Notes: generated from the sequence alone by a model not told the origin. A stretch of DNA of 64,000 bases from Armatimonadota bacterium (GCA_026003195.1 BPGU01000002.1:868001-932000); one strand, 5' to 3'. Numbered from the stretch's first letter, positions 1-64,000 are shown. Numbers and translations: made by a program.

Positions 1-152
1 GCGTCATCGTATGGAACTACACCGCGAAGGTGCTCTACGAGGCTCTGGCGACCCCGCTGACCTACGCAGTGGTCGGCTTTCTGAAGAGGGCGGAGCAGGA
101 AGACTACTACGACTACGACACCGATTTCAACCCGTTTGCATTGAAGGCGTAG
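1..152 (+). CDS. Queuosine precursor transporter, C-terminal end (partial)
   Basis: The open frame enters from the left edge (first full codon at base 3) and stops at 150-152, so only the last 49 residues are seen. They read as one amphipathic helix followed by an acidic tail, with the stretch ATPLTYAVVGFLKRAEQ and a tail DYDTDFNPF. This ending is characteristic of the YhhQ/VUT family of inner-membrane queuosine-precursor (preQ0/preQ1) transporters. The identification rests on this C-terminal signature only. The gene ends in a GGGGC hairpin and converges with the oxidoreductase gene that follows. Confidence 0.72.
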   Translation, partial: VIVWNYTAKVLYEALATPLTYAVVGFLKRAEQEDYYDYDTDFNPFALKA

Positions 153-174
153 GGGCAACCCGGAGGTTGCCCCT
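151..174. terminator. GGGGC hairpin between convergent genes
   Basis: A perfect inverted repeat, AGGGGCAACC / GGTTGCCCCT, with a 4-base loop overlaps the stop codon of the transporter gene. It lies 14 bases before the end of the convergent oxidoreductase gene. There is no T-run on either side, so a classical intrinsic terminator is not shown. The position between converging genes and its likeness to other GGGGC hairpins in this window suggest 3'-end formation in both directions. Confidence 0.5.
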
Positions 175-187
175 GCGGACTGTTTCG

Positions 188-1156
188 CTACCCTTGCGAA
201 GCATACGCCTCGTACACAATTTCCACCGCTCGCAAGCCGTCGTAGCCGGTTACTTGCAGCTCGGTCCTGCCCAAGCAGGCGTCCACGAAGTGCTGTATCT
301 CCCCAACGAACCGGTCAGGACCGACCTCTTCCAGCGGCTGCCAGTCATCCATTCGGTTCGTCTTGTATCGGCTCTTAAAGCCGTCCCAGTAGTGCACCAT
401 CGCTGCGCCTTCCGTGCCGTATACTTCCACCACATTGAACCCAGCAGCAAGCACCCAGCTGGCTTCCACCACGCCCATCCTTTTATCGCTGGTGGACAGC
501 AACACGATGGCGGTGTCTTCCACCTCACCGATGGCGGGGTTCGTCTGGCGAGTCACCGCCTGCACGCGGGCGACCTCTCCCACCAGAAAGCGGAACAGGT
601 CAATGCTATGCACGCTGGTATCCATCAGCACGCCGCCCCCAGCCACCTCCTTGTCCGAGAACCACCGCTCCTCTACCCCTTTGAAAGGACCAGCAAAGCG
701 GTTACGGAACATCACGATGTCGCCGAGTTCGCCCGCATCGATCAACCGTTTGAGAGCCACTATGGGGGGATGGAAACGGTGGCAGAAAGCGGTCATGAGT
801 TTGACCCCCCTGGCTTCCGCTGCCTGCACCATCCTTCGGGCAGCGTCGGGATGATGCGCCAGGGGTTTCTCACACAGCACATGCAACCCCTTTTCTATCG
901 CCAGCAATGCCGCCTCCAGATGGGCAACCGGAGGCGTGCAGATGTCTACGGCATCCAGTTCGCTCCGCTCCAGCATCTCCTGCGCACTGCGAAATACCTC
1001 TGCCCCTACCTGCTGAGCAGCTGCACGTGCCGTCTCCTCATGGATATCGGTGACCGCCACAATCTGCGCCTCACGAACGCGCTCGTAACTGGCGAGGTGC
1101 GTCCGTCCAATACCTCCTGCACCGATCAAGCCAACGCGAAGTATTTGGTTACTCAC
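188..1156 (-). CDS. Gfo/Idh/MocA family NAD(P)-dependent oxidoreductase
   Basis: A 322-aa cytosolic dehydrogenase of the usual length for its family. The N-terminal Rossmann domain starts with the glycine-rich GAGGIG at residues 12-17. The family motif EKP, whose lysine helps catalysis, is at 96-98. The C-terminal half is the alpha/beta GFO_IDH_MocA_C fold with an H-S-x-D-x-x-R-like stretch (SVHSIDLFRF). Such enzymes oxidise or reduce sugars, inositols or related polyols, and the substrate cannot be read from sequence. The ATG at 1156 has GGAGG about 8 bases upstream. The divergent neighbour is a sugar kinase, which suggests a role in sugar or sugar-acid catabolism. The 247-bp space between them holds a stem-loop at 1202-1224 (ACATCCTC/GAGGATGT) but no promoter I can defend. 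Confidence 0.9.
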   Translation of the reverse strand: MSNQILRVGLIGAGGIGRTHLASYERVREAQIVAVTDIHEETARAAAQQVGAEVFRSAQEMLERSELDAVDICTPPVAHLEAALLAIEKGLHVLCEKPLAHHPDAARRMVQAAEARGVKLMTAFCHRFHPPIVALKRLIDAGELGDIVMFRNRFAGPFKGVEERWFSDKEVAGGGVLMDTSVHSIDLFRFLVGEVARVQAVTRQTNPAIGEVEDTAIVLLSTSDKRMGVVEASWVLAAGFNVVEVYGTEGAAMVHYWDGFKSRYKTNRMDDWQPLEEVGPDRFVGEIQHFVDACLGRTELQVTGYDGLRAVEIVYEAYASQG

Positions 1157-1403
1157 CGCGAACTACCTCCTGTCTCTTTCGTGTTGTACAGGCTTGCTGA
1201 CACATCCTCTCAGGTTGAGGATGTCGCCGAAACCCGCGCAAAATCAGGTGTTGATGTATCGACTCTTTATCTATTTCACCACTGCCTCCCTTCGTTCCCA
1301 CCTCCCGATGTGAAATGCGGCTCGTGCGCCGGAGAGCAGTCCTCGCGGAACGACGACAGGAATGCCGGCATCCGCCCACGAACTGGGAAATGGGAGAAGA
1401 AAG

Positions 1404-2381
1404 ATGCGCGTGGTCACTTTTGGAGAGACGATGCTTCGCCTGTCCCCGCCTGGTTATCAACGTCTGACTCAGGCGGAACGTTTGGAAATCGCCATCGCAG
1501 GCACCGAAAGCAACATGGCAGCGGTGCTGGCGCAGCTGGGCGTACAGGTCGTCTGGTTATCCCGTCTGCCCGATAACCCGCCAGGACATCTGGTAGCACA
1601 ACGGCTCAGGGCGCTCGGGGTGGATGTGGAACACATCTCGTGGGACAGCGACAGCCGATTGGGGCTATACTTCGTCGAGCCCGGCGTGACCCCGCGTCCT
1701 ACCCGTGTGTATTACGACCGTAAAGGCTCTGCCATGAGTCGCTGGCGCCCCGGCGAATGGGACTGGCACACTCTGCTTCAGGGTGCCAACCTGCTTCACG
1801 CCACAGGTATCACTCCCGCATTGAGTGCGAGCTGCCTAGAAGCCACCCGTGAGGCGCTGCAAATCGCCCGCGAGATGGGCGTACCTGTCTCGTTGGACCT
1901 GAACTACCGCTCCCTGCTCTGGTCGCCCCAGCAGGCGCGTCAGGCACTGGAGCCTCTGCTTTCGATGGTGCAGGTGCTCATCGTTTCTCCTGCCGATGCT
2001 CGTACTGTATTGGGAGTTGAAGCAGAAGATATTCAGATGGCAACAGCGGTTCAACAGCGCTACGGCATCCCCATCGTTGCCACGCCTCTCCGCGACCAAC
2101 AATCGGCGACAATGGGACGGCGATACAGTGTGGTAGCGATGGAAGGGAAAGTCTGGCAATCGGAGGGATGCCCCTTCGAGGTGGTAGACCCTATCGGCAG
2201 CGGCGACGCCTACGATGCAGGCTTTCTGTACGGCTATCTGCAGGGCGATATCGAACTGGCGATGCGCTGTGCCGATGCTCTCTCAGCGCTCAAGCACACT
2301 GTGCCAGGAGATATGCTGTTTACCTCACCGGAGGAGCTCCAGCAGTTGTTGCAGGGCATCCCGCGAGGTATCGTGCGATGA
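1404..2381 (+). CDS. PfkB-family sugar kinase (2-keto-3-deoxygluconate kinase-like)
   Basis: A 325-aa ribokinase-fold kinase that phosphorylates a sugar or sugar acid with ATP. The N-terminus GETMLRLSPPG is typical of KDG kinases. Near the C-terminus, GSGD at residues 265-268 is the PfkB signature and supplies the anion hole and catalytic aspartate (Asp268). Its usual second residue is Ala, and Ser is a tolerated variant. I start at the ATG at 1404, which has GGGAGAAG just upstream. An in-frame ATG at 1362 would add 14 residues of non-family sequence. It is divergent from the Gfo/Idh/MocA gene and may act in the same catabolic route. Fructokinase cannot be excluded. Confidence 0.85.
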   Translation: MRVVTFGETMLRLSPPGYQRLTQAERLEIAIAGTESNMAAVLAQLGVQVVWLSRLPDNPPGHLVAQRLRALGVDVEHISWDSDSRLGLYFVEPGVTPRPTRVYYDRKGSAMSRWRPGEWDWHTLLQGANLLHATGITPALSASCLEATREALQIAREMGVPVSLDLNYRSLLWSPQQARQALEPLLSMVQVLIVSPADARTVLGVEAEDIQMATAVQQRYGIPIVATPLRDQQSATMGRRYSVVAMEGKVWQSEGCPFEVVDPIGSGDAYDAGFLYGYLQGDIELAMRCADALSALKHTVPGDMLFTSPEELQQLLQGIPRGIVR

Positions 2382-2389
2382 GGGTGCTT

Positions 2390-2419
2390 TGCAGGGGCGC
2401 ACGGCTGTGCGCCCCTGCA
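2390..2419. terminator. GGGGC hairpin, bidirectional terminator candidate
   Basis: A perfect 13-bp stem (TGCAGGGGCGCAC / GTGCGCCCCTGCA) with a 4-base loop sits between the converging kinase and prolyl-isomerase genes. No T-run follows on either strand. Confidence 0.55.
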
Positions 2420-2435
2420 GGGTAGAAGGGTCCCG

Positions 2436-4073
2436 TCAGGGCTTCCGCGCAGGAGCCGGCTGTGCTGAAGGAGGCGGTGGAACCCGCTCCGCTTTCATGC
2501 GCTCCTGGTACTTCTTCTCCCACTCTATCTCTTTCTGCACCAGGTCTTGTCTGCCCATCTGCTTGTAGATGCTTTTCAGTTGCGCATGGATGTCGGGACG
2601 GTCCCACGCGACCTTACCGACCTCCTCATACTGCTTGATAGCGAGGTCGTTCTGTTTGTCCTTGCGATACAGTTCCGCCAGTCTCATGCGCAGCTGCACG
2701 CTCTCGATGCGCTGCAGAGCGTTCTGCCAGGCGGTGATGGCGTTCTCCCGTGCTTTCTTGCGAGCAGGTTCTGCCAATCCTGGCATCTCCGACTGCGCCC
2801 GGTACAGCTCGCCCAGCACCACCATCGCTTCCGCGGAGGGCATCTCCTGTGTCGCTTTCTCGAAAGCGGCTATCGCCTTGTCCAGCGCCGCCGCGTACTC
2901 GGGAGTGCCTGCTTTTCGCCCCAGCTCGTCCAGCGTTTGATACGCCTTCATCTCGGGGTCCAGTATCTCGACCTTCGCCGTGCGACGCAGCTGCGCCAGA
3001 TACTGCTGCCACTTCGCATTGCGCAGGTCTTCCACATACTGCTTCGCATAGTCGGCTTTTTTCTTTTCGAAGTCGGCAGGCACGTTGGGCTTGACCCCAT
3101 CGAGGCGAATGATGTGAAAGCCGAACTGTGTTTTCACCAGGTCACTGACCTGTCCCGGCTGCAATGCTTCTACCGCTTTGGCAAACTCGGGCACGAACAG
3201 CGTAGCAACCTGCGAGCGCGGAATGGCACCCAGGCTTCCCCCATTCTGCTTACTGCCGGGGTCGTCGGAGAACTCCTTCGCCAGCTTAGCGAAATCCGTC
3301 CCCGAGCGTACCTTCTGCAGAATCTCTTCCGCACGCTTCCGAGCCTGCTCTTCTGTGCGATTGCCTGTGCTCACCAGGATATGCCGTATCGTCAGCAGGT
3401 CGTAACTGCGTTTTAACTCTTCATCTGAAGGTTCAGGCACCTTCGCTACCTTCTCTATCAGCTTCTGCTGCAGAAGAGCCTGTCGGAGAAGAGGTTTACG
3501 CGGCTCCCAGTTCTGTTTCAACTCCTCGCGCCACTCGGCGAGGCTCTTGCCCATCGCGCTGCGGATAATCATCTCGAACTGCTGGTCTGAAATCTGCTTG
3601 CCTTGTGCCGCACGCTCGCGCTCTTGCTTCACCTGCTGGTCTACCAGCTTCTCCACCTCGCGGTCCAGGTCTCTGTCCGAGAGCCGAATGCCCTCCTTCT
3701 CTGCAGCCTGTGCAATGAGTATCTGTTCCACCTGCTCGTCAAATACCTGGCGTCGCACACCAATCGCTGCCAGCGCATCCCCCGACGCCATCGTCCTCTC
3801 GCGTGACCTCTCGCTCACCATCATTTCGAACTGTTCGCGCTGGATCGGCTCGCCGTTGACCTCCGCCACAATCTGCCGTGCCCGCTCACTGCCGGGAGGT
3901 CCACCGGTAGGCACAGCGGCAAAGTAGGTGATCAGGCTCGCGGCGATAACGAACACGAAAACCAGCGATACCGCCTGCAGCTTTTTGGCAAACCCCGCGC
4001 GGATATTGCGCAGAGAGAGTATCTCCTCATCGTGCGAAACCGTACGTTTGGGAACGTCGTTACGTCTTGCCAT
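2436..4073 (-). CDS. PpiC/SurA-type peptidyl-prolyl cis-trans isomerase with C-terminal TPR-like region
   Basis: A 545-aa membrane-anchored folding factor. Residues about 33-53 form one transmembrane helix after a basic N-terminus, so the protein is probably anchored with its body outside. Residues about 65-250 are a SurA_N-type chaperone domain. A parvulin rotamase domain follows (begins TIRHILVSTG, contains GGSLGAIPRSQV and ends GFHIIRLDG). The last ~150 residues are helical and TPR-like (PSAEAMVVLGELYRAQS), unusual for a plain PpiC protein. The ATG at 4073 has GAGGAG 10 bases upstream. An upstream frame to 4139 would overlap the neighbouring gene and is rejected. It lies 7 bases after the isomerase-like gene, probably in one operon. 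It likely assists folding of exported proteins, which abound in this genome. Confidence 0.88.
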   Translation of the reverse strand: MARRNDVPKRTVSHDEEILSLRNIRAGFAKKLQAVSLVFVFVIAASLITYFAAVPTGGPPGSERARQIVAEVNGEPIQREQFEMMVSERSRERTMASGDALAAIGVRRQVFDEQVEQILIAQAAEKEGIRLSDRDLDREVEKLVDQQVKQERERAAQGKQISDQQFEMIIRSAMGKSLAEWREELKQNWEPRKPLLRQALLQQKLIEKVAKVPEPSDEELKRSYDLLTIRHILVSTGNRTEEQARKRAEEILQKVRSGTDFAKLAKEFSDDPGSKQNGGSLGAIPRSQVATLFVPEFAKAVEALQPGQVSDLVKTQFGFHIIRLDGVKPNVPADFEKKKADYAKQYVEDLRNAKWQQYLAQLRRTAKVEILDPEMKAYQTLDELGRKAGTPEYAAALDKAIAAFEKATQEMPSAEAMVVLGELYRAQSEMPGLAEPARKKARENAITAWQNALQRIESVQLRMRLAELYRKDKQNDLAIKQYEEVGKVAWDRPDIHAQLKSIYKQMGRQDLVQKEIEWEKKYQERMKAERVPPPPSAQPAPARKP

Positions 4074-4080
4074 CTGGCAT

Positions 4081-4920
4081 CTACTCCTCAATCCATTGTC
4101 TGAGCGCCTGCAAACACAGGCGTGAAGCGAGCTCTGCATCGCCGTCTATGCGTGCATGTGTCTCCAGGGAAATCCAGCCCGTATATCCATCGCGGCGCAG
4201 GGCATCGAACTGACCGACATAGTCCACCATCCCTTCGCCGATCACCACAAAGCGCACCTTGCCGTCCTCCAGCACGCCATCTTTGACATGCACGTGTGCT
4301 ACCATCTCGCGCACGGCTTCGTAGCCATCCGGATAGGGCGTCTCGCCGGCGCACAGTGCGTTGCCCGGGTCCCAGCAGACGCGCAGGTGAGGCGAGCCTA
4401 TCGCTTGTGCCACACGAGCTACCTCCACCCCCGTGCCGAGATAGCAGGAATGCTCGTTCTCCAGAGCGAGGATAACCCCCTCTTGCTCCGCCAGCCGGAC
4501 CGGCTCCGCATAGGAGTCCACGATACGCTTCTCAATCTCCGGCGTCAATTCACCGCGCCTCCAGAACGAGAAAACGCGGATGATGGGCGTTTCAAAGAAA
4601 TGGGCAAGGTCGATGCAGCGTTGCAACAGGTCCATCTGCTCACTCAGGTCGCGAGGTGTCGCCAGGTGCATCGGACCCTTCGCCTCATCGCTCTGTTCGA
4701 ACAGGTCGCACTTATAGAAAGGCGAGGCGATGCTGGAAACTTTGATTCCGTGAGCGTCCAGCAGCTTCTTCGCACGTCTGGCGGTGGCGTCATCGATATC
4801 GGCGATGTTGACATTCCACAACCCACGCAGCTCCGCGCCGGTCACGCCGTACTCCTGCATGACCCGGACGGCGTGTTCTAAATCCTGCGATATCTCGTCG
4901 GTAATGACGGAGAGTTTCAT
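4081..4920 (-). CDS. Sugar phosphate isomerase/epimerase family TIM-barrel protein
   Basis: A 279-aa protein of the xylose-isomerase-like TIM-barrel family (AP_endonuc_2 fold). It begins MKLSVITDEISQDLEHAV. It has metal-site-type acidic and histidine residues: LENEHSCYLG in the middle, VCWDPGNAL, VHVKDG, and a C-terminal ISLETHARIDGD. These fit a divalent-metal isomerase or epimerase such as IolE/hydroxypyruvate-isomerase relatives. The substrate is not predictable. It sits between the S55 peptidase gene (12 bases away) and the prolyl isomerase gene (7 bases), all leftward. Confidence 0.85.
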   Translation of the reverse strand: MKLSVITDEISQDLEHAVRVMQEYGVTGAELRGLWNVNIADIDDATARRAKKLLDAHGIKVSSIASPFYKCDLFEQSDEAKGPMHLATPRDLSEQMDLLQRCIDLAHFFETPIIRVFSFWRRGELTPEIEKRIVDSYAEPVRLAEQEGVILALENEHSCYLGTGVEVARVAQAIGSPHLRVCWDPGNALCAGETPYPDGYEAVREMVAHVHVKDGVLEDGKVRFVVIGEGMVDYVGQFDALRRDGYTGWISLETHARIDGDAELASRLCLQALRQWIEE

Positions 4921-4932
4921 CGCTAACCTCCA

Positions 4933-7900
4933 CTATTTGAACGTAAACTTGTGCTGCCATGTCGCGCTCAGCCCCGCCGCATTAAACGCCTTCACGGTGA
5001 TCTGGTGCTCACCTCTGGACAGCTTCTCGGAGCGGAAGCGGAACATCTCCAGTGGGCTATCGAACACACCATCTTCCGGCTCTGCCGCGAGCCACTCTCC
5101 CTCGTCGATGCGCACCTGCACGGATGTTACCGGCACTAATTTCTGTAGGACAAAGCCGGATACCTGCACGATGCCGTCCGTTTGCACCTGCACACCATCT
5201 CGTGAAGGGACCACGATCACCGGTTTGCTGTTGCACACGATGACCGGCTCCGAAATCGCCTCTGCGGACAGCGCATCGGTAGCGTTGGAGGGACGGTCGG
5301 ATGCCACCACGCGCAGGCGATATACACCGTCTGGGAGCGTTTTCGTATCCCATTTGCGCGAAGTCGCGGAACCACCAGAAGGCGATGCGGCAGGTTCGGA
5401 CGTGGCGGGGGTAGGTGGCGTCCTCTGGGCTTGCTCCTGCATGGCTGCGCGCACCTGCGGCAGGTCGCGTTCCGCATTCGCCAGTATCTCCGCCTTGACC
5501 TCTGCAGGGATATTCGGGTCGTTTTCCACCTGCTGACGCAGGTCTGCCATCATCTCTTCGACGGTGGGAATGTTGTCTCCCCCAGATACCTGTCGCGGCG
5601 AAGGTTTCTTCTCCTCAGAGGGACGCGCTGGAGAGGGTGCCGTGTCTTTCGTCGTTTGTATCTCTCGCCATTCTCGCTCGCCCTCCATGCGGTAGTACAC
5701 CCGATAGCTCAGGGTATCCTTATCCGGGTCTTCGGCTTGCCATTCGATATTCTGCTCGCCGGACAGCACCGCACCACCTTTAGGAGCTCTCCACGTCACG
5801 CGCGGCGGCTGATTCTGCGTGCGGTAATACAGCGATACCGACTGCAGGCGCGGGCTCACTTGCGGGTTCCGCGTTCGCAATATCGCCCTGTACTGCACGT
5901 AGCGTGCCGGAGGGCTGGTAATACGCTCACCTGGGGCGGTGAGTGGGCTGCTCCACACGCTCCAGCTGGCGTCCGGTTCAGGCACGTTGCCGCTGCGTGT
6001 GCTTATCTCGATGGAGGTCCCTTCCGGCGTCTCCGCCAGCCAGTACAGAGAGCCCCACTGGGCACGGTTTTTGGTATCGTGAACGGGCGAGGTGTAGACA
6101 CCTTCCCCACCGTTCGGTCGGACCTGGTATATCTCCCCACCGTTTGCCGTGCCTAACCACAAAGAGCCCTGCCACCACACCCCGGATGCGAAATCCACAT
6201 CCAGCCGGTTCTCTACCAGATTCACCTGGTCATTGGGCAGTATCTGGTAGATGATTCCGCTACCATACGCGAACACACTGCCATCGGGTGCCTGCGTCAA
6301 AACCAGGATGGGATTTTCGGCACGCTCGATGACGGTCTTCAGGCGTCCATCAGGATACAGGCGCACTACCTGGGAGCGCGTATGGAGGGCGATCAGCACC
6401 GAGCCGTCTTGCCCAACAGCCAGCGCAGAGACCGTCCCCTCTCCAAAATCGCGTACCGCCTGAGCTGTGTTGTCGGGCAAAAGACGCCAGAGCATCGCGT
6501 TGTCGCCCGTGCCCACATACACGGAGCCATCCGCTCCCAGAGCGAGCGCGGTCACATGGTTCTGACCTGTCTGCAGCAGGGGGCGCACCTGTCCCTCACG
6601 CCATTCGTACACCACGCCGGCACTGCCCCCTGCTCCTATCAGCACCGAGTTGTCGGAACGACGCAGCGCGCAGACAGGATAGTTCTGCTCCAGCTGTGCC
6701 ACCTGCCGGTACTTTCCGTCCGCAGAGAGACGATAGAGGCGTCCGCGCGGCGACGTTCCTGCCAGCCAGCCATCACCATCAGCAATTAGCCAGTGCACTT
6801 CCAGCTCGGGCAGGCGGCTCCAGACAGAAATCTGGTTACCCGGAGACAAGCGCAGAATATCTCCCTCATGCCCCGTGCCAATCAGCAAGGAACCATCTCC
6901 AGCAGGAACCAGAGCCCACACAAACGGTTTCCCAACGCTTATCGCCCGCGAGAGGGTGAACGACAGACGCACATCCCCCTCCGAAGTGGCGGTGGTGCGG
7001 TCAAAGAAGCCTTTGGCGAAATCCGCCTGCTCGGTCTGCGTCCACACCTGTGCGCCACGAGAGACCGGCTTTTCCGTCTTCTCGGCGGAATCTGGCGCGC
7101 GCTCTGGCGCAGCAGCAGGCGGTTTTGTCTCAGACTGCGCAGTGCGAGACCGCGGCTCTCGCGGTTGCGCCTCTGTGATGCTCACCGCAAAGGTCTGGAT
7201 TTCGTCATCCGCTCCCATGCTATCCATCGCAGCAGGGACGCCGGGCGGAACGCCGGGAGGTACACTTTCAGGTGGAACCGGCTCTCCCGTCGGTATTCGC
7301 GGTTCCACAGGGCGAGTCTCGGAGGAATCGCGACGTTGCACGTTCAGTACCAGTGTCTGCGAACCGCTCAGCACCCACTCGGTGGGTAACACCAGTTTGA
7401 GCTCATCGCGTTCAAGACGCAATGCGCTGCTCTTACCAGAACGCATCAGCGCGCCGATGGTGGGCGGTATCTGGCTGAAACGCTCCCCACCAATGTTGAC
7501 GGTGGAGGTGGGAAGTAGCAGGCGCACGACCAGATCGTTATTGCGTTCCCGCTCCAGGAAGCGGTTTACCATCTGCTGTATGCTGGTAGGTGGAGCTTGA
7601 TCCGACGTGCTGGTACGAATGACCAGACCGGGCAACAGCGTGAGGGAGGTCTGCATCCCTCCCCGCACCTGCAGAGTGTAGCGTCCACTGCGCAGGCTCT
7701 GCGGCAGAACCAGACTGACCTCGCACGTAACCGGTTGCCCGCGATAGGGTCTCAGCACCACTCCCAATTCCACCGTCTCGCCCGGTTCGTAGCGTCCCTT
7801 GCGCACAAACACGCGCTCGATAGTAGCGGTCTGTCGCTTGCTTTCGAGGCGCACCCGCAGCTCCACGCCTTGAATCGCCACCGGATAAAACGGGTTAGCG

Positions 7901-9141
7901 GTCAGGATGTTCATCAGGTTATCCAGGTCAGCAGTAGCACTGCTGGCGATGTCCACATCGTCGAACACCACGTTCTCGCGGGTGATAGTGCCCACCTCGT
8001 CCGCTTTGACCGTCAGCTGCACCTTCGCCAGCGAGTCACCGGGCGTGCCGCGTATCTGCGACAGGGTCTCGTAGGTGACCAGCGAGACCAGTTGACCGGT
8101 CAGCAACGGATGCTGTACCACCTGTGCCTGGAAGCGGCGTTTGCGCCCGGTAGCCATATCTTCCACATCCACCGTGACAGGAACCATCTGGGGACGTTTG
8201 CCCAGCTCGCCCGCTACTGAGAAGAGCCTGTCCTGGGTGGCTTTGCCCACCACGCTCACCGGCGCGGCGATTTTGACCGAGCGCGAGTAGCTGGGCACCA
8301 CGTCGAAGACATACGCGCTGGTGAGCGGCGCCTCTATCGCACCGATACCCATCAGAGGATGACCAAAAATCAACACGCGGTCGCCGTCGCGATAAGTGAC
8401 CGTGCCTATCGCGCTGAGGTCTACGTCGCCGGTCACCAGAGCCACTCCCACAGCAGAGCCGGGCTGCAGAGGAGGCATCTGCTTCGCCATATTCTCGGCG
8501 CGCCCGGGACCCGGCATGGCAAACATATTATAGGGTTGCAGCAGTGCGTTGAGCCGCTGGATACCTCGTGCGGACAAGCCGCTCGCCATCACCGGTATGG
8601 GAGGGCGGGTGAAAACCAGTTCTCCCTCGCCCACTGGCGGTGCGTTGTCGGGAGCGATGATGATGCGCTGACCTCCGAAGAGCACCGTTTGCGGTTCTGC
8701 CTGCGCCCGTGCCATACCCGCTGGCTCTCTGGGCAGACGCGGGTCGAGCGCTTCCAGCATGTCCTCAATCGGGGTCACCAGACACTGAGGTTCTTTCGGA
8801 AAACCCCAGAAGGTCATGGAAACCGCCCCGGCGAGCCTGCCGTTGATGTAGATAGGACTACCACTCATGCCCGCAGCGATGTTCACACCACGTGCATTGA
8901 GCGGGCCACCTGTCATCTTGATGAATATCAGGTCGTGTCCCACGTTGGCCTTGGGTAGTACCCCCAGCACTTCTACCTCAAAACGCTCTACCTTCGTTCC
9001 CTGAAACACGGTCAGTCCATAGCCTTTCATCCCGGGTCGTATCTCCCGGACCTGGATGATGGGCACGGACGACTGCACCGACGTGGTGAATACCAAAAGA
9101 ACGAACAGAGACAACCAGAGAGACAGCAGGAGATAACGCAT
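4933..9141 (-). CDS. SpoIVB-type (peptidase S55) protein fused to beta-propeller and Ig-like domains
   Basis: About 1402 aa. A signal peptide (MRYLLLSLWLSLFVLLVF...) is followed by a SpoIVB peptidase S55 domain over residues about 28-380. This contains the start block REIRPGMKGYGLTVFQG, the serine motif GMSGSPIYI and a later LIFGHPLMGIGA block. A proline-rich linker comes next. Then comes a propeller of about eight blades with repeats such as GSVYVGTG and GSVLIALH. The C-terminus is Ig-like, with acidic and Gln-rich inserts, ending in a FlgD/Y_Y_Y-like strand. SpoIVB-family members are serine proteases, and this one may process envelope proteins. The start is uncertain. ATG 9141 has GGAGG 11 bases upstream and directly precedes the signal peptide. 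ATG 9198 overlaps the upstream stop as ATGA but gives a long N-region. Confidence 0.85.
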   Translation of the reverse strand: MRYLLLSLWLSLFVLLVFTTSVQSSVPIIQVREIRPGMKGYGLTVFQGTKVERFEVEVLGVLPKANVGHDLIFIKMTGGPLNARGVNIAAGMSGSPIYINGRLAGAVSMTFWGFPKEPQCLVTPIEDMLEALDPRLPREPAGMARAQAEPQTVLFGGQRIIIAPDNAPPVGEGELVFTRPPIPVMASGLSARGIQRLNALLQPYNMFAMPGPGRAENMAKQMPPLQPGSAVGVALVTGDVDLSAIGTVTYRDGDRVLIFGHPLMGIGAIEAPLTSAYVFDVVPSYSRSVKIAAPVSVVGKATQDRLFSVAGELGKRPQMVPVTVDVEDMATGRKRRFQAQVVQHPLLTGQLVSLVTYETLSQIRGTPGDSLAKVQLTVKADEVGTITRENVVFDDVDIASSATADLDNLMNILTANPFYPVAIQGVELRVRLESKRQTATIERVFVRKGRYEPGETVELGVVLRPYRGQPVTCEVSLVLPQSLRSGRYTLQVRGGMQTSLTLLPGLVIRTSTSDQAPPTSIQQMVNRFLERERNNDLVVRLLLPTSTVNIGGERFSQIPPTIGALMRSGKSSALRLERDELKLVLPTEWVLSGSQTLVLNVQRRDSSETRPVEPRIPTGEPVPPESVPPGVPPGVPAAMDSMGADDEIQTFAVSITEAQPREPRSRTAQSETKPPAAAPERAPDSAEKTEKPVSRGAQVWTQTEQADFAKGFFDRTTATSEGDVRLSFTLSRAISVGKPFVWALVPAGDGSLLIGTGHEGDILRLSPGNQISVWSRLPELEVHWLIADGDGWLAGTSPRGRLYRLSADGKYRQVAQLEQNYPVCALRRSDNSVLIGAGGSAGVVYEWREGQVRPLLQTGQNHVTALALGADGSVYVGTGDNAMLWRLLPDNTAQAVRDFGEGTVSALAVGQDGSVLIALHTRSQVVRLYPDGRLKTVIERAENPILVLTQAPDGSVFAYGSGIIYQILPNDQVNLVENRLDVDFASGVWWQGSLWLGTANGGEIYQVRPNGGEGVYTSPVHDTKNRAQWGSLYWLAETPEGTSIEISTRSGNVPEPDASWSVWSSPLTAPGERITSPPARYVQYRAILRTRNPQVSPRLQSVSLYYRTQNQPPRVTWRAPKGGAVLSGEQNIEWQAEDPDKDTLSYRVYYRMEGEREWREIQTTKDTAPSPARPSEEKKPSPRQVSGGDNIPTVEEMMADLRQQVENDPNIPAEVKAEILANAERDLPQVRAAMQEQAQRTPPTPATSEPAASPSGGSATSRKWDTKTLPDGVYRLRVVASDRPSNATDALSAEAISEPVIVCNSKPVIVVPSRDGVQVQTDGIVQVSGFVLQKLVPVTSVQVRIDEGEWLAAEPEDGVFDSPLEMFRFRSEKLSRGEHQITVKAFNAAGLSATWQHKFTFK

Positions 9142-9194
9142 GGAACCTGTATCCTCCATCAGTGACTTCTGGTGGCGTAGACGGTTGACAGGGT

Positions 9195-9995
9195 TCATGG
9201 TGAAGGCGCACTGACCTCCGCCCTGACTCCTAGACGACGCGCTTGTTCCGCCAGTTTCTCCGCGCTGGACTTGTTGCGGTAAACGCCCAGCTGCACCCGA
9301 AACACTTTCCTGCCACCTGCGGTATCGGTCACGACCGCCCCGGGCAAGCCTTTGTCCATCACGGCGCGGAGGGCTGCATCCGCCTCCTCACGATTCTCGT
9401 AAGCACCCGGTACGCGCACGCGGTACAGAGTGTCTGCTGGTGCAGGCGCACCGGAAATACTGCTGGAGGGGACAGGTTCGCCCTCCAGGGGTTGAGGTGT
9501 TTGCACGCCGTTGGACGGTGCCTCCGTCTCACCCGGGCGAGAAGAGGTGGACGGAGACGGCGTTGGGGGAGGTGTCCACAGATTGGCTGGCGGCGCAGGA
9601 GCAGAGGGCTGATCCTCCAGAGTAGTAGATGGCTGAGGTTCCTCGGTCGGCGTCGCCTCATCCGGCACGGTTCTATCCGACGAAGGTATCACCCGCACCG
9701 TTTCGGAAAGAGTGTTGACATCGCGCTCTCGAATCCGCACCCCTTCCAGCTTCGGGGAGACGGGAGAGAACGGTTCAGACACTGGAGGAGCTGCGGGGGT
9801 GCCGGTGGTGACCGGCGCAGAAGACGCCACCGAAGGCACCTGTGAAGACTTGCCTTCACTCATTCGCTGCAGCCAGGGTCCCAGCCAGTATGCGCCGACA
9901 AAGTAGCACAGCGCCACACAGGCAACTCCCAGCAACACAAACAGCACACGCTGCCACACGTCCGAACGTCCGCTGTTCGCGGTGGAATAACGCAT
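9195..9995 (-). CDS. SPOR-domain membrane protein
   Basis: 266 aa. A short cytoplasmic N-terminus leads to one transmembrane helix (about residues 17-38), then a long Pro/Ser/Thr-rich linker. The C-terminus is a SPOR domain of about 75 residues (YRVRVPGAYENREEADAAL ... FRVQLGVYRNKSSAEKLAEQ). SPOR domains bind peptidoglycan strands stripped of stem peptides, typically at the division septum. Its stop overlaps an ATG of the S55 peptidase gene (ATGA at 9195-9198), so the two may be translationally coupled. A GGGGC hairpin separates it from ftsH upstream. Confidence 0.85.
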   Translation of the reverse strand: MRYSTANSGRSDVWQRVLFVLLGVACVALCYFVGAYWLGPWLQRMSEGKSSQVPSVASSAPVTTGTPAAPPVSEPFSPVSPKLEGVRIRERDVNTLSETVRVIPSSDRTVPDEATPTEEPQPSTTLEDQPSAPAPPANLWTPPPTPSPSTSSRPGETEAPSNGVQTPQPLEGEPVPSSSISGAPAPADTLYRVRVPGAYENREEADAALRAVMDKGLPGAVVTDTAGGRKVFRVQLGVYRNKSSAEKLAEQARRLGVRAEVSAPSP

Positions 9996-10025
9996 CGTCG
10001 TCCCCTCCCCCTCGCTCTACGCAAG

Positions 10026-10048
10026 AAGGGGCAGTATGTCTGCCCCTT
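10026..10048. terminator. GGGGC hairpin after ftsH or before the SPOR gene
   Basis: AAGGGGCAG / CTGCCCCTT with a 5-base loop lies in the 79-bp gap between ftsH (ending at 10075) and the SPOR-domain gene (starting at 9995), both leftward. No T-run follows in the leftward direction. Confidence 0.4.
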
Positions 10049-10074
10049 GCGCGGGTTGTCTGTTTCGAAAAACT

Positions 10075-12009
10075 CTACGCGACGCCCGGTTCCGTACGCA
10101 AGCGCTTGGTCACCGGCGCACGCGGTGTCTCCGGTTGCGCGGGTTCCTTTTGCACATCCGGGCTTTCGGGCGGCGAAGTGTTCCAGGTGCTGATGGACTC
10201 CGCCGGTTGCGCCCCTTCCATCAACGCGAGGAACTCCTCGCGCTCAATGGTCTCTTTCTGCAGCAGTACTCTCACGACCTCATCCATCTTCTCGCGGTTG
10301 GTCGCGAGGATATCCACGGCACGGCGGAAGCACTCGTCGATAATGGCACGCACCTCCTGGTCAATCGCGTAGGCGATCTCCTCGCTATAGTTGCGGTCCT
10401 CCATGATGTCGCGTCCCAGGAAGGGATTGCCGTGCCGCCTACCGAAGGTGAGGTTGCCCAGTCTCTCGCTCATGCCGTATTCACACACCATCGCGCGGGC
10501 GATTTCGGTAGCGCGTTCGAGGTCGTTATTGGCTCCTGTTGTGGCTTCGTTGTACACAATCTTCTCCGCAGCGCGTCCGCCCAGCAGCGAGGTGATTTCG
10601 TCCAGCAGCTGCGCTCGCGTCAGCAAGTAGCGATCTCGTTCAGGCAGCTGCAGCGTGTATCCCAGAGCCCTGCCTCGCGGCAGGATGGTGACCTTTTGCA
10701 CGGGGTCGGCGTTGGGCAGTAGCTCGCCGACGATGGCGTGTCCGACCTCATGAAACGCCACCATCTCGCGCTCTTTCTCGCTGATAAGCTTGCTGCGCCG
10801 CTCGGGACCGGCAATCACTCGCTCGATGGCATCATCGAAATCAGACATCTCGATGCGCTGTTTATCGCGCCGTGCCGCCAGCAGGGCAGCTTCGTTCACG
10901 AGGTTGGCGATGTCCGCACCGGTAAAGCCGGGAGTGCGTCGTGCCAGCACCTCCGGGTCTACATCTTCGGCGAGAGGTTTGCCCTTCAGATGCACCTTAA
11001 AGATGTCCCTCCGCCCGTTCACATCGGGGGTATCCACGATAATACGTCGGTCAAAGCGCCCCGGTCGCAGCAGCGCAGGGTCGAGCACATCTGGACGGTT
11101 GGTCGCTGCGAGCAGAATGACGCCCGTGTTGGGGTCGAAACCGTCCATCTCCACCAGCAGCTGGTTCAGGGTTTGCTCGCGTTCGTCATGACCGCCTCCC
11201 AGCCCTGCACCACGCTGGCGTCCCACTGCATCTATCTCGTCGATAAACACCAGGCAGGGGCGGTTCGCCTTGGCGGTATCGAAGAGGTCACGCACACGCG
11301 ATGCGCCCACGCCCACGAACATCTCCACGAAGTCCGAGCCGCTGATGTGGAAGAAGGGCACACCTGCCTCGCCCGCGATAGCACGTGCCAGTAGCGTCTT
11401 GCCACAGCCGGGCGGTCCCAGCAACAGCACGCCTTTAGGGATTTTCGCACCCAGCGCCTGAAACTTCTTCGGGTTCTTCAGGAACTCCACAATCTCCTGA
11501 AGCTCTTCCTTTGCCTCCTCGATGCCTGCCACGTCGTCGAAGGTGACCTTGGGCACGTTTTCGGATGCTCGCTTGGCTCGGCTGCGCCCGAACGAGAGCG
11601 CTTGATTGCTACCCGCTTGCATCTGCCGCAGGATCAGGAACCAGAAGAAGACCACCAGCACCAGCGGCAGAACCATCGGCAGTAAGCCCTGTAGAGCATC
11701 CGAGAACACCGACTTGCGGAAGGTGAAGTTCACCCGCTTCTGCTCGAGCTTGCGGTGCAGGTCGGTGCGCGACTCGGGCGTGTCGGGCAGGATGACATAG
11801 TAACGAGCACCGTCATCGGTTTGAAACTGGAATGTATCCTTATCGAACTCGCCCTGCAGCACGCGGTCTTCCTCGAGCAGGTCGAGCAAACGTTTATATT
11901 TCACTTCTTGCGGCGAGTCGAACGGGCGGAAGGGACCGCCGCGTACGACGAGGTAGAATGCCAAGCCCAGAAAAACGAGCACCAATATATTACGCAGGTT
12001 GCGGTTCAA
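10075..12009 (-). CDS. ftsH: ATP-dependent zinc metalloprotease FtsH
   Basis: 644 aa, full length for FtsH. Two transmembrane helices (about residues 8-22 and 110-127) flank a short extracytoplasmic domain. The AAA+ module has Walker A GPPGCGKT at 198-205, Walker B VFIDEID at 254-260 and the second region of homology around residues 310-320 ([10 protein letters not shown]). The M41 protease site is HEVGH at 420-424 with the downstream third ligand region. The hexameric enzyme degrades membrane proteins and short-lived regulators. The ATG at 12009 is preceded by GAGGAGGAAG. It follows tilS, as in many bacteria (tilS-ftsH), with its own promoter candidate at 12058-12086. Confidence 0.97.
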
Positions 12010-12057
12010 GTCTTCCTCCTCTTAGCGCCTTTCCTCTGTAGCGCCGCCAACGTTGGT

Positions 12058-12086
12058 ATTATACCATATCGACATCTGTGTATGAA
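12058..12086 (-). promoter_or_regulatory. Sigma70-type promoter candidate for ftsH
   Basis: On the minus strand, TTCATA (12081-12086), a 17-base spacer and TATAAT (12058-12063). The -10 is perfect and the -35 matches 4 of 6. It lies just before the end of tilS and about 50 bases upstream of the ftsH start codon. Confidence 0.55.
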
Positions 12087-12092
12087 CTCTCC

Positions 12093-13490
12093 TCACCATC
12101 CGCCGCGGGGCTGCACCCACAGATGGATGGCTTGTGTGGTTTCGGTGGTGCAGCGCACCCGATGTGCCAGACATATTCCCACGATCCAGATTATACCCTC
12201 CGCGTCACACACGACAGGTATGCGCTGGCGGAGGGAAAGGGGCACTTTTCTGTCCACAAAAATATCGGAAAGTTTCCGGTGCCCCAACAGCCCCAGAGGC
12301 TGCATCCTGTCACCTCGCCGCCAGTTTCGTACCCTCAGCTGTCCGCTGATATGCGAGGCATCACACCACACTTCCCAATTCTCTTGACGCCATGAACGGG
12401 CTTCTGGTAACGGTGAATGTTCGGCAAACAGGGTCATCCCAGCCTCGGGGACAGGCGTTTCACCGGGAATCTGCACCACTCTTTCATACGCGAACGAAGG
12501 GGATTCCTGTTTCACCCACACTCGCAGCACACGTTGTCCCACCGATGCGTGTAATCGCCCGCCGTGCAACGTCACCCCGGCACGCCTGCCGGCGCGTATC
12601 GCCTCACGCAGTCGTTCCACCTGCTCGAACTGCACCTCCCAGCCTTCGGGAGAAAGGTTCTGCACGGCATAGCGGATCGCCCGTCTTTGTAGTGCCTCGG
12701 GCTGCTGAGCCAGCCAATCCAGCGACAGCTGCCATTCTTCCTGCGTCCGGCGTAGCGTAAACTGTGGTTCCAGCGACTGCAGGTAATTTCTCCACCAGGT
12801 CTCCTCGTCCCGTATCACCAGTGCTAATCGTTCTATCGCCTCGTCCGCTCGAGGGTTGATCTGGTGCAGCTCCGGCAACACGTGGTGGCGAATACGGTTT
12901 CGGCTGTAGCGAGGGTCCAGGTTCGAAGCGTCTTCCACAAACGACAACCCGTGCAGAACGCAGTATGCCCGCACCTGCAGACGGCTCACCGGTAACAGAG
13001 GGCGGATAAATCTACCGCGACGCATGGGCATTCCCGCCAGACCTGCTGTACCCGCTCCACGTGTCAGGTTCAGCAGAACGGTCTCTACCTGGTCATCCCG
13101 CGTGTGCCCAAGAGCAATCACATCCGCCTCGATGGCGTCCGCAACCTCTTGCAGAAAGGCATAGCGCAACTCACGAGCCGCTACTTCCACACTGAGGCGC
13201 CTCTGCCTCGCCTCGTGCTTTACTTCCACCTTGCGCGAGAAGAAGGGTATATGCCATTCGGAGCATACCTGTCGGCAGTGGCTTTCGTCGGCATCGCTTT
13301 GCTCGGCACGCAGGGCATGGTTCAGGTGCGCCGCTGCAACCTCCAGCGACCAGCTCTCGCGCAAGCGGGAAAAAAGATGCAGTAACGTTGTAGAGTCGGC
13401 GCCCCCCGAGAAGGCAACCAGCACCCTCTGTCCCGGCTGCACTAGAGAACGCGTCCGCAACGTATCCTCAAAGAGGGAGAGCAGTTCCAT
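12093..13490 (-). CDS. tilS: tRNA(Ile)-lysidine synthase TilS
   Basis: 465 aa. TilS ligates lysine to C34 of tRNA-Ile(CAU), changing its codon from AUG to AUA. The N-type PP-loop SGGADS is at residues 28-33, followed by the conserved AAHLNHALR, HTRDDQVETVLLNL and RGRFIRPLLPVSR segments. The C-terminal part (RNWRRGDRMQPLGLLGHRKLSDIF) is the TilS C-terminal domain. The start is the ATG at 13490. The frame is open further up to 13736, but that stretch is antisense to the overlapping gene. It begins 14 bases after the nucleotidyltransferase gene, probably in one operon. Confidence 0.95.
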   Translation of the reverse strand: MELLSLFEDTLRTRSLVQPGQRVLVAFSGGADSTTLLHLFSRLRESWSLEVAAAHLNHALRAEQSDADESHCRQVCSEWHIPFFSRKVEVKHEARQRRLSVEVAARELRYAFLQEVADAIEADVIALGHTRDDQVETVLLNLTRGAGTAGLAGMPMRRGRFIRPLLPVSRLQVRAYCVLHGLSFVEDASNLDPRYSRNRIRHHVLPELHQINPRADEAIERLALVIRDEETWWRNYLQSLEPQFTLRRTQEEWQLSLDWLAQQPEALQRRAIRYAVQNLSPEGWEVQFEQVERLREAIRAGRRAGVTLHGGRLHASVGQRVLRVWVKQESPSFAYERVVQIPGETPVPEAGMTLFAEHSPLPEARSWRQENWEVWCDASHISGQLRVRNWRRGDRMQPLGLLGHRKLSDIFVDRKVPLSLRQRIPVVCDAEGIIWIVGICLAHRVRCTTETTQAIHLWVQPRGGW

Positions 13491-13504
13491 ATTGTCTCCG
13501 GTGT

Positions 13505-14281
13505 TCAGGCATTGCCCACGCGATAACCTGCTTCTCGCAGCTTTTGCACATGCTCCGCTCTGTCGATATCCACCCCGATTTCGGCGTATTCGGTGACGAT
13601 TTCCTGAGCAGTGGCGCCCATGAGCTGCTGTACGCGACGTTTGATGTGCGCAATAGAGAGCAGACGTGGTGAGATCAGCCTTGCCAGCACTGCACGAGCG
13701 ATGATACCTGCGCCCAGTACCTGTGCCATAGACCACACCGACTTGCGCGCAGCAAATGCCCGACGCAGCAAATCCGCCTGCTGGCGCACCGTACCTGCCC
13801 GGATGAGCAGAAGGTTCCCTCCAGTAAAAGTGCCCTCACGCAGGCTCAGCGCAGTGCGCGGCAGGTGAGGAAACCGCTGGCGACACAGATCCAGCGGGAT
13901 AATGGGATAGCACATATCCGCTCCTGATTGTACGCCTCGAACCACGAAATCCGCTACTGCCTGTGGGGTCAAGAAGGGCACATCGGCGGTCGCGTACAGG
14001 ATGAATTCCTCCTCCGCGACGGGGGCAGCTGCTTGTAGCACGTTCTCCACGAAATCACCTGTATCGGGCAAGGCAAGGCAACCTGCTGGAGCTTGCACGT
14101 TACCTACAACAAGAACCTGCCCCACCACACCACTCTCTTGCAGGGCGTGTACCACTCGTGCGAGCATGGTTTCGCCCTCTATGTGCAGCAGAGCGCGGTT
14201 CGCCACGCCCGTCACGGCGACCATTTCGGGCTTACTTTGACCACCAGCAAGCACGGCAGCGGTAACGGGAGAGATGTCCAA
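13505..14281 (-). CDS. MobA-like nucleotidyltransferase family protein
   Basis: 258 aa, NTP_transf_3 fold. The N-terminal VTAAVLAGGQSKP is the nucleotide-binding loop, though the usual GxG-S-x-R-x-G-x-x-K signature is stretched here. ATADVPFLTP is the metal-binding D-x-P region and GGNLLLIRAG follows. The C-terminal ~60 residues (TEYAEIGVDIDRAEHVQKL) resemble the MobA-like/GlmU-type end. The substrate is unknown, perhaps a molybdopterin- or lipid-linked sugar nucleotide. I choose the TTG at 14281, with GAGGG 8 bases upstream. The frame remains open across the tRNA fragment at 14306-14363, which cannot be coding in the uninterrupted chromosome. The mobile element has inserted 24 bases upstream, so this operon has probably lost its original promoter region. 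Confidence 0.75.
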   Translation of the reverse strand: MDISPVTAAVLAGGQSKPEMVAVTGVANRALLHIEGETMLARVVHALQESGVVGQVLVVGNVQAPAGCLALPDTGDFVENVLQAAAPVAEEEFILYATADVPFLTPQAVADFVVRGVQSGADMCYPIIPLDLCRQRFPHLPRTALSLREGTFTGGNLLLIRAGTVRQQADLLRRAFAARKSVWSMAQVLGAGIIARAVLARLISPRLLSIAHIKRRVQQLMGATAQEIVTEYAEIGVDIDRAEHVQKLREAGYRVGNA

Positions 14282-14305
14282 GGTGAGAGCCCTCGGGAAA
14301 AGAAA

Positions 14306-14363
14306 ATGGAGCGGGAGACGGGATTCGAACCCGCGACCTTCTGCATGGCAAGCAGACGCTCTA
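14306..14363. repeat. attL: displaced 3' fragment of tRNA-Gly
   Basis: 58 bases identical to 21996-22053 in the same orientation. The sequence is the T-arm, variable loop, anticodon arm and CCA end of tRNA-Gly (minus strand) with no D-arm or 5' acceptor strand, so it is not a working tRNA. The match breaks at 14305 and 14364. This is the original chromosomal 3' half left next to the nucleotidyltransferase gene after integration. Confidence 0.92.
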
Positions 14364-14386
14364 TGAGCCAAGCAGATGTTCCTACT

Positions 14387-14434
14387 ACATCTTGTGTCCT
14401 GAACAACTTGAAACACCTCCAGAACACAAGATGT
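14387..14434. promoter_or_regulatory. Inverted integrase arm-type site candidates
   Basis: ACATCTTGTGT at 14387-14397 and its reverse complement ACACAAGATGT at 14424-14434 form an inverted pair between the att core and integrase start. The same 11-mer AACATCTTGTG recurs at 21954-21964, inside the other end, and AGCAGATGT occurs at 14371-14379 and 21984-21992. Shared short motifs flanking both cores are what integrase arm-binding sites look like. Confidence 0.5.
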
Positions 14435-14471
14435 TGTGGTTCCTCCCAAACACAAACAGGGGGCAAACACT

Positions 14472-15398
14472 ATGGAGAACGTCTGCTTGCGCATCGCTGA
14501 CACAACCCCGCTGTGTCAAGTTTTGCACCTGTGGCTTGAGGCGTGTGCCAGTAAAGGTGTCAGCCGGAAGACCCTCAAGACCTACCGCACACAGGTGGAA
14601 CCCTTTGTATTCTACCTCGTTTCGCAAGGGTGTGCAACCCTTGACGACGTGACCCCTCAGCACATTCGCCGTTGGCTTCTCTACTGGCGCGAGCAAGGTG
14701 TGTCGGCAGAAACCCTCTGGGATTACTACCGCAACCCGCGAACATTCTGGAACTGGTGTGTTCGCGAGGGACTGACCGAACACAACCCCTTCGCGAAGGT
14801 GGAACCGCCCAAGCGGTCGCGAACCGTCAAGCAGGCACTCAGCCCCGAAGAGGTGGACACCCTGCTCCGCGCCTGCGAGGGCAAGCACTGGACAGACTTG
14901 CGCAACCGTGCTCTGGTGCTGTGTCTGGTGTCCACCGGCTTGCGCGTGCACGAAGCCCTGTCGCTGACCGTCGGACACGCCTCGCAGGAGACGGTAGTCA
15001 TCACCGGCAAAGGCAACAAACAGCGCGTGGTGGTGCTAAGTGTTGAACTGCGACTCGCCCTGCAACGCTACTTGAAAGCCCTCAAGGCGCAACGCAAGCT
15101 GAATCTGGACGCCAGCAGCCCCCTGTGGTGGAGTAACACAGGCAAGCCCATGACACTGGACGGATTGAAGGTGACCATCCGCAAACTGGGTGCGAAGGTA
15201 GGCATGAAACTGGGATCGCACTGCCTGAGGCGCACTTTCGGCACGTGGTGCATCGTGAACGGCATGAACCCTCAGGTGGTGAAGGAGTTTCTCGGGCACA
15301 GCGACCTGTCAACGACCATGCTATACCTGAACCTGACCGAACGTGACCTGCTGGAAGCCTACCGAGCACACGACCCCCTGCGCCTGCTCAAACGGTGA
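14472..15398 (+). CDS. Tyrosine recombinase/integrase of the element
   Basis: 308 aa, phage-integrase family. The N-terminal SAM-like core-binding domain covers residues about 14-105 and the catalytic domain about 120-300. Visible catalytic residues are Arg158 (STGLRVHEAL), a Lys in the beta-hairpin (GKGNKQR, about 180-184), His250 and Arg253 (HCLRRTF), His276 (LGHSDLS) and the nucleophile Tyr285 (LYLNL). All are intact, so the enzyme should be active. I start at the ATG at 14472. An in-frame start at 14436 lies within an arm-site repeat. It reads inward from attL and presumably recombines the 58-bp tRNA-Gly core. Confidence 0.93.
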   Translation: MENVCLRIADTTPLCQVLHLWLEACASKGVSRKTLKTYRTQVEPFVFYLVSQGCATLDDVTPQHIRRWLLYWREQGVSAETLWDYYRNPRTFWNWCVREGLTEHNPFAKVEPPKRSRTVKQALSPEEVDTLLRACEGKHWTDLRNRALVLCLVSTGLRVHEALSLTVGHASQETVVITGKGNKQRVVVLSVELRLALQRYLKALKAQRKLNLDASSPLWWSNTGKPMTLDGLKVTIRKLGAKVGMKLGSHCLRRTFGTWCIVNGMNPQVVKEFLGHSDLSTTMLYLNLTERDLLEAYRAHDPLRLLKR

Positions 15399-15414
15399 CC
15401 ACCGGCGGCGGGCG

Positions 15415-16002
15415 TCACGACGCGCCCGCCTCGCCGTAAAAAGCGAAGACCAGTTCCAGCACGTAATCCGTCACGGCAAGCCAACCGCCTCGCCCGTCGG
15501 GCAAGAGTCCTGCTGCCGGTTCGTCATCTTCGCACATCTCCCTCAATTCCGCAAAGCACTGACGCAGAGGAAACTGCGAAATATAATGTAGCCACCGCCA
15601 GACACGACGGCGCACCCGTGCTGGCGGTTCGCCACGAAGTCGGGCGACCTCGCGGACTGCTTCCTCCAGCGTGCATCCTCGCGCCGACACAATGGCGGCA
15701 ACCTGTTCAAAGTCAGCGAACCAGGCGATGCGCGGCGGGGGGTATTCGCCAGTTTCGTAATAAGCCCGAAAGCAAGCCGCAGCAGCATCCAGGCTCCCCG
15801 TGTTTTGGAAAACGCGCAGTGCCATCTCAATCGCAGCCACAACGTCCTTGCTTGGGAGGCGCGTGGAGAGGGCGACTTTTCGCCTCAGCCACGAGGTAGT
15901 CCGGGCTGCGAAGCGACGCGCGTCCTCTGGTGGCAACCGTTCCCAGATGAAATCCTCCGCCCTCTCAATCTGCTCGTAAAATTGCTTTCGTGTGTATTTC
16001 AT
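15415..16002 (-). CDS. Unknown protein of the element, candidate regulator
   Basis: 195 aa. I do not recognise a family. It starts MKYTRKQFYEQIERAEDF at the ATG at 16002. The middle is basic and helical, with RRFAARTTSWLRRKVALS. The stretch CTLEEAVREVARLRG with PARVRRRVWRW looks like a helix-turn-helix-type pair of helices. The C-terminus is acidic then hydrophobic. It is the only leftward gene inside the element and is divergent from the excisionase-like gene across a 91-bp gap. In phage satellites this position is held by the master repressor (Stl-like), so a regulatory role is my inference from place, not homology. The frame is open upstream to 16200 but overlaps the divergent gene. Confidence 0.6.
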   Translation of the reverse strand: MKYTRKQFYEQIERAEDFIWERLPPEDARRFAARTTSWLRRKVALSTRLPSKDVVAAIEMALRVFQNTGSLDAAAACFRAYYETGEYPPPRIAWFADFEQVAAIVSARGCTLEEAVREVARLRGEPPARVRRRVWRWLHYISQFPLRQCFAELREMCEDDEPAAGLLPDGRGGWLAVTDYVLELVFAFYGEAGAS

Positions 16003-16093
16003 TCCAGACCTGTGACGTCTCAAAAATGGTCGTAAAAGTTGCCCAGAAAAATTGTAACATTTTGGTATGAGGAGTGCAACAGGAGGTGTCAGC
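16003..16093. promoter_or_regulatory. Divergent control region of the element
   Basis: 91 bp between the leftward candidate regulator and the rightward HTH gene, AT-rich for this window (GAAAAATTGTAACATTTT around 16046-16063). Rightward, TTGCCC at 16039-16044 is a weak -35 with TATGAG at 16066-16071 too distant for a standard spacer. Leftward, TTACAA then a weak TACGAC at 17 bases could serve. The ribosome-binding site AGGAGGT at 16081-16087 decides the HTH gene start. Operators would be expected here, but I see no convincing repeat. Confidence 0.4.
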
Positions 16094-16306
16094 ATGAAAC
16101 GCACACTGGTAAGCGCAGGTGAAGTCCGTGAGGCGTTGGGAGGCGTCTCATACGAACGTGTTCGTGCGCTCAGGCTGGCAGGCAAGATTAAGGGCGTCAA
16201 GGCGCGTTCCGGTTGGTTGTACGACGCAGAGAGCGTGCAGGACTATATTCGCCAGCGCGCGGCGTGGCGACGAGGGCGGGGGCGACGGAAAAATGAAGCG
16301 CGATGA
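16094..16306 (+). CDS. Small HTH DNA-binding protein, excisionase-like
   Basis: 70 aa starting at the ATG at 16094, with AGGAGGT 7 bases upstream. The reading MKRTLVSAGEVREALGGVSYERVRALRLAGKIKGVKARSG has a MerR/excisionase-type helix-turn-helix over residues about 5-35 and a wing with W45. A very basic tail follows (QRAAWRRGRGRRKNEAR). It lies divergent from the candidate regulator and overlaps the replication gene start (16293) by 14 bases. By size and place it may be an excisionase or an activator of the replication gene. Confidence 0.7.
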   Translation: MKRTLVSAGEVREALGGVSYERVRALRLAGKIKGVKARSGWLYDAESVQDYIRQRAAWRRGRGRRKNEAR

Positions 16307-18560
16307 TTTGCTTGCAGCAGCATTGCACTACCGGCAAGCTGGGTTCAGTGTGGTACCCGTCAGGGCTGACGGCAGCAAAGCCCCAGCGGTTACCAGCTGG
16401 AAGCGGTACCAGAGCGAACTGCCCACCGAAGCCGACCTGCGCCAGTGGTTTGACAACGGGCATGTGCTGGGTGTCGCTGTGGTGGCAGGCAAGGTGTCCG
16501 GCAATCTGGCGGTGATGGACTTTGACGACCCCACCGCGTGGGACTGGTTCTTCACCCTGCTCCACGAACACGACCCTGACCTGCTCTACAGCCTGCCCTG
16601 TGCCGAAACCCCCAGTGGCGGCACGCACCTGTACTTCCGAACGGATGAGCCGTTGCCGACGCAGGTGCTGGCGCGTGATGAAGAGGGCAACACCATGATT
16701 GAGATTCGCGGTGAAGGTTCCTACGCGATTGTGCCCCCTTCGCCTGCACCTGTGCACCCTGAGGGCAAGCCTTACCGAATGATTCGCCACGCCCTGACCG
16801 ACGCGCCTCAGCTGACCGCTGAGCAGGTGGAAGACCTGCTGAGCATAGCCAGAAGCCTTGACCGCAAGAAGCCTGAACCTGCCCCCCTGCGCGTCACCGG
16901 CGAAGCACAGCGCGTCGGCGACAGGTTCAATCAAGAGGGCGACGTGCTGAATCTGCTCCAACAGCATGGTTGGCGTGTTGCAGGCAATGGGCGCGAGGGA
17001 AACATCTACCTGACCCGTCCAGGTAAAGCGCGTGGTGTGTCGGCGTCATGGCATCCCCAGTTGGGCACGCTGTATGTGTTCTCCACGAACGCGCCACCCT
17101 TTGAGGCAGGACGTGCTTACAGCGCGTTCGCCGTCTACACCCTGCTGGAGCACGGTGGCGACTTCTCTGCTGCTGCGAAGGCACTGGCACAGCAGTATGG
17201 CAACGGGCATGATTCTGTAGTGCCACAGCCTGCACCGCGTCGGGCAATCAGCTTGCGCGAACTGATGGCGAAAGAGTTTGAACCGCTGACTTACTTAGTG
17301 CCGAACATCCTGCCAGAGGGCGGATTGACCCTGCTGGTAGGACGCCCCAAAGTGGGCAAGTCCTGGTTTGCACTACAGATTGCCTGTGCCCTCAGTGCTG
17401 GTGGTTTCGCGCTTGGACTGGACACGCCACTGCCCAAGAGGCGCGTGCTGTATTGCGCCTTAGAGGATGGACTGCGCCGACTACAGCGACGCATCACCCT
17501 GCTGGGCACAGCATACGACCCCGACGCCTTCCACATCGTGACAGAACTTTCGCCGTTGGACAGGGGCGGGGCTGACGAGCTGCGCCAGTTGATTCGGGAG
17601 ACGCAAGCAGAGGTGGTGTTTGTGGACGTGGTGGCACGCATCCTACCACGACGCAGGCGCAACGATGGCGTCTACCAGTCCGACTATGACGCATTCTCGC
17701 TGTTGAAAGACCTTGCGGTAGCAGAAGGCGCGACAGTGGTAGCGGTGCACCACGAGAACAAAGCCCCGAACGAAGACCCGTTAATGCGTGTGAGTGGCAG
17801 CACTGGTTTGACCGGTGCGGTGGACGCGGTGCTGACGCTGAGTAAGCCACGTGGCGAGCTGACAGGCACGTTATTTGTGACGGGCCGGGACGTTGAGTAC
17901 GAAGGCGAGTGGGCAATCACGTTCACAGCTGGGAGGTGGTATATAGAGGGTGACGCCGCGACTGTGCGCATGAGTGAACAACGCCAAGCCATCTTGCGGG
18001 CAATCAGCGAACTGGGTGGTAAAGCAACGCCCAAGCAGATTGCTGACTACTTGGGAAAGAACGCCTCCACGACGCGCACACTGCTGGCGAAGATGAAAGC
18101 TGCCGGTGAACTACTCTACGACGGCACGCGCTACTCCATAAACACCGTAGACACCGTAGACAGCGTAGACAGCACCAGTATTAATACCACCGTAGACAGC
18201 GTAGACAGCGTAGACAGTAATCAAGCACAGGTGTCCACACTGTCTACACTGTCTACAGCGTCCACACCGTCTACACTGTCTACACTGTCTACACCATTGT
18301 GTAGTACACAGCAGCAGCAAGATGGTGTGTGTCCAGATGATGGTGTACCAGACTACCGCACAGCTGTTATTCCGTTGCGTGATGGCGTGGCAGCATGGTG
18401 TGACGTGTGCGGGTGTTCGATGCTGCACACGCCGACCCGCGAAGGGGACTGGGAGTGTGTGGGATGCAATACGCGCAGGCAATTCCCGTCATCGGCGGTT
18501 GACATAGAGCACACCAACTTGACCGACGGTAAACCGACACACGAGGAGGTAACAAGATGA
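16293..18560 (+). CDS. PrimPol-RepA-type replication protein (primase/polymerase plus helicase-like ATPase)
   Basis: 755 aa. Residues 8-180 are an archaeo-eukaryotic primase (Prim-Pol) domain. MDFDD at 75-79 supplies the metal-binding aspartates, PSGGTHLYF at 107-115 the S/T-x-H motif and EIRGEGSYAIVPPS the third block. Residues about 335-545 are a RecA-fold RepA/AAA_25 ATPase with Walker A GRPKVGKS at 350-357, Walker B VVFVD at 441-445 and sensor-like VVAVHHENK. Residues 563-612 form a winged helix. Residues 616-667 are a low-complexity run of V-D-S/T and S-T-L triplets encoded by a 9-bp DNA repeat. The end has a four-cysteine zinc ribbon (703/706, 722/725). Such proteins start replication of satellites and plasmids. 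The ATG at 16293 is chosen because the Prim-Pol domain starts there. Confidence 0.9.
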   Translation: MKRDDLLAAALHYRQAGFSVVPVRADGSKAPAVTSWKRYQSELPTEADLRQWFDNGHVLGVAVVAGKVSGNLAVMDFDDPTAWDWFFTLLHEHDPDLLYSLPCAETPSGGTHLYFRTDEPLPTQVLARDEEGNTMIEIRGEGSYAIVPPSPAPVHPEGKPYRMIRHALTDAPQLTAEQVEDLLSIARSLDRKKPEPAPLRVTGEAQRVGDRFNQEGDVLNLLQQHGWRVAGNGREGNIYLTRPGKARGVSASWHPQLGTLYVFSTNAPPFEAGRAYSAFAVYTLLEHGGDFSAAAKALAQQYGNGHDSVVPQPAPRRAISLRELMAKEFEPLTYLVPNILPEGGLTLLVGRPKVGKSWFALQIACALSAGGFALGLDTPLPKRRVLYCALEDGLRRLQRRITLLGTAYDPDAFHIVTELSPLDRGGADELRQLIRETQAEVVFVDVVARILPRRRRNDGVYQSDYDAFSLLKDLAVAEGATVVAVHHENKAPNEDPLMRVSGSTGLTGAVDAVLTLSKPRGELTGTLFVTGRDVEYEGEWAITFTAGRWYIEGDAATVRMSEQRQAILRAISELGGKATPKQIADYLGKNASTTRTLLAKMKAAGELLYDGTRYSINTVDTVDSVDSTSINTTVDSVDSVDSNQAQVSTLSTLSTASTPSTLSTLSTPLCSTQQQQDGVCPDDGVPDYRTAVIPLRDGVAAWCDVCGCSMLHTPTREGDWECVGCNTRRQFPSSAVDIEHTNLTDGKPTHEEVTR
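18147..18292. repeat. Iteron-like array inside the replication gene, candidate origin
   Basis: GTAGACA occurs six times in two clusters of three with a 9-bp period (18147, 18156, 18165; 18192, 18201, 18210). Its reverse complement TGTCTAC then occurs exactly at 18241, 18250, 18277 and 18286, with one-base or two-base variants at 18232, 18259 and 18268. A perfect palindrome GTATTAATAC at 18178-18187 lies between the two forward clusters and is the most AT-rich spot. Because 9 bp equals three codons the array stays in frame. Origins with repeated Rep-binding sites at the 3' end of the rep gene are known from staphylococcal islands. Here origin function is inferred. Confidence 0.65.
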
Positions 18561-19027
18561 AACTGGTGGTGACTGCACAAGCACAGCCCTTGCCTGACGA
18601 CGTGTACACCGTAGAACTGCTGGACGTGAAGGAGCAGACCGGAACCTACGGCGAGCAGTTCGTGTGGCTGTTGCGCGTGGCAGAAGGCGAGTATGAGGGC
18701 ACGGAACTGCGGGCGTGGACGAACGCCAGCACGGCAATCAACGCGAAGGCGGTGCGGTGGGCATCTGCGTTTGCGGGCAAGCCCTACGCGCAAGGCGACA
18801 CCATCGACTTCGACGCGCTGCAGGGCAAGCGTGCCCGCGCTGTAGTGCAGGTCAAGCAGACGGCAGACGGGCGCGAGTTTGCGCGTGTGACCGACATCCT
18901 GCCCCTGAAGCGCGTGCAGGCACAGGTGCGCGTGAAGCATGGCATGGTGCCGGTTCCTGCTACCAAACAGGGGTTCTACGAGATGGCAGACGACGAAGAC
19001 CCTGACGACCCCTTCGCGCAGGCGTAA
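18557..19027 (+). CDS. Unknown protein, OB-fold/ssDNA-binding-like
   Basis: 156 aa. The start codon overlaps the replication gene stop as ATGA (18557-18560), so it is translationally coupled to it. Residues 12-115 are mostly beta strands (DDVYTVELLDVKEQTG, FVWLLRVAEGEYEGTELRAW, RARAVVQVKQTADGREFARV), then a basic strand, then an acidic tail ending EDPDDPFAQA. That tail, an acidic stretch ending near Pro-Phe, is like those of single-stranded DNA-binding proteins that recruit partners. The fold also resembles phage DUF669-type proteins. I infer a ssDNA-binding role in element replication. No signature motif proves it. Confidence 0.55.
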   Translation: MKLVVTAQAQPLPDDVYTVELLDVKEQTGTYGEQFVWLLRVAEGEYEGTELRAWTNASTAINAKAVRWASAFAGKPYAQGDTIDFDALQGKRARAVVQVKQTADGREFARVTDILPLKRVQAQVRVKHGMVPVPATKQGFYEMADDEDPDDPFAQA

Positions 19028-19038
19028 GAGAGGGAAGC

Positions 19039-19062
19039 GGGCAGGGCGCGTGCGCCCTGCCC
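19039..19062 (+). terminator. Intra-operon hairpin
   Basis: GGGCAGGGCGC / GCGCCCTGCCC, an 11-bp perfect stem with a 2-base loop, lies in the 68-bp gap after the OB-fold-like gene. No T-run follows. It could end or stabilise the replication mRNA. Confidence 0.45.
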
Positions 19063-19095
19063 ACCCCCAAACACCAAAGAAAGGAGTGTATTCAG

Positions 19096-19446
19096 ATGCA
19101 AAGCACAGTTACACGAACGGCGAGGAGAGTCCTCTACACCCGTGACGGCAGGCACAGCGGTTGTGTGCTGGAGCAGGGCATCCTGAAGCGCAGGGTGCAG
19201 GCGAGCCGTCACCAGTTGCGACAGCCACCGGCGTGGGCGTTCGAGTTGGGCATCCTGGAAGCAGCACACGAGGCAGGCGCGTCGCTGGTGGAGGTGCACG
19301 ACGTGGAGAACGGCATCACCTACACTGCCCCACTGGCGACGCTGTGGCAGAAGGGCATCCGCATCCGGCGTGGTTGCGGCGAACAGATTGCCCTGCCGTT
19401 GAACCTGTGGCACCGAGAAGACCCCAAGCAGGGCAGGCTGTTCTGA
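19096..19446 (+). CDS. Unknown protein of the element
   Basis: 116 aa with AAAGGAG about 11 bases before the ATG at 19096. I recognise no family. The N-terminal third is basic (TRTARRVLYTRDGRHSG), the middle has an amphipathic helix (AFELGILEAAHEAG) and the end is a beta-rich basic stretch with KGIRIRRGCGEQIALPL. It lies 3 bases before the VRR-NUC gene, so the two are probably co-transcribed. Its charge suggests nucleic-acid contact, but that is inference. Confidence 0.6.
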   Translation: MQSTVTRTARRVLYTRDGRHSGCVLEQGILKRRVQASRHQLRQPPAWAFELGILEAAHEAGASLVEVHDVENGITYTAPLATLWQKGIRIRRGCGEQIALPLNLWHREDPKQGRLF

Positions 19447-19449
19447 GAG

Positions 19450-19752
19450 ATGGTCAGAGGCGCAGTGCCCATACGCGAGAAGGAGTTCCTGCAGGCGGTG
19501 CGAGAGCTGGCAGAGTTGCAGGGTTGGCTGTGTTACCATACGTGGAACAGTCTGCATTCGCCTGCAGGCTTCCCGGATTTAGTGCTGGTGCGCCCGCCGA
19601 GAGTGCTGTTCGTGGAACTGAAGACGGGCAGGCGCAAGCCGACGCCAGCACAGCAGCGCTGGCTGACGCAGCTGGGTGCGTGTCCTCAGGTAGAGGTTTA
19701 TTTATGGACGCCGGACTGCTGGGCGGAGATTGAACAAACCTTGAGGAGGTAA
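19450..19752 (+). CDS. VRR-NUC domain nuclease
   Basis: 100 aa, a complete single-domain VRR-NUC protein of the PD-(D/E)xK superfamily. The catalytic pattern is visible: GFPD at 40-43, VELK with Glu56 and Lys58, and a following Q in PAQQRWL (68-69). The aromatic YHTWNS before GFPD is also typical. Small VRR-NUC proteins are common in phages and their satellites, where they are thought to cut branched DNA or process replication intermediates. It follows the unknown gene by 3 bases. The start could be the ATG at 19450, and no other in-frame ATG precedes the domain. Confidence 0.85.
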   Translation: MVRGAVPIREKEFLQAVRELAELQGWLCYHTWNSLHSPAGFPDLVLVRPPRVLFVELKTGRRKPTPAQQRWLTQLGACPQVEVYLWTPDCWAEIEQTLRR

Positions 19753-19765
19753 TGCTGTTCTGATG

Positions 19766-19795
19766 TTGACAAATCGGGGCGTATTTTTGTACAGT
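19766..19795 (+). promoter_or_regulatory. Sigma70-type promoter candidate for the element's second operon
   Basis: TTGACA (19766-19771), an 18-base spacer and TACAGT (19790-19795). The -35 is perfect and the -10 matches 4 of 6. It lies in the 63-bp gap before the 83-aa gene, which has GGAGGT at 19801-19806 as ribosome-binding site. Confidence 0.5.
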
Positions 19796-19815
19796 GAACT
19801 TGGAGGTAATCACCT

Positions 19816-20067
19816 ATGACGCTTGAACAGCAAATCCGGCTTCTTCAGATGGTCGCCGACGCACAGCCCACCTTCAGTGCGGTGGTCAACGACGTGGCGA
19901 TGGTGGTTTCGCGCGTCGAACGTGCCCTTCGCGAAATGGAAGGCAGCAGCGACCCGTTCACTCGGTGGCGTGCTGGCAAACTGCGCCAACGGTTTGCGGA
20001 CACACTCGGCGCGTTGGCAGCAGCTGGCGTGTCTGTGCCTCTGCCAGTCGAGGGGGTGACGCTATGA
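19816..20067 (+). CDS. Unknown small helical protein of the element
   Basis: 83 aa beginning MTLEQQIRLLQMVADAQ, with GGAGGT about 9 bases upstream of the ATG. The sequence is almost wholly helical and amphipathic with Val/Arg-rich and Leu-rich faces. No family is recognised. It is the first gene after the promoter candidate at 19766-19795, and its stop overlaps the next start codon as ATGA. Confidence 0.6.
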   Translation: MTLEQQIRLLQMVADAQPTFSAVVNDVAMVVSRVERALREMEGSSDPFTRWRAGKLRQRFADTLGALAAAGVSVPLPVEGVTL

Positions 20068-20555
20068 CCTACACAGAGGCACTGAAAGCAGCCCACGAGC
20101 TGCTTCGCGAGTGGCGCGAACTGCTTGCCAACGAAGCCCGATTGCTTGCCACTGGCGACGAACGAACCGTGCTTCGCGTGTTGACGAACAAGCACTCGTT
20201 GCCCCATAGGGCGGTTGAAGCCATCCGGCAGGCTGCGACGGCAGCAGCGCAATGGTACGCGCAGCTGGCGCAAGCCGAAGAACAGCGCATCGCCAGGCTG
20301 GACGCTGAGTTGCAGCCTCTGCTTGACGAACTCCGCCAGTTGCAGCAGCGCGTGGATGAACTCGTGAGGCGCAGGCGTGGTCACGAACACAGGCTGACCG
20401 CGCTGAAAAGTTACGCACACGACGCCAGCAGTCTAACCTCGCTTTCGCCAGACAGAGTGCAGACACCGCAAGACGCCGAAACGTGGCTTGCCAAACTACC
20501 ACCCTGTGAGGAGCCACCAGCAGCGGAGCCGTTCCAGCGGATGACGGAGAGGTGA
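20064..20555 (+). CDS. Unknown coiled-coil protein of the element
   Basis: 163 aa. The ATG at 20064 overlaps the previous stop. Residues about 5-125 are helical, and the segment LDAELQPLLDELRQLQQRVDELVRRRR is a clear heptad-type coiled coil. The C-terminal 40 residues are proline- and acid-rich and probably unstructured. No family is recognised. Its stop again overlaps the next start (ATGA at 20552-20555), so it is coupled to the terminase-small-like gene. A scaffold or packaging partner is possible, but that is speculation from position. Confidence 0.6.
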   Translation: MTYTEALKAAHELLREWRELLANEARLLATGDERTVLRVLTNKHSLPHRAVEAIRQAATAAAQWYAQLAQAEEQRIARLDAELQPLLDELRQLQQRVDELVRRRRGHEHRLTALKSYAHDASSLTSLSPDRVQTPQDAETWLAKLPPCEEPPAAEPFQRMTER

Positions 20556-20923
20556 CAGAGGTGACACCTATAAAAAGGCGCAATTGGCGTGAGAAGTTTC
20601 TGGCTGCCTTGTCGCGTGGGTGCAGTGTCAGCCAGGCTGCCAGGCTGGCAGGCGTTTCCCGACAGCACGCCTACAGGTGCAGGGCACGCAGCGCGACCTT
20701 CGCCGAAGCGTGGCAGGACGCTTGGGAACAGGGCACAGACGCGCTGGAAGATGAAGCCGTGCGCCGTGCGCTTGCCGGTAGCGACACGCTGCTGATGTTC
20801 CTGCTGAAGGCGCGAAGACCGGAGAAGTTCCGCGACAACGTGCGTATAGAACACGACACTGGGCAGGCGATGTTGATTGCGTTGGAAGAAGCAATACGCG
20901 GTGTCAAGGCTAGCTGCCAATAG
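20552..20923 (+). CDS. Terminase small subunit-like HTH protein
   Basis: 123 aa. The N-terminal helix-turn-helix (residues about 14-45, FLAALSRGCSVSQAARLAGVSR followed by HAYRCRARSATFAEAW) and the following block GTDALEDEAVRRAL...SDTLLMFLLKARRPEKFRDN are the pattern of the phBC6A51-type small terminases and their relatives. These recognise the packaging site on DNA. No large terminase gene follows, which is expected of a satellite that redirects a helper's motor. The gene is translationally coupled to the coiled-coil gene and is followed by a strong intrinsic terminator. Confidence 0.75.
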   Translation: MTEVTPIKRRNWREKFLAALSRGCSVSQAARLAGVSRQHAYRCRARSATFAEAWQDAWEQGTDALEDEAVRRALAGSDTLLMFLLKARRPEKFRDNVRIEHDTGQAMLIALEEAIRGVKASCQ

Positions 20924-20924
20924 T

Positions 20925-21674
20925 GTGGGTTGTTCGCCTAACCCCTCCGATGACGAAGGTCGAGCGTCATCGTGGGGGGATTTTTTTCTCCCCTACGACT
21001 GGTTTCCTGTATGCAGCCTTCGCCGTGTGGTCGTGCACTCCGAAGAGGTTTGCGAACCCCTCGATGACCTTCGGGTTTGCTACCACTTTCTCATCGCGAA
21101 GAGTGGCGCGGTAGCACGCGGGCTGTTCTCGTTAGCAGACAACGCCTCACCACAACGAGGGCAGGGCTACGCCCGACACACAAGGAGATTCAACGTTGGC
21201 AGCGCAGGCGTGCTGGTGGTGGGCACACAGCCCAACGACCGCCAATGGAACGGTCTGGTGCACCTCTGTCGCGTGCTGTGTTCACGCTACCACCTTGATG
21301 TTCGCGACGTGCTGACACACGGCGAACTTGAACCGGACACGAACGACCTTGTGGGGTGGGGCGCCCGATTGAGGGAAGCCATCGCCAGCGCACCGCTGCC
21401 ACAGTGTGAACCCGAAGAACCGCCAGCCTACGTCAACGTGTTCGTGGGCGACACGAAGCTGCTGGCGAGGCAGGACGGAGGCGACCTGTGGGTTCCCCGA
21501 GCGCATTTGGCGAAGCATCTCGGTTGGTTTCCTGAGTTGCTGACAGAAAACCACGTCCTCTACGGCATTGAATACCTTTGCGTACCTTTGCGTCAGGTGC
21601 TGGCATCGCTGCACCGGCACGTTGTGTGGGACACCCGCCTTCGCGCCTTGAAACTGGAACCCCTTGAGGAATAA
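20925..21674 (+). CDS. N-acetylmuramoyl-L-alanine amidase (PGRP/Amidase_2-type), endolysin-like
   Basis: About 249 aa from a GTG at 20925. The amidase core starts at RRVVVHSEE. The zinc ligands proposed by comparison with T7 lysozyme are the His of VVVHSEE, the His of VLTHGEL and Asp in NDLVGW, which stands where the family often has Cys. YHFLIAKSGAVARG is the second core strand and GVLVVGTQPNDRQW the family's GI-x-x-x-G block. After the core, about 80 residues of unknown function follow. The start is unclear: the frame runs through a terminator hairpin at 20942-20987, and the only later in-frame start, GTG 21027, would cut into the first strand. It would cleave peptidoglycan for release. Confidence 0.68.
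   Translation: MGCSPNPSDDEGRASSWGDFFLPYDWFPVCSLRRVVVHSEEVCEPLDDLRVCYHFLIAKSGAVARGLFSLADNASPQRGQGYARHTRRFNVGSAGVLVVGTQPNDRQWNGLVHLCRVLCSRYHLDVRDVLTHGELEPDTNDLVGWGARLREAIASAPLPQCEPEEPPAYVNVFVGDTKLLARQDGGDLWVPRAHLAKHLGWFPELLTENHVLYGIEYLCVPLRQVLASLHRHVVWDTRLRALKLEPLEE
20942..20987 (+). terminator. Intrinsic terminator after the terminase-like gene
   Basis: CGATGACG (20948-20955) pairs with CGTCATCG (20965-20972). A further five C-G/T-G pairs lie beyond one mismatch, and a run of seven T follows at 20981-20987. It comes 19 bases after the terminase-like stop, yet lies inside the open frame that leads into the amidase. Confidence 0.75.
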
Positions 21675-21713
21675 AAAACGCTTGCCGTCCACACCGATGC
21701 AGTCTTGCAACAG

Positions 21714-21754
21714 TTGCATCAGGTCGGCGATTTCGCCGACCTGATGCAATTTTT
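21714..21754 (+). terminator. Intrinsic terminator after the amidase gene
   Basis: A perfect 17-bp stem (21714-21730 with 21733-21749, core AGGTCGGCGA/TCGCCGACCT) is followed by TTTTT at 21750-21754. It closes the element's last protein-coding unit. Confidence 0.85.
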
Positions 21755-21773
21755 GCAATCTAAACCAATCCGC

Positions 21774-21802
21774 TTGACACACTTTGCAGAGAATGCTATG
21801 AT
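21774..21802 (+). promoter_or_regulatory. Consensus sigma70-type promoter without a gene
   Basis: TTGACA (21774-21779), 17-base spacer, TATGAT (21797-21802). It points right toward the attR end, where no protein-coding frame is convincing, and is placed directly upstream of a run of stem-loops. Confidence 0.7.
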
Positions 21803-21807
21803 GAAAA

Positions 21808-21900
21808 TGACGGCGCGTAGGTGTGACTACCGCCGTCGTGGCGTCCAGCAGTGGGGGTGCTGAACGCAGGAACAGTGTAGCATCCTCAGCAAGCCTGCGT
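21808..21900 (+). ncRNA. Candidate structured small RNA of the element
   Basis: About 6 bases after the -10 box begin three stem-loops: GACGGCG/CGCCGTC (21809-21815 with 21831-21837), CAGCA/TGCTG (21846-21850 with 21858-21862) and CGCAGG/CCTGCG (21865-21870 with 21894-21899). The only open frame across this stretch (21823-22146) continues antisense through two tRNA genes and is not credible. No T-rich terminator is seen, so the 3' end is a guess. Family unknown; the existence of a transcript is inferred from promoter plus structure. Confidence 0.45.
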
Positions 21901-21995
21901 CAAGACCCCATCTGGAACGTCTGCTTTCGGAATCTTGTCAGTCTATGGAACCCAACATCTTGTGGCACTGTGAGGCGAGGGGTAGCAGATGTAGT

Positions 21996-22053
21996 ATGGA
22001 GCGGGAGACGGGATTCGAACCCGCGACCTTCTGCATGGCAAGCAGACGCTCTA
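21996..22053. repeat. attR: 58-bp direct repeat within tRNA-Gly
   Basis: Identical to 14306-14363. It makes up the 3' three-quarters of the intact tRNA-Gly gene, so the element supplies the 3' end that keeps the tRNA functional. Confidence 0.92.
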
Positions 22054-22072
22054 CCAACTGAGCTACTCCCGC
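21997..22072 (-). tRNA. tRNA-Gly(GCC)
   Basis: 76 nt with encoded CCA. The acceptor is GCGGGAG/CTCCCGC, the anticodon stem TCTGC/GCAGA and its loop TTGCCAT gives anticodon GCC. The T-loop is TTCGAAT. The gene is intact although it is the integration site. It lies 21 bases after tRNA-Leu and shares its promoter. Confidence 0.97.
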
Positions 22073-22093
22073 TCGTTTCGCTTTCTGGGGCAG

Positions 22094-22179
22094 TGGTGGG
22101 CGAGAGGAGACTCGAACTCCTACGCCTTCACGGCACCAGATCCTAAGTCTGGCGTGTCTACCAATTTCACCACTCGCCC
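22094..22179 (-). tRNA. tRNA-Leu(UAG)
   Basis: 86 nt with encoded CCA and a long variable arm, as for class II tRNAs. The acceptor is GGGCGAG/CTCGCCC, the anticodon stem CCAGA/TCTGG and the loop CTTAGGA, giving anticodon TAG. It is transcribed ahead of tRNA-Gly. Confidence 0.97.
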
Positions 22180-22198
22180 GCTGGACGTTTGCAGTATA

Positions 22199-22227
22199 AT
22201 TATACGGCATGTTTGCGCGAATGTCAA
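22199..22227 (-). promoter_or_regulatory. Perfect sigma70 promoter of the tRNA-Leu/tRNA-Gly unit
   Basis: On the minus strand TTGACA (22222-22227), 17-base spacer, TATAAT (22199-22204), 20 bases ahead of the tRNA-Leu 5' end. Confidence 0.9.
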
Positions 22228-22266
22228 GCATCGAACCTCGAAAATTCTGCGGGCAAAGATCCGGTA

Positions 22267-22295
22267 TTGCCCCCTGTGTTCCTCCATGTTATAAT
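22267..22295 (+). promoter_or_regulatory. Promoter candidate for the glycerophosphodiesterase gene
   Basis: TTGCCC (22267-22272), 17-base spacer, perfect TATAAT (22290-22295), about 32 bases upstream of the TTG start. Confidence 0.65.
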
Positions 22296-22327
22296 GCAGT
22301 CAACTCACTGCGGAGGGGGGAAACTGC

Positions 22328-23077
22328 TTGCGCACACCCACTATGCCTCCAATCCGAAACCGCATCGCGGTGATCGCACATCGGGGAGGGGCAGGCATCA
22401 TGCCCGAAAACACCCTCGCTGCCTTCCAGCGTGCCATCCGGCTTGGGTGTGACTATGTGGAGATAGATGTGCGCACCACACGTGATGGCAAACTGGTCAT
22501 CATGCACGACCGCACAGTAGACCGCACCACGAACGGTTCCGGCGCGGTGAACGAACTTACCCTCGCAACCATCCGCAAGCTGGACGCCGGCGCGAAGTTC
22601 TCACCGCTCTATCGGGGCGAGAGGGTGCCCACGCTGGATGAGGTATTCGAACTCTGCCGCGGCAAAATCCACGTGTACATCGACTACAAAGATGCGCCGG
22701 TAGAAGCCATCCTGCGCACCATCCGCCGTCATCGGATGGAGAAACAGGTGCTGATTTATGGAGGACTGGACAAGCTGAGAGAGTGGAAACAAGCAGCCCC
22801 ATACCTTCCCGTCATGCCCAGTTTACCCGAGCAGTATCGCAAGCCGGGTGGTATCGCCGAGCTGAAAAAGGTGTTGCCAATGGACGCGCTGAACGGCGAT
22901 ATGGTTCTCTGGACGCCTGAACTGGTGCAGGAGGCACACCGCGAGGGTATTACCGTCTATGTGGACAACCTGGGTTTGCCCGACACACCGGAGGGATATC
23001 GGCAGTCCATCGAGATGGGCGTGGACGGAATAGAAACGGACTACCCGGATGACCTGCTGCGTTTCATCCGGCAGTAG
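22328..23077 (+). CDS. Glycerophosphodiester phosphodiesterase family protein
   Basis: 249 aa, GDPD TIM barrel of normal length. It hydrolyses glycerophosphodiesters to glycerol 3-phosphate and an alcohol. Key residues are visible: His18-Arg19 (AHRGG), PENT at 26-29, Glu45 and Asp47 (VEIDVRTTRDG) and His60 (IMHD). The C-terminal GVDGIETDYPDDL is also typical. There is no signal peptide, so it is probably cytosolic. I keep the TTG at 22328 because GGAGGGGGG lies 8 bases upstream. The ATG at 22343 lacks a ribosome-binding site. It is followed by a GGGGC hairpin and converges with the aldo/keto reductase gene. Confidence 0.92.
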   Translation: MRTPTMPPIRNRIAVIAHRGGAGIMPENTLAAFQRAIRLGCDYVEIDVRTTRDGKLVIMHDRTVDRTTNGSGAVNELTLATIRKLDAGAKFSPLYRGERVPTLDEVFELCRGKIHVYIDYKDAPVEAILRTIRRHRMEKQVLIYGGLDKLREWKQAAPYLPVMPSLPEQYRKPGGIAELKKVLPMDALNGDMVLWTPELVQEAHREGITVYVDNLGLPDTPEGYRQSIEMGVDGIETDYPDDLLRFIRQ

Positions 23078-23099
23078 GGGCGCACCGCAGCGCGCCCCT
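23076..23099. terminator. GGGGC hairpin between convergent genes
   Basis: AGGGGCGC / GCGCCCCT with an 8-base loop overlaps the last base of the GDPD stop codon and lies just ahead of the aldo/keto reductase stop. No T-run. Confidence 0.5.
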
Positions 23100-23110
23100 G
23101 AAGACATCCT

Positions 23111-24076
23111 CTACCCTTCCGGTTTCGCGAAGCCTAACGCGATGTCGATGTCGCGCAGGTCTTCGGGGGATAGCTGCACGCCGGACGCTTTCACGTTGTC
23201 CTCTATCTGCGACACCTTGCGCGCTCCAATGATGACGCTGGAGACCATCGGCTGACGCAGGCACCACGCCAGCGCCAGCTGCGCCATCGTCAACCCATTG
23301 CGCTCGGCAATCGGACGGAGATTCTGCACCTTCGTCAGTACCTCGTCGCTCATCAGCCAGCGCATGAACATATTGGAGCTTTCGTCCGCAGCGCGTGTAT
23401 CAGGCGGTGGGGGTGAACCCGGCAGATACTTGCCCGTGAGCACACCCTGCGCCAGCGGTGAGAAGACGATGTTACCCATGCCCACGCGCTCGCACATCGG
23501 CAATACCTCTTTCTCAATCTCGCGCCCCAGCATGTTGTAGTGCGGCTGATTGGATACGGGTGGGTCGATGTTCATCTCTCGGCACAGGTGAACCGCGTCC
23601 AGTATCTGCGACGCTGACCACTCGCTGACGCCCCAGTAGAGTATCTTACCCTGCCGAATCAGGTCCCCCATCGCGCGCACCGTCTCCTCCAGCGGCGTGT
23701 TCACATCGTAGCGATGGCACTGATACAGGTCAATATAGTTGGTTCCTAACCGCTTCAAGCTGGCGTGGCACTGTTCGAAGATATGCTTGCGCGAGAGCCC
23801 GCGGTCATTGGGCCCGTCGCTCATGGGGAAGTACACTTTGGTCGCCAGCACATACGAGTCGCGCCGAAAGGCTTTTAACGCCTTGCCCATCACCTCTTCC
23901 GCCCTTCCGGCAGCATACACGTTCGCGGTATCAAAGAGGTTGACACCCAGTTCATACGCTCTGTAGATACACTGCGCGGCGGTCTCCTCGTCGGTAGCGT
24001 GCCCGAAGGTCAACCACGAACCGAGGCTCACCTCGCTCACTTTCACGCCCCATTTGCCCAGCTTGCGATACTGCAT
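23111..24076 (-). CDS. Aldo/keto reductase
   Basis: 321 aa TIM-barrel NADPH-dependent reductase, close in pattern to the K+-channel-beta/YghZ subgroup (GSWLTFGHATDEETA, AAGRAEEVMGKAL). The catalytic tetrad is complete: Asp49, Tyr54, Lys80 and His121. The C-terminal VIIGARKVSQIEDNV binds the cofactor phosphate. The substrate is unknown, and members of this subgroup reduce aldehydes. It is monocistronic, with its own promoter at 24122-24151 and GGAGGAGG before the ATG. Confidence 0.93.
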   Translation of the reverse strand: MQYRKLGKWGVKVSEVSLGSWLTFGHATDEETAAQCIYRAYELGVNLFDTANVYAAGRAEEVMGKALKAFRRDSYVLATKVYFPMSDGPNDRGLSRKHIFEQCHASLKRLGTNYIDLYQCHRYDVNTPLEETVRAMGDLIRQGKILYWGVSEWSASQILDAVHLCREMNIDPPVSNQPHYNMLGREIEKEVLPMCERVGMGNIVFSPLAQGVLTGKYLPGSPPPPDTRAADESSNMFMRWLMSDEVLTKVQNLRPIAERNGLTMAQLALAWCLRQPMVSSVIIGARKVSQIEDNVKASGVQLSPEDLRDIDIALGFAKPEG

Positions 24077-24121
24077 CTGTCCTCCTCCTGTTCTCGAATC
24101 TGAAACGTTTAAGGTCAGTAT

Positions 24122-24151
24122 ATATTAGCACGCCAGAGGCGATGAGGTCAA
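24122..24151 (-). promoter_or_regulatory. Promoter candidate for the aldo/keto reductase gene
   Basis: Minus strand TTGACC (24146-24151), 18-base spacer, TAATAT (24122-24127). It is about 45 bases upstream of the start codon. Confidence 0.55.
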
Positions 24152-24190
24152 TATGATGCGGATCGCTACCCGGCGACCGCCCTCCTGTAG

Positions 24191-24220
24191 TTGACAACCA
24201 CCCCACGATGTTGCTATAAT
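24191..24220 (+). promoter_or_regulatory. Promoter of tRNA-Pro
   Basis: TTGACA (24191-24196), 18-base spacer, TATAAT (24215-24220), 15 bases ahead of the tRNA-Pro 5' end. Confidence 0.85.
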
Positions 24221-24235
24221 AATCTTGCCGACGGT

Positions 24236-24312
24236 CGGGGTGTGGCGCAGTTTGGTAGCGCGCACGGTTCGGGTCCGTGAGGTCGGCGGTTCAAGTCCGC
24301 CCACCCCGACCA
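24236..24312 (+). tRNA. tRNA-Pro(CGG)
   Basis: 77 nt with encoded CCA. Acceptor CGGGGTG/CACCCCG, anticodon stem CACGG/CCGTG, loop TTCGGGT with anticodon CGG, T-loop TTCAAGT. The gene ends one base before the stop codon of the convergent membrane-protein gene. Confidence 0.97.
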
Positions 24313-24873
24313 TTATTCTTTCTCGTGATGTTCCTCTCGTTCGCCTTCCGCTGACTGCGCTGGCGATGGCGCGTTTTGTTCACCCGACCGGGCTGCGCCT
24401 GCTTGTCCGACCGGTTGCCCCCACACCATCAAACCGCCCAGATGTCCCGTACGCCCTACCAGCACCGCCGCCGCAACGGTCAACACCGCCACGATCACAC
24501 GGACTAGCGGCATGTCTTTTTCGTCGGGGTTTGCCGATGGCAAGAGCCGCCGGGATACGCCGGTATACGCCATCAGCACAAACAGCGAAAGCCCTGTCGC
24601 CACCAGCGTGAGCACCGCCAAGCTCTCATGTTGCTTCCCAAACTGTTCCACCCGTGCGTTGCCTTCACCGAACTCCTCTGCCGCCTCGCCGGTAAAATAG
24701 GCACCCAGTCCCCCGATAAAGCCCGCAATGAGCAGTATCAGTGTCACGTTACGCCAGAAGCGGTTGCCCCACACCAGCCACGCCAGAGCGGTCAATGCTG
24801 CCAGCAGGATAAAGGCAATAGGGAAATGCACTAAAACAGGATGCAGGATAGGGATCTGATACATCGCCAACAC
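24313..24873 (-). CDS. DUF2231-type four-helix membrane protein
   Basis: 186 aa. It opens with IPILHPVLVHFPIAFILLAAL, the DUF2231 signature with the HP-x-x-VHFPI motif. Four transmembrane helices follow (about residues 13-34, 42-60, 86-104, 124-141) and then a hydrophilic Gln/Glu/His-rich tail. The function of DUF2231 is not established. The conserved histidines suggest haem or metal binding in some members. The ATG at 24873 or 24864 could be used. It follows the rhomboid gene by 30 bases and ends flush with tRNA-Pro on the other strand. TATAAT at 24903-24908 (minus strand) could give it its own promoter. Confidence 0.82.
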   Translation of the reverse strand: MLAMYQIPILHPVLVHFPIAFILLAALTALAWLVWGNRFWRNVTLILLIAGFIGGLGAYFTGEAAEEFGEGNARVEQFGKQHESLAVLTLVATGLSLFVLMAYTGVSRRLLPSANPDEKDMPLVRVIVAVLTVAAAVLVGRTGHLGGLMVWGQPVGQAGAARSGEQNAPSPAQSAEGEREEHHEKE

Positions 24874-24903
24874 TCCGTGTTGTTTATCTACAGATTGGGT
24901 ATA

Positions 24904-26013
24904 TTATACCATACTCCCTGAACGTCTCCACAGCAGCCAGCACACAAAGCCCATCAACGCCCCGCCCAGATGTGCCAGAGCCGAAACCCCGCTAAACCCG
25001 GCTATCTGCTCGGTTACCCCCAGCAGTTGCAGCAGGAGCCACAACAGCGCCATCGCCCATGCCGGTACGCTCAAGACCCACCACCGCCACACCCACCACC
25101 AGCCGTAAGCAATCTGCAGGCGCGCGTGAGGAAAAGCCAGCGCGTAAAAGGCAACCAGCCCCGAAATACCGCCACTTGCCCCGATGCAGGGAACATCGGG
25201 ACGCGGGTCCAAGGCGATATGCATCAGGTCACCAGCCAGCGTCGCCAGCACCAGCAGCAACACAAAGCGGGCGTGCCCCAGAAAGTCCTCTACGTTGTCG
25301 CCAAACACCAGCAGAAAGTAGAGGTTGCTGAGCAGGTGAAAGATGGAGCCGTGCACAAAGAAGCTGGTGAACAACGTGATACCGCCGTAACGCCACCACT
25401 CCGCCGGAACCAGTGCCAGAGTACGGATCGCCCTGTCCATATCCAAGAAAGCCATCACGCTGATGACGGTGACTGTGAAAGCGGTAAGCCACGTCATCCA
25501 GGGATGGCGTCGCAGCACATTCTCCTCTTCTACGGGCAGTCCCAGCAGCAAAAGCGCCGCCTGCAGTGGGCTGTCGGGTAGTTCGTCGCTAATGCCCGTT
25601 TCGCGAGCGCGTTTGCTCAGCGCCTCCACCTTCGCCAGTGCCAGAGCCTCTTTCGCCTCTGGGGGCAGGTCTGGCTCCTGTGGCTTGGCAGGAGGAGGTG
25701 CCGGGGGCATCTGCTCCAACTCACCTGCATCCGTCCACACGAACTGGCACAGTTCGCACACGTCTATCGTGACGGGTATATTTGCCGTTACCGATACGTG
25801 GCTCATCGGCTTGCGACAGGACGGACAGAGCAACGAGGAGCGGATACGCGCCTGCGTAGCGGCAACCCACAGGGTACGCACCACGTTCTCTTCCACCGCC
25901 TTGCGCAGAACGGATAGCGCCACTGCCCGTCCCCCGCAGCGAGCACACTGCCATACCAGCCCTGCGTAGGACTGATAACGCATCAACGGTTCTTGGCATC
26001 GCGGACATATCAT
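24904..26013 (-). CDS. Rhomboid-family intramembrane serine protease with N-terminal zinc ribbons
   Basis: 369 aa. Two zinc ribbons come first: C3/C6 with C23/C26, and C63/C66 with C86/C89. A charged linker follows (about 100-165), then a six-helix rhomboid domain (about 170-365). The catalytic serine is Ser280 in IGASGG and the catalytic histidine His348 in ALAHLGG. The H-x4-H-x3-N motif on helix 2 is H221/H226/N230. The protease cleaves transmembrane segments of client proteins. Zinc-ribbon fusions of this type may sense or bind cytosolic partners. The ATG at 26013 has GGAGGG 11 bases upstream. An earlier in-frame start at 26106 adds a non-conserved leader. Confidence 0.92.
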   Translation of the reverse strand: MICPRCQEPLMRYQSYAGLVWQCARCGGRAVALSVLRKAVEENVVRTLWVAATQARIRSSLLCPSCRKPMSHVSVTANIPVTIDVCELCQFVWTDAGELEQMPPAPPPAKPQEPDLPPEAKEALALAKVEALSKRARETGISDELPDSPLQAALLLLGLPVEEENVLRRHPWMTWLTAFTVTVISVMAFLDMDRAIRTLALVPAEWWRYGGITLFTSFFVHGSIFHLLSNLYFLLVFGDNVEDFLGHARFVLLLVLATLAGDLMHIALDPRPDVPCIGASGGISGLVAFYALAFPHARLQIAYGWWWVWRWWVLSVPAWAMALLWLLLQLLGVTEQIAGFSGVSALAHLGGALMGFVCWLLWRRSGSMV

Positions 26014-26187
26014 TGCAGGGGAATCCCTCCTGCTATGCTTTTGGACAATCAGAATCTGGTTCCCTCGTTCTTCGAGACAAACTTCGGTTCGCAGGAGTTG
26101 CAGCAACCAGCAGGAACTATGTCTTGCTCGATGCTCGTATTCTCATCGGGATGTAGCGCGTCGTCAACCACAGCGAACAGTCCCCTT

Positions 26188-26216
26188 CTACATGGCAGGC
26201 TCTGCCTTCCATGTAG
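26188..26216. other. Stem-loop in the leader of the epimerase gene
   Basis: CTACATGG (26188-26195) pairs with CCATGTAG (26209-26216), with an inner AGGC/GCCT extension. It sits 24 bases before the start codon, between divergent genes. Confidence 0.4.
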
Positions 26217-26239
26217 AGAATGTGAAGGGAGTATATAAC

Positions 26240-27172
26240 ATGCATACGATTCTGGGCAGCAATGGCATTATTGGTCAGGAACTTGCGCGCGCATTGTCTT
26301 CCTACTCTACAAGCATCCGTCTGGTCAGCCGCTCCCCCCGGAAAGTGAACCCGACCGATGAAACCTTCCCGGCGGACCTTCTGGATGCCGGTGCAGCCGA
26401 CAGAGCCGTTGCTGGAAGTAAGGTAGTTTACCTGGTAGCAGGACTGAAGTACGACTACGCCACGTGGCGGGAGCAGTGGCCGCGTCTGATGCAAAATGTC
26501 ATCGATGCCTGCAAGCGTCATGGGTGTCGGCTCGTATTCCTCGACAACGTGTACGCCTACGGGCGTGTGAACGGAGTGATGACCGAGCAAACACCCTTCC
26601 ACCCCACCAGCAAAAAGGGCGAGGTGCGAGCGCAAATTGCCACGATGCTGCTGGACGAGATAAGTCATGGCAACCTGCAGGCGATGATAGCTCGCTCGGC
26701 GGATTTTTATGGTCCTGGCGCTGTAAATAGCATCATCTATTCCACGGTGTTCGCGCGCCTCAAGGAGGGCAAAGCCCCTCAATGGATATGCAATCCCAAC
26801 GTCGTTCACACCTTTACCTATACTCCAGATGTGGGAAAGGCGTTAGCGCTATTAGGTAACTCGCCAGAAGTATACGGACAGACATGGCATCTTCCCACCA
26901 CAAAAGAACCGTTTTCGATAGCAGACTTTGTGCGCCTGTCGTGCGAGCTGGCTAATCAGCCGTATCGGCTGCAAGTACTGCCGCGTTGGCTACGGAAGCT
27001 GGTCGGCTTATTCATTCCCGCTCTGCACGAGAACGAGGAGATGATGTATCAGTTCGAATACGACTATCGCTTCGACAGCAGTAAGATAGAGAATGCCTTT
27101 GGTTTGCAACCAACAACCTACCGCGAGGGCATTGCTGCAATATTGCATACCATGACCTCAAACCAGGGGTGA
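26240..27172 (+). CDS. NAD-dependent epimerase/dehydratase (extended SDR)
   Basis: 310 aa. The Rossmann nucleotide-binding motif is at the very N-terminus (LGSNGIIGQEL, a variant of G-x-x-G-x-x-G). The usual active-site Tyr is seen in NVYAYGRVNG, but the YxxxK pairing is not clear, so catalytic competence is uncertain. RSADFYGPGAVNS is the substrate-pocket strand of the family. The C-terminal third is helical with a basic patch. The product may act on a sugar nucleotide or ketone. The ATG at 26240 is preceded by GAAGGGAG. It is followed within 10 bases by a decayed gene fragment. Confidence 0.85.
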   Translation: MHTILGSNGIIGQELARALSSYSTSIRLVSRSPRKVNPTDETFPADLLDAGAADRAVAGSKVVYLVAGLKYDYATWREQWPRLMQNVIDACKRHGCRLVFLDNVYAYGRVNGVMTEQTPFHPTSKKGEVRAQIATMLLDEISHGNLQAMIARSADFYGPGAVNSIIYSTVFARLKEGKAPQWICNPNVVHTFTYTPDVGKALALLGNSPEVYGQTWHLPTTKEPFSIADFVRLSCELANQPYRLQVLPRWLRKLVGLFIPALHENEEMMYQFEYDYRFDSSKIENAFGLQPTTYREGIAAILHTMTSNQG

Positions 27173-27177
27173 GTGTT

Positions 27178-27352
27178 ATGCGCATGAGCGAGACCGTGTC
27201 TGAGCCCGGATGGTGGATGCACGTGGAGACAGTAGAACGAAGGATTGGCTTGTCTACGCGGCGACGTTACCGTCTTCAATCCCCACGACCCGACGCAGCT
27301 GATTTTCGGCACAATGGGAAGAGGCTTTTTCGTCGGCAGATAGCGATAGCTA
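27178..27352 (+). pseudogene. Remnant of a BNR/Asp-box repeat protein
   Basis: Between the epimerase and the barrel-protein genes, short frames on the + strand carry pieces of a BNR-repeat protein. One frame gives KDWLVYAA. After a shift, another frame gives VTVFNPHDPTQLIFGTMG and then RGFFVGR before a stop at about 27350. That ending is typical of the last blade of WD40/YVTN/BNR-like (sialidase-type) propellers. No continuous frame or proper start remains, so I call it a decayed 3' end. Confidence is moderate because only about 30 residues match the pattern. Confidence 0.4.
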
Positions 27353-29293
27353 GAACCCCGCTGCAATCAGGTCTACCTGCCACCGGCGGGTCAGGCTGGA
27401 CCAGGTGAGCAACAGTTCGCGAATGCCCAGCCGGTAGCCGATAGAGAGTTCCAGGTCACGATAGCGCGTGCCCTGAAAGTGATTGAAGCTGAAGTTTGCT
27501 CCCACTCGCCACAGGGAGCTCAGGCGATAGGAAGCGTCGGCGAAGAGGGTCGTGGAGTCGCTATCCAGTATCCGCGTACCCACCAGAGAAGCGTTGAACC
27601 GTTGCCCTGCGGACCAGGCGAACATCCCGCTGAGCCGGTGTCTGCCGTAGCCGGTCACCTGCACCAGGCGATCGTAGGTGTAGTCATAGTTCAGGCTCAA
27701 CAGCGCACCACCCCACAGCCCTCTGCTGGCGGACACTGTTGCCATCAGGCTGGAGCCAGTAGTCTGGCTATCTCCCCAGAGATAGCTTGCCATCAGGGAG
27801 GAGTTCACCGTAAAGCCTGCCAGTCGCAGGGGAGTGGTATACAACCGGGAACGCAAACCGGCGCCGTCGGTACGCACTCTCTTGTCAGCGAACTCGCTCA
27901 CGCGGCTGCTAAACGTGGTGGAAACGGTCATCCGCAACACGCTGCCCAGCTTCATCGGATTGCTTTCCACATACAGGTCGCTGCGCAGGTCGCGATAGCG
28001 TGTCCCCGAAAGACTCTGCCCTCCCGACAGGTTCAGCCCGATGCGCCCCTGACCGAATCCATACGACAGTCCGCTATTGACATACAGGTTTCGGTGCGCG
28101 GGCACGTCCACATACAGGTGCGAGCTGGCGTTCTGGCTGAACCAGTGCGCATGGTTCCAGCGAAGACCCCAATCTCCCCGTGTGAGACCCGTGAGCGCGA
28201 ACGCCCCTTCCATGATTCCCTGACGGCTGTAGGTGTGTTCGAGATCCAGGGACCAGCCGGGGCGGATGGCATAGACGGCACGCCCCACACGCGGCGCATG
28301 GCGCAATCTCAGCGCTCCCACTGCCTGAGGTGACACCGCGTAGTAGAAAGGCAGGTCCAGCGTCACCCCTCCCGAATGGACACCCACAATCTGTTGCCCC
28401 AGCACCTCGCCTGAGCGGAACGAAAGGTCATACATCGGCAGCGTGAGCAGCTTCTCTCCAGCAACATACATTTTCACATGACGAAACTGGATGCGCTCGC
28501 CCGGCAGCAAAACCGCGCTATTCGCCACAAACAGCAGCTCGCTGGCGGAGAGGTCGGTGTAGGCGTAGGCATCCGGCCTGCTAACAATGACAGGCTCCTG
28601 TTCCCACAGCGGTCCCTTGAAAGCGATCTCACGCACCTGCCCATCCTCTGTCAGTATTACCGCCTGCCCCTCATCGCGGCGGGGAGAATAGCGCAACCTC
28701 TCCGCCACCAGGCTCCTTTTCCCTCGCGACAGGATAGCCCCTTCCGCAACCAGCAGGTCCTCGTCCAGCCGGTACTGGTAGCTGCGTGCTTGCAGGCGCA
28801 GATTGCCCACAGCCACTTCCGCCTTCTGCTCCGAGGAAACCGCCTCTATACATCGCCAGTCCGCACTGTATGCCAGATACTGCGGGGAGCTGAACAGGTA
28901 GGTATTGATCCTCTGCCGCAGCATTTCGGGGTCGTCGGTAAAAGTGATGCGGGTCTCCTCAAAGGCGGAGGCACGGGGCACCGTAGCGGTGATGGTAGCG
29001 ACGCCCGGCAAGCTCGCACTGGTAATCTGTGTACGGGCGATGCCTGCGCTGGTCGAAACGACCGTCTCCCGCAACACCCCCAGCGATGCGCTGAACTGCA
29101 CCTGCGTGCCGTCGGGCACAAGATTCCCCTTGTCGTCGCGCACTTCCGCGCTCACCAGCGCTACAGACTTACCATCCGAGAGCAGGATGGAGGGAGAAGC
29201 GGACAATTTGATGCTATAAAGCGGCGCCGCGCCAAACGCAACGCCGCTCCAGACAAGCAGAAACAGTGAAAGGACACCCGTGCGCAGGTTCAC
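27350..29293 (-). CDS. OstA/LptD-like outer-membrane barrel protein with N-terminal Ig (Big_1-like) domain
   Basis: 647 aa. Signal peptide (MNLRTGVLSLFLLVWSGVAFGA), then a bacterial Ig-like domain (about 27-120, SIKLSASPSILLSDGK...ISSASLPGVATITA-type). Next is an OstA-like periplasmic stretch (about 150-300: AVGNLRLQARSYQYRLDEDLLVAEGAILSRG). The last ~340 residues alternate beta strands and turns, typical of an outer-membrane barrel (WNHAHWFSQ, GRIGLNLSGGQSLSG, LFADASYRLSSLWRVG). It may insert lipopolysaccharide or another envelope component, or it may be a barrel partner for the secreted proteins encoded upstream. The Ig domain in front of an OstA domain is unusual. It is the last gene of a long leftward array, 15 bases after the CsgG-like gene. 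Confidence 0.72.
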   Translation of the reverse strand: MNLRTGVLSLFLLVWSGVAFGAAPLYSIKLSASPSILLSDGKSVALVSAEVRDDKGNLVPDGTQVQFSASLGVLRETVVSTSAGIARTQITSASLPGVATITATVPRASAFEETRITFTDDPEMLRQRINTYLFSSPQYLAYSADWRCIEAVSSEQKAEVAVGNLRLQARSYQYRLDEDLLVAEGAILSRGKRSLVAERLRYSPRRDEGQAVILTEDGQVREIAFKGPLWEQEPVIVSRPDAYAYTDLSASELLFVANSAVLLPGERIQFRHVKMYVAGEKLLTLPMYDLSFRSGEVLGQQIVGVHSGGVTLDLPFYYAVSPQAVGALRLRHAPRVGRAVYAIRPGWSLDLEHTYSRQGIMEGAFALTGLTRGDWGLRWNHAHWFSQNASSHLYVDVPAHRNLYVNSGLSYGFGQGRIGLNLSGGQSLSGTRYRDLRSDLYVESNPMKLGSVLRMTVSTTFSSRVSEFADKRVRTDGAGLRSRLYTTPLRLAGFTVNSSLMASYLWGDSQTTGSSLMATVSASRGLWGGALLSLNYDYTYDRLVQVTGYGRHRLSGMFAWSAGQRFNASLVGTRILDSDSTTLFADASYRLSSLWRVGANFSFNHFQGTRYRDLELSIGYRLGIRELLLTWSSLTRRWQVDLIAAGF

Positions 29294-29308
29294 GCACCAT
29301 CGCCTCCA

Positions 29309-30082
29309 CTACTGCGGAGGGGGAGGAGGCATATCCACGCCGCCACCGCCACCACGCGCGCCGGACGCAAGAGCTGCAATCAAGCCCAGCCCCAGCACTA
29401 CCCAACCCACGCTGGAACCGCGCTTCACGCTCGGCTTCTTCACCGGAACCTGGGTAGGCTGCACCACGCTCACTTCGCCAATCGCCAGCTCTTGCAACAC
29501 GCGATTCACCGCTTCCGAAACCACTTTGGCATTGACTTCGTCCTGCGTGCTGGTAGCGGTTCCCGTTGCCTCCGCAGAGATGGCAACCGTCTTCAGAGCT
29601 CGCCCGCTCTTCACGTCCAGCCATTGCACCGACACCGTCAGCGAAGCCTTGTGCGCGCCCGCATCATAGCTGTAATCCTCGATGACACCGGCCATCGCGT
29701 ACTGTGTTCCGATTTCGCGTGCCACCTGTATTGCCTCTTCTGGGTCCTCGAATGGTGGCGTAATCTGCGCTGTGCGCAATCGCCCCTCTTCCACTGCACG
29801 GGCGATAGAGGGGTTGGCTGCGCTGAATTGCACGACATCGAACTTACCGGTGCCTCTGAGGCTCGACGTCACCGCGCGGGTCAGGCTGGCGCCGAGCGTC
29901 GCGGGTACCGCCGCGCTCATCTGCTGAGAAGGCGCGAATGGCAGCACCAGCACCGTTGGCGGTAGGGGTTTCTCCTGCGCAGCCGCAGCCATCGCAGGGC
30001 TGAACAGAATCGGCGACAGCATCGCGCATAACACTGCTCGCGCCGTCCACATCCGCACGGATGTCCGTCGGAAAGGATTCAT
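29309..30082 (-). CDS. CsgG/TolB-N-like secreted protein
   Basis: 257 aa. A signal peptide (to about residue 34) is followed by a domain of alternating strands and helices (TVLVLPF..., GASLTRAVTSSLRGTGKFDVVQ, AREIGTQYAMAGVIEDY), the pattern of the CsgG/TolB-N/FlgO group. A single transmembrane helix (GWVVLGLGLIAALASG) and a Gly/Pro-rich tail (GGGGGVDMPPPPPQ) end it. A similar domain-plus-helix layout occurs in the gene ending at 41990, so the two are probably paralogues. Such proteins form or assist outer-membrane secretion or assembly complexes. The function here is inferred from fold. Confidence 0.65.
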   Translation of the reverse strand: MNPFRRTSVRMWTARAVLCAMLSPILFSPAMAAAAQEKPLPPTVLVLPFAPSQQMSAAVPATLGASLTRAVTSSLRGTGKFDVVQFSAANPSIARAVEEGRLRTAQITPPFEDPEEAIQVAREIGTQYAMAGVIEDYSYDAGAHKASLTVSVQWLDVKSGRALKTVAISAEATGTATSTQDEVNAKVVSEAVNRVLQELAIGEVSVVQPTQVPVKKPSVKRGSSVGWVVLGLGLIAALASGARGGGGGVDMPPPPPQ

Positions 30083-30124
30083 TGCTTCTAAACCTCCTCG
30101 TCGTGCTCTCAGAATATTGAGGGG

Positions 30125-30147
30125 AGGGGCTTCCTCGGGAAGCCCCT
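30125..30147. terminator. GGGGC hairpin in the secreted-protein array
   Basis: AGGGGCTTCC / GGAAGCCCCT with a 3-base loop, between the 2011-aa gene and the CsgG-like gene, both leftward. No T-run, so it might be an attenuator or an mRNA-stabilising hairpin. Confidence 0.45.
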
Positions 30148-30155
30148 TTCCGCGC

Positions 30156-33100
30156 TTACCTCGTCAGAACAATCGGCTGAACCACGCTGGCGGTCTGACC
30201 GTCCTCGGTCGTAGCGGTTATCCGCACCATGTAGGCACCAGCTGGCACCGCCACCCCTGCGCTGTTGCGTCCGTCCCAGGTGATGCTGTTCACGCCTCGT
30301 CCAGCCGCCTGTCCAGCCTGCAGAGCGCGTATCGGCTTGCCGGTGGCATCGGTAATCTGCACTGCCACCGACGCCTCCGTGCTCAGTGCGTAACTAATCT
30401 GCACGCGAGTGCTGCCCGCCGAGCGGGTCTGTGCCACGCGCACATTACTGATCATCGCCGCCGTGCGCACCCGAGGCTGCACGATGACCTGGAACCGGCG
30501 GGTACCGCCGTTCGCACCGCTGTTGTAGGTATACGACGGCAGGGTGGTCATCACACGGCGCACGTTGGCGTCCATATCCACCAGCACCATCTCGACGTTT
30601 CGGCTTATCTTCGCCAGATTGGGCCACGAGAGGGTCACTGGCGTGTTCGGCATGTCGGTCAGCACCTCAAAGGTGTACACCTGCTTCGCTCCGGCACTGC
30701 GTCGTACGTCTACCGCCAGCGGAGCCTTGCTCTCCGGCGACAGCAACTGCACGTGCACGTAGTTCTCCAGCGGAGCAGGCTTCTCCACTTGCAGGCTCTC
30801 ACCCGACACGCCGATGTAGTTGTCGGAGTCCATTGCCTCGCCAGCGCGGGCTACCAGCTGCACCATCCAGTCGCCTTCGCTCATCTTCGCCGAGCGAGTA
30901 ATCTGCGTACCGCCTGCGGAACGGCTTCCGGGCGGGTTCAGGATGAGCTCAGCGTCCACCAGAGCACGTATCCAGTATCCCACGAAGGGCTGCAGGTTCT
31001 CGCCTGCGCTCACCATCTTGTAGGCGCGGGCGACTGGGTCGTAGCGCCATGCGTAGTCCCGAACCAGACCCTTCTTTGCCGCCTCAGCAAGGGTCATGAC
31101 CTGACCGGCTACGCGCACCTGCGCCGCGCCCAGAAGCGTGGGTTGCAGGTACACCGAGCCTATCATGTTCCAGCCCTGTATCAGCTGGATGGAGAACGGC
31201 TGTGTCTGGTCTGCCAGCGTGCCCACCGGCGATACGTTCACTGTACCGGTAGCGCGCACCCAGTAACCTGCACCCGCCTGCGCCACCACAGCGTTGCCCC
31301 TGACATAGCGATTCTCCAGAGGCGACCAGCGGATGAGGTTAATGGTGCTCGTGTCGAACCCGAACAGGAAGTCGGGGTCGCTGGATGGCGGTATCAGCGG
31401 AATGGAAACCATGCTGATACCCGGCTGGATGGTAAAGGTTGCTCCCTGCACCTGCACCGTCACCGGTGCACTGTTCACCCCATCGTACTCCTCGTTGCCC
31501 GCCCACGAGGCGTAGGCAGACCACGTACCGGTAACGCTGGGCGTGAACTGCACCGAGAAGGAGCCATCGGAAGCGGTATTCACGTTCTGGACCTCACCTG
31601 CACCTACCGGAGGCGAAATCACCACCTGCACCGAGGCGTTGACCGTTGCGCTGCCCGACAGGGTGAGTTGCCCGTTCAGGGTGACGGTCTGTCCAAGCAC
31701 AGTGGTTCCGGTGGGCGCGGTAAGCGTAATCGTTGCCTTGTTCACAGTCGGACCGGTCTGCACGGGAGTAACCACCGCGTCATACTGGTCCTGAGCGCGG
31801 AACTGGAAGGTATGTGTGCCCTCGCTCAGGCGTCGCTTGAACTGGTAGGTCACGCCCGCCACGTAGTCGGTGCCCGTGCCGACTTTGGTCATGGCGTACC
31901 ATGTGCCGTCGATATTGACCTGCACCTCACCGCCGGGCGTGCCGCTGAACGCTTTCGGAGCATCCCCATCGGCGTCTTTGTAGGTAACCTCATACACGAA
32001 CTCCGTGCTGAGCTTACCCGACACCGGGGTGACCTTCGGGTTCAGCAGCTGCGGCGGGTTGTTCACCTGCGGACCGGTTCCGGTCAACGGGTCAGCGTCT
32101 GCCCCATAATTGTCTCGCGCGATGAAGCGGAAACCGTAGTTGCCGGGGGCGAGATTGGAGTTCGCCGGCACGTCCGCGGTGAAGATAACGCCCGTCGTGT
32201 AGTCGGTGCCGCTGCCGGTCATCTCCAGCGTGCGCTCCGAGTTATCCGGCTGGATGACCACCACTCGTACGAACTCTGGAGCATCGCCATCTGCATCGGT
32301 GTAGGTCACCGAGTAGCGGAACGATGCGTTTCCGGTATCGCGCACCGGCGCCACCGAGCCGTTACTCAGAACCGGCTTGGCGTTGGTCACCGTGGGTCCG
32401 TCGCCCAGCAGCGGGTCGGCGTCTACGGTGCCGTCGTTCGCCTCAAAGCGGAACTGATAATCGCCTACCAGCAGGGACGAGTTCGCCGGAATGCTACCGG
32501 TAAAGGTCACGCCCTGCGTGTAGTCACCCGAGCCGGTGAGGTCCAGCACCTGCTCAGTGCTGTCCGGTTTCAGAATACGCACCCGCACGAAGGCAGGGGC
32601 ATCGCCATCGCCATCAGTGTACTTCACGCTGTAGGTGAATGCCGCATTATGTGAGCCGGTCGCGGGAGTGACCGTACCGTTGCTCAATATCGGCTTGAGG
32701 TTTAACACTTCAAAGGCGCCGTTGACCTCCGCTGCATCCTCGGCGAACGGATCCGCATCCTGTGCCGCAATGCGATAGGTGTGGTTGCCAATCGCCAGCG
32801 GGGCAGGAGCCTGATAGCGATACACTACGCCCGCCTGGTAGTTTGTGCCGCCAGCAGAGGTCATGTTCACGCCCGTCGTGTCGCCGTCGATAAACAGCCT
32901 CACGAACTTGGGCGCATCGTTGTCGGCATCCTGATAGGTCACCACGAAGATGGGACGCGCTACTTTAGAGACCTGCGTTGTCGCCGTGCTGCCATCGGTG
33001 GTCACCTTGTTCCCTGACAACACCGGTTTGTGGTTCACCGCTACATTCTGTTGCGCAGTCATGAACTCGCCGTTCTGGAAGCGGAACTGGAAGGTATGTT

Positions 33101-36100
33101 GTCCGGGCGTCATCGGCGCAGCCGGCGCGTTCAGCGTCAGGCTATAGGTCACACCGTTGCGGAAGTCCGCAGGTGTGGGACTGGCAGGAATGGTTTCATT
33201 CAGCACGTACGGCGTGCCGTCTATCAGCACCTCGATATTGCCCACCGGCGGTGTGCCGTTGGGGTTGGTGAAGGTAATCTGGAAAGCGTACGCCGCATCG
33301 CTGCGCCCGCGCGGCTCGTTGTTACCAGCAGGAGTGATAGTCACGCGCGGGTTGGAGAGTTTGTTGAAGTCGTTTACGTTGGGTCCGCTGAACTCGCCCG
33401 TCGTCGGCAGGCGGACGGTGTTGCCGCCATCCGACGCCACAAAGTGGTACTGGTGGATAGCGGGTTCAGCGCCCAGCGTAGTCGCGTATTCAAACAGCGC
33501 GCCGTTGACATAGTCCGGTGTGCCGTTGGGTACCATGTCGTACTCGGTGCCGTCAATCCACACGCGGATGAATCCGCCGTTCGTGGCTACAGGCGCCTGC
33601 CCTTCAGCGTCCTTGTAGATCACGCGGAAGGTGTAGAGCGTGCCCTGGTCACCGCTGGTTGGAGTGACCGTGCCACCCGCTGGCTCCAGCAGTTCGGGCG
33701 CCGTGTTGGCTACGACATTCGGTCCCTCTTGCCAGTCGGTAGTGACCACCACTGTACCGTCGGATGTGGTGAAGCGGAACTCGGTCTGCCCCACCGGCAG
33801 CTTGATACCGGTCACCTGGTAGACCACACCGTCCGAATACAGCGTGCCGCTTCCTGGCGCGATGCTCAGGTCGCGCTCGAAGATGCTGCCCGGGTCGGAC
33901 GTGTTGCGGTACTGCACCTTGATGAACGTGGGTGCGTCGTTGTTCTTGTCCACGTACTTGGTGCGGAACGTGAACGACGTAGCCGTGTTCCGGAACGTAT
34001 CGGACGCCAGGTAATCACCACCCACGTCTGCCGGGTCGGGTGCCCAGTTTACGTCGGTTCCGACTGCGGTAGCGGGTTTCACCAGATATGGCTGTTTGTT
34101 GTCCACCACAATCGGTCCAGCGATAGTGTTCTCCACCACCACCTTGTTGGCATCATCGTTCGGGTCGGTGGTGGCGTTGGCTGGCAAGAGTGTGGTTTCA
34201 CCTTCCAGCAACGTGTTGGGGTCGTACGGGTCGCCCCAGTTGTCGGTGAACTCGAAGTAGTAATGTCTCGTCCCCGGCTGCAGTACGATACTGGGGTCGG
34301 AGGACGTATCGAACTTATACACCACCCCTTCGGAGTACTGCACGCTGTCCGGGCTTTCGCGCACCATGTTCACCGTGACCCATGTTCCGCGCGGCGCAGG
34401 GTCATCCCTCAGCTGGATGTGCAACCGTGCGCGCACCGGACGCTGATTGTTCGGGTCGGTGTACTTCACGCGGAAAACGTAGTTAGTGCCCTGCTTGCCC
34501 GTTGCTGGCGTCACCGAGTAATCCGAAAGCACCGCTTTGGTATTCACAAAGGGTCCCATGAAGAAGTTGCGTCCCTTCGTGTGGATACCACCAGCCGGTA
34601 GCACCGGATCGTCCAGCGGGCGCACTGGGAAGCGCACCGTACGCGTGCCGTCGTTCGCCTCGAAGTAGTAGGTATGTGGTCCTCTGGGCAGCCGCGTGCG
34701 AGCCACGTATACGCCCGGGTTGGTCTGGGCGGGGTTTTCGGGCTGCATCGTGAGCTGCAAGGGATAGCTTTCACCTGTGTAGTCGTTGCTGATAAACACC
34801 TTGATGTACGCCGGGTCCCGGTCGCCCTGATAGCGGATACGGAATTCGAACACCGTATCCTCTGTGCCCATCACCACCGGGAAGGACTGCGTGCCCGGTG
34901 CGGTCGGACCGGGTTGTGGATGGAACGGTCCGTTGGGCAGCGCCTGGTCCGGGTTCCAGAAGACAGTGGTATCGTCCGCTGCCTTGCGCACCGTGCCCAG
35001 ATGCAGGAAGTTCGGCTGGAACATGGAGCGGAAACCGCTCAGCACGGGCGTAATACGCGGATGCTCTGTAGACAGCAGCGGATAGGCAGGATCCTGGAAC
35101 GGATTGCCTGGCTGGTAGACCGCCGGAGCACTGTCCTCTGTGGGGAAGTGGTCTACGCCCGCACGGAACTCGTAGCCGTGCACACCGTGCGCCCCTACCA
35201 TGAAAGCATTATCTGTGGGACGTCCATACTTGTACGGCAAGCCGTATCGGCTATCACCCGACTGACTTTCGTAGTGGGTGGGTTCCCAGACATACTCATA
35301 GACCACACCGTTTCGGAAGTCATCCGGTGTCAGACTACCCAGCGGAATGGGATTACCGCCGGAGTCGAGCTTATAGATTGGCACCATCCAGTGCGGCTCG
35401 CCATCGATATAGAGGTACACGCCGCCGAAGTCGTTGCCTTCCACTTTTCCCGTGCCCCACACCGGCGTTGCGTGGGGTGCCGCTGTATACGGCGGTGGAG
35501 GCATGAAGGTATCCGAGACGAACTCGTGGACGTAGCTACCGTCCGCTCCGTTCATCGTGAATGCCGAGTAAATCGGTTGCGGTGGGATGCCGTACGGATG
35601 CCGATAGAGCACCCGGTAGCGATAGCGAGTGGAGCTGGAGCCATCGTCCGGCGCCAGCAGGTCCAGAGGGTCGGGGCGAAGCGGGTCTCTCTGCAAGGGG
35701 TCAGATGCTGCCAGCGCTTCGTCATCGAAGAGCGTTTTCACACGCCACAGCTGCGCACGACTCAGAACGTCCGTAATCTGCGGAACCACGATAAGCGTGT
35801 CCGGGCTGAACGCGGCAGTGACGGGGTCCTGGGGCTGGTCGGTCATCCAGTTCACCAGCACACCCAGGCTGTGTGTTCCCACTCCGATGTCGCTACCTTT
35901 CATGGCGGCACGGTACACGCCACCTCCGACCGGAGTCAACGCCAACCTCGGTAGTCCATCAATGGTCAGGAACACACTCATGATAACCTCGTTGTCCGCA
36001 CCAGGCGTTACCACCGCCTGGAAAACAAACCATGTACTGATGGAGCCGTCGGCAGTTGCCCCTTGCTGAAGTACACGGTGCGGGCGGACCGAAGTGCTAC

Positions 36101-36191
36101 CCACGCTTGGAGCAGCCAAACTGCTTGTCGCCCACGTGAGCACCCACAGGCTGGCGAAAGCCAGAGTGAGCCACTTCCACCCGTTGCGCAT
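30156..36191 (-). CDS. Giant secreted repeat protein with C-terminal FlgD-Ig module
   Basis: About 2011 aa from ATG 36191 (GGGAGAG 9 bases upstream; TTG 36227 would add 12 basic residues). A signal peptide ends near SSLAAP. The body is a chain of about ten divergent ~100-residue Ig/cadherin-like repeats, each with a block like YSVTYTDADGDAPEFVRV, a TGVIFTADVP-type segment and a FRFIARDNYG-type segment. Later come an Ig segment, a tandem module with GYWVRA, a strand-rich region, and a C-terminal FlgD-type Ig domain with SITWDGRNSAGVAVPAG. It ends VQPIVLTR. It is probably exported and surface-held. Three neighbours share the C-terminal module. Confidence 0.8.
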   Translation of the reverse strand: MRNGWKWLTLAFASLWVLTWATSSLAAPSVGSTSVRPHRVLQQGATADGSISTWFVFQAVVTPGADNEVIMSVFLTIDGLPRLALTPVGGGVYRAAMKGSDIGVGTHSLGVLVNWMTDQPQDPVTAAFSPDTLIVVPQITDVLSRAQLWRVKTLFDDEALAASDPLQRDPLRPDPLDLLAPDDGSSSTRYRYRVLYRHPYGIPPQPIYSAFTMNGADGSYVHEFVSDTFMPPPPYTAAPHATPVWGTGKVEGNDFGGVYLYIDGEPHWMVPIYKLDSGGNPIPLGSLTPDDFRNGVVYEYVWEPTHYESQSGDSRYGLPYKYGRPTDNAFMVGAHGVHGYEFRAGVDHFPTEDSAPAVYQPGNPFQDPAYPLLSTEHPRITPVLSGFRSMFQPNFLHLGTVRKAADDTTVFWNPDQALPNGPFHPQPGPTAPGTQSFPVVMGTEDTVFEFRIRYQGDRDPAYIKVFISNDYTGESYPLQLTMQPENPAQTNPGVYVARTRLPRGPHTYYFEANDGTRTVRFPVRPLDDPVLPAGGIHTKGRNFFMGPFVNTKAVLSDYSVTPATGKQGTNYVFRVKYTDPNNQRPVRARLHIQLRDDPAPRGTWVTVNMVRESPDSVQYSEGVVYKFDTSSDPSIVLQPGTRHYYFEFTDNWGDPYDPNTLLEGETTLLPANATTDPNDDANKVVVENTIAGPIVVDNKQPYLVKPATAVGTDVNWAPDPADVGGDYLASDTFRNTATSFTFRTKYVDKNNDAPTFIKVQYRNTSDPGSIFERDLSIAPGSGTLYSDGVVYQVTGIKLPVGQTEFRFTTSDGTVVVTTDWQEGPNVVANTAPELLEPAGGTVTPTSGDQGTLYTFRVIYKDAEGQAPVATNGGFIRVWIDGTEYDMVPNGTPDYVNGALFEYATTLGAEPAIHQYHFVASDGGNTVRLPTTGEFSGPNVNDFNKLSNPRVTITPAGNNEPRGRSDAAYAFQITFTNPNGTPPVGNIEVLIDGTPYVLNETIPASPTPADFRNGVTYSLTLNAPAAPMTPGQHTFQFRFQNGEFMTAQQNVAVNHKPVLSGNKVTTDGSTATTQVSKVARPIFVVTYQDADNDAPKFVRLFIDGDTTGVNMTSAGGTNYQAGVVYRYQAPAPLAIGNHTYRIAAQDADPFAEDAAEVNGAFEVLNLKPILSNGTVTPATGSHNAAFTYSVKYTDGDGDAPAFVRVRILKPDSTEQVLDLTGSGDYTQGVTFTGSIPANSSLLVGDYQFRFEANDGTVDADPLLGDGPTVTNAKPVLSNGSVAPVRDTGNASFRYSVTYTDADGDAPEFVRVVVIQPDNSERTLEMTGSGTDYTTGVIFTADVPANSNLAPGNYGFRFIARDNYGADADPLTGTGPQVNNPPQLLNPKVTPVSGKLSTEFVYEVTYKDADGDAPKAFSGTPGGEVQVNIDGTWYAMTKVGTGTDYVAGVTYQFKRRLSEGTHTFQFRAQDQYDAVVTPVQTGPTVNKATITLTAPTGTTVLGQTVTLNGQLTLSGSATVNASVQVVISPPVGAGEVQNVNTASDGSFSVQFTPSVTGTWSAYASWAGNEEYDGVNSAPVTVQVQGATFTIQPGISMVSIPLIPPSSDPDFLFGFDTSTINLIRWSPLENRYVRGNAVVAQAGAGYWVRATGTVNVSPVGTLADQTQPFSIQLIQGWNMIGSVYLQPTLLGAAQVRVAGQVMTLAEAAKKGLVRDYAWRYDPVARAYKMVSAGENLQPFVGYWIRALVDAELILNPPGSRSAGGTQITRSAKMSEGDWMVQLVARAGEAMDSDNYIGVSGESLQVEKPAPLENYVHVQLLSPESKAPLAVDVRRSAGAKQVYTFEVLTDMPNTPVTLSWPNLAKISRNVEMVLVDMDANVRRVMTTLPSYTYNSGANGGTRRFQVIVQPRVRTAAMISNVRVAQTRSAGSTRVQISYALSTEASVAVQITDATGKPIRALQAGQAAGRGVNSITWDGRNSAGVAVPAGAYMVRITATTEDGQTASVVQPIVLTR

Positions 36192-36239
36192 GGTCTTTTT
36201 CTCTCCCTTAACCATTTTCTTCGCCAATCCTCCCCTTGC

Positions 36240-38882
36240 TTACCGCGTGATCACTACCGGTTGCACGGCGCGTGCGGTCTGCCCATCTTCGGAGGTCGCT
36301 GTGACCTCTACCAGATAGCTTCCTGCAGGCACCGCGATGCCTGCGCCGTCGCGTCCGTTCCACGTCAGATTCGTTACGCCGCGCGATGCGGCTTCTCCTG
36401 CTTGTAGCGTCTGTACGACCTTTCCTGTCGCACTCACAATGCGCACCTTCGCGCTGGCGGCGTCACTCAGGGCGTAGCTGATAGCCACTGCGCCGCCGCG
36501 CGTACGCGTGACCCGCAACGAGGTGATGCGCAGTCCCGCCGTGCCACGAGGTTCCGCCACTATCTGGAAGCGTCGGCTACCGGACGCGCCCACCGTGAAG
36601 GTGTAGGATGAGGTGGCACGCAGGTCGCGCGTGACCTTCGCTTCAGTGTCTACCAGCTTCAACCGCAGGGATGAAGGCACGCCCTGCATTCCGTTCCATC
36701 GCAACACTACCGTGCTGTCAGGCTTCGGCGCAGTGACCACCATCTCCCAAACCTGTCGGCGGGTGCCGTCGGCGCGAATGTCCTGAGCCAATATATTCTG
36801 CCCATCGGGCGCAATCAACATCGTGCGCACGCTCTCTTCCACCGGAGCAGGCGGCTTGGGCATATCGTAGAGGTCGATGCCATCCACCGCGCGAGAGGCT
36901 GCGCCGATGATGGCAGTTGCGTCCTGTTTGCCTTCGCTTTGTGCACTGAACTGCACTCGCCAGCGTACAGAAGCCGCACCTGCTCGGCTGGGGAAGGTGA
37001 TGGTTGCACCGGGCGTGACCACGTTCGGGAACACCACTTCCAGATTACGGCTTTCCACGTATATCCAGTAGCCCCGTCCGGGTACCATCAGCGCAGAAGG
37101 ATCACTATACAGTGAGATGGGTTTGTAGCCGGCAGGTGGCGTAGTATCGTAGTAGAACAGCACGCTACGCACTAGCCCACGCTGCACCGCCTCTGCATAG
37201 GTCATAGCGAACCATTGCGTGACATCAATAAAGCGGATCAGTCCGATAGGCACCGGGTAGGGGTACGGATTACCAATCTGCACCCATCCCTGCGGTAGCG
37301 CTAATCGCAAGGTACCACCAAAGGCGTCTCCTGCTATCTTCGCCCCACTGAGTGTCAGGGTCTGGTCGGTGTTGACCCGCAACCAGTAGCCTTCGCCGGG
37401 GCGGATACTGTTGACCAGCGCATAGCGTCGCTGAGTGGAATCCCAGCGTAACAGAGCAAAATCGCCCTGCTCCAGCCCCAGAATCGCGGCAGGGTCTGTG
37501 TTGTCGAAGGCGAAGGGCAAGCTCACCATCTGGAAGCCAGACTTCAGGTCCACCCTTGTCGTCATCGGCACAATCAGCGGCCGGGAAACGCTCTTGGACA
37601 GACTACCTGGCGACACTGTGGAGTAGACACGATAGGTCAACTCACCCATCTTCTCACCGGTTGGCTTCACGCGCCAGCTCACTGTCGCCACTTCGCCGGG
37701 CAATACGGAAGGAACCATCTTGGTCACGCTCTCTCCAGCCGCGAGCGCAAGCCCCTGCGGAAGCGAAATGGAAAAGCTGACATTCTCAAACGTGACGTTT
37801 TGCAGCGAGTTGAGCGACCGATAGTTGGTCACAGAAGCCCCAATGGTAAACTCCTCAGGCGACAGCTGGTTGGTTTTGCTGGCATCCAGCCCCACCACGC
37901 CGGGCGACTCGGTGTCCAGCGCGTAGCGACCAGAGGGATCGTTAGTACTGGTAGCCAGTCCGATCATAGTGACAATGGTTCGCGATTTGCCTGGCATCAG
38001 CGATTGCGGGTTCCAGTAGCTGGCGATGGCATGGTCATTCACCTCCAGATCAGGGCTGGAGGTGAAATCCCACAGGTTCGCTGACAGCCGCGAAAACTGA
38101 CTGATTACCACCCTGTCGGGTGTGGTCAGTCCGTTCTGCTTAAAAAGCCAGCGCAAGATCGGCGCGTTCATCGTCCGAAGCGGCGCCGCATCCACAGAGG
38201 GGGGCACCTGCCCACCTTGCAAATCCAGGTCATTCTGAACGGGGAAGTAACCAGGTACGAGCACGTAGTCCGATGTTGCTGTTGGGAAGCCGCTGCCCAC
38301 CGCTTCGTCTATCAGGAAGCGTAGCCCGACCTGTTGTGTTTCCGTGCCCTCGTTGGTGATGGTCCAGGTGACGCGGGCATAGCCGCCGACCAGCTCCACC
38401 ACCTGGTCCACACGGATACCCGTGTCCGCATGACGCCAGCGACCGATAATCATGTATCGCCCGCTGGGGTCTGCGAAGGGCTCGATACCATCTACCCACT
38501 CGCCGTCGTCGCTACCCCATACCAGGTCCTCTGTCCCGTCGGCGGTCACGATGCGCACCGTCACCACACCGAAATTGCCACAGGGATAGGGGTAGGCGAA
38601 CACCAGCGCTTTATTGTCGTCGTTGGTGGTGAAGCGCGCGCCTTGCACCGTGCCAAGCGTGATGCGCCCGATAGCATCGTAGTTCGTGCCACCGATACCC
38701 ACCTGTCCATCCAGACCGATACCGGTCATCAGGATGCCGTTATTGATATACACGGCACGGAAGTCGTTGCTTGGCTGTGCCAGCGCGACGGCTGAGAGAA
38801 GACTCACCAGCAGCCCCGCTATCAGCACGCACGCCGTCCATCGTCGTTTGCTCCAACCGACGATCGTGAAGGGTTTCATCAT
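36240..38882 (-). CDS. Secreted protein with conserved C-terminal FlgD-Ig module
   Basis: About 880 aa from ATG 38882, with GGGAGGACAG before it (longer frame to 38915 rejected). After a signal peptide (to VALAQP) come ~280 residues of unknown beta-rich structure (DFRAVYINNGILMTGIGLDG). A strand-rich region follows, then two copies of a fold with FQMVSLPF...DPAAILG...LLRWD...GEGYWLRVN and GWVQIGNPYPYPVPIG...GRGYWIYVES. Near the end are the D-IRADGTRRQVW strand and the FlgD-type Ig domain LTWNGRDGAGIAVPAGSY, ending VQPVVITR. It belongs to the four-protein family in this array. Function unknown. Confidence 0.75.
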   Translation of the reverse strand: MMKPFTIVGWSKRRWTACVLIAGLLVSLLSAVALAQPSNDFRAVYINNGILMTGIGLDGQVGIGGTNYDAIGRITLGTVQGARFTTNDDNKALVFAYPYPCGNFGVVTVRIVTADGTEDLVWGSDDGEWVDGIEPFADPSGRYMIIGRWRHADTGIRVDQVVELVGGYARVTWTITNEGTETQQVGLRFLIDEAVGSGFPTATSDYVLVPGYFPVQNDLDLQGGQVPPSVDAAPLRTMNAPILRWLFKQNGLTTPDRVVISQFSRLSANLWDFTSSPDLEVNDHAIASYWNPQSLMPGKSRTIVTMIGLATSTNDPSGRYALDTESPGVVGLDASKTNQLSPEEFTIGASVTNYRSLNSLQNVTFENVSFSISLPQGLALAAGESVTKMVPSVLPGEVATVSWRVKPTGEKMGELTYRVYSTVSPGSLSKSVSRPLIVPMTTRVDLKSGFQMVSLPFAFDNTDPAAILGLEQGDFALLRWDSTQRRYALVNSIRPGEGYWLRVNTDQTLTLSGAKIAGDAFGGTLRLALPQGWVQIGNPYPYPVPIGLIRFIDVTQWFAMTYAEAVQRGLVRSVLFYYDTTPPAGYKPISLYSDPSALMVPGRGYWIYVESRNLEVVFPNVVTPGATITFPSRAGAASVRWRVQFSAQSEGKQDATAIIGAASRAVDGIDLYDMPKPPAPVEESVRTMLIAPDGQNILAQDIRADGTRRQVWEMVVTAPKPDSTVVLRWNGMQGVPSSLRLKLVDTEAKVTRDLRATSSYTFTVGASGSRRFQIVAEPRGTAGLRITSLRVTRTRGGAVAISYALSDAASAKVRIVSATGKVVQTLQAGEAASRGVTNLTWNGRDGAGIAVPAGSYLVEVTATSEDGQTARAVQPVVITR

Positions 38883-38929
38883 CTGTCCTCCCTGTGTATC
38901 TTCCCCGTGTGTCATATTGCTTCCACCGT

Positions 38930-41881
38930 CTATCGAGTAATCACAATCGGTGTCACCGTGCGGGTGCGTTCGCCATCGGCAGCCGTCGCCTCAATACGTA
39001 CCAGATAGCTTCCCGCCGGCACCGCTACACCCTTGCTGTCACGCCCGTTCCACGTAGCGCTGTGGACACCTGCAGAGCGAGTGTTCTGCACGAGGCTCGC
39101 AACCGGTTTGCCGGTTGCGTCAGTGATGGCAATCTGCACCTGCGCTTCGGCAGACAACATGTAGTCGATGGTGAAGCCGCCGCCTCGCGTCGCCCGCACA
39201 CGCACCGACGACACGCGCAGGGTGGAACGCACCTCCGGTTCGGCGATGACGGTGAAGTTGCGGGTGTTCACGCCACCGGTCTGATAAGTGTAGCTGCCTG
39301 TCGTGCGCATCGCTATCCGTTTACCCGTCACCTCATCCACCAGCGTCAGGCGCACTCGTGCAGGTACATCCCTGATACCTTCCCACCGCAGGGTGACCGG
39401 CTCGTTGACCTGGTCGGTCTCTACCTGCAGCCGCCACACTTGACGGCGATTGTCGTTACGTCGCACATCCTGCGCGTACACTCCCGAGCGTGTTCCCCAC
39501 TCGGTGTTCAGTATCTGGACGCTCACATACGGGCTGATCGCAGGCGGTTTCAGCACATCCTCTCGCCCGTAGCCATCTACCGCGCGACTGTTCACGCCGA
39601 TGAGCGTGTTACCATCTCGCACTGCTCCCGCCGTTGCAGCAAAACGGAGCAACCATCCCTTGCCACCGGAAAGGGTAGCATCCACAGAAGCAGAGCGTCC
39701 ACCCGCAGGCAGGGGCATCACAATCAACGTGCAGTCCTGGAAAGCGCGCACCCAGAAGCCTTCCCACTTGTAGAGCACCCCAGCGGGCGCGGTCTGCCAG
39801 GTATACACGCCGTTCTCATAGCGGAACAACTGAGGCAGGATAATCTCCTTATCCGCCGCCTCCTGCAGGCTGATACGCATTCCACTACTGGTCTCCACCT
39901 CGCAGGCGACCCACGGTACGTGGAACGCAAACGGGTTGCCGATCATGTTCCAGCCCTTTTTCAACGGGATGCGATAGGGAGTTTCCGGCGCAGGGCTACC
40001 TTCGGTCAGCACCGAGGTGTCGGTGGGCAGGTCGATGAAGTACGCCAGCCCCAGCGGAGCCATCGTGCTGCCTCCCTCAGGTCCTACTTGCTCAGAAGTC
40101 TGGTCAAACGAGGCGGCAGGGTCCTTGGGTGCACCCCAGGAACTGTACTTCGCATATCGCCCCTGCTCGGGTAGCCAGCGGAACATCTGGAAACCGGAGC
40201 CCAGCATTGCCTCTGCCGCGACCGACCGGTTCGGTTGCCCCGTTTGCGGCTGGAAGTACGGAATGGAAACCATCGACCGCCCTGCCTGCAGCACGCGCGG
40301 AGATATCTGGAAGGTTATCTCGTCGGTGCTGGAGATAGTCGGGTCGTTCACATTGCGGGCAGTGACTTTCACCGTATGCGTGCCAGGTGCCAGCCTGCGG
40401 GTCAGCCGAATAGTCGCCACCACGCCACTGGGGTCCAGCACGTAGTTGTCGGCAATTTCGGTGGAGCTGACAGCCTGTCCGTCGATGGTGATGCTCACCA
40501 GAGCGGCTGAGGTATTGGTCACGCTAAAGACCAGCGTCGGCTTCAGTGTTTCTACCACTTCCGACCGCGCCGGGCTGACTACCGCCGCCGAGGTCGCTAC
40601 CCGGCGAATGGCATTGTATACATCGAGGATTCCGTAACCAAACTCGGGGTTCGGTACGGAGCGTCCATCTGCTGCGGCGGTATCCTGAATCAACTTCTTG
40701 ACCTGGGCAGGATTCACCCCTTGTGAGAGCAGGATAGCCACCGCTCCAGAGACATACGGGGTAGCCATAGAGGTGCCCAGGGCATACTCGTAAGTTCCCC
40801 CGGTCGCCGTGGTCAGGATATCATCTGTCACATTGCCAGTTGCCCAGGAGTTACCACCGGGGGCGGCTACCGTGTTATAGGAACGGGCGGAGGAGTATAT
40901 GGCGCGTTCGCGTCGAGGTCCCACCGCCGCCACCGACAACACCTGATTGCTCACCGAGGCGATGTTCGCAGGCCACATCGGTGGGTTTCCTTCCATGAAA
41001 GAGTTGCCTGCCCCTGCAACAAACACGATACCCTGTCTGGTCGCAGTCAGGATCAACTGAGTCACGGGGTTCGTCAGGTCTGGCTGGTCGCTGACGTCCA
41101 CTCCTGCAAGGCTCATGTTGACCACGTTTGCTTTCTGGTCGATACAGTACTGCACAGCACGCAGAAGAGCGTCCATGGGGAAGACACCGCCGCTACTATT
41201 GGGAGATGCCTTTACCGGCAAGATCTTCACACCCTCCCAAGTCACTCCGGCGATGCCGATGCCGTTATTGGTGGTCGCGCCAGCCACTCCAGCCACGAGG
41301 GTACCGTGTCCCCAACCGCCACCAGTGCTCGGGGCAGAAAGGTCGTTATCGTCGTCCGCCACATCCCTGCCCGGCAGGAGACGGTCTTTCAGGTCCGGGT
41401 GCGTCACTTCAAAATCGGTATCGACGACAGCCAGCACAATGCTGGACTTGCCTCTCTGAAACACCCACGCGCGCGGCATGTTGATCATCTCGTGCCCCCA
41501 CTGCTCGCCGTAGCGGGGGTCGTTCGGGCGCACCTCTCGCTGCACAGGGTAGTAAATCCTGTTCGGTCCCACGTAAGCAAAGAGACCGGTGTCCCTCAGC
41601 TTTTGCACTGCTTCCAGCGTTTGTTCATCGGTTACTGCGCCCTCTTTGGCACCCTTCATCACCAGGTGGTACACCCCCGGCACACCCAGATAGTTCACCG
41701 TTATATCCATCTGTTGCGCCAGGCTCTGGAGCTGTTCCACACTGGTACTCGGGTGGAGTGAAACAATGAGTTCTCCCGCCACAAACTGACGCACAGTCTG
41801 TTGTGGCATGGCAACTGCACTCCAAACACTGAACAGAACAAACGTCGCCAGAATGCAAAACATCCGCGCGCGCATTTTCAT
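38930..41881 (-). CDS. Subtilisin-family (S8) secreted serine protease with C-terminal FlgD-Ig module
   Basis: 983 aa from ATG 41881, with GGAGGTGTCAG before it. A signal peptide and an inhibitor-like propeptide (about 30-115) precede the S8 catalytic domain (about 125-430). Catalytic Asp154 (VVDTDF), His192 (GHGTLVAG), oxyanion Asn293 (GAGNS) and Ser371 (GTSMATP) are all present, so it should be active. After the protease come an Ig-like domain (IDGQAVSSTEIADNYV), two GYW-type modules (MFRWLPEQGRY; KGWNMIGNPFAFHVPW), a DVRRNDNRRQVW strand and the FlgD-type Ig domain ATWNGRDSKGVAVPAGSY, ending TPIVITR. It may mature its neighbours. Confidence 0.9.
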   Translation of the reverse strand: MKMRARMFCILATFVLFSVWSAVAMPQQTVRQFVAGELIVSLHPSTSVEQLQSLAQQMDITVNYLGVPGVYHLVMKGAKEGAVTDEQTLEAVQKLRDTGLFAYVGPNRIYYPVQREVRPNDPRYGEQWGHEMINMPRAWVFQRGKSSIVLAVVDTDFEVTHPDLKDRLLPGRDVADDDNDLSAPSTGGGWGHGTLVAGVAGATTNNGIGIAGVTWEGVKILPVKASPNSSGGVFPMDALLRAVQYCIDQKANVVNMSLAGVDVSDQPDLTNPVTQLILTATRQGIVFVAGAGNSFMEGNPPMWPANIASVSNQVLSVAAVGPRRERAIYSSARSYNTVAAPGGNSWATGNVTDDILTTATGGTYEYALGTSMATPYVSGAVAILLSQGVNPAQVKKLIQDTAAADGRSVPNPEFGYGILDVYNAIRRVATSAAVVSPARSEVVETLKPTLVFSVTNTSAALVSITIDGQAVSSTEIADNYVLDPSGVVATIRLTRRLAPGTHTVKVTARNVNDPTISSTDEITFQISPRVLQAGRSMVSIPYFQPQTGQPNRSVAAEAMLGSGFQMFRWLPEQGRYAKYSSWGAPKDPAASFDQTSEQVGPEGGSTMAPLGLAYFIDLPTDTSVLTEGSPAPETPYRIPLKKGWNMIGNPFAFHVPWVACEVETSSGMRISLQEAADKEIILPQLFRYENGVYTWQTAPAGVLYKWEGFWVRAFQDCTLIVMPLPAGGRSASVDATLSGGKGWLLRFAATAGAVRDGNTLIGVNSRAVDGYGREDVLKPPAISPYVSVQILNTEWGTRSGVYAQDVRRNDNRRQVWRLQVETDQVNEPVTLRWEGIRDVPARVRLTLVDEVTGKRIAMRTTGSYTYQTGGVNTRNFTVIAEPEVRSTLRVSSVRVRATRGGGFTIDYMLSAEAQVQIAITDATGKPVASLVQNTRSAGVHSATWNGRDSKGVAVPAGSYLVRIEATAADGERTRTVTPIVITR

Positions 41882-41934
41882 CTGACACCTCCGACGCATC
41901 AGTCGTCTTTTCTCATCGCTTGTGGTTCTCTGCA

Positions 41935-41970
41935 CGCGCCCCCTCTCCCCATCTCGTGAGAGGGGGCGCG
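41935..41970. terminator. GC-rich hairpin ahead of the protease gene
   Basis: A perfect 13-bp stem (CGCGCCCCCTCTC / GAGAGGGGGCGCG) with a 10-base loop, in the 108-bp gap between the CsgG-like gene (ending at 41990) and the protease gene, both leftward. No T-run follows. Confidence 0.5.
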
Positions 41971-41989
41971 TCTCTTTTCTCTTCTGCCG

Positions 41990-43759
41990 TTAGGGAGCAG
42001 GGGGAGGCTCCTCCACCGGCATGAACGAGAACGGCTCACTCCAGATGTATCGGTACTGTCCCTTGCTGTCTCCGGTCCACGGAACAGGACCAGGCTGGTC
42101 ATTGATGTTGCGTGCTCCTGCTCGCCAGTACAGGCGCTGTGCACCAGCGAACTTCGTGCGCAGGTTGACGTTGCGAATGGTGATCGTCGAGCCTGCGGGC
42201 ATCAACACCTCATCGGTGTAGAGCGAGAGTGCTTTGTTCTGGAAGGTGGGGTCAGTGGAGACCTCCACTCGGTAAGCTTGCGCACCAGGCACCGCCTGAA
42301 ACTCAAAGTCTACCGTACCGAGGTTGACATCCTGGCTGCCATTGGCAGGGCGCAACAACACCGGCTGGGTCAACGGAGTAGCGGGTCCCGTCCACTTCTT
42401 ATCGCTCTCCCGGTAAGTGACATCCTGCTGTTGTTGTCCTTGCTGTCCCGTTTGCCCAGCATATGGCGATACAAACCGGTAAATGAGCGTCACCGCGTAG
42501 CGATAAGACTGTCCTGCCGTCACGCCGGGCATATCTTCTTCGTCGGTGAGGTCGGGAGTATCCACCTCCTGCCCCGGCGCGATGTCCACGTAGCTCACCG
42601 TGCGAGCCGTCTGCGTATCCACGACGTAGGTCTCATTCGAACGGGCAGTGAGCACTGGCACGCGCGGGCGGGTGGGGTCTGCCGGTTCACGATAGATATG
42701 GTACAGGATACGGTCCTGATTCGCCTGAGCGAACACGCTCGGTTTCCAGGAGATTTTGACTGCTGGTCCGGTCGGGTCAGTAATCGCCTCTGCCACGACG
42801 TTGTCTACACCGCTGCTGCCTCCCCGAGCGATTCGGGTGGCACCAAAGACGATCGCGGCAATCACAGCGATCTTGCCCAGATTGCTCAACCCAGCGGACT
42901 TAGGCTTAGCACGAGGCTCCGCGATTTTGACCTTGCCTCTATCCAGCTGCACGGTGGGCAGTTTGAAGACCGCACGTGCTTTGTCTTCAGGTTGAATGCC
43001 GAGCGTGCTACTGATGACCTTAGCGAGGGCATCGCTGGTGCTGGGGCGGGTGACCCGGATGCGTCCCACCACATCTCTACCGCGCAGCACTATCATCTCC
43101 ATACCGGTCTGAATACCACTGCGGGTGCCCCGGTTGAGCAACACCTCATCGGTGCCAACGGTATTCAAAACAGTGGCTTCAGGGATGGTATAGGAGGCAA
43201 TCGTGGTCGCCGCTTGCAATGCGGCGTTGCTGATCGCTTCCCGGATGAGCTGGTCATCGTCTCCAACGTAGCCCACTCGCGGGTTGCTCTGTCCGGTCAC
43301 AGCAGCGCCGTTGACGTCCTCACCCGATGCCACGTCGGTCACGCGCACCAGAAGCGTCACGCGAGCAGTCCTCGGCGAGCCTTCCACGACGACTGCTACC
43401 ACCTCGCCAGACACGATGGAATCCACCGCCAGGGTCTTCCCCAGTTTCATAACCCCCAGGCGGTCCAGTATCGGCTCGAGAGAGAGCTCCTGCAGCGCGT
43501 TTTGCACCTGCGTGCGTGGAAGCACGTTAAAGCCCGCGCGCGACAGCTCTATCGCCACCGCATCCGTAGCAGCGCGGCTTAGCAGCGCCTGCTGCAGCCC
43601 AGGACGCACGGTGAAGTCCACCACCGCTACGGTACCGCGAGCCGCTTGCTGTGCAGCTGCAGGCACCGGCGTCAAGGACGCTATCCCTGGCAAGACCATC
43701 GCCACAATCAGCGTCCAGCTCAACGCGCGAGCGATTAACCCTTTCCGGAAGCGTTTCAC
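41990..43759 (-). CDS. CsgG/TolB-N-like secreted protein with FN3-like region
   Basis: 589 aa. A signal peptide ends at PAAAQQ, followed by a CsgG/TolB-N-type domain (about 42-190: GTVAVVDFTVRPGLQQALLS, VEGSPRTARVTLLVRVTDVASGEDVNGA). A strand-rich domain with TDEVLLNRGTRSGIQTGM follows, then one hydrophobic helix near residue 300 (IAVIAAIVFGATRIARGG) and fibronectin-type segments (ISWKPSVFAQANQDRILYHIYRE-type). The C-terminus is acidic and proline-rich. The layout matches the 257-aa gene at 29309-30082, suggesting paralogues at both ends of the array. I infer an envelope assembly or regulatory role. No signature allows more. Confidence 0.65.
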   Translation of the reverse strand: MKRFRKGLIARALSWTLIVAMVLPGIASLTPVPAAAQQAARGTVAVVDFTVRPGLQQALLSRAATDAVAIELSRAGFNVLPRTQVQNALQELSLEPILDRLGVMKLGKTLAVDSIVSGEVVAVVVEGSPRTARVTLLVRVTDVASGEDVNGAAVTGQSNPRVGYVGDDDQLIREAISNAALQAATTIASYTIPEATVLNTVGTDEVLLNRGTRSGIQTGMEMIVLRGRDVVGRIRVTRPSTSDALAKVISSTLGIQPEDKARAVFKLPTVQLDRGKVKIAEPRAKPKSAGLSNLGKIAVIAAIVFGATRIARGGSSGVDNVVAEAITDPTGPAVKISWKPSVFAQANQDRILYHIYREPADPTRPRVPVLTARSNETYVVDTQTARTVSYVDIAPGQEVDTPDLTDEEDMPGVTAGQSYRYAVTLIYRFVSPYAGQTGQQGQQQQDVTYRESDKKWTGPATPLTQPVLLRPANGSQDVNLGTVDFEFQAVPGAQAYRVEVSTDPTFQNKALSLYTDEVLMPAGSTITIRNVNLRTKFAGAQRLYWRAGARNINDQPGPVPWTGDSKGQYRYIWSEPFSFMPVEEPPPAP

Positions 43760-43834
43760 CTTTACCGATTCCCCCTATTCGTTCGTTTCATTTCGTCGAT
43801 ATCTTTTCCCCATGCAGGGGCGATGCTCCTGTGA

Positions 43835-46800
43835 TTATCGTGTCAGCACCACAGGCACCACACTGCGGGCAACCTGCCCATCGGAGCCAGTAGCACGTAT
43901 CTCTACCGTATAGGCACCTGCAGGCAGGGACACACCGCGGTTGTCGCGCCCGTCCCAGGTCACCGTGTGGATGCCTGCAGCTCGCGTGGAGCGCGCCAGC
44001 AGATCCCGAATCGGCTGACCATTGCGCAGCACCACCACGCTCACCGACGCCTCGCCGTTCAGCGCGAAGGAGATGGTGCGGCTGTTGCCCCGGCTCAGTA
44101 CGCTGACGTTGCTGATGCGCAGGCTGGTGGCTCTGGTGTCCTGCACCTCCACCCGGAAGGAGCGGGTGGTCTGCCCTTCTCCGCTGCGGAAGGTGTAGGC
44201 AGACAGGTTGCGCAGGGAGCGCCGCTGTCCAGTGGATTCATCCACCAGCACCAGCTGCAGATGACGAGGCACGCGCGCCGCATTCGGGAAGCGCAGGGTC
44301 ACGTCGGTGTTGGCAACATTGGTGGTCACCGTAAACCGCCACACCTGTCCTACTGCTCGGGAGCGCACGTCCACCGCGTACTGTCCGGCGGTTGCGCCCC
44401 ACTCTGGATGCTCGAACGCCACCTGCACCATCGGCTGTCCGTCGAGCACTGGCGGTCGCTCCACGTCGAACAAGGCGTCGTAGCCGTCGGAGGCACGGCT
44501 AGATACGCCGAAGTAGTTGCTGGTGTCCATCGTGTTGCCAGCGATGGCGGCAACCTGCACCAGCCAGCCGTCGGTCTGAATCGGCTCCGCCGAGCGGGTG
44601 AGCGCACTGCGGCTGCGACCTGCCGGGTCAATCAGCAGGGTCACCGCGCGATTTGCTCGCACCCAGTAACCCATCCACGGCTGCAGTTCGGTCGCGAGGA
44701 CATATTGACCGCTCACATACGTCCACAGCCCGTTGCGTATCGCCTGATTGGCTATCGCCTCCTGCACGCTGACCACGCTCGCTCCATCACGCACCTTCAT
44801 ATCCAGCCAGCGCAGCGGGAAGTTATACGGCACGCCAATCAGGTTCCAGCCGGGCGCAAGCGGTATCTCAAACGGCACGCCCGTATCCGCCGATGCACCC
44901 TCCTGCGTAATCACCAGCGGCCTGGGCACGTTCAGGAAGAAGGCGCGTCCCAGGCGCACCCGGTCGGCAGGCACATTCGGATACACAACGTACCGTCCCA
45001 GCGACCACGCGAACAGTTTGAAGTTCGAGCGGTCTGCCGGCAGAACATTCAGCACATCCGCCGGGTCCTGGGTGGGATAGTCAAACGGCACCGAGATCAG
45101 GCTCAGCCCTGCGGCAAAGGTATGCAGCGGTTTGAGCGTAAAGTTCACGCCGGTGGTCTCGGTGTCTGACTGCACGGTCACCGTGCGCGACTCGGGCACC
45201 GGAGTGAACCCGCTCTTGCGCACACGCACCGTGTAATCGCCTGCATCTACACCGGTGATGCGCCAGTTGAAGGTATAGCCGTTCTCGGTCTGTGCCGGTC
45301 CGGTGGTGGTGCGATAGGTCTTGTTGCTGGAGACCACCTCCACCTCCACACCCTCTTCGGGCTGCTGATCACCCTGTCGGATAACCAGACCGGAGAGGCT
45401 ACCCGGCGGCACCGGCTCCAGCTGGAAGTCCTCGGTAATCGTCTGGTTGGACTGCACGACAATGGTCTTTGTCTGCGGCGAGAAGCCAGCCGCCGATGCG
45501 GTCGCCTGGTAGGTTCCGCCGTCCACACCGGTAATGGTGTACTGCCCGTTCTGGTCGGTGGTGGCGGAAGCCACCGTGGTCGTGCCGCTCCTGATGGTCA
45601 CCAGCGCGTTGGCGATGGGATCGCCGTTATCGGCGCGGGTGACGGTACCGGTCACGTTGCCCGGCGCAGGCTTCAGGCGGAAGTCTTGCGTGACCTCACC
45701 GGCTGGTGGTATCGTGACGCGCACCGGCTGCGGCGGCTGGTCGGGCGAGAAGCCCGCCTTTGTCGCTGTGACATCATAATCACTGGTAGGCAGGCGCGGG
45801 ATGACATAGTTGCCCTGTGCGTCGCTCAGGGCGGTAAACTCCTGCCCATTAATGACATCCTTCGCCGTGACCAGCGCGCCCTGAATCGGCGTGGTGCCAT
45901 CGGGGTAGGTGACCTTGCCCCTCAGCAAGCCGGGTTGCGCCTTAGTGAGCAGGAAGCTGGTTGACCCAAAGTCGCCCCCATGGAAACCAGCTAAGGAAAC
46001 CTTCTGCGCCGTGTAACCGGGTGCCTGCGCTTCCACTTCGTAAACAGATGGATCCAGCCCGCCGATGCTGAAGGTACCGTCTCGACGCGTAAAGGCAGTA
46101 CCTATCTGCGGACCGGTAGTGCGTTCGTTGCCACCGCGGAAGATAGCACGCACCAGTACGCCTTCGATAGGTTCGCCGCCCTCCACATCGCGCACCGTAC
46201 CCACAATCGTGCCTGTACGCATCCAGCAGATGATGTTATGCATCAGTTTGCCACGGATATTCCGACCGTAGGCGGTGTTTTCGAAGGTGTAGTAGTGACG
46301 GTTCAGACCTTCCAGTCCAAAGCTGCCGTATACTACCTTCCCACCGGTGCCTGCGTCGAACCAGTAGATGAGCCCCTGTGTGCCATCTTCAAAGCTCAGC
46401 TCCGTGCGTGCTGGCGCGATGGGGCTGATGGCGTCCACGTATCGCTGGTTCGGCGCGCCATCGTTAAAGTACAGGTTGTTGACGTCAGGACCGGGCTGCA
46501 AATGGCGCGGAGAACCTCGCCATGGTGGGTCATACGTCAACCCGTTGCTGGTGATTTCGTAGTAATTATGCTCATCCCAGGTCGTATGTGCAAAGGGATA
46601 GCTGAGGTTATCCGTACCGGACAGGCTATTACGATTCAGCGGGTCCAGAGAAGGATGCTGGTCGTTGACGAACTGCGCTCTCAACACCGTGGTGTAGAAA
46701 GCGTTTGCCTGCGTGCCATTCAGCGTTAGCGCCCAGCCGATGTCCTGACCGAAGACGAACAGGCGTCCGCCCTGTGCCACAAACTGCGTGAGGTCGCGCT

Positions 46801-49243
46801 GCGTGTTCAGGTCAGTAATCGTGCCGCTACCTGCCCACACATCCCCTGCGTAAGGCGCTGCCCAGATGACGCACCGATCCGCTACCAGCACCGTCTGTGT
46901 GGCGCCACGCGGGTTGGATGGGCTCGGCTGCTGTTCACGACGTGGCAGATAAGCCGCGTATACCGACTGGGGTATCGGGCCGCGGCAAAGAATGCGCCAG
47001 ATGTCGTAGTTTTGCGAGTCGGTGACGAGCGAGTCGCTGGACCAGAAAGCAAGGTTAGGCCAGGGTGCACCGCTTGGCTGGCGGGTTCCATAAGACCCCA
47101 CACCCAGCGTATTCCATGTATCCGCTACCGGCTTCGGCTCCGTATCGGTGTTGCTAGAGAAATAGTTACCTGCCCACGGCAGGTAGTTAATGTCGATATC
47201 GGTGAGCCACGACTCGGTGCCCCAGTAGGTGAAGTACACATTGTCCAGCGCGAAGTTGATGCCGAACCGCCCCTGGAAGAACTTCTGTCCCAGCGTGTAA
47301 TCCGAGACGAACAGCACCTTGCTGGATGCGCTGAACGGCCTGGTAGAGAAGCCCCAGACGTTGTCGTAAATCTTCCAGTTAGACTGCTGGGTGGGGCGGA
47401 ATGGGTTCACCGCCCGGTCGTAGGCGATGATGTCCATGTACCAGTCGCTGGGGTTGTCTGCCGGTGTTGCCCAGGTGTTGGTATAGATGCCGTCGCCAGC
47501 AACCTCGCCTTCGGGTTCGTGTCCACCCTGCGAAGCGGGACCATCGTCCCACAATTGCAACCAGTGGCTCTTCGGCGGATGCGCTGCGCCGCTGAAAGCA
47601 CTGAAGTCATCCGAGCCCGGTTCGTACATCTCTCTCGGATAGCCCAAGAAACGACTCGGCATCATCGTGGGTCTGCCGGGCATGGTACCGGTCAGCGTGA
47701 CATAGGTGTTGGTTGCCGGGTCAATAGGCTGGCAATCGAACTCATAGGGAACAAGCGTCAGGATGAGTGAGCTTCCCTCCGCCGTCGTCGGTCCTGCGTT
47801 AAAGTAAAGCTTATGCTCTATCCCCTGAGCGTCCTGATACTTGCTATCGGGGTCCTTAATCTGAGCATAAACCGCCGCCACCCCGCTCTCGAGGTCGCGC
47901 ACCCTGGCACGAATGCGCACCGTAGTGCCGGGAAGTGAGACGCGCGGTATCACCTGCACGATCTCATTGGTGTTCACATCCGCCTTTTCCAGCGACGGCG
48001 CCGCGAGGTCGACTATCGATGTAGAGAAAATATCCCAGTTACCGGTGCGGTTGCTCACGTGCGCCAGTTTGAGGGCGGTAGTGAACTGCGACCAGGTAGG
48101 CATTTCCTCGTCGGTGCTGTAGGCAGGATCGCGCGCGTCGATGTGATAAATCTGTGCGGTAGGTTCTACCGTCTGCAACCCGGAGCCATCGGGCAGAACG
48201 GTAGCGTCCATGAAGTAGATGTCAAAAGTGCTCCCGACCGCGTCCGGGGTACCGTCGCCGTTGGTATCCTGTCGGTTGGAGGCAAACGCCAGCCACAGGA
48301 TGGGACGGTTTGCCCCGGTGATAAAGCGAGGGAGTTCGCGCAGGCTCCACGTTGCCTGTTTGTTAGAGCTCTCCACGCCGTTGGCAGAGAAGTTGGTGAC
48401 ACGGCGAACCACCGCCGCGCTGGGATCCAGCGCATAGGGAGTAACCGTCCAGATGTCGGTCGTCGCTTTTGCACTGGTTCCTGCCGCGTCCGCGCGGTTG
48501 GAGGTAAAAGCGAGCAGTTTCCCATCGGGAGACCACGCAGGTTCCGTGTCATTGCAATTACCGGCGGTAACCTGGCGAATGACGCCGGTATCCACGTTGA
48601 TGACGAAGATGTGGTAGACGTTGCCTACCTTACCCGCAAAGGCGATTTCCAGCCCACTGGGTGACCAGGTAGGCTGGCGCACCTCGGTGAAGGGAAGGTC
48701 AGTTCGCTCGCGCGTGAGGCTCAGAACGGCGCCCGTAGTGAGGTCGCGCACGAACAGGTGATAAGGCGCTGCGGCAGAGGCTCGTGCCACGTATGCGAGC
48801 CGGTTCTGGTTCAACGAGAGCGCAGGCTCCATCTGGTCGCCCTCTTCGGTGGTAACCTGACGGATGCTGTTCCCATCGGGGCTCATGACGTAGATATGCC
48901 AGTTCGTACCTCGCGCCCCGTTATCTGCGCTGACACGGTTGGAGTAGAAATAGATAAACCGGTCATCGCCTGACCACACAGGACCCAGCTCATCCGCCGC
49001 AGACCGTGTCAGGTTCGTCGTCTGTTCCGGCGTCGCTCTGCCCTGGAGCATGTCCCAGTCGCGCTTCAGGTCTACAGGGGCGCGATCAGGGGTGCCGACA
49101 ATGGGGAAACGTGGGAAGCGGGGCTTCGACTGCGCCAAAGCCACTGACTGGCTCAAGAGTACCGCAGCGATAGTCGCCCCCAGTAAGAACGTCCACGCCC
49201 GCCACACGGGCGATACCCAACAATGAGCGCCTCTCAATGCCAT
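43835..49243 (-). CDS. Giant secreted TolB-like propeller protein with CarboxypepD_reg domains and FlgD-Ig module
   Basis: 1802 aa. A signal peptide ends near VALAQS. Residues about 75-420 are a TolB/PD40-type propeller (FIYFYSNR, ALSLNQNRLAYVAR, PTWSPSGLEIAFAG, AWSPDGKLLAFTSNRA). A large middle region is of unknown fold. Residues about 1050-1400 hold four carboxypeptidase-regulatory-type beta-sandwich repeats (GTVRDVEGGEPIEGVLV, GKVTYPDGTTPIQGALV, GTVTRADNGDPIANALV). The shared C-terminal module follows, with GYWVRAN and the FlgD-type Ig domain VTWDGRDNRGVSLPAGAY, ending VPVVLTR. It is first in the array and lies 80 bases after the promoter at 49323-49351. Confidence 0.8.
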   Translation of the reverse strand: MALRGAHCWVSPVWRAWTFLLGATIAAVLLSQSVALAQSKPRFPRFPIVGTPDRAPVDLKRDWDMLQGRATPEQTTNLTRSAADELGPVWSGDDRFIYFYSNRVSADNGARGTNWHIYVMSPDGNSIRQVTTEEGDQMEPALSLNQNRLAYVARASAAAPYHLFVRDLTTGAVLSLTRERTDLPFTEVRQPTWSPSGLEIAFAGKVGNVYHIFVINVDTGVIRQVTAGNCNDTEPAWSPDGKLLAFTSNRADAAGTSAKATTDIWTVTPYALDPSAAVVRRVTNFSANGVESSNKQATWSLRELPRFITGANRPILWLAFASNRQDTNGDGTPDAVGSTFDIYFMDATVLPDGSGLQTVEPTAQIYHIDARDPAYSTDEEMPTWSQFTTALKLAHVSNRTGNWDIFSTSIVDLAAPSLEKADVNTNEIVQVIPRVSLPGTTVRIRARVRDLESGVAAVYAQIKDPDSKYQDAQGIEHKLYFNAGPTTAEGSSLILTLVPYEFDCQPIDPATNTYVTLTGTMPGRPTMMPSRFLGYPREMYEPGSDDFSAFSGAAHPPKSHWLQLWDDGPASQGGHEPEGEVAGDGIYTNTWATPADNPSDWYMDIIAYDRAVNPFRPTQQSNWKIYDNVWGFSTRPFSASSKVLFVSDYTLGQKFFQGRFGINFALDNVYFTYWGTESWLTDIDINYLPWAGNYFSSNTDTEPKPVADTWNTLGVGSYGTRQPSGAPWPNLAFWSSDSLVTDSQNYDIWRILCRGPIPQSVYAAYLPRREQQPSPSNPRGATQTVLVADRCVIWAAPYAGDVWAGSGTITDLNTQRDLTQFVAQGGRLFVFGQDIGWALTLNGTQANAFYTTVLRAQFVNDQHPSLDPLNRNSLSGTDNLSYPFAHTTWDEHNYYEITSNGLTYDPPWRGSPRHLQPGPDVNNLYFNDGAPNQRYVDAISPIAPARTELSFEDGTQGLIYWFDAGTGGKVVYGSFGLEGLNRHYYTFENTAYGRNIRGKLMHNIICWMRTGTIVGTVRDVEGGEPIEGVLVRAIFRGGNERTTGPQIGTAFTRRDGTFSIGGLDPSVYEVEAQAPGYTAQKVSLAGFHGGDFGSTSFLLTKAQPGLLRGKVTYPDGTTPIQGALVTAKDVINGQEFTALSDAQGNYVIPRLPTSDYDVTATKAGFSPDQPPQPVRVTIPPAGEVTQDFRLKPAPGNVTGTVTRADNGDPIANALVTIRSGTTTVASATTDQNGQYTITGVDGGTYQATASAAGFSPQTKTIVVQSNQTITEDFQLEPVPPGSLSGLVIRQGDQQPEEGVEVEVVSSNKTYRTTTGPAQTENGYTFNWRITGVDAGDYTVRVRKSGFTPVPESRTVTVQSDTETTGVNFTLKPLHTFAAGLSLISVPFDYPTQDPADVLNVLPADRSNFKLFAWSLGRYVVYPNVPADRVRLGRAFFLNVPRPLVITQEGASADTGVPFEIPLAPGWNLIGVPYNFPLRWLDMKVRDGASVVSVQEAIANQAIRNGLWTYVSGQYVLATELQPWMGYWVRANRAVTLLIDPAGRSRSALTRSAEPIQTDGWLVQVAAIAGNTMDTSNYFGVSSRASDGYDALFDVERPPVLDGQPMVQVAFEHPEWGATAGQYAVDVRSRAVGQVWRFTVTTNVANTDVTLRFPNAARVPRHLQLVLVDESTGQRRSLRNLSAYTFRSGEGQTTRSFRVEVQDTRATSLRISNVSVLSRGNSRTISFALNGEASVSVVVLRNGQPIRDLLARSTRAAGIHTVTWDGRDNRGVSLPAGAYTVEIRATGSDGQVARSVVPVVLTR

Positions 49244-49322
49244 CCTTCCTCCTCACTTCTTGCGGTGCTTGCCGTCTTACCCACGACTATTTCTTCACCA
49301 ACCGCTTCAGGGTTCCTGCAAG

Positions 49323-49351
49323 ATTATAAGGGCACCTACGCGCGTTGTCAA
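49323..49351 (-). promoter_or_regulatory. Perfect sigma70 promoter of the secreted-protein array
   Basis: Minus strand TTGACA (49346-49351), 17-base spacer, TATAAT (49323-49328). The first gene starts at 49243, so the leader is about 70 bases. Confidence 0.85.
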
Positions 49352-49375
49352 CAAACCGCACAGTAGTTTACGCCA

Positions 49376-49978
49376 CTATTTCGCAATTTCCTGCTGCAAC
49401 TCCTGCCAGACGCGCCAGCTTTGCGCGCGAGTTTGTTCCAAATGTTCACGATTCCATACGACCCAATCGGCAAAAATCCTCTTGACACGGGTAGAAATCT
49501 GCGAAGCGAGGCGGTCTGCGACCTCTTTTTCCCCCAACCCACCCGCTATCAGGCGAGCACGCTGCACTGCCTCCCCCGCTTCTACCACGACCACCCTGTC
49601 AAAATGCAGATAAAGCGCACATTCTATCAGCAGCGGCACTTCCACCGCGATCACAGTGTCCGGCTTTTGCTGCTGCACCTGTTGTATCTCCAGGTACATT
49701 TGCCGCAGAATGAGGGGGTGGCTGATGCGATTGAGCCGCCGACGCAGTGCATGATCGGCAAAAACCGCTTCCCCCAGCTTCTTGCGGTTCAATTCGCCGT
49801 TGGGTAGCAGGTATCCCTGCCCGAACTCCGCCACAATCGCTTGCCAAAGTGCCCCATGCGGCATGCTGAGAGCGCGTGCGATCTGGTCCAGGCTGAGGCT
49901 GTGCGCTCCCCACTCTTCAAACCAGCGTAAGACAGTGCTTTTGCCCTCGGCGATCCCGCCGGTGATAGCAACCAGCAT
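49376..49978 (-). CDS. coaE: Dephospho-CoA kinase
   Basis: 200 aa, full-length CoaE. It phosphorylates the 3'-OH of the ribose of dephospho-CoA in the last step of CoA synthesis. P-loop GGIAEGKST at residues 7-15, the conserved SLDQIARAL (lid/CoA site, Asp), HPLI and VEVPLLIE blocks are seen. It starts 2 bases after the rpsA stop and closes the polA-rpsA-coaE group. Confidence 0.95.
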   Translation of the reverse strand: MLVAITGGIAEGKSTVLRWFEEWGAHSLSLDQIARALSMPHGALWQAIVAEFGQGYLLPNGELNRKKLGEAVFADHALRRRLNRISHPLILRQMYLEIQQVQQQKPDTVIAVEVPLLIECALYLHFDRVVVVEAGEAVQRARLIAGGLGEKEVADRLASQISTRVKRIFADWVVWNREHLEQTRAQSWRVWQELQQEIAK

Positions 49979-49980
49979 GG

Positions 49981-51310
49981 CTACTCGGCTGGCGTCTGTG
50001 CTTCCTCCTCTTTCTTTGACGACGATTCACCCTCTTCCGTTTCAAGGGTGAAGTTCTTGCCCACGACCTCGCCAATGGTGAAGCCGCGTGAGCTGGTGCT
50101 GTACTGCTCCATCAGTTGCTCTTTTTCCTGTTCCTCGCGCTGTTTTTGCAGGCGGCGCAGACTCAGCACCATACGATGCTCCGTGGGGTTGATCTGCACC
50201 ACCAGCGCTTCCACTTCCTGCCCTTCCTGCACCACCTCCGCGGCGCTGCGCACACGCCGTGTGGAGAGCTCTGACAACGGGATGGTGGCTTCCAGGTCGC
50301 CCGGCAGGTCTACAATGGCGCCGAAGGGTGCCAAACGCGCCACTTTGCCCTTCACCACCTGCCCCACCTGATACTGCTTCTCCACCTCCAGCCAGGGGTC
50401 AGGAATCAACTGTTTCATCCCCAGCGATATCTTGCGGGTAGCGGGGTCCACGCGCAGTACCTGCACGCGCACGTGCTGTCCTTCACGAATCACGTCCGAG
50501 GGGTGTTTGATGCGCCTCCAGGACATCTCGCTGATGTGCAGCAAGCCGTCGATACCGCCCAGGTCGATGAACGCACCGTAGTCCACAATACGGCGCACAG
50601 TGCCCTCTACCACCTGACCTTCCTGGATGCTGGCAAACGCTTGCTGGCGCTCTTGCTCGCGTCTCTCCGCTTCTGCCAGTCGGTTGGAGAGCACGACCTT
50701 CCTGTGCGCCTTGTCTACTTCCAGCACCTTCAGCGGGATAGTCTGTCCCACGTACTTCTCCAGTGCGCTATCCGGCAAGGGGGCGCGGCTCATACCCACA
50801 TGCGAAGCGGGCACAAACCCACGCACGCCCACGTCTACCATGAGACCACCCTTGACACGCTCGGTGACCGTGCCCTGAAGGGTCTCGTTGGACCGCAATG
50901 ACTCTTCCAGGCGGTTCCAAGTCACCTCGTAATCCGCACGCTTCTTGGACAGGATAATCTGCCCCTCTTCGGTCTCCGGCTTGAGCACCACCACGTCAAT
51001 CTCCTGCCCTACCTGCACCACCTCTTCTGGCGATTGGTTGGGCAGGCGGCTCAGCTCGTTCGGAGGAATGACCCCCTCCGACTTGGTACCGATATCCACC
51101 AGTACCCCCGTTCTCGTCCACGTGCACGACCGTCCCACGAATCAGGTCTCCCTTGCGCACGGTGCGGGTGGCACGCTCCAGTTCCTCCACGCTCATCTGC
51201 TGAACGGCGCGAGCGAACTCATCCTCCTCAGAGGTTGGTTCTGAAACAGATGGTTCCAGAGGTTCCTCCTGGGTTGGTAATGCAGTGTCTTCTATCAGTT
51301 CTTCCGGCAT
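49981..51310 (-). CDS. rpsA: Ribosomal protein S1 (split by a one-base frameshift)
   Basis: A four-domain S1 protein of about 442 aa if one base is removed. The N-terminal frame (start ATG 51310) has an acidic leader and RKGDLIRGTVVHVDENG. The rest continues in another frame with GVLVDIGTKSEGVIPPNEL, LQGTVTERVKGGLMVDVG, VDYGAFIDLGGIDGLLHIS and VVKGKVARLAPFGAIVDLPG. The frames join at a run of five C on the + strand (51105-51109, G on the coding strand); with four the reading is continuous. S1 is essential, so I suspect a sequencing or assembly error in the homopolymer, but a true mutation or programmed +1 shift is not excluded. It sits between polA and coaE. Confidence 0.85.
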
Positions 51311-51389
51311 AATACTTACTTGCTCCCTGTGTATTCACGGCGCGAAAGCGCGCTATAGGTTTTGCCAACGGGCATTCTGTTTCCTGCTT

Positions 51390-54116
51390 TTACGTCGCCA
51401 GCTTCTCCATCTCCGCCCAATTATCACCGGCTTCCACATCCACCTTCAGCGGCACGCGCAGGCTGGCTACCCCGGACATGCATTCTCGCACCAGTTTCGC
51501 CAAAGCAGGTATCTCCTCTGGCGGGGCGTCGAGCACCAGCTCGTCGTGCACCTGCAGCACCATCTGCGCTTTCCAGCCTTCTCCTCGCAAGCGACGATCG
51601 AGCTCAATCATCGCCAGTTTAATGATGTCAGCAGCGGTTCCCTGCAAGGGCGAGTTAATCGCCGCACGCTCCGCCGCCTGCCGCACGTTGCGGTTGGCAT
51701 GGTGGATTTCGGGCACATAGCGCCGCCTGCCGTACAGCGTAGTCACAAAACCGTGTTGTCGCGCGAAGTTCAACGTCTCCTCGATGTAACGGCGCACACC
51801 GGGCAACTGCCGGAAATAGTTCTCGATAAAGGCGCGTGCTTCCTGCACGGGCATCCCCAGCTCCTGCGACAAGCCATAATCGCTCATGCCATACAGCACC
51901 GCGAAGTTTACCGTCTTTGCCTTGCGACGCAGCTCAGGTGTGACGCCGTCCTCGGGCACCCCGAACAACAGCATGGCAGTGGCAGCATGGATGTCTCTGT
52001 CCTCCGCAAACGCCTGTAAGAGCCTCTCATCACCGCTCACATGTGCCAGCAAGCGCAGCTCAATCTGCGAGTAGTCCGCTGCCAGCAGCCTGTTGCCCGG
52101 CGCCGCGACAAAGGCACGGCGTATCTGCCTGCCCACCTCGCTGCGGATGGGGATGTTCTGCAGGTTCGGCTCACTGCTGGAAAGGCGTCCCGTCGCCGCC
52201 ACTGTCTGGTTGAACGAGGTATGGATGCGCCCGGTAGCGGGATGCACCAGTCGCGGCAGCACATCGGCGTAGGTGGACTTGAGCTTGCTCAGCTCGCGGT
52301 ATTCCAGAATGCTACGACATATCGGATGCTCTACCGCCAGCTGCTCCAGCACCTCGGCGTCGGTGGAGTATGCGCCTGTGCGTGTCTTTTTGCCTGCAGG
52401 AAGTTTCAGTTTCTCAAACAGAATCTGCCCCATCTGCTTCGGCGAGGAGATGTTGAACGGCTCTCCTGCCAGCGTGTAAATCTCCCCTTCCTTGTTACGT
52501 AGCAGCCCGTCCAGCATGTCGGAGAGCCGGTGCAGATACTGCACGTCCACCGCTACACCTGCCAGCTCCATCCGCGCCAGCACCTCGGAGAGGGGCATCT
52601 CGATACGGTGCAATACGTCTGCGCAGCCGACCGCTGCTACCTGCTGGTTCATAACCTGCTCCAGGCGCAGACAGGCAGCGGCTTCGGCACAGGTGTACGC
52701 CGCGAGACCGCTTTCACCGGTCGTATCCTCCACGGGCAGCTTCTCGCCCAGATAGTCCTGCACCAGGTCCGGCAGCGGGTAACTGCTCCGTCCGGATTGC
52801 AACACATAGCCCGCCAGCATCGCATCGAAGAGGAACTGCCGTGGCTGTACACCCGCCCGAATCAGCGACGCCTGCAACGGCTTGATGTGGTAACTCGCCT
52901 TCGCCACCGCTTCGCTCTCCCACAACGGTGCAAGCAGGTGCAGGAGACCGCCTCCCTCTTCCTCAAAGAGCGAAGCCATCTGCGCTCTACCGGGCACGTA
53001 TATCCCCTCCTCGCGCGAGAGGGCGATAGCTACACCGCTCATCTGCAGCTCCATCACATGCGTGCCCTGTACCAGCGCGCGGACGCCCACCTTCGGCGTG
53101 TGCAGACACCGCTGTACCAGCCGACGCACCTCGTCCTCGGTGCGCGCCACACTCCACTTCACGCCGACGGTTTGCACCTCTGCAGGCGTCTCCAGCGGAA
53201 GCTGGGGCGTTTGCACTTTCAGCCACTTCGCGCGAAGCTCGGGCAATCGGCGCAGGAAGGAACGGAACTCCAGGCTCTCCAGCACCTGCTGCAGGCGGGC
53301 AAAATGTTCGGCGGTAGGCTGCCAGCGCGGTGGGGTATCGGGCACAGGCGCGTCGCGCACGATGGTCGCCAGCCGTTTGTACTGGGGGATCTGCTCACGG
53401 TACTGCTCCAGCAGAGCGCGCAGTTTGGGGTCCTCTACCTCGTGCAGGCGCTGCAGGAGGTTCTCTACGCTGCCGAACTGCTTCAGCAGTGCCGCCGCCT
53501 TTTTGTCGCCGATGCCGGGCACGCCGGGGATGTTATCGGAGGGGTCGCCTTTCAACGCCTTGAAGTCGGGCAGTTGCGACGGCTCTAAACCAAATCGCTC
53601 GCGCACCGCCTGTTCATCGTAGCGCACCGTCTGCCCCATGCCCTTCTGCGGCATCAACACAAACGCGCCTTCGTCCACCAGCTGCAAGGCGTCCTGATCG
53701 CCCGTGACAATCAGCACCTGATACCCCTGTTCGCGGGCACGTTGTGCCAGCGTGCCCAGCACATCGTCCGCTTCGTAACCTTCCAGCGCGATGACGGGAA
53801 TGCCCATCGCCTCCACCAGCTCGCGCGCGGCGGGAACCTGCACGTAGAAGCTTTCGGCGGTTTCGGGGCGATGCGCTTTGTAGTCGGTGAACTCCTCGTG
53901 GCGGAAGGTCGGTGCGGCGGTATCCATGGCGACCACCATCGCGTCGGGTTTCTCCTCTTCCAGTATCTGCCACAGCATCCCCGCGAAGCCGTAAATGGCG
54001 TTGGTAGGGCGTCCGTCGGTGGTAGAGAGCGGGCGCGTGGCGTAGAAGGCACGATACAGCAAACTGTGTCCGTCAATCAGCACCAGTTTGGGCGCGCGGT
54101 GCGGTTGTTCGCTCAT
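51390..54116 (-). CDS. polA: DNA polymerase I
   Basis: 908 aa. Residues 1-300 are the 5'-3' exonuclease/flap domain (LVLIDGHSLLYRAFYATRP, GYEADDVLGTLA, TGDQDALQLVD, KALKGDPSDNIPGVPGIG). The middle ~250 residues keep the 3'-5' exonuclease fold but lack the acidic pair of motif I (VGVRALVQG where active enzymes have D-x-E), so proofreading is probably lost, as in Taq. The C-terminal polymerase domain is intact: TGRLSSSEPNLQNIPIR, DYSQIELRLLAH (motif A), RRKAKTVNFAVLYGMS (motif B) and QVHDELVLD (motif C). It fills gaps and removes RNA primers. It heads the group polA-rpsA-coaE with a promoter at 54150-54178. Confidence 0.96.
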   Translation of the reverse strand: MSEQPHRAPKLVLIDGHSLLYRAFYATRPLSTTDGRPTNAIYGFAGMLWQILEEEKPDAMVVAMDTAAPTFRHEEFTDYKAHRPETAESFYVQVPAARELVEAMGIPVIALEGYEADDVLGTLAQRAREQGYQVLIVTGDQDALQLVDEGAFVLMPQKGMGQTVRYDEQAVRERFGLEPSQLPDFKALKGDPSDNIPGVPGIGDKKAAALLKQFGSVENLLQRLHEVEDPKLRALLEQYREQIPQYKRLATIVRDAPVPDTPPRWQPTAEHFARLQQVLESLEFRSFLRRLPELRAKWLKVQTPQLPLETPAEVQTVGVKWSVARTEDEVRRLVQRCLHTPKVGVRALVQGTHVMELQMSGVAIALSREEGIYVPGRAQMASLFEEEGGGLLHLLAPLWESEAVAKASYHIKPLQASLIRAGVQPRQFLFDAMLAGYVLQSGRSSYPLPDLVQDYLGEKLPVEDTTGESGLAAYTCAEAAACLRLEQVMNQQVAAVGCADVLHRIEMPLSEVLARMELAGVAVDVQYLHRLSDMLDGLLRNKEGEIYTLAGEPFNISSPKQMGQILFEKLKLPAGKKTRTGAYSTDAEVLEQLAVEHPICRSILEYRELSKLKSTYADVLPRLVHPATGRIHTSFNQTVAATGRLSSSEPNLQNIPIRSEVGRQIRRAFVAAPGNRLLAADYSQIELRLLAHVSGDERLLQAFAEDRDIHAATAMLLFGVPEDGVTPELRRKAKTVNFAVLYGMSDYGLSQELGMPVQEARAFIENYFRQLPGVRRYIEETLNFARQHGFVTTLYGRRRYVPEIHHANRNVRQAAERAAINSPLQGTAADIIKLAMIELDRRLRGEGWKAQMVLQVHDELVLDAPPEEIPALAKLVRECMSGVASLRVPLKVDVEAGDNWAEMEKLAT

Positions 54117-54149
54117 CCCTCTTCGTTCCGTCCCGATGTTTGTACGAGT

Positions 54150-54178
54150 ATGCTAACCGTTTGACGAGGGTTTGTCAA
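54150..54178 (-). promoter_or_regulatory. Promoter candidate of polA
   Basis: Minus strand TTGACA (54173-54178), 17-base spacer, TAGCAT (54150-54155; 4 of 6). It lies 34 bases upstream of the polA start codon. The rest of the 296-bp gap up to 54412 holds no gene I can support. Confidence 0.6.
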
Positions 54179-54412
54179 GAGGGTAGCAGGCAGAGGGGTT
54201 TGTTCAGACGATTCTTACCTCTGGAGGGCGATGCTTCTGCCGAGCCGCTGGTGTTGGAACCGATTCGGAGAGGGATCGGGGGTGAGGTTGGTCCGGCGCA
54301 AAAGATGGCTTCGCCGAGCGGCTCCGTGAAAAATCGTGCAGGAAAGCCCCCCACACATGGACCGGCAGGAACCTTGCCCCCGGGAGGGGGCGTGCGTGGT
54401 ATACTCTACTCG

Positions 54413-55369
54413 ATGTCGCTACCCGAACTGTTCCTGCAACGGCTATCGCGAATCGTTCCGCCGGAGCGGTACGAGGGGTGTGTGCGCGCGTTCCATGAGC
54501 CACCCGTCGTGGGGGCGCGGGTGAACACCCTGCTGGCGGAGCGCGAGAAGGTGCTTTGCGCGTTGCGCGAAGCGGGATTTGTGCTACACCCCGTTGCCTG
54601 GTATCCCGACGCCTTCTGGATACCCTCCGAGCAGCGCGAGACGTTGCTCGCCTCCGAATGGGTGCAACACGCGCTGGTGTACGTGCAGAATCTCTCCAGT
54701 ATGATACCCCCTCTGGTGCTGGCTCCCCAGCCGGGCGAAGAGGTGCTGGACCTGTGCGCTGCGCCCGGAGGCAAAACGCTGCAGATGGCGGCGATGATGC
54801 GCGGCGAAGGTAGCCTGGTGGCGGTGGAGTCGGTGCGCGGTCGGTTCTTCAAGATGCGCGAGAACCTGCAGCGGCATGGGGCGAACTTTGTGCACACCGT
54901 GCAGGCGGAGGGCGAGTGGGTGTGGAAACGGTGGCAGGGACGGTTCGACGCGGTGCTGCTGGATGCCCCCTGCTCCAGCGAGGGCAGGTTCCGCACCGAC
55001 GACCCAGCCTCCTTTCGCTACTGGAGCCCGCAGAAAATCGCCGACATGATACGCAAGCAGAAGGCGTTGATGTACTCGGCAATACAGTGCCTGAAGCCGG
55101 GAGGCAGGCTGGTGTACTGCACCTGCACTTTCGCACCGGAAGAAAACGAGGGGATTATCGCCCACGCGCTGAAAAAGTTTGGGGAGGCGATAGAGATAGC
55201 GCCTCTTCCACTGGAGGTCGAGGGAATGGCTCCCGCGCTGAGCGAATGGGAAGGACGCACCTATCCGGTGTCCGTTCGCCACGCCCGGCGGATTTTGCCT
55301 TCTGCGCAAATGGAGGGTTTCTTTGTGTGTTTGATACACAAGAGGGAGGATGCTGATGACACCCCGTGA
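54413..55369 (+). CDS. RsmB/NOP2/Sun-family RNA m5C methyltransferase
   Basis: 318 aa. It methylates a cytosine in RNA (rRNA or tRNA) using SAM. Motif I DLCAAPGGKTLQ (113-124), motif IV DAPCSSEGRF with Cys187, and catalytic Cys238 in YCTCTF are all present. A short N-terminal RNA-binding part (about 1-100, with VGARVNTL) precedes the SAM fold. The C-terminal PUA/RsmF domain of longer relatives is absent, so the target is uncertain. The ATG at 54413 is chosen. It lies 7 bases after a TATACT box (54400-54405) and has no Shine-Dalgarno, so the mRNA may be leaderless. Confidence 0.9.
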   Translation: MSLPELFLQRLSRIVPPERYEGCVRAFHEPPVVGARVNTLLAEREKVLCALREAGFVLHPVAWYPDAFWIPSEQRETLLASEWVQHALVYVQNLSSMIPPLVLAPQPGEEVLDLCAAPGGKTLQMAAMMRGEGSLVAVESVRGRFFKMRENLQRHGANFVHTVQAEGEWVWKRWQGRFDAVLLDAPCSSEGRFRTDDPASFRYWSPQKIADMIRKQKALMYSAIQCLKPGGRLVYCTCTFAPEENEGIIAHALKKFGEAIEIAPLPLEVEGMAPALSEWEGRTYPVSVRHARRILPSAQMEGFFVCLIHKREDADDTP

Positions 55370-56345
55370 GGTCATACGCCGCAACCTGGAGCGCGACCAC
55401 CCGCCGCGGATCGGCATGGACTTCGACGGCGGCAGAATGAATGACTTCTGCTTTGCCGGTTTCTCGCCCTCCGCAACGTGGCAGCAGAAGCGATGGGTGG
55501 AGGGCGAGGTAGAATACTTCACCGACGAGTGGGGCAACGTCTGGCATCGCCCGGTACACGGTGGTCAACGGGGCGAGGTGTTCCAGCCTGCGCTGGACGA
55601 CTGGGCGAAGTTGAAAGACTACCAGCTGCCCGATATGGACAACCCCAAACGCTACGAGAGCGTGCGCCAGCAGTTCGCGCAAGAGACCGAGCGCTACCGG
55701 GTGGGTTTTCTGCCGGGCTTTCCCTTCGCCATTTGCCGCTACCTGCGCAAGATGGAAAACTACTTTGCCGACCTGGTGCTGGAGCGCGAGCATATCGACG
55801 AATTGCACGAGCGCGTGACCGCCTTGCTGGAGCGGATTATCGCGCTGTATGCGGAAGCGGGCGCAGATGCGGTGATGTTTGCGGAGGACTGGGGCGTGCA
55901 GGACCGCCTGTTGATACATCCGTCCATGTGGCGTGAGATATTCAAACCGCTGTTCGCCAGGCTCTGCCGTACGGCAAGGCAACACGGCTTGAAGGTCATC
56001 ATGCACTCATGCGGGTATGTGTGGGATATTCTGGAAGGCGTGGCGGAGGTGGGTATTTGCTGTGTGCAGTTCGACCAGCCCGCGTTGTACGGTCTGGAGC
56101 GACTGGCGGCGAAGCTGCGCGAGCTGAACCTGTGTCTGTACTCTCCGGTGGACATCCAGAGCGTGCTTCCGACAGGAAACCGTGAACTCATCGAGCGGGA
56201 GGCGCACCGCATGGTAGAGCTGTTTAGCGGCGGGTTCATCGCCAAGAACTATCCCGACCTGAAGGGCATCGGCGTTCAGCCCGAATGGGACGAGTGGGCG
56301 TATCAGGTGTTTCTGAGCTATGCGCGGTCAGCTCACGTGGTGTGA
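55356..56345 (+). CDS. Uroporphyrinogen decarboxylase (URO-D)-like protein
   Basis: 329 aa TIM-barrel protein of the URO-D superfamily. It lacks the substrate-binding arginine block of HemE at the N-terminus (it begins TPREVIRRNLERDHPPRIGM). It has MHSCGYVWDILEGV, the superfamily's mobile HxCG motif, and NYPDLKGIGVQPEWDEW at the end. Such paralogues include corrinoid-linked methyltransferases (MtaA/CmuA) and proteins of unknown role, which are numerous in this kind of genome. The His-x-Cys pair could bind zinc as in MtaA. GGGAGG lies 6 bases before ATG 55356 (55350 is also possible). It overlaps the methyltransferase gene end by 14 bases and the permease start by 26. Confidence 0.85.
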   Translation: MTPREVIRRNLERDHPPRIGMDFDGGRMNDFCFAGFSPSATWQQKRWVEGEVEYFTDEWGNVWHRPVHGGQRGEVFQPALDDWAKLKDYQLPDMDNPKRYESVRQQFAQETERYRVGFLPGFPFAICRYLRKMENYFADLVLEREHIDELHERVTALLERIIALYAEAGADAVMFAEDWGVQDRLLIHPSMWREIFKPLFARLCRTARQHGLKVIMHSCGYVWDILEGVAEVGICCVQFDQPALYGLERLAAKLRELNLCLYSPVDIQSVLPTGNRELIEREAHRMVELFSGGFIAKNYPDLKGIGVQPEWDEWAYQVFLSYARSAHVV

Positions 56346-57540
56346 CTATCTGCCGGTAGCGTGGCGTGCGCTGCTGGATCATCGGCTGCGCTCCCTGCTC
56401 ACGATGCTGGGGGTGATTATCGGTGTGGCGTCGGTGTTGCTGCTCATCTCCATCGTGCAAGGAGTGAAAGCGGAGGTCACCCAGCAGATAGAGCAGTTCG
56501 GAGCGAATCTGCTGTTTGTGGTCTCCGGGCGCATGAACGCCTCGCAACCCTTCAACCCGATGAGCATACTGGGATTGAGTACCCTCACCCGTGAAGACAT
56601 CCAGGCGGTGGAGCGCGTGCCCGGTGTGAAACGGGCGGTGCCCATCATGTTTATCGCGGGTGGAGCACGCCGTGGCGACCGCTGGGCAGCAACTGCTATC
56701 GTGATGGCTACCGATTCCACGTGGCAGCAAATCCGCAGCACCCCGCTGGTGGAAGGCAGGTTTTTCACCCCGCAAGAGGAGACCGAACGTGTGTGCGTGC
56801 TGGCGCACGGCGTGAAGCAGGATTTGTTCGGCGACGCTCCGGCAGTGGGCGAGCGCGTGGTGGTCAACCGCGTACCGTTTCGGGTGGTGGGTGTGCTGCA
56901 GCGCGACGAATCGAGCAGCATGTTCGGCAACATGGGTTGGGACCACCTCATTTTCCTGCCCCTCACCGCCGCCCAGCAAGCGATGCGCTCAGACCAGATA
57001 CACCGTATCGTGATACAGGCGGCGCCCGGAGTAGAACCGGAAAGGCTGATAGCGCAGGTCAGAACCGCTATCCGTCAGAGCCACCTGGGCAACGAAGACT
57101 TCACCGTGCTCACGCAAAAAGACCTGCTGAAGCTCATCTACACGGTGCTGAACCTGCTGCAGATTGCGCTGGCAGGCATCAGCAGCATCTCGCTGATTGT
57201 AGGCGGCGTGGGCATCATGAACATCATGCTGGTCTCCGTCACCGAGCGCACCCGCGAAATCGGCATCCGCAAGGCGGCAGGTGCACGTCAGCGCGACATC
57301 TTCTGGCAGTTTCTCACAGAGGCGGTGATTCTGTCGCTCACCGGTGGCGTGATAGGCATCCTCGTGGCGACGGTAGCGGTAGAGGTGTTCCGTCGCACCA
57401 CCATCCTGAAGCCGCAGATAACGCCCGGAGCGATAGCGCTCGCCTTTGGGGTGAGCGTGCTGGTAGGGATTGTGTTCGGCGTTGCCCCCGCCATCCGCGC
57501 AGCCAGGAAAGAACCTATAGAGGCACTGAGGTATGAGTAA
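56320..57540 (+). CDS. MacB/FtsX-type ABC transporter permease
   Basis: 406 aa. The N-terminal helix (RSLLTMLGVIIGVASVLLLISIVQG) is followed by a ~220-residue extracytoplasmic MacB_PCD domain. Three C-terminal helices (IALAGISSISLIVGGVGIMNIMLV..., VILSLTGGVIGILVATV, GAIALAFGVSVLVGIVFGVAPA) form the FtsX core. VTERTREIGIRKAAGAR is the coupling helix that contacts the ATPase. It belongs to the lipoprotein or peptide efflux class, needing an ATP-binding partner and usually a membrane-fusion protein, neither of which is adjacent. The start overlaps the URO-D-like gene by 26 bases. Confidence 0.9.
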   Translation: MRGQLTWCDYLPVAWRALLDHRLRSLLTMLGVIIGVASVLLLISIVQGVKAEVTQQIEQFGANLLFVVSGRMNASQPFNPMSILGLSTLTREDIQAVERVPGVKRAVPIMFIAGGARRGDRWAATAIVMATDSTWQQIRSTPLVEGRFFTPQEETERVCVLAHGVKQDLFGDAPAVGERVVVNRVPFRVVGVLQRDESSSMFGNMGWDHLIFLPLTAAQQAMRSDQIHRIVIQAAPGVEPERLIAQVRTAIRQSHLGNEDFTVLTQKDLLKLIYTVLNLLQIALAGISSISLIVGGVGIMNIMLVSVTERTREIGIRKAAGARQRDIFWQFLTEAVILSLTGGVIGILVATVAVEVFRRTTILKPQITPGAIALAFGVSVLVGIVFGVAPAIRAARKEPIEALRYE

Positions 57541-57547
57541 AACAAAC

Positions 57548-57621
57548 TGGCTGCCCGGGATGGATTCGAACCACCACTAACGGCTCCAAAGGCCGCTGTC
57601 CTGCCATTAGACGACCGGGCA
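57548..57621 (-). tRNA. tRNA-Gln(UUG)
   Basis: 74 nt with encoded CCA. Acceptor TGCCCGG/CCGGGCA, anticodon loop CTTTGGA (anticodon TTG), T-loop TTCGAAT. It starts TG rather than G, as in many bacterial tRNA-Gln. It lies opposite and just after the permease gene. Confidence 0.95.
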
Positions 57622-57633
57622 GCACCATGTATT

Positions 57634-57662
57634 ATTATGCCTTTTGCAAGCCCTGTTGTCAA
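57634..57662 (-). promoter_or_regulatory. Promoter of tRNA-Gln
   Basis: Minus strand TTGACA (57657-57662), 17-base spacer, CATAAT (57634-57639), 12 bases ahead of the tRNA 5' end. Confidence 0.8.
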
Positions 57663-57677
57663 GGGTGATATAATGGG

Positions 57678-57977
57678 GTGGGAGGTGACCACCCATGCAG
57701 ACTGCCCTGCGTGGTAGAGGTGATTTCCGACGATAGCGTGCATCGGGACCGCATGGAGAAGTTTCTGGATTACGGGCGCGAAGGAGTGCGCGAATACTGG
57801 ATAGTAGCCCCCCGCTCCGGGCGCAAGGCGATAGATGTGTTCGTGCTGGAGCATGGCAGCTTCGTGCCGCTGAGTGTGGACGAAGAAGGGTGGCTAGAGA
57901 GCAAAGCGCTACCCGGCTTCCGAGTGAAAGAAGCATGGTTTACCGCCGAGCAGTTTCCTAATCCGCTGGTGGCGTGA
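57678..57977 (+). pseudogene. Truncated Uma2-family (DUF820) restriction-like nuclease
   Basis: 99 codons from a GTG at 57678, with no clear ribosome-binding site. The sequence matches only the C-terminal half of Uma2 proteins: PCVVEVISDDSVHRDR (the strand carrying the catalytic E-V-x-S block), EKFLDYGREGVREYWIV, and a C-terminal GFRVKEAWF. Complete members are roughly 190 aa, so the first half, with the upstream catalytic aspartate, is missing. The break lies next to tRNA-Gln and its promoter on the other strand, suggesting loss by deletion. Probably not functional. Confidence 0.6.
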
Positions 57978-58060
57978 GGAGAGTTACTGCCAGAGGCTCT
58001 GCGCCAGCAGCTGATACAGCAGGTTTCCCCCTCGCAGGACACCAGCCCTCTGAGTCGTGA

Positions 58061-59434
<1,374 letters not shown>

Positions 59435-59449
59435 TATTGCCCTTACCCC

Positions 59450-59476
59450 AGCCCCTCTCCCGCGAGGAGAGGGGCT
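59450..59476. other. Hairpin between eno and pyk
   Basis: AGCCCCTCTC / GAGAGGGGCT, a perfect 10-bp stem with a 7-base loop in the 72-bp gap. No T-run, so it may set relative mRNA levels rather than end transcription. Confidence 0.45.
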
Positions 59477-59506
59477 AAGAGTATCTGCCATGCTGGGGAG
59501 GCTACG

Positions 59507-60946
59507 ATGCGCTGTACCAAAATTGTCTGTACCATTGGACCCGCTACCTCATCGCCCGAACGCCTCCGCGCTCTCATAGAGGCGGGAATGGATGTCGCCA
59601 GGTTGAACTTCTCGCACGGAACACACGAGTCGCATGGGCAGGTCATCCAGTTGATCCGTCGCATCAGCGCGGAACTGGACAAACCGGTAGCCATCTTACA
59701 AGACTTGTGCGGTCCGAAGCTGCGACTGGGCAAGCTACCCGAAGAGGGTATCTCCGTAGAGAACGGACAAGCCGTGCGCTTTGTGCTGGCGGAAGAAGGT
59801 AGCGATGCCGAAAGCATTCCCCTGCCCTCCTCCACGCTGTTCGCGCTGATGCGCCCCGGCGAAAGAATCCTGATCGACGACGGACGAGTAGAGATTGTGG
59901 TCACCGAACGCAACCTGAACGCTATCCACGGTCAGGTGCGCATCGGCGGTGTCATCCGAACCCGCAAAGGGCTAAACGTACCCGATACACGCCTGCCGGT
60001 GACCTCCGTCAGCGAGCGCGACCTGGAAGACCTGCGGTTTGGTATCCAGCAAGGCGTGGACTGGGTAGCGGTATCCTTTGTGCGCGAGCCGGAGGACCTT
60101 CAGCCGGTACGTTACACGATTGAGGCTGCTGGAGCGAGCGTCCGCGTTATCGCCAAAATCGAGAAACGCGAGGCGGTAGAAAACCTCGACAAGATCCTGG
60201 AGGCGTCAGACGGCATCATGGTCGCTCGCGGCGATTTGGGAGTAGAGATGCCCATCGACGAGGTGCCCCTCATCCAGAAGGAGATTATCGCCCGCTGCAA
60301 TCGCGCAGGGAAACCCGTCATTACCGCTACCCAGATGCTGGAATCGATGATCTCCGCGCCGCATCCCACCCGCGCCGAAGCCACTGACGTAGCGAACTCC
60401 ATTCTGGACGGAACCGACGCGGTGATGCTGTCGGGTGAGACGGCAGTCGGGCAGTATCCGGTGGAAGCGGTGACGGTCATGCATCGCATCGCCGTTCGCA
60501 CCGAAGCGGCGCTGAAAGAGGGGGTAGTCGCCCGCCCGAACCAGCCGGTCGCTGGCAGCCTGAGCGTTACCGAAGCCGTCGCCGAGGCGGTCTGCCATAT
60601 CGCATACGACATCGGTGCCCGCGCGATTATCTGCGCTACCACCTCGGGAAGCACTGCACGCCTGGTCTCCAAGTATCGCCCCAAGACACCCATCGTCGCT
60701 TTTACCCCCTCCGAAAGCACTTACCGGCAGCTGGCACTGTCGTGGGGCGTGCAGCCGCGGCTGATACCGGAGGTGCACACGATGGAGGAAATGTTGCAAA
60801 CTGCGGTGAATACAGCCGTAAACATGGGAATAGCGCAGGAAGAGGATAAGGTCGTGGTGACTGCAGGCGTGCCGTTCGGTGTGTCCGGCAACACCAATCT
60901 GATTAAGGTGCATACCATCGGACAACCCATTGTGCTGAGGGGGTGA
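59507..60946 (+). CDS. pyk: Pyruvate kinase
   Basis: 479 aa, normal length. It converts phosphoenolpyruvate and ADP to pyruvate and ATP. Signatures: TKIVCTIGPATSSPE (N-terminal), DVARLNFSHGTHE (Asn/Ser/Asp metal site), LQDLCGPKLRLG, IAKIEKREAVENLD with the catalytic Lys, MVARGDLGVEMP (metal Glu/Asp), and KPVITATQMLESM. The C-terminal allosteric domain is present (about residues 345-475). The ATG at 59507 has GGGGAGG 5 bases upstream. Confidence 0.98.
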   Translation: MRCTKIVCTIGPATSSPERLRALIEAGMDVARLNFSHGTHESHGQVIQLIRRISAELDKPVAILQDLCGPKLRLGKLPEEGISVENGQAVRFVLAEEGSDAESIPLPSSTLFALMRPGERILIDDGRVEIVVTERNLNAIHGQVRIGGVIRTRKGLNVPDTRLPVTSVSERDLEDLRFGIQQGVDWVAVSFVREPEDLQPVRYTIEAAGASVRVIAKIEKREAVENLDKILEASDGIMVARGDLGVEMPIDEVPLIQKEIIARCNRAGKPVITATQMLESMISAPHPTRAEATDVANSILDGTDAVMLSGETAVGQYPVEAVTVMHRIAVRTEAALKEGVVARPNQPVAGSLSVTEAVAEAVCHIAYDIGARAIICATTSGSTARLVSKYRPKTPIVAFTPSESTYRQLALSWGVQPRLIPEVHTMEEMLQTAVNTAVNMGIAQEEDKVVVTAGVPFGVSGNTNLIKVHTIGQPIVLRG

Positions 60947-60948
60947 AC

Positions 60949-61332
60949 ATGGCATATCGGGACGCAAGGAAGGGACGGCTTCCGGTTTCGCGAGGCAAAA
61001 AACGTCAGGAAAGACTGGTGTTCCGCACCGTTCGCTGGCTGCTGGTGGGCATTGTCTGTGTGATAGTGGGCAAATGGGCATTCTCTTTCGGTGAAAACGT
61101 GATGATGTTAGCCCGCGAGGCGCGCGAACAACGTCAGGCTATCGCCTCCCTGCGCGAAGAGGCGGATTGGCTGAGCCAGCAAAACGCCGCTCTGCGTGAA
61201 GAGATACGCAAGTTGAGCACACGCAGTGGCGTCATTCTGGAAGCCCGTAAACAGGGATACGGCTTTCCGGGCGAAAAGCTCGTGGTCGTGGAACCTGCGC
61301 CGGGACAAACGATACCGCCCGATACCCGATAG
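60949..61332 (+). CDS. DivIC/FtsB/FtsL-like septum-formation initiator protein
   Basis: 127 aa bitopic membrane protein. A basic cytoplasmic start (RKGRLPVSRGKKRQERLVFR), one transmembrane helix (about 30-47) and a periplasmic coiled coil (about 52-90, LREEADWLSQQNAALREEIRKL) are followed by ARKQGYGFPGEKLVVVEP, the conserved DivIC-family tail. Its partners in the divisome would be FtsL and FtsQ. The ATG lies 2 bases after the pyk stop, so the two are co-transcribed. Confidence 0.85.
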   Translation: MAYRDARKGRLPVSRGKKRQERLVFRTVRWLLVGIVCVIVGKWAFSFGENVMMLAREAREQRQAIASLREEADWLSQQNAALREEIRKLSTRSGVILEARKQGYGFPGEKLVVVEPAPGQTIPPDTR

Positions 61333-61338
61333 GACGGA

Positions 61339-62256
61339 TTAAGCTTTGGTGAGCACGGCACGCAACGCCTCTTCCAGCTGCGGGTAGCGGAAAGCGTAGC
61401 CTGTCTGCAAAGCCAGCCGGGGGACGACTCGCTGGCTCCAGAGCAGTGTCTCACCCAGCTCACCCACCACCAAGCGCAGTGCGAAACCCGGTACGGGCAA
61501 CCATGAAGGACGTCCCATCACCCTGCCCAGTACCTTGCAGAACTCTCCAAGCCGCACAATGCCCGGAGCCACCGTGTTCACCGCTCCGTCTACCCTTTGT
61601 TCCTGCAGGACGTGCAGAATCAAGCCCGTCACATCATCCAGATGCACCCACGGGAACCACTGCCGTCCACTGCCGAAGGGACCGCCCACAAAGAATCGGA
61701 AAGGCAGAAGCATCTTCTCCAGTGCACCGCCGCCTTCGCCCAGTACGATGCCGATTCGCAGCTTCACGACGCGCACGCCTGCCTCGCGAGCCTCTTCTGC
61801 TGCCTGCTCCCAGCGCACTGCCAGATCCGCGAGGAATCCTGCGCCGGGTGGGCTGGCTTCGGTCAGCTCCTCTTCGCCCCTGTCGCCGTAAATGCCCACT
61901 GCACTGGCGTTCACCAGCACTGCCGGGCGCGGGGTTGCCTGTCGCATCGCTTGCACAAGGGCGCGCGTGCTGTTGACCCTGCTGTCGAGCAGCTTCTGTT
62001 TGAACTCTGGAGTCCATCGCCGCGCTGCTACGCTTTCACCCGACAGGTTCACCACCGCATCGGCGTCCGACAACACCTGCAGAAGCCCGTCGGGTTGCTC
62101 GGGAGACCACTGGGTGATGCCCGCTCCCTGCGGTACCCGCCCCCTGGCGCGGGCAGCGTCACGTGTGAGCACCGCCACCTCGTGCCCCGCCAGCAGCAAC
62201 TCCCGACACAACGCCTTACCGATGAAACCCGTACCACCAGCGATAATGACTCGCAA
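61339..62256 (-). CDS. TIGR01777-family NAD-dependent epimerase
   Basis: 305 aa extended SDR. The N-terminal nucleotide-binding loop is IIAGGTGFIGKALC, and NLSGESVAARRW, NASAVGIYGDRGEEEL and LRIGIVLGEGGGALEKMLLPF are family blocks (SDR39U1/YfcH type). The function in the cell is unknown, although NADPH binding is shown for relatives. I choose the TTG at 62256, preceded by GGGAAGG, because the nucleotide-binding strand starts there. The longer frame to 62310 is not conserved. It converges with the DivIC-like gene, with 6 bases between stops. Confidence 0.9.
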   Translation of the reverse strand: MRVIIAGGTGFIGKALCRELLLAGHEVAVLTRDAARARGRVPQGAGITQWSPEQPDGLLQVLSDADAVVNLSGESVAARRWTPEFKQKLLDSRVNSTRALVQAMRQATPRPAVLVNASAVGIYGDRGEEELTEASPPGAGFLADLAVRWEQAAEEAREAGVRVVKLRIGIVLGEGGGALEKMLLPFRFFVGGPFGSGRQWFPWVHLDDVTGLILHVLQEQRVDGAVNTVAPGIVRLGEFCKVLGRVMGRPSWLPVPGFALRLVVGELGETLLWSQRVVPRLALQTGYAFRYPQLEEALRAVLTKA

Positions 62257-62344
62257 TGCCTTCCCTCCTTCCCTCTTATTATAGCACCTTGCGCCTTCAC
62301 AGCATATCATGTTACATTAGGGAAAACGGACATGGGAGGTTGCC

Positions 62345-63385
62345 GTGAGTTACACCATTGGCATGGAGGCGATACGCCTGCAATCGCCACGAAGGCTGGC
62401 ACATACGGAATATTGCAGTCACTACGCGCTGGTGCGGGCGGTGACCGGTAAGGACCCGGTGAAGCACCCTGACGCCTGGCGCGAATTCCACGATGCATGG
62501 GAGATAGACCTTCTCTGGGTAACCAACGACGGACCCGTTCCCTGGTCGCAACGCGGCAGAACCACCGACATGGGGCATGCAGAGTTCCTGGAAGGGGGCA
62601 TCGACCGTCGCGACACCGTGCATTGCCCCTTCCGAGACGTCGAAGAGGTGTTGCAGTTCGACGCGGTGGAAGAGTACGGTCTGCCCGACATGGAGGAACT
62701 GGTGCGCTACTACGAAGAGGCTTACCAACAGGGACAGACAGCCAACCCCAACCAGATATTCACGGGCGGATACTATAAGACCATCGTATCGGGAGCGATC
62801 GAGGCGTTCGGCTGGGAAATGTTGCTGGAAGCTGCCGCCGATCGCGAGCGATTCGACAGGGTGCTGGAAAGCTTCTACCGATTGTCCCTGCACCATTATC
62901 AGGCATGGGCGAAGACCTCTGCGCCGGTATTCATCTGCCACGACGATATGGTGTGGTCGGAGGGACCGTTCATGCACCCCGATTTTTACCGCTCCGCTAT
63001 CTTTCCGCGCTACGCGAAACTCTGGCAGGTGTTACACGAGGCAGGTAAGGTAGTGCTCTACTGCTCGGACGGCACGTGGACAGAGTTCGTGGACGACATC
63101 GCGCAGGCGGGAGCGGATGGATTCATCTTCGAACCCACCACCTCGCTGGACTATGTGGTGGAGCGATACGGTAAGACGCACGTCATCGTCGGTAGCAAGG
63201 TAGACGCTCGAACACTCACCTTTGGCACGCGCGAGCAGATACAGCAGGAGATCGACGAGACCCTGCGTATCGCTAAAGACTGCCTGGGTTTCATGTTCGC
63301 GGTCGGTAACCACATCCCCAGTAACGTACCTGTGGACAATGCACTGTTTTACTTCGACTACCTGAGCAAGCACTGGTGGAGGTAA
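62345..63385 (+). CDS. Uroporphyrinogen decarboxylase (URO-D)-like protein
   Basis: 346 aa, a second member of the URO-D superfamily in this window, only loosely similar to the one at 55356-56345. Blocks include RRLAHTEYCSHYALVRAVTG, APVFICHDDMVWSEGPFMHPDFYR, KVVLYCSDGTWTEFVDDIAQAG with the superfamily's Cys-x-Asp-Gly loop, and a C-terminal AVGNHIPSNVPVDNA. The canonical HemE N-terminal arginines are absent. Corrinoid or methyl-transfer chemistry is possible but not shown. The GTG start at 62345 is chosen with GGGAGG 5-6 bases upstream. Confidence 0.85.
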   Translation: MSYTIGMEAIRLQSPRRLAHTEYCSHYALVRAVTGKDPVKHPDAWREFHDAWEIDLLWVTNDGPVPWSQRGRTTDMGHAEFLEGGIDRRDTVHCPFRDVEEVLQFDAVEEYGLPDMEELVRYYEEAYQQGQTANPNQIFTGGYYKTIVSGAIEAFGWEMLLEAAADRERFDRVLESFYRLSLHHYQAWAKTSAPVFICHDDMVWSEGPFMHPDFYRSAIFPRYAKLWQVLHEAGKVVLYCSDGTWTEFVDDIAQAGADGFIFEPTTSLDYVVERYGKTHVIVGSKVDARTLTFGTREQIQQEIDETLRIAKDCLGFMFAVGNHIPSNVPVDNALFYFDYLSKHWWR

Positions 63386-63442
63386 GCTAGTCGTCTGTCA
63401 ATCCTGATCGTTCTGAGTGTAACAGGATGGCAAAGTCATCCT

Positions 63443-63472
63443 TGTCATTCTGAGCGCAAGCGAAGAATCTCG
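63443..63472. repeat. Dispersed GTCATTCTGAGCG-type repeat
   Basis: The 30 bases from 63443, core TCATTCTGAGCGC...GCGAAGAATCTCG, match a short repeat I know from many unrelated bacterial genomes in intergenic regions. A degenerate partner (GTTCTGAGTGTAACAGGA) lies about 40 bases earlier. The 192-bp gap 63386-63577 holds no gene. Confidence 0.6.
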
Positions 63473-63577
63473 TTATAGCGACACTTGGAGATGCTCCACT
63501 GATGATTAGCACGAAAAAATTGGTTTGCGCCATCTGAAACAGCAATACTTGGTATTGCAAGAGAGAACCTTGACGAA

Positions 63578-64000
63578 CTACTCGCTACCTCTTGCGTAGG
63601 GAGCGCAAACAGGATCACCCACCACGATGTCCTTCCAGAACAGGTAGGGCGTTGCCATCCAGAAGCTCTCGGCAAGGGTGTAGCCGTCGGTGTAGCGGTC
63701 GAAGAGGATGTCGGCGCGACAGAGAGCGTCGGCGTACGGTTCGGAGACATACCCCTTCACGCCTGTGACACCCACCTTGATCAGGTCGGCAATCAGCGAC
63801 TGCCCTTTGTCGGTGGGCAGGAACGTGCGTGCGCTGGTGGACACAGCGGTCTCAGCAATGGCTCCCGGCAGGAAGGTGTTGCTCAGATAGAGCTCTTTTT
63901 TGTACTGCGGGTCGTTGCTTCCCCAGGAGTAATAGCCCATCAGCCCCTTCTGGTTGCCGATGAACTCTCTGGTATCGTCCAGCAGAACGCGCAGCTTCTT
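63578..64000 (-). CDS. TIGR03790-family protein, C-terminal part (runs off the window)
   Basis: The frame is open from the right edge to a stop at 63578, giving the last 140 residues. They carry the family pattern: LMGYYSWGSNDPQY, LPGAIAETAVSTSARTF, QSLIADLIKVGVTGVKGYVSEPY and ESFWMATPYLFWKDIVVGDP near the end. TIGR03790 proteins are of unknown function, often secreted, and are frequent in bacteria of this type. No start is visible, since it lies beyond 64000. Confidence 0.8.
   Translation of the reverse strand, partial: KKLRVLLDDTREFIGNQKGLMGYYSWGSNDPQYKKELYLSNTFLPGAIAETAVSTSARTFLPTDKGQSLIADLIKVGVTGVKGYVSEPYADALCRADILFDRYTDGYTLAESFWMATPYLFWKDIVVGDPVCAPYARGSE

Follow-up and report, generated by a model that had tools for sequence, protein, structure and literature searches.

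Four neighbouring proteins encoded between positions 30156 and 49243 of the window (the whole stretch of 64,000 nucleotides of Armatimonadota DNA analysed here) share a C-terminal module that runs to the stop codon and closes on a conserved arginine, and we are inclined, without strong conviction, to regard it as an Armatimonadota-specific surface-docking module, which resembles the type IX domain while standing outside that family. That four adjacent reading frames carry a common C-terminus had been predicted from the nucleotide sequence, and BLASTP bore this out over the last ~430-450 residues of proteins A, B, C and D (29-38% identity, E 1e-41 to 1e-72). In each protein a double GYW module is followed by a beta-sandwich with a D(V/I)R...RQVW motif and by an FlgD-type Ig domain, and all four finish P-(I/V)-V-(L/I)-T-R, as had likewise been anticipated. 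The N-terminal parts are unlike one another, as the following features of the window indicate.

30156..36227, minus strand: protein A, 2023 aa, with signal peptide, Ig-like repeats and C-terminal module; last residues PIVLTR
30156..31478, minus strand: C-terminal module of A (double GYW, RQVW beta-sandwich and FlgD_ig tail)
36240..38915, minus strand: protein B, 891 aa, with signal peptide, unassigned N-terminal beta domain and C-terminal module; last residues PVVITR
36979..37592, minus strand: double GYW stretch in the module of B (borders approximate; residues 1-~205 of AlphaFold model mcb39982d2a56)
36543..36978, minus strand: beta-sandwich of B with the DIR...RRQVW motif (borders approximate)
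36240..36542, minus strand: FlgD-type Ig domain of B, with Arg at the stop; predicted fold resembles the PorU C-terminal domain
38930..41935, minus strand: protein C, 1001 aa, with subtilase domain (PF00082) and C-terminal module; last residues PIVITR
38930..40300, minus strand: C-terminal module of C
43835..49243, minus strand: protein D, 1802 aa, with TolB/PD40 propeller, CarboxypepD_reg repeats and C-terminal module; last residues PVVLTR
43835..45208, minus strand: C-terminal module of D

The last domain exceeded the Pfam gathering cut-off of FlgD_ig (PF13860, 27 bits) near the stop in all four proteins (50.3, 52.9, 56.6, and 38.1 bits from A to D), and FlgD structures in the PDB matched it with E 3e-10. 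The FlgD-type Ig domain expected in every protein was hence recovered, while the VPAG motif, expected in all of them as well, reads LPAG in D. In flagellar FlgD the Ig domain belongs to the hook cap scaffold; the tail domain is of the same sequence family, but in flagella it does not form, as it does here, a tail with a conserved terminal Arg on diverse secreted proteins. A search of the open-access literature found no publication on this module.

Copies of the module in the genome and the phylum

A profile of the last 92 residues matched 12 places in the 4.58-Mb genome, 11 of which are exact C-termini (nine ending TR, one AR, and one KR). All 11 tail proteins have a signal peptide evident by eye and differing N-terminal domains, in line with the recurrence on secreted proteins that the original prediction implied, and seven of the tails lie outside the four-gene cluster, elsewhere in the genome, on different N-terminal parts. 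The twelfth match is an FlgD-type domain lying in the interior of a giant protein (locus L020), which ends in a GYW module without the tail, and FlgD_ig by itself occurs inside other proteins too.

A search of the same genome with the GYW part retrieved 11 copies, 10 of which are then followed by the tail. The sole tail lacking a GYW part belongs to a small secreted protein encoded at 776042-776875 of contig C3; the sole GYW protein lacking a tail is the giant one, whose gene starts directly after that tail-only gene. The relative G184 has this pair too (L135; proteins of 264 and 3699 aa, genes 4 bp apart), and it recurs where contig L036 ends, which makes three genomes in all. With ten fusions and a single split pair, GYW and tail would seem to function as a unit. 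The giant GYW gene is frameshifted in the present assembly (L020 4115-4185, C3 ~779.1 kb) and forms a single frame in G184.

When searched with a 245-aa module, the tail was present in 253 of 291 Armatimonadota genomes, and a scan of 84,980 species with one strict pattern gave no records beyond those named as Armatimonadota and unclassified metagenome bins that carry close relatives. All the 123 distinct full copies among the loci fetched end within 12 residues of the stop, so that the strictly terminal position holds for the full module, while the lone FlgD-type domain can be internal, as in the giant protein mentioned above. Arg is the terminal residue in 118 of these 123 copies, which are related sequences, and in 49 of the 54 clusters formed at 55% identity. 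The final column holds 3.75 bits, as much as the W, G, P, and Y columns of the core, while adjacent columns vary, and the final residues of neighbouring families are not conserved as Arg. A heuristic detected a signal peptide in 60 of 67 carriers with an intact 5' end (4 of 42 in the control), and the other seven proved on inspection to be broken or partial reading frames (four) or to have an evident signal peptide (three); the claim that the carriers are secreted proteins therefore stands.

In a tree of 68 tail domains, copies from the same protein cluster together (13 changes) and those from the same genome do not (47), indicating that each tail is old and was inherited vertically with its own protein. 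Gene conversion was considered as a source of the similarity among tails, and the tree does not support it.

The operon, its barrel and tail-less relatives

The four carriers are encoded together with conserved neighbours, all on the same strand:

49981..51138, minus strand: S1-domain (rpsA-like) gene, conserved upstream neighbour of the operon
49376..49978, minus strand: coaE, conserved upstream neighbour of the operon
41990..43759, minus strand: CsgG/TolB-N-like exported protein with weak CsgG and MreC-core matches, conserved operon member
29309..30082, minus strand: LpoB/CsgG-like exported protein, conserved in part of the operons
27350..29293, minus strand: putative outer-membrane barrel, with a Big_1/Invasin_D3 domain in its N-terminal part and a region similar to OstA/LptD

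Seven families (f8, f9, f10, f17, f18, f26, and f33) show all or part of the gene order S1, coaE, D, CsgG-like, C, B, (A), LpoB-like, barrel, and the operon that holds the four carriers is ancient. In the genomes of family f16, which we infer to be Fimbriimonadaceae-like, it is reduced to S1, coaE, CsgG-like, B, and barrel; B is the only module carrier in most of those examined, leaving a single tail per genome.

The barrel has a signal peptide, carries the Big_1/Invasin_D3 domain in all of the 17 members considered and ends in an aromatic residue in most of them; it was found in 278 of 291 Armatimonadota genomes, mostly as one copy. Its profile aligns to residues 74-389 of E. coli LptD over 272 columns (hhalign 55%; controls 0-2%), a likeness that is only suggestive of an LptD identity and derives from sequence profiles. 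The barrel differs from LptD by its N-terminal domain and by its zero score against PF04453, which matched none of the 17 members (one gave a weak OstA_2 match), and canonical LptD was not over the PF04453 cut-off in 15 Armatimonadota genomes, E. coli and Caulobacter serving as positive controls. An assignment of the barrel as canonical LptD was thus not established, since PF04453 scores nothing despite the hhalign match. Because tail-less genomes have the barrel as well, the co-occurrence of barrel and tail is uninformative and only synteny counts; for the same reason, co-occurrence cannot support a dependence of the tail on the barrel. Downstream of the barrel in close relatives lies a gene for a rhomboid protease with an N-terminal zinc-ribbon (24904-26106, minus strand, in the window). 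It was considered as a processing enzyme and set aside, not being next to the barrel beyond those relatives.

At seven loci (L102, L105, L107, L109, L111, L112, and L120), orthologues from the same operon lack the Ig tail but retain GYW, the CsgG-like protein and the barrel; in families f7, f35, f32, and f34 and in one f16 genus the orthologues end with either GYW or the RQVW sandwich. One Fimbriimonadaceae-like genome (G149, L122) has lost B and retained S1, coaE, the CsgG-like gene and the barrel. Tail-less operons and this genome indicate that the tail is dispensable and not universal, and that the barrel has another job; a universal sorting role is weakened by these lineages. We infer the GYW module to be the more widespread partner of the tail. 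The absence follows genomes: two of them (G021 and G241) encode five and eight GYW proteins, with tails on 0 of 13, while in three other genomes 23 of 25 GYW proteins have one. Tail presence thus tracks the genome and not the protein, which suggests a common partner; a common history could do likewise.

Comparison with type IX secretion and with Vpr

The type IX C-terminal domain (TIGR04183, PorU-RgpB) is likewise an Ig-like domain of ~90-100 aa at the extreme C-terminus of unrelated Sec-exported proteins, and the end of the last strand is conserved in both, as the terminal Arg here and as a conserved Lys in strand 7 in type IX, whose domains require their last residues (PMC11285876). The tail nevertheless differs from it in scoring below the curated TIGR04183 cut-off of 23 bits (best 21.8 for C, 17.6 for A, and 16.0 for B, D not being listed), in always forming part of a larger module that includes a beta-sandwich and, as a rule, GYW, and in belonging to the phylum Armatimonadota. 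The resemblance to a type IX tag that had been proposed therefore stands as to terminal position, signal peptides and predicted fold. It fails as to TIGR04183, SprA and the C25 peptidase, and the machinery sought in the genome was not found, with no SprA over the cut-off and no PorU-type peptidase.

The search with SprA_N (PF14349), run without a positive control, gave no match, and TIGR04189 (SprA) reached at best 36 bits against a cut-off of 200, with only local matches of ~100 aa that Thermus gives too. Peptidase_C25 (PorU-type) is absent from the genome of the window and from most tail-bearing genomes, and exceeds its cut-off in 6 of 33 genomes, some of which have tails and some of which do not. 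PorV was matched in 0 of 33 genomes, control genomes giving no match either. The weak local SprA-model matches include two outer-membrane-like proteins of the same genome (L100 and L101, contig C3), which share a ~100-aa motif GSERVxVDG...DYxIDY; Thermus composti also gives a match of the SprA model to such a motif.

The last 450 residues of B were modelled by AlphaFold with a pLDDT of 84.9. In this predicted structure the Ig tail superposes on the PorU type IX domain (6za2 1054-1157) with Z 11.6 and an rmsd of 2.3 over 94 residues, while residues 350-450 find their best structural match in Vpr 701-802 (Z 13.6, 98 residues, 22% identity). Since GH2 and other Ig/FnIII domains also match the tail domain at Z 10-11, the PorU match shows a fold and not type IX membership, and the Vpr match is not decisive. 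For the RQVW sandwich, no PDB match exceeded Z 5.1. Vpr, a Bacillus serine peptidase that forms fibrils (8jmw), is a subtilase with an FlgD-type Ig domain as its C-terminal part and is the closest structural likeness. It differs in being secreted by monoderm bacteria and in not lying in an outer-membrane operon, and the GYW and RQVW parts of the module were not matched to it.

Possible roles of the C-terminal module

The docking reading draws on the terminal position, the conserved Arg, the PorU-like predicted fold and the operon with a barrel in many families, and it is weakened by the tail-less orthologues, by the single tail in most Fimbriimonadaceae-like genomes, which leaves little for a general sorting system to do, and by Vpr being the best match. 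If it is correct, the carrier would first be exported by Sec, after which an envelope receptor (possibly the CsgG-like protein, the barrel or a protein encoded elsewhere) would recognise the folded Ig domain and its free terminal Arg, and would place and hold the carrier at the outer membrane in a type IX-like manner with other machinery. The split gene pair hints that the tail can act in trans. No receptor or processing enzyme for the tail was identified, and we consider it rather doubtful that the module marks an undescribed Armatimonadota outer-membrane sorting or anchoring pathway whose machinery includes the CsgG-like protein and the LptD-like barrel of the operon.

Close behind the docking reading comes a possible role as a structural assembly domain, whose GYW, beta-sandwich and FlgD-type Ig parts would connect large envelope proteins into a fibre or surface layer, with the Arg in an interface and no dedicated export machine. 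Vpr, whose fibrils are held together by two assembly domains (PMC10657474), is the precedent as the best structural match, though not a decisive one given the GH2 enzymes at Z 10-11; the carriers of the operon are large repeat proteins, and the small tail-only protein beside a giant tail-less GYW protein fits subunit assembly well; assembly alone nonetheless leaves unexplained a last residue as conserved as the core and a full module that never precedes another domain in 123 copies. Shared ancestry by itself, i.e., an operon grown by duplication of one secreted protein whose C-terminus is a leftover without tag function, appears improbable: the four genes are adjacent, their modules are homologous paralogues and tail-less orthologues exist, but seven more carriers with different N-terminal parts are found elsewhere in the genome, and the phylum-wide conservation to the last residue and the genome-wide presence or absence imply selection on the tail. 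A true type IX domain, with a machinery diverged past recognition, is very unlikely and mostly refuted: the sub-threshold TIGR04183 similarity and the PorU fold match speak for it, against the results for SprA, PorV and Peptidase_C25, the last of which is missing here yet detectable in a few other genomes, and against published surveys, which place type IX genes in the FCB phyla only and report them absent outside (PMC11285876).

The prevailing view restricts type IX-like C-terminal domains to those phyla. A phylum-wide module in Armatimonadota that is alike in fold and layout and belongs to an ancient envelope operon would imply one of two things, a further C-terminal sorting route of independent origin or a common ancestry with Vpr-like assembly domains. 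As a docking module it may represent an undescribed way to fix proteins at the cell surface, and it gives experiments a way into the poorly known envelope of the diderm phylum Armatimonadota.

Among the carriers, protein D gives a very weak match to the PorE model (0.085), and it combines a TolB-like propeller with carboxypeptidase-regulatory-like repeats, as PorE is also reported to do (PMC12204202).
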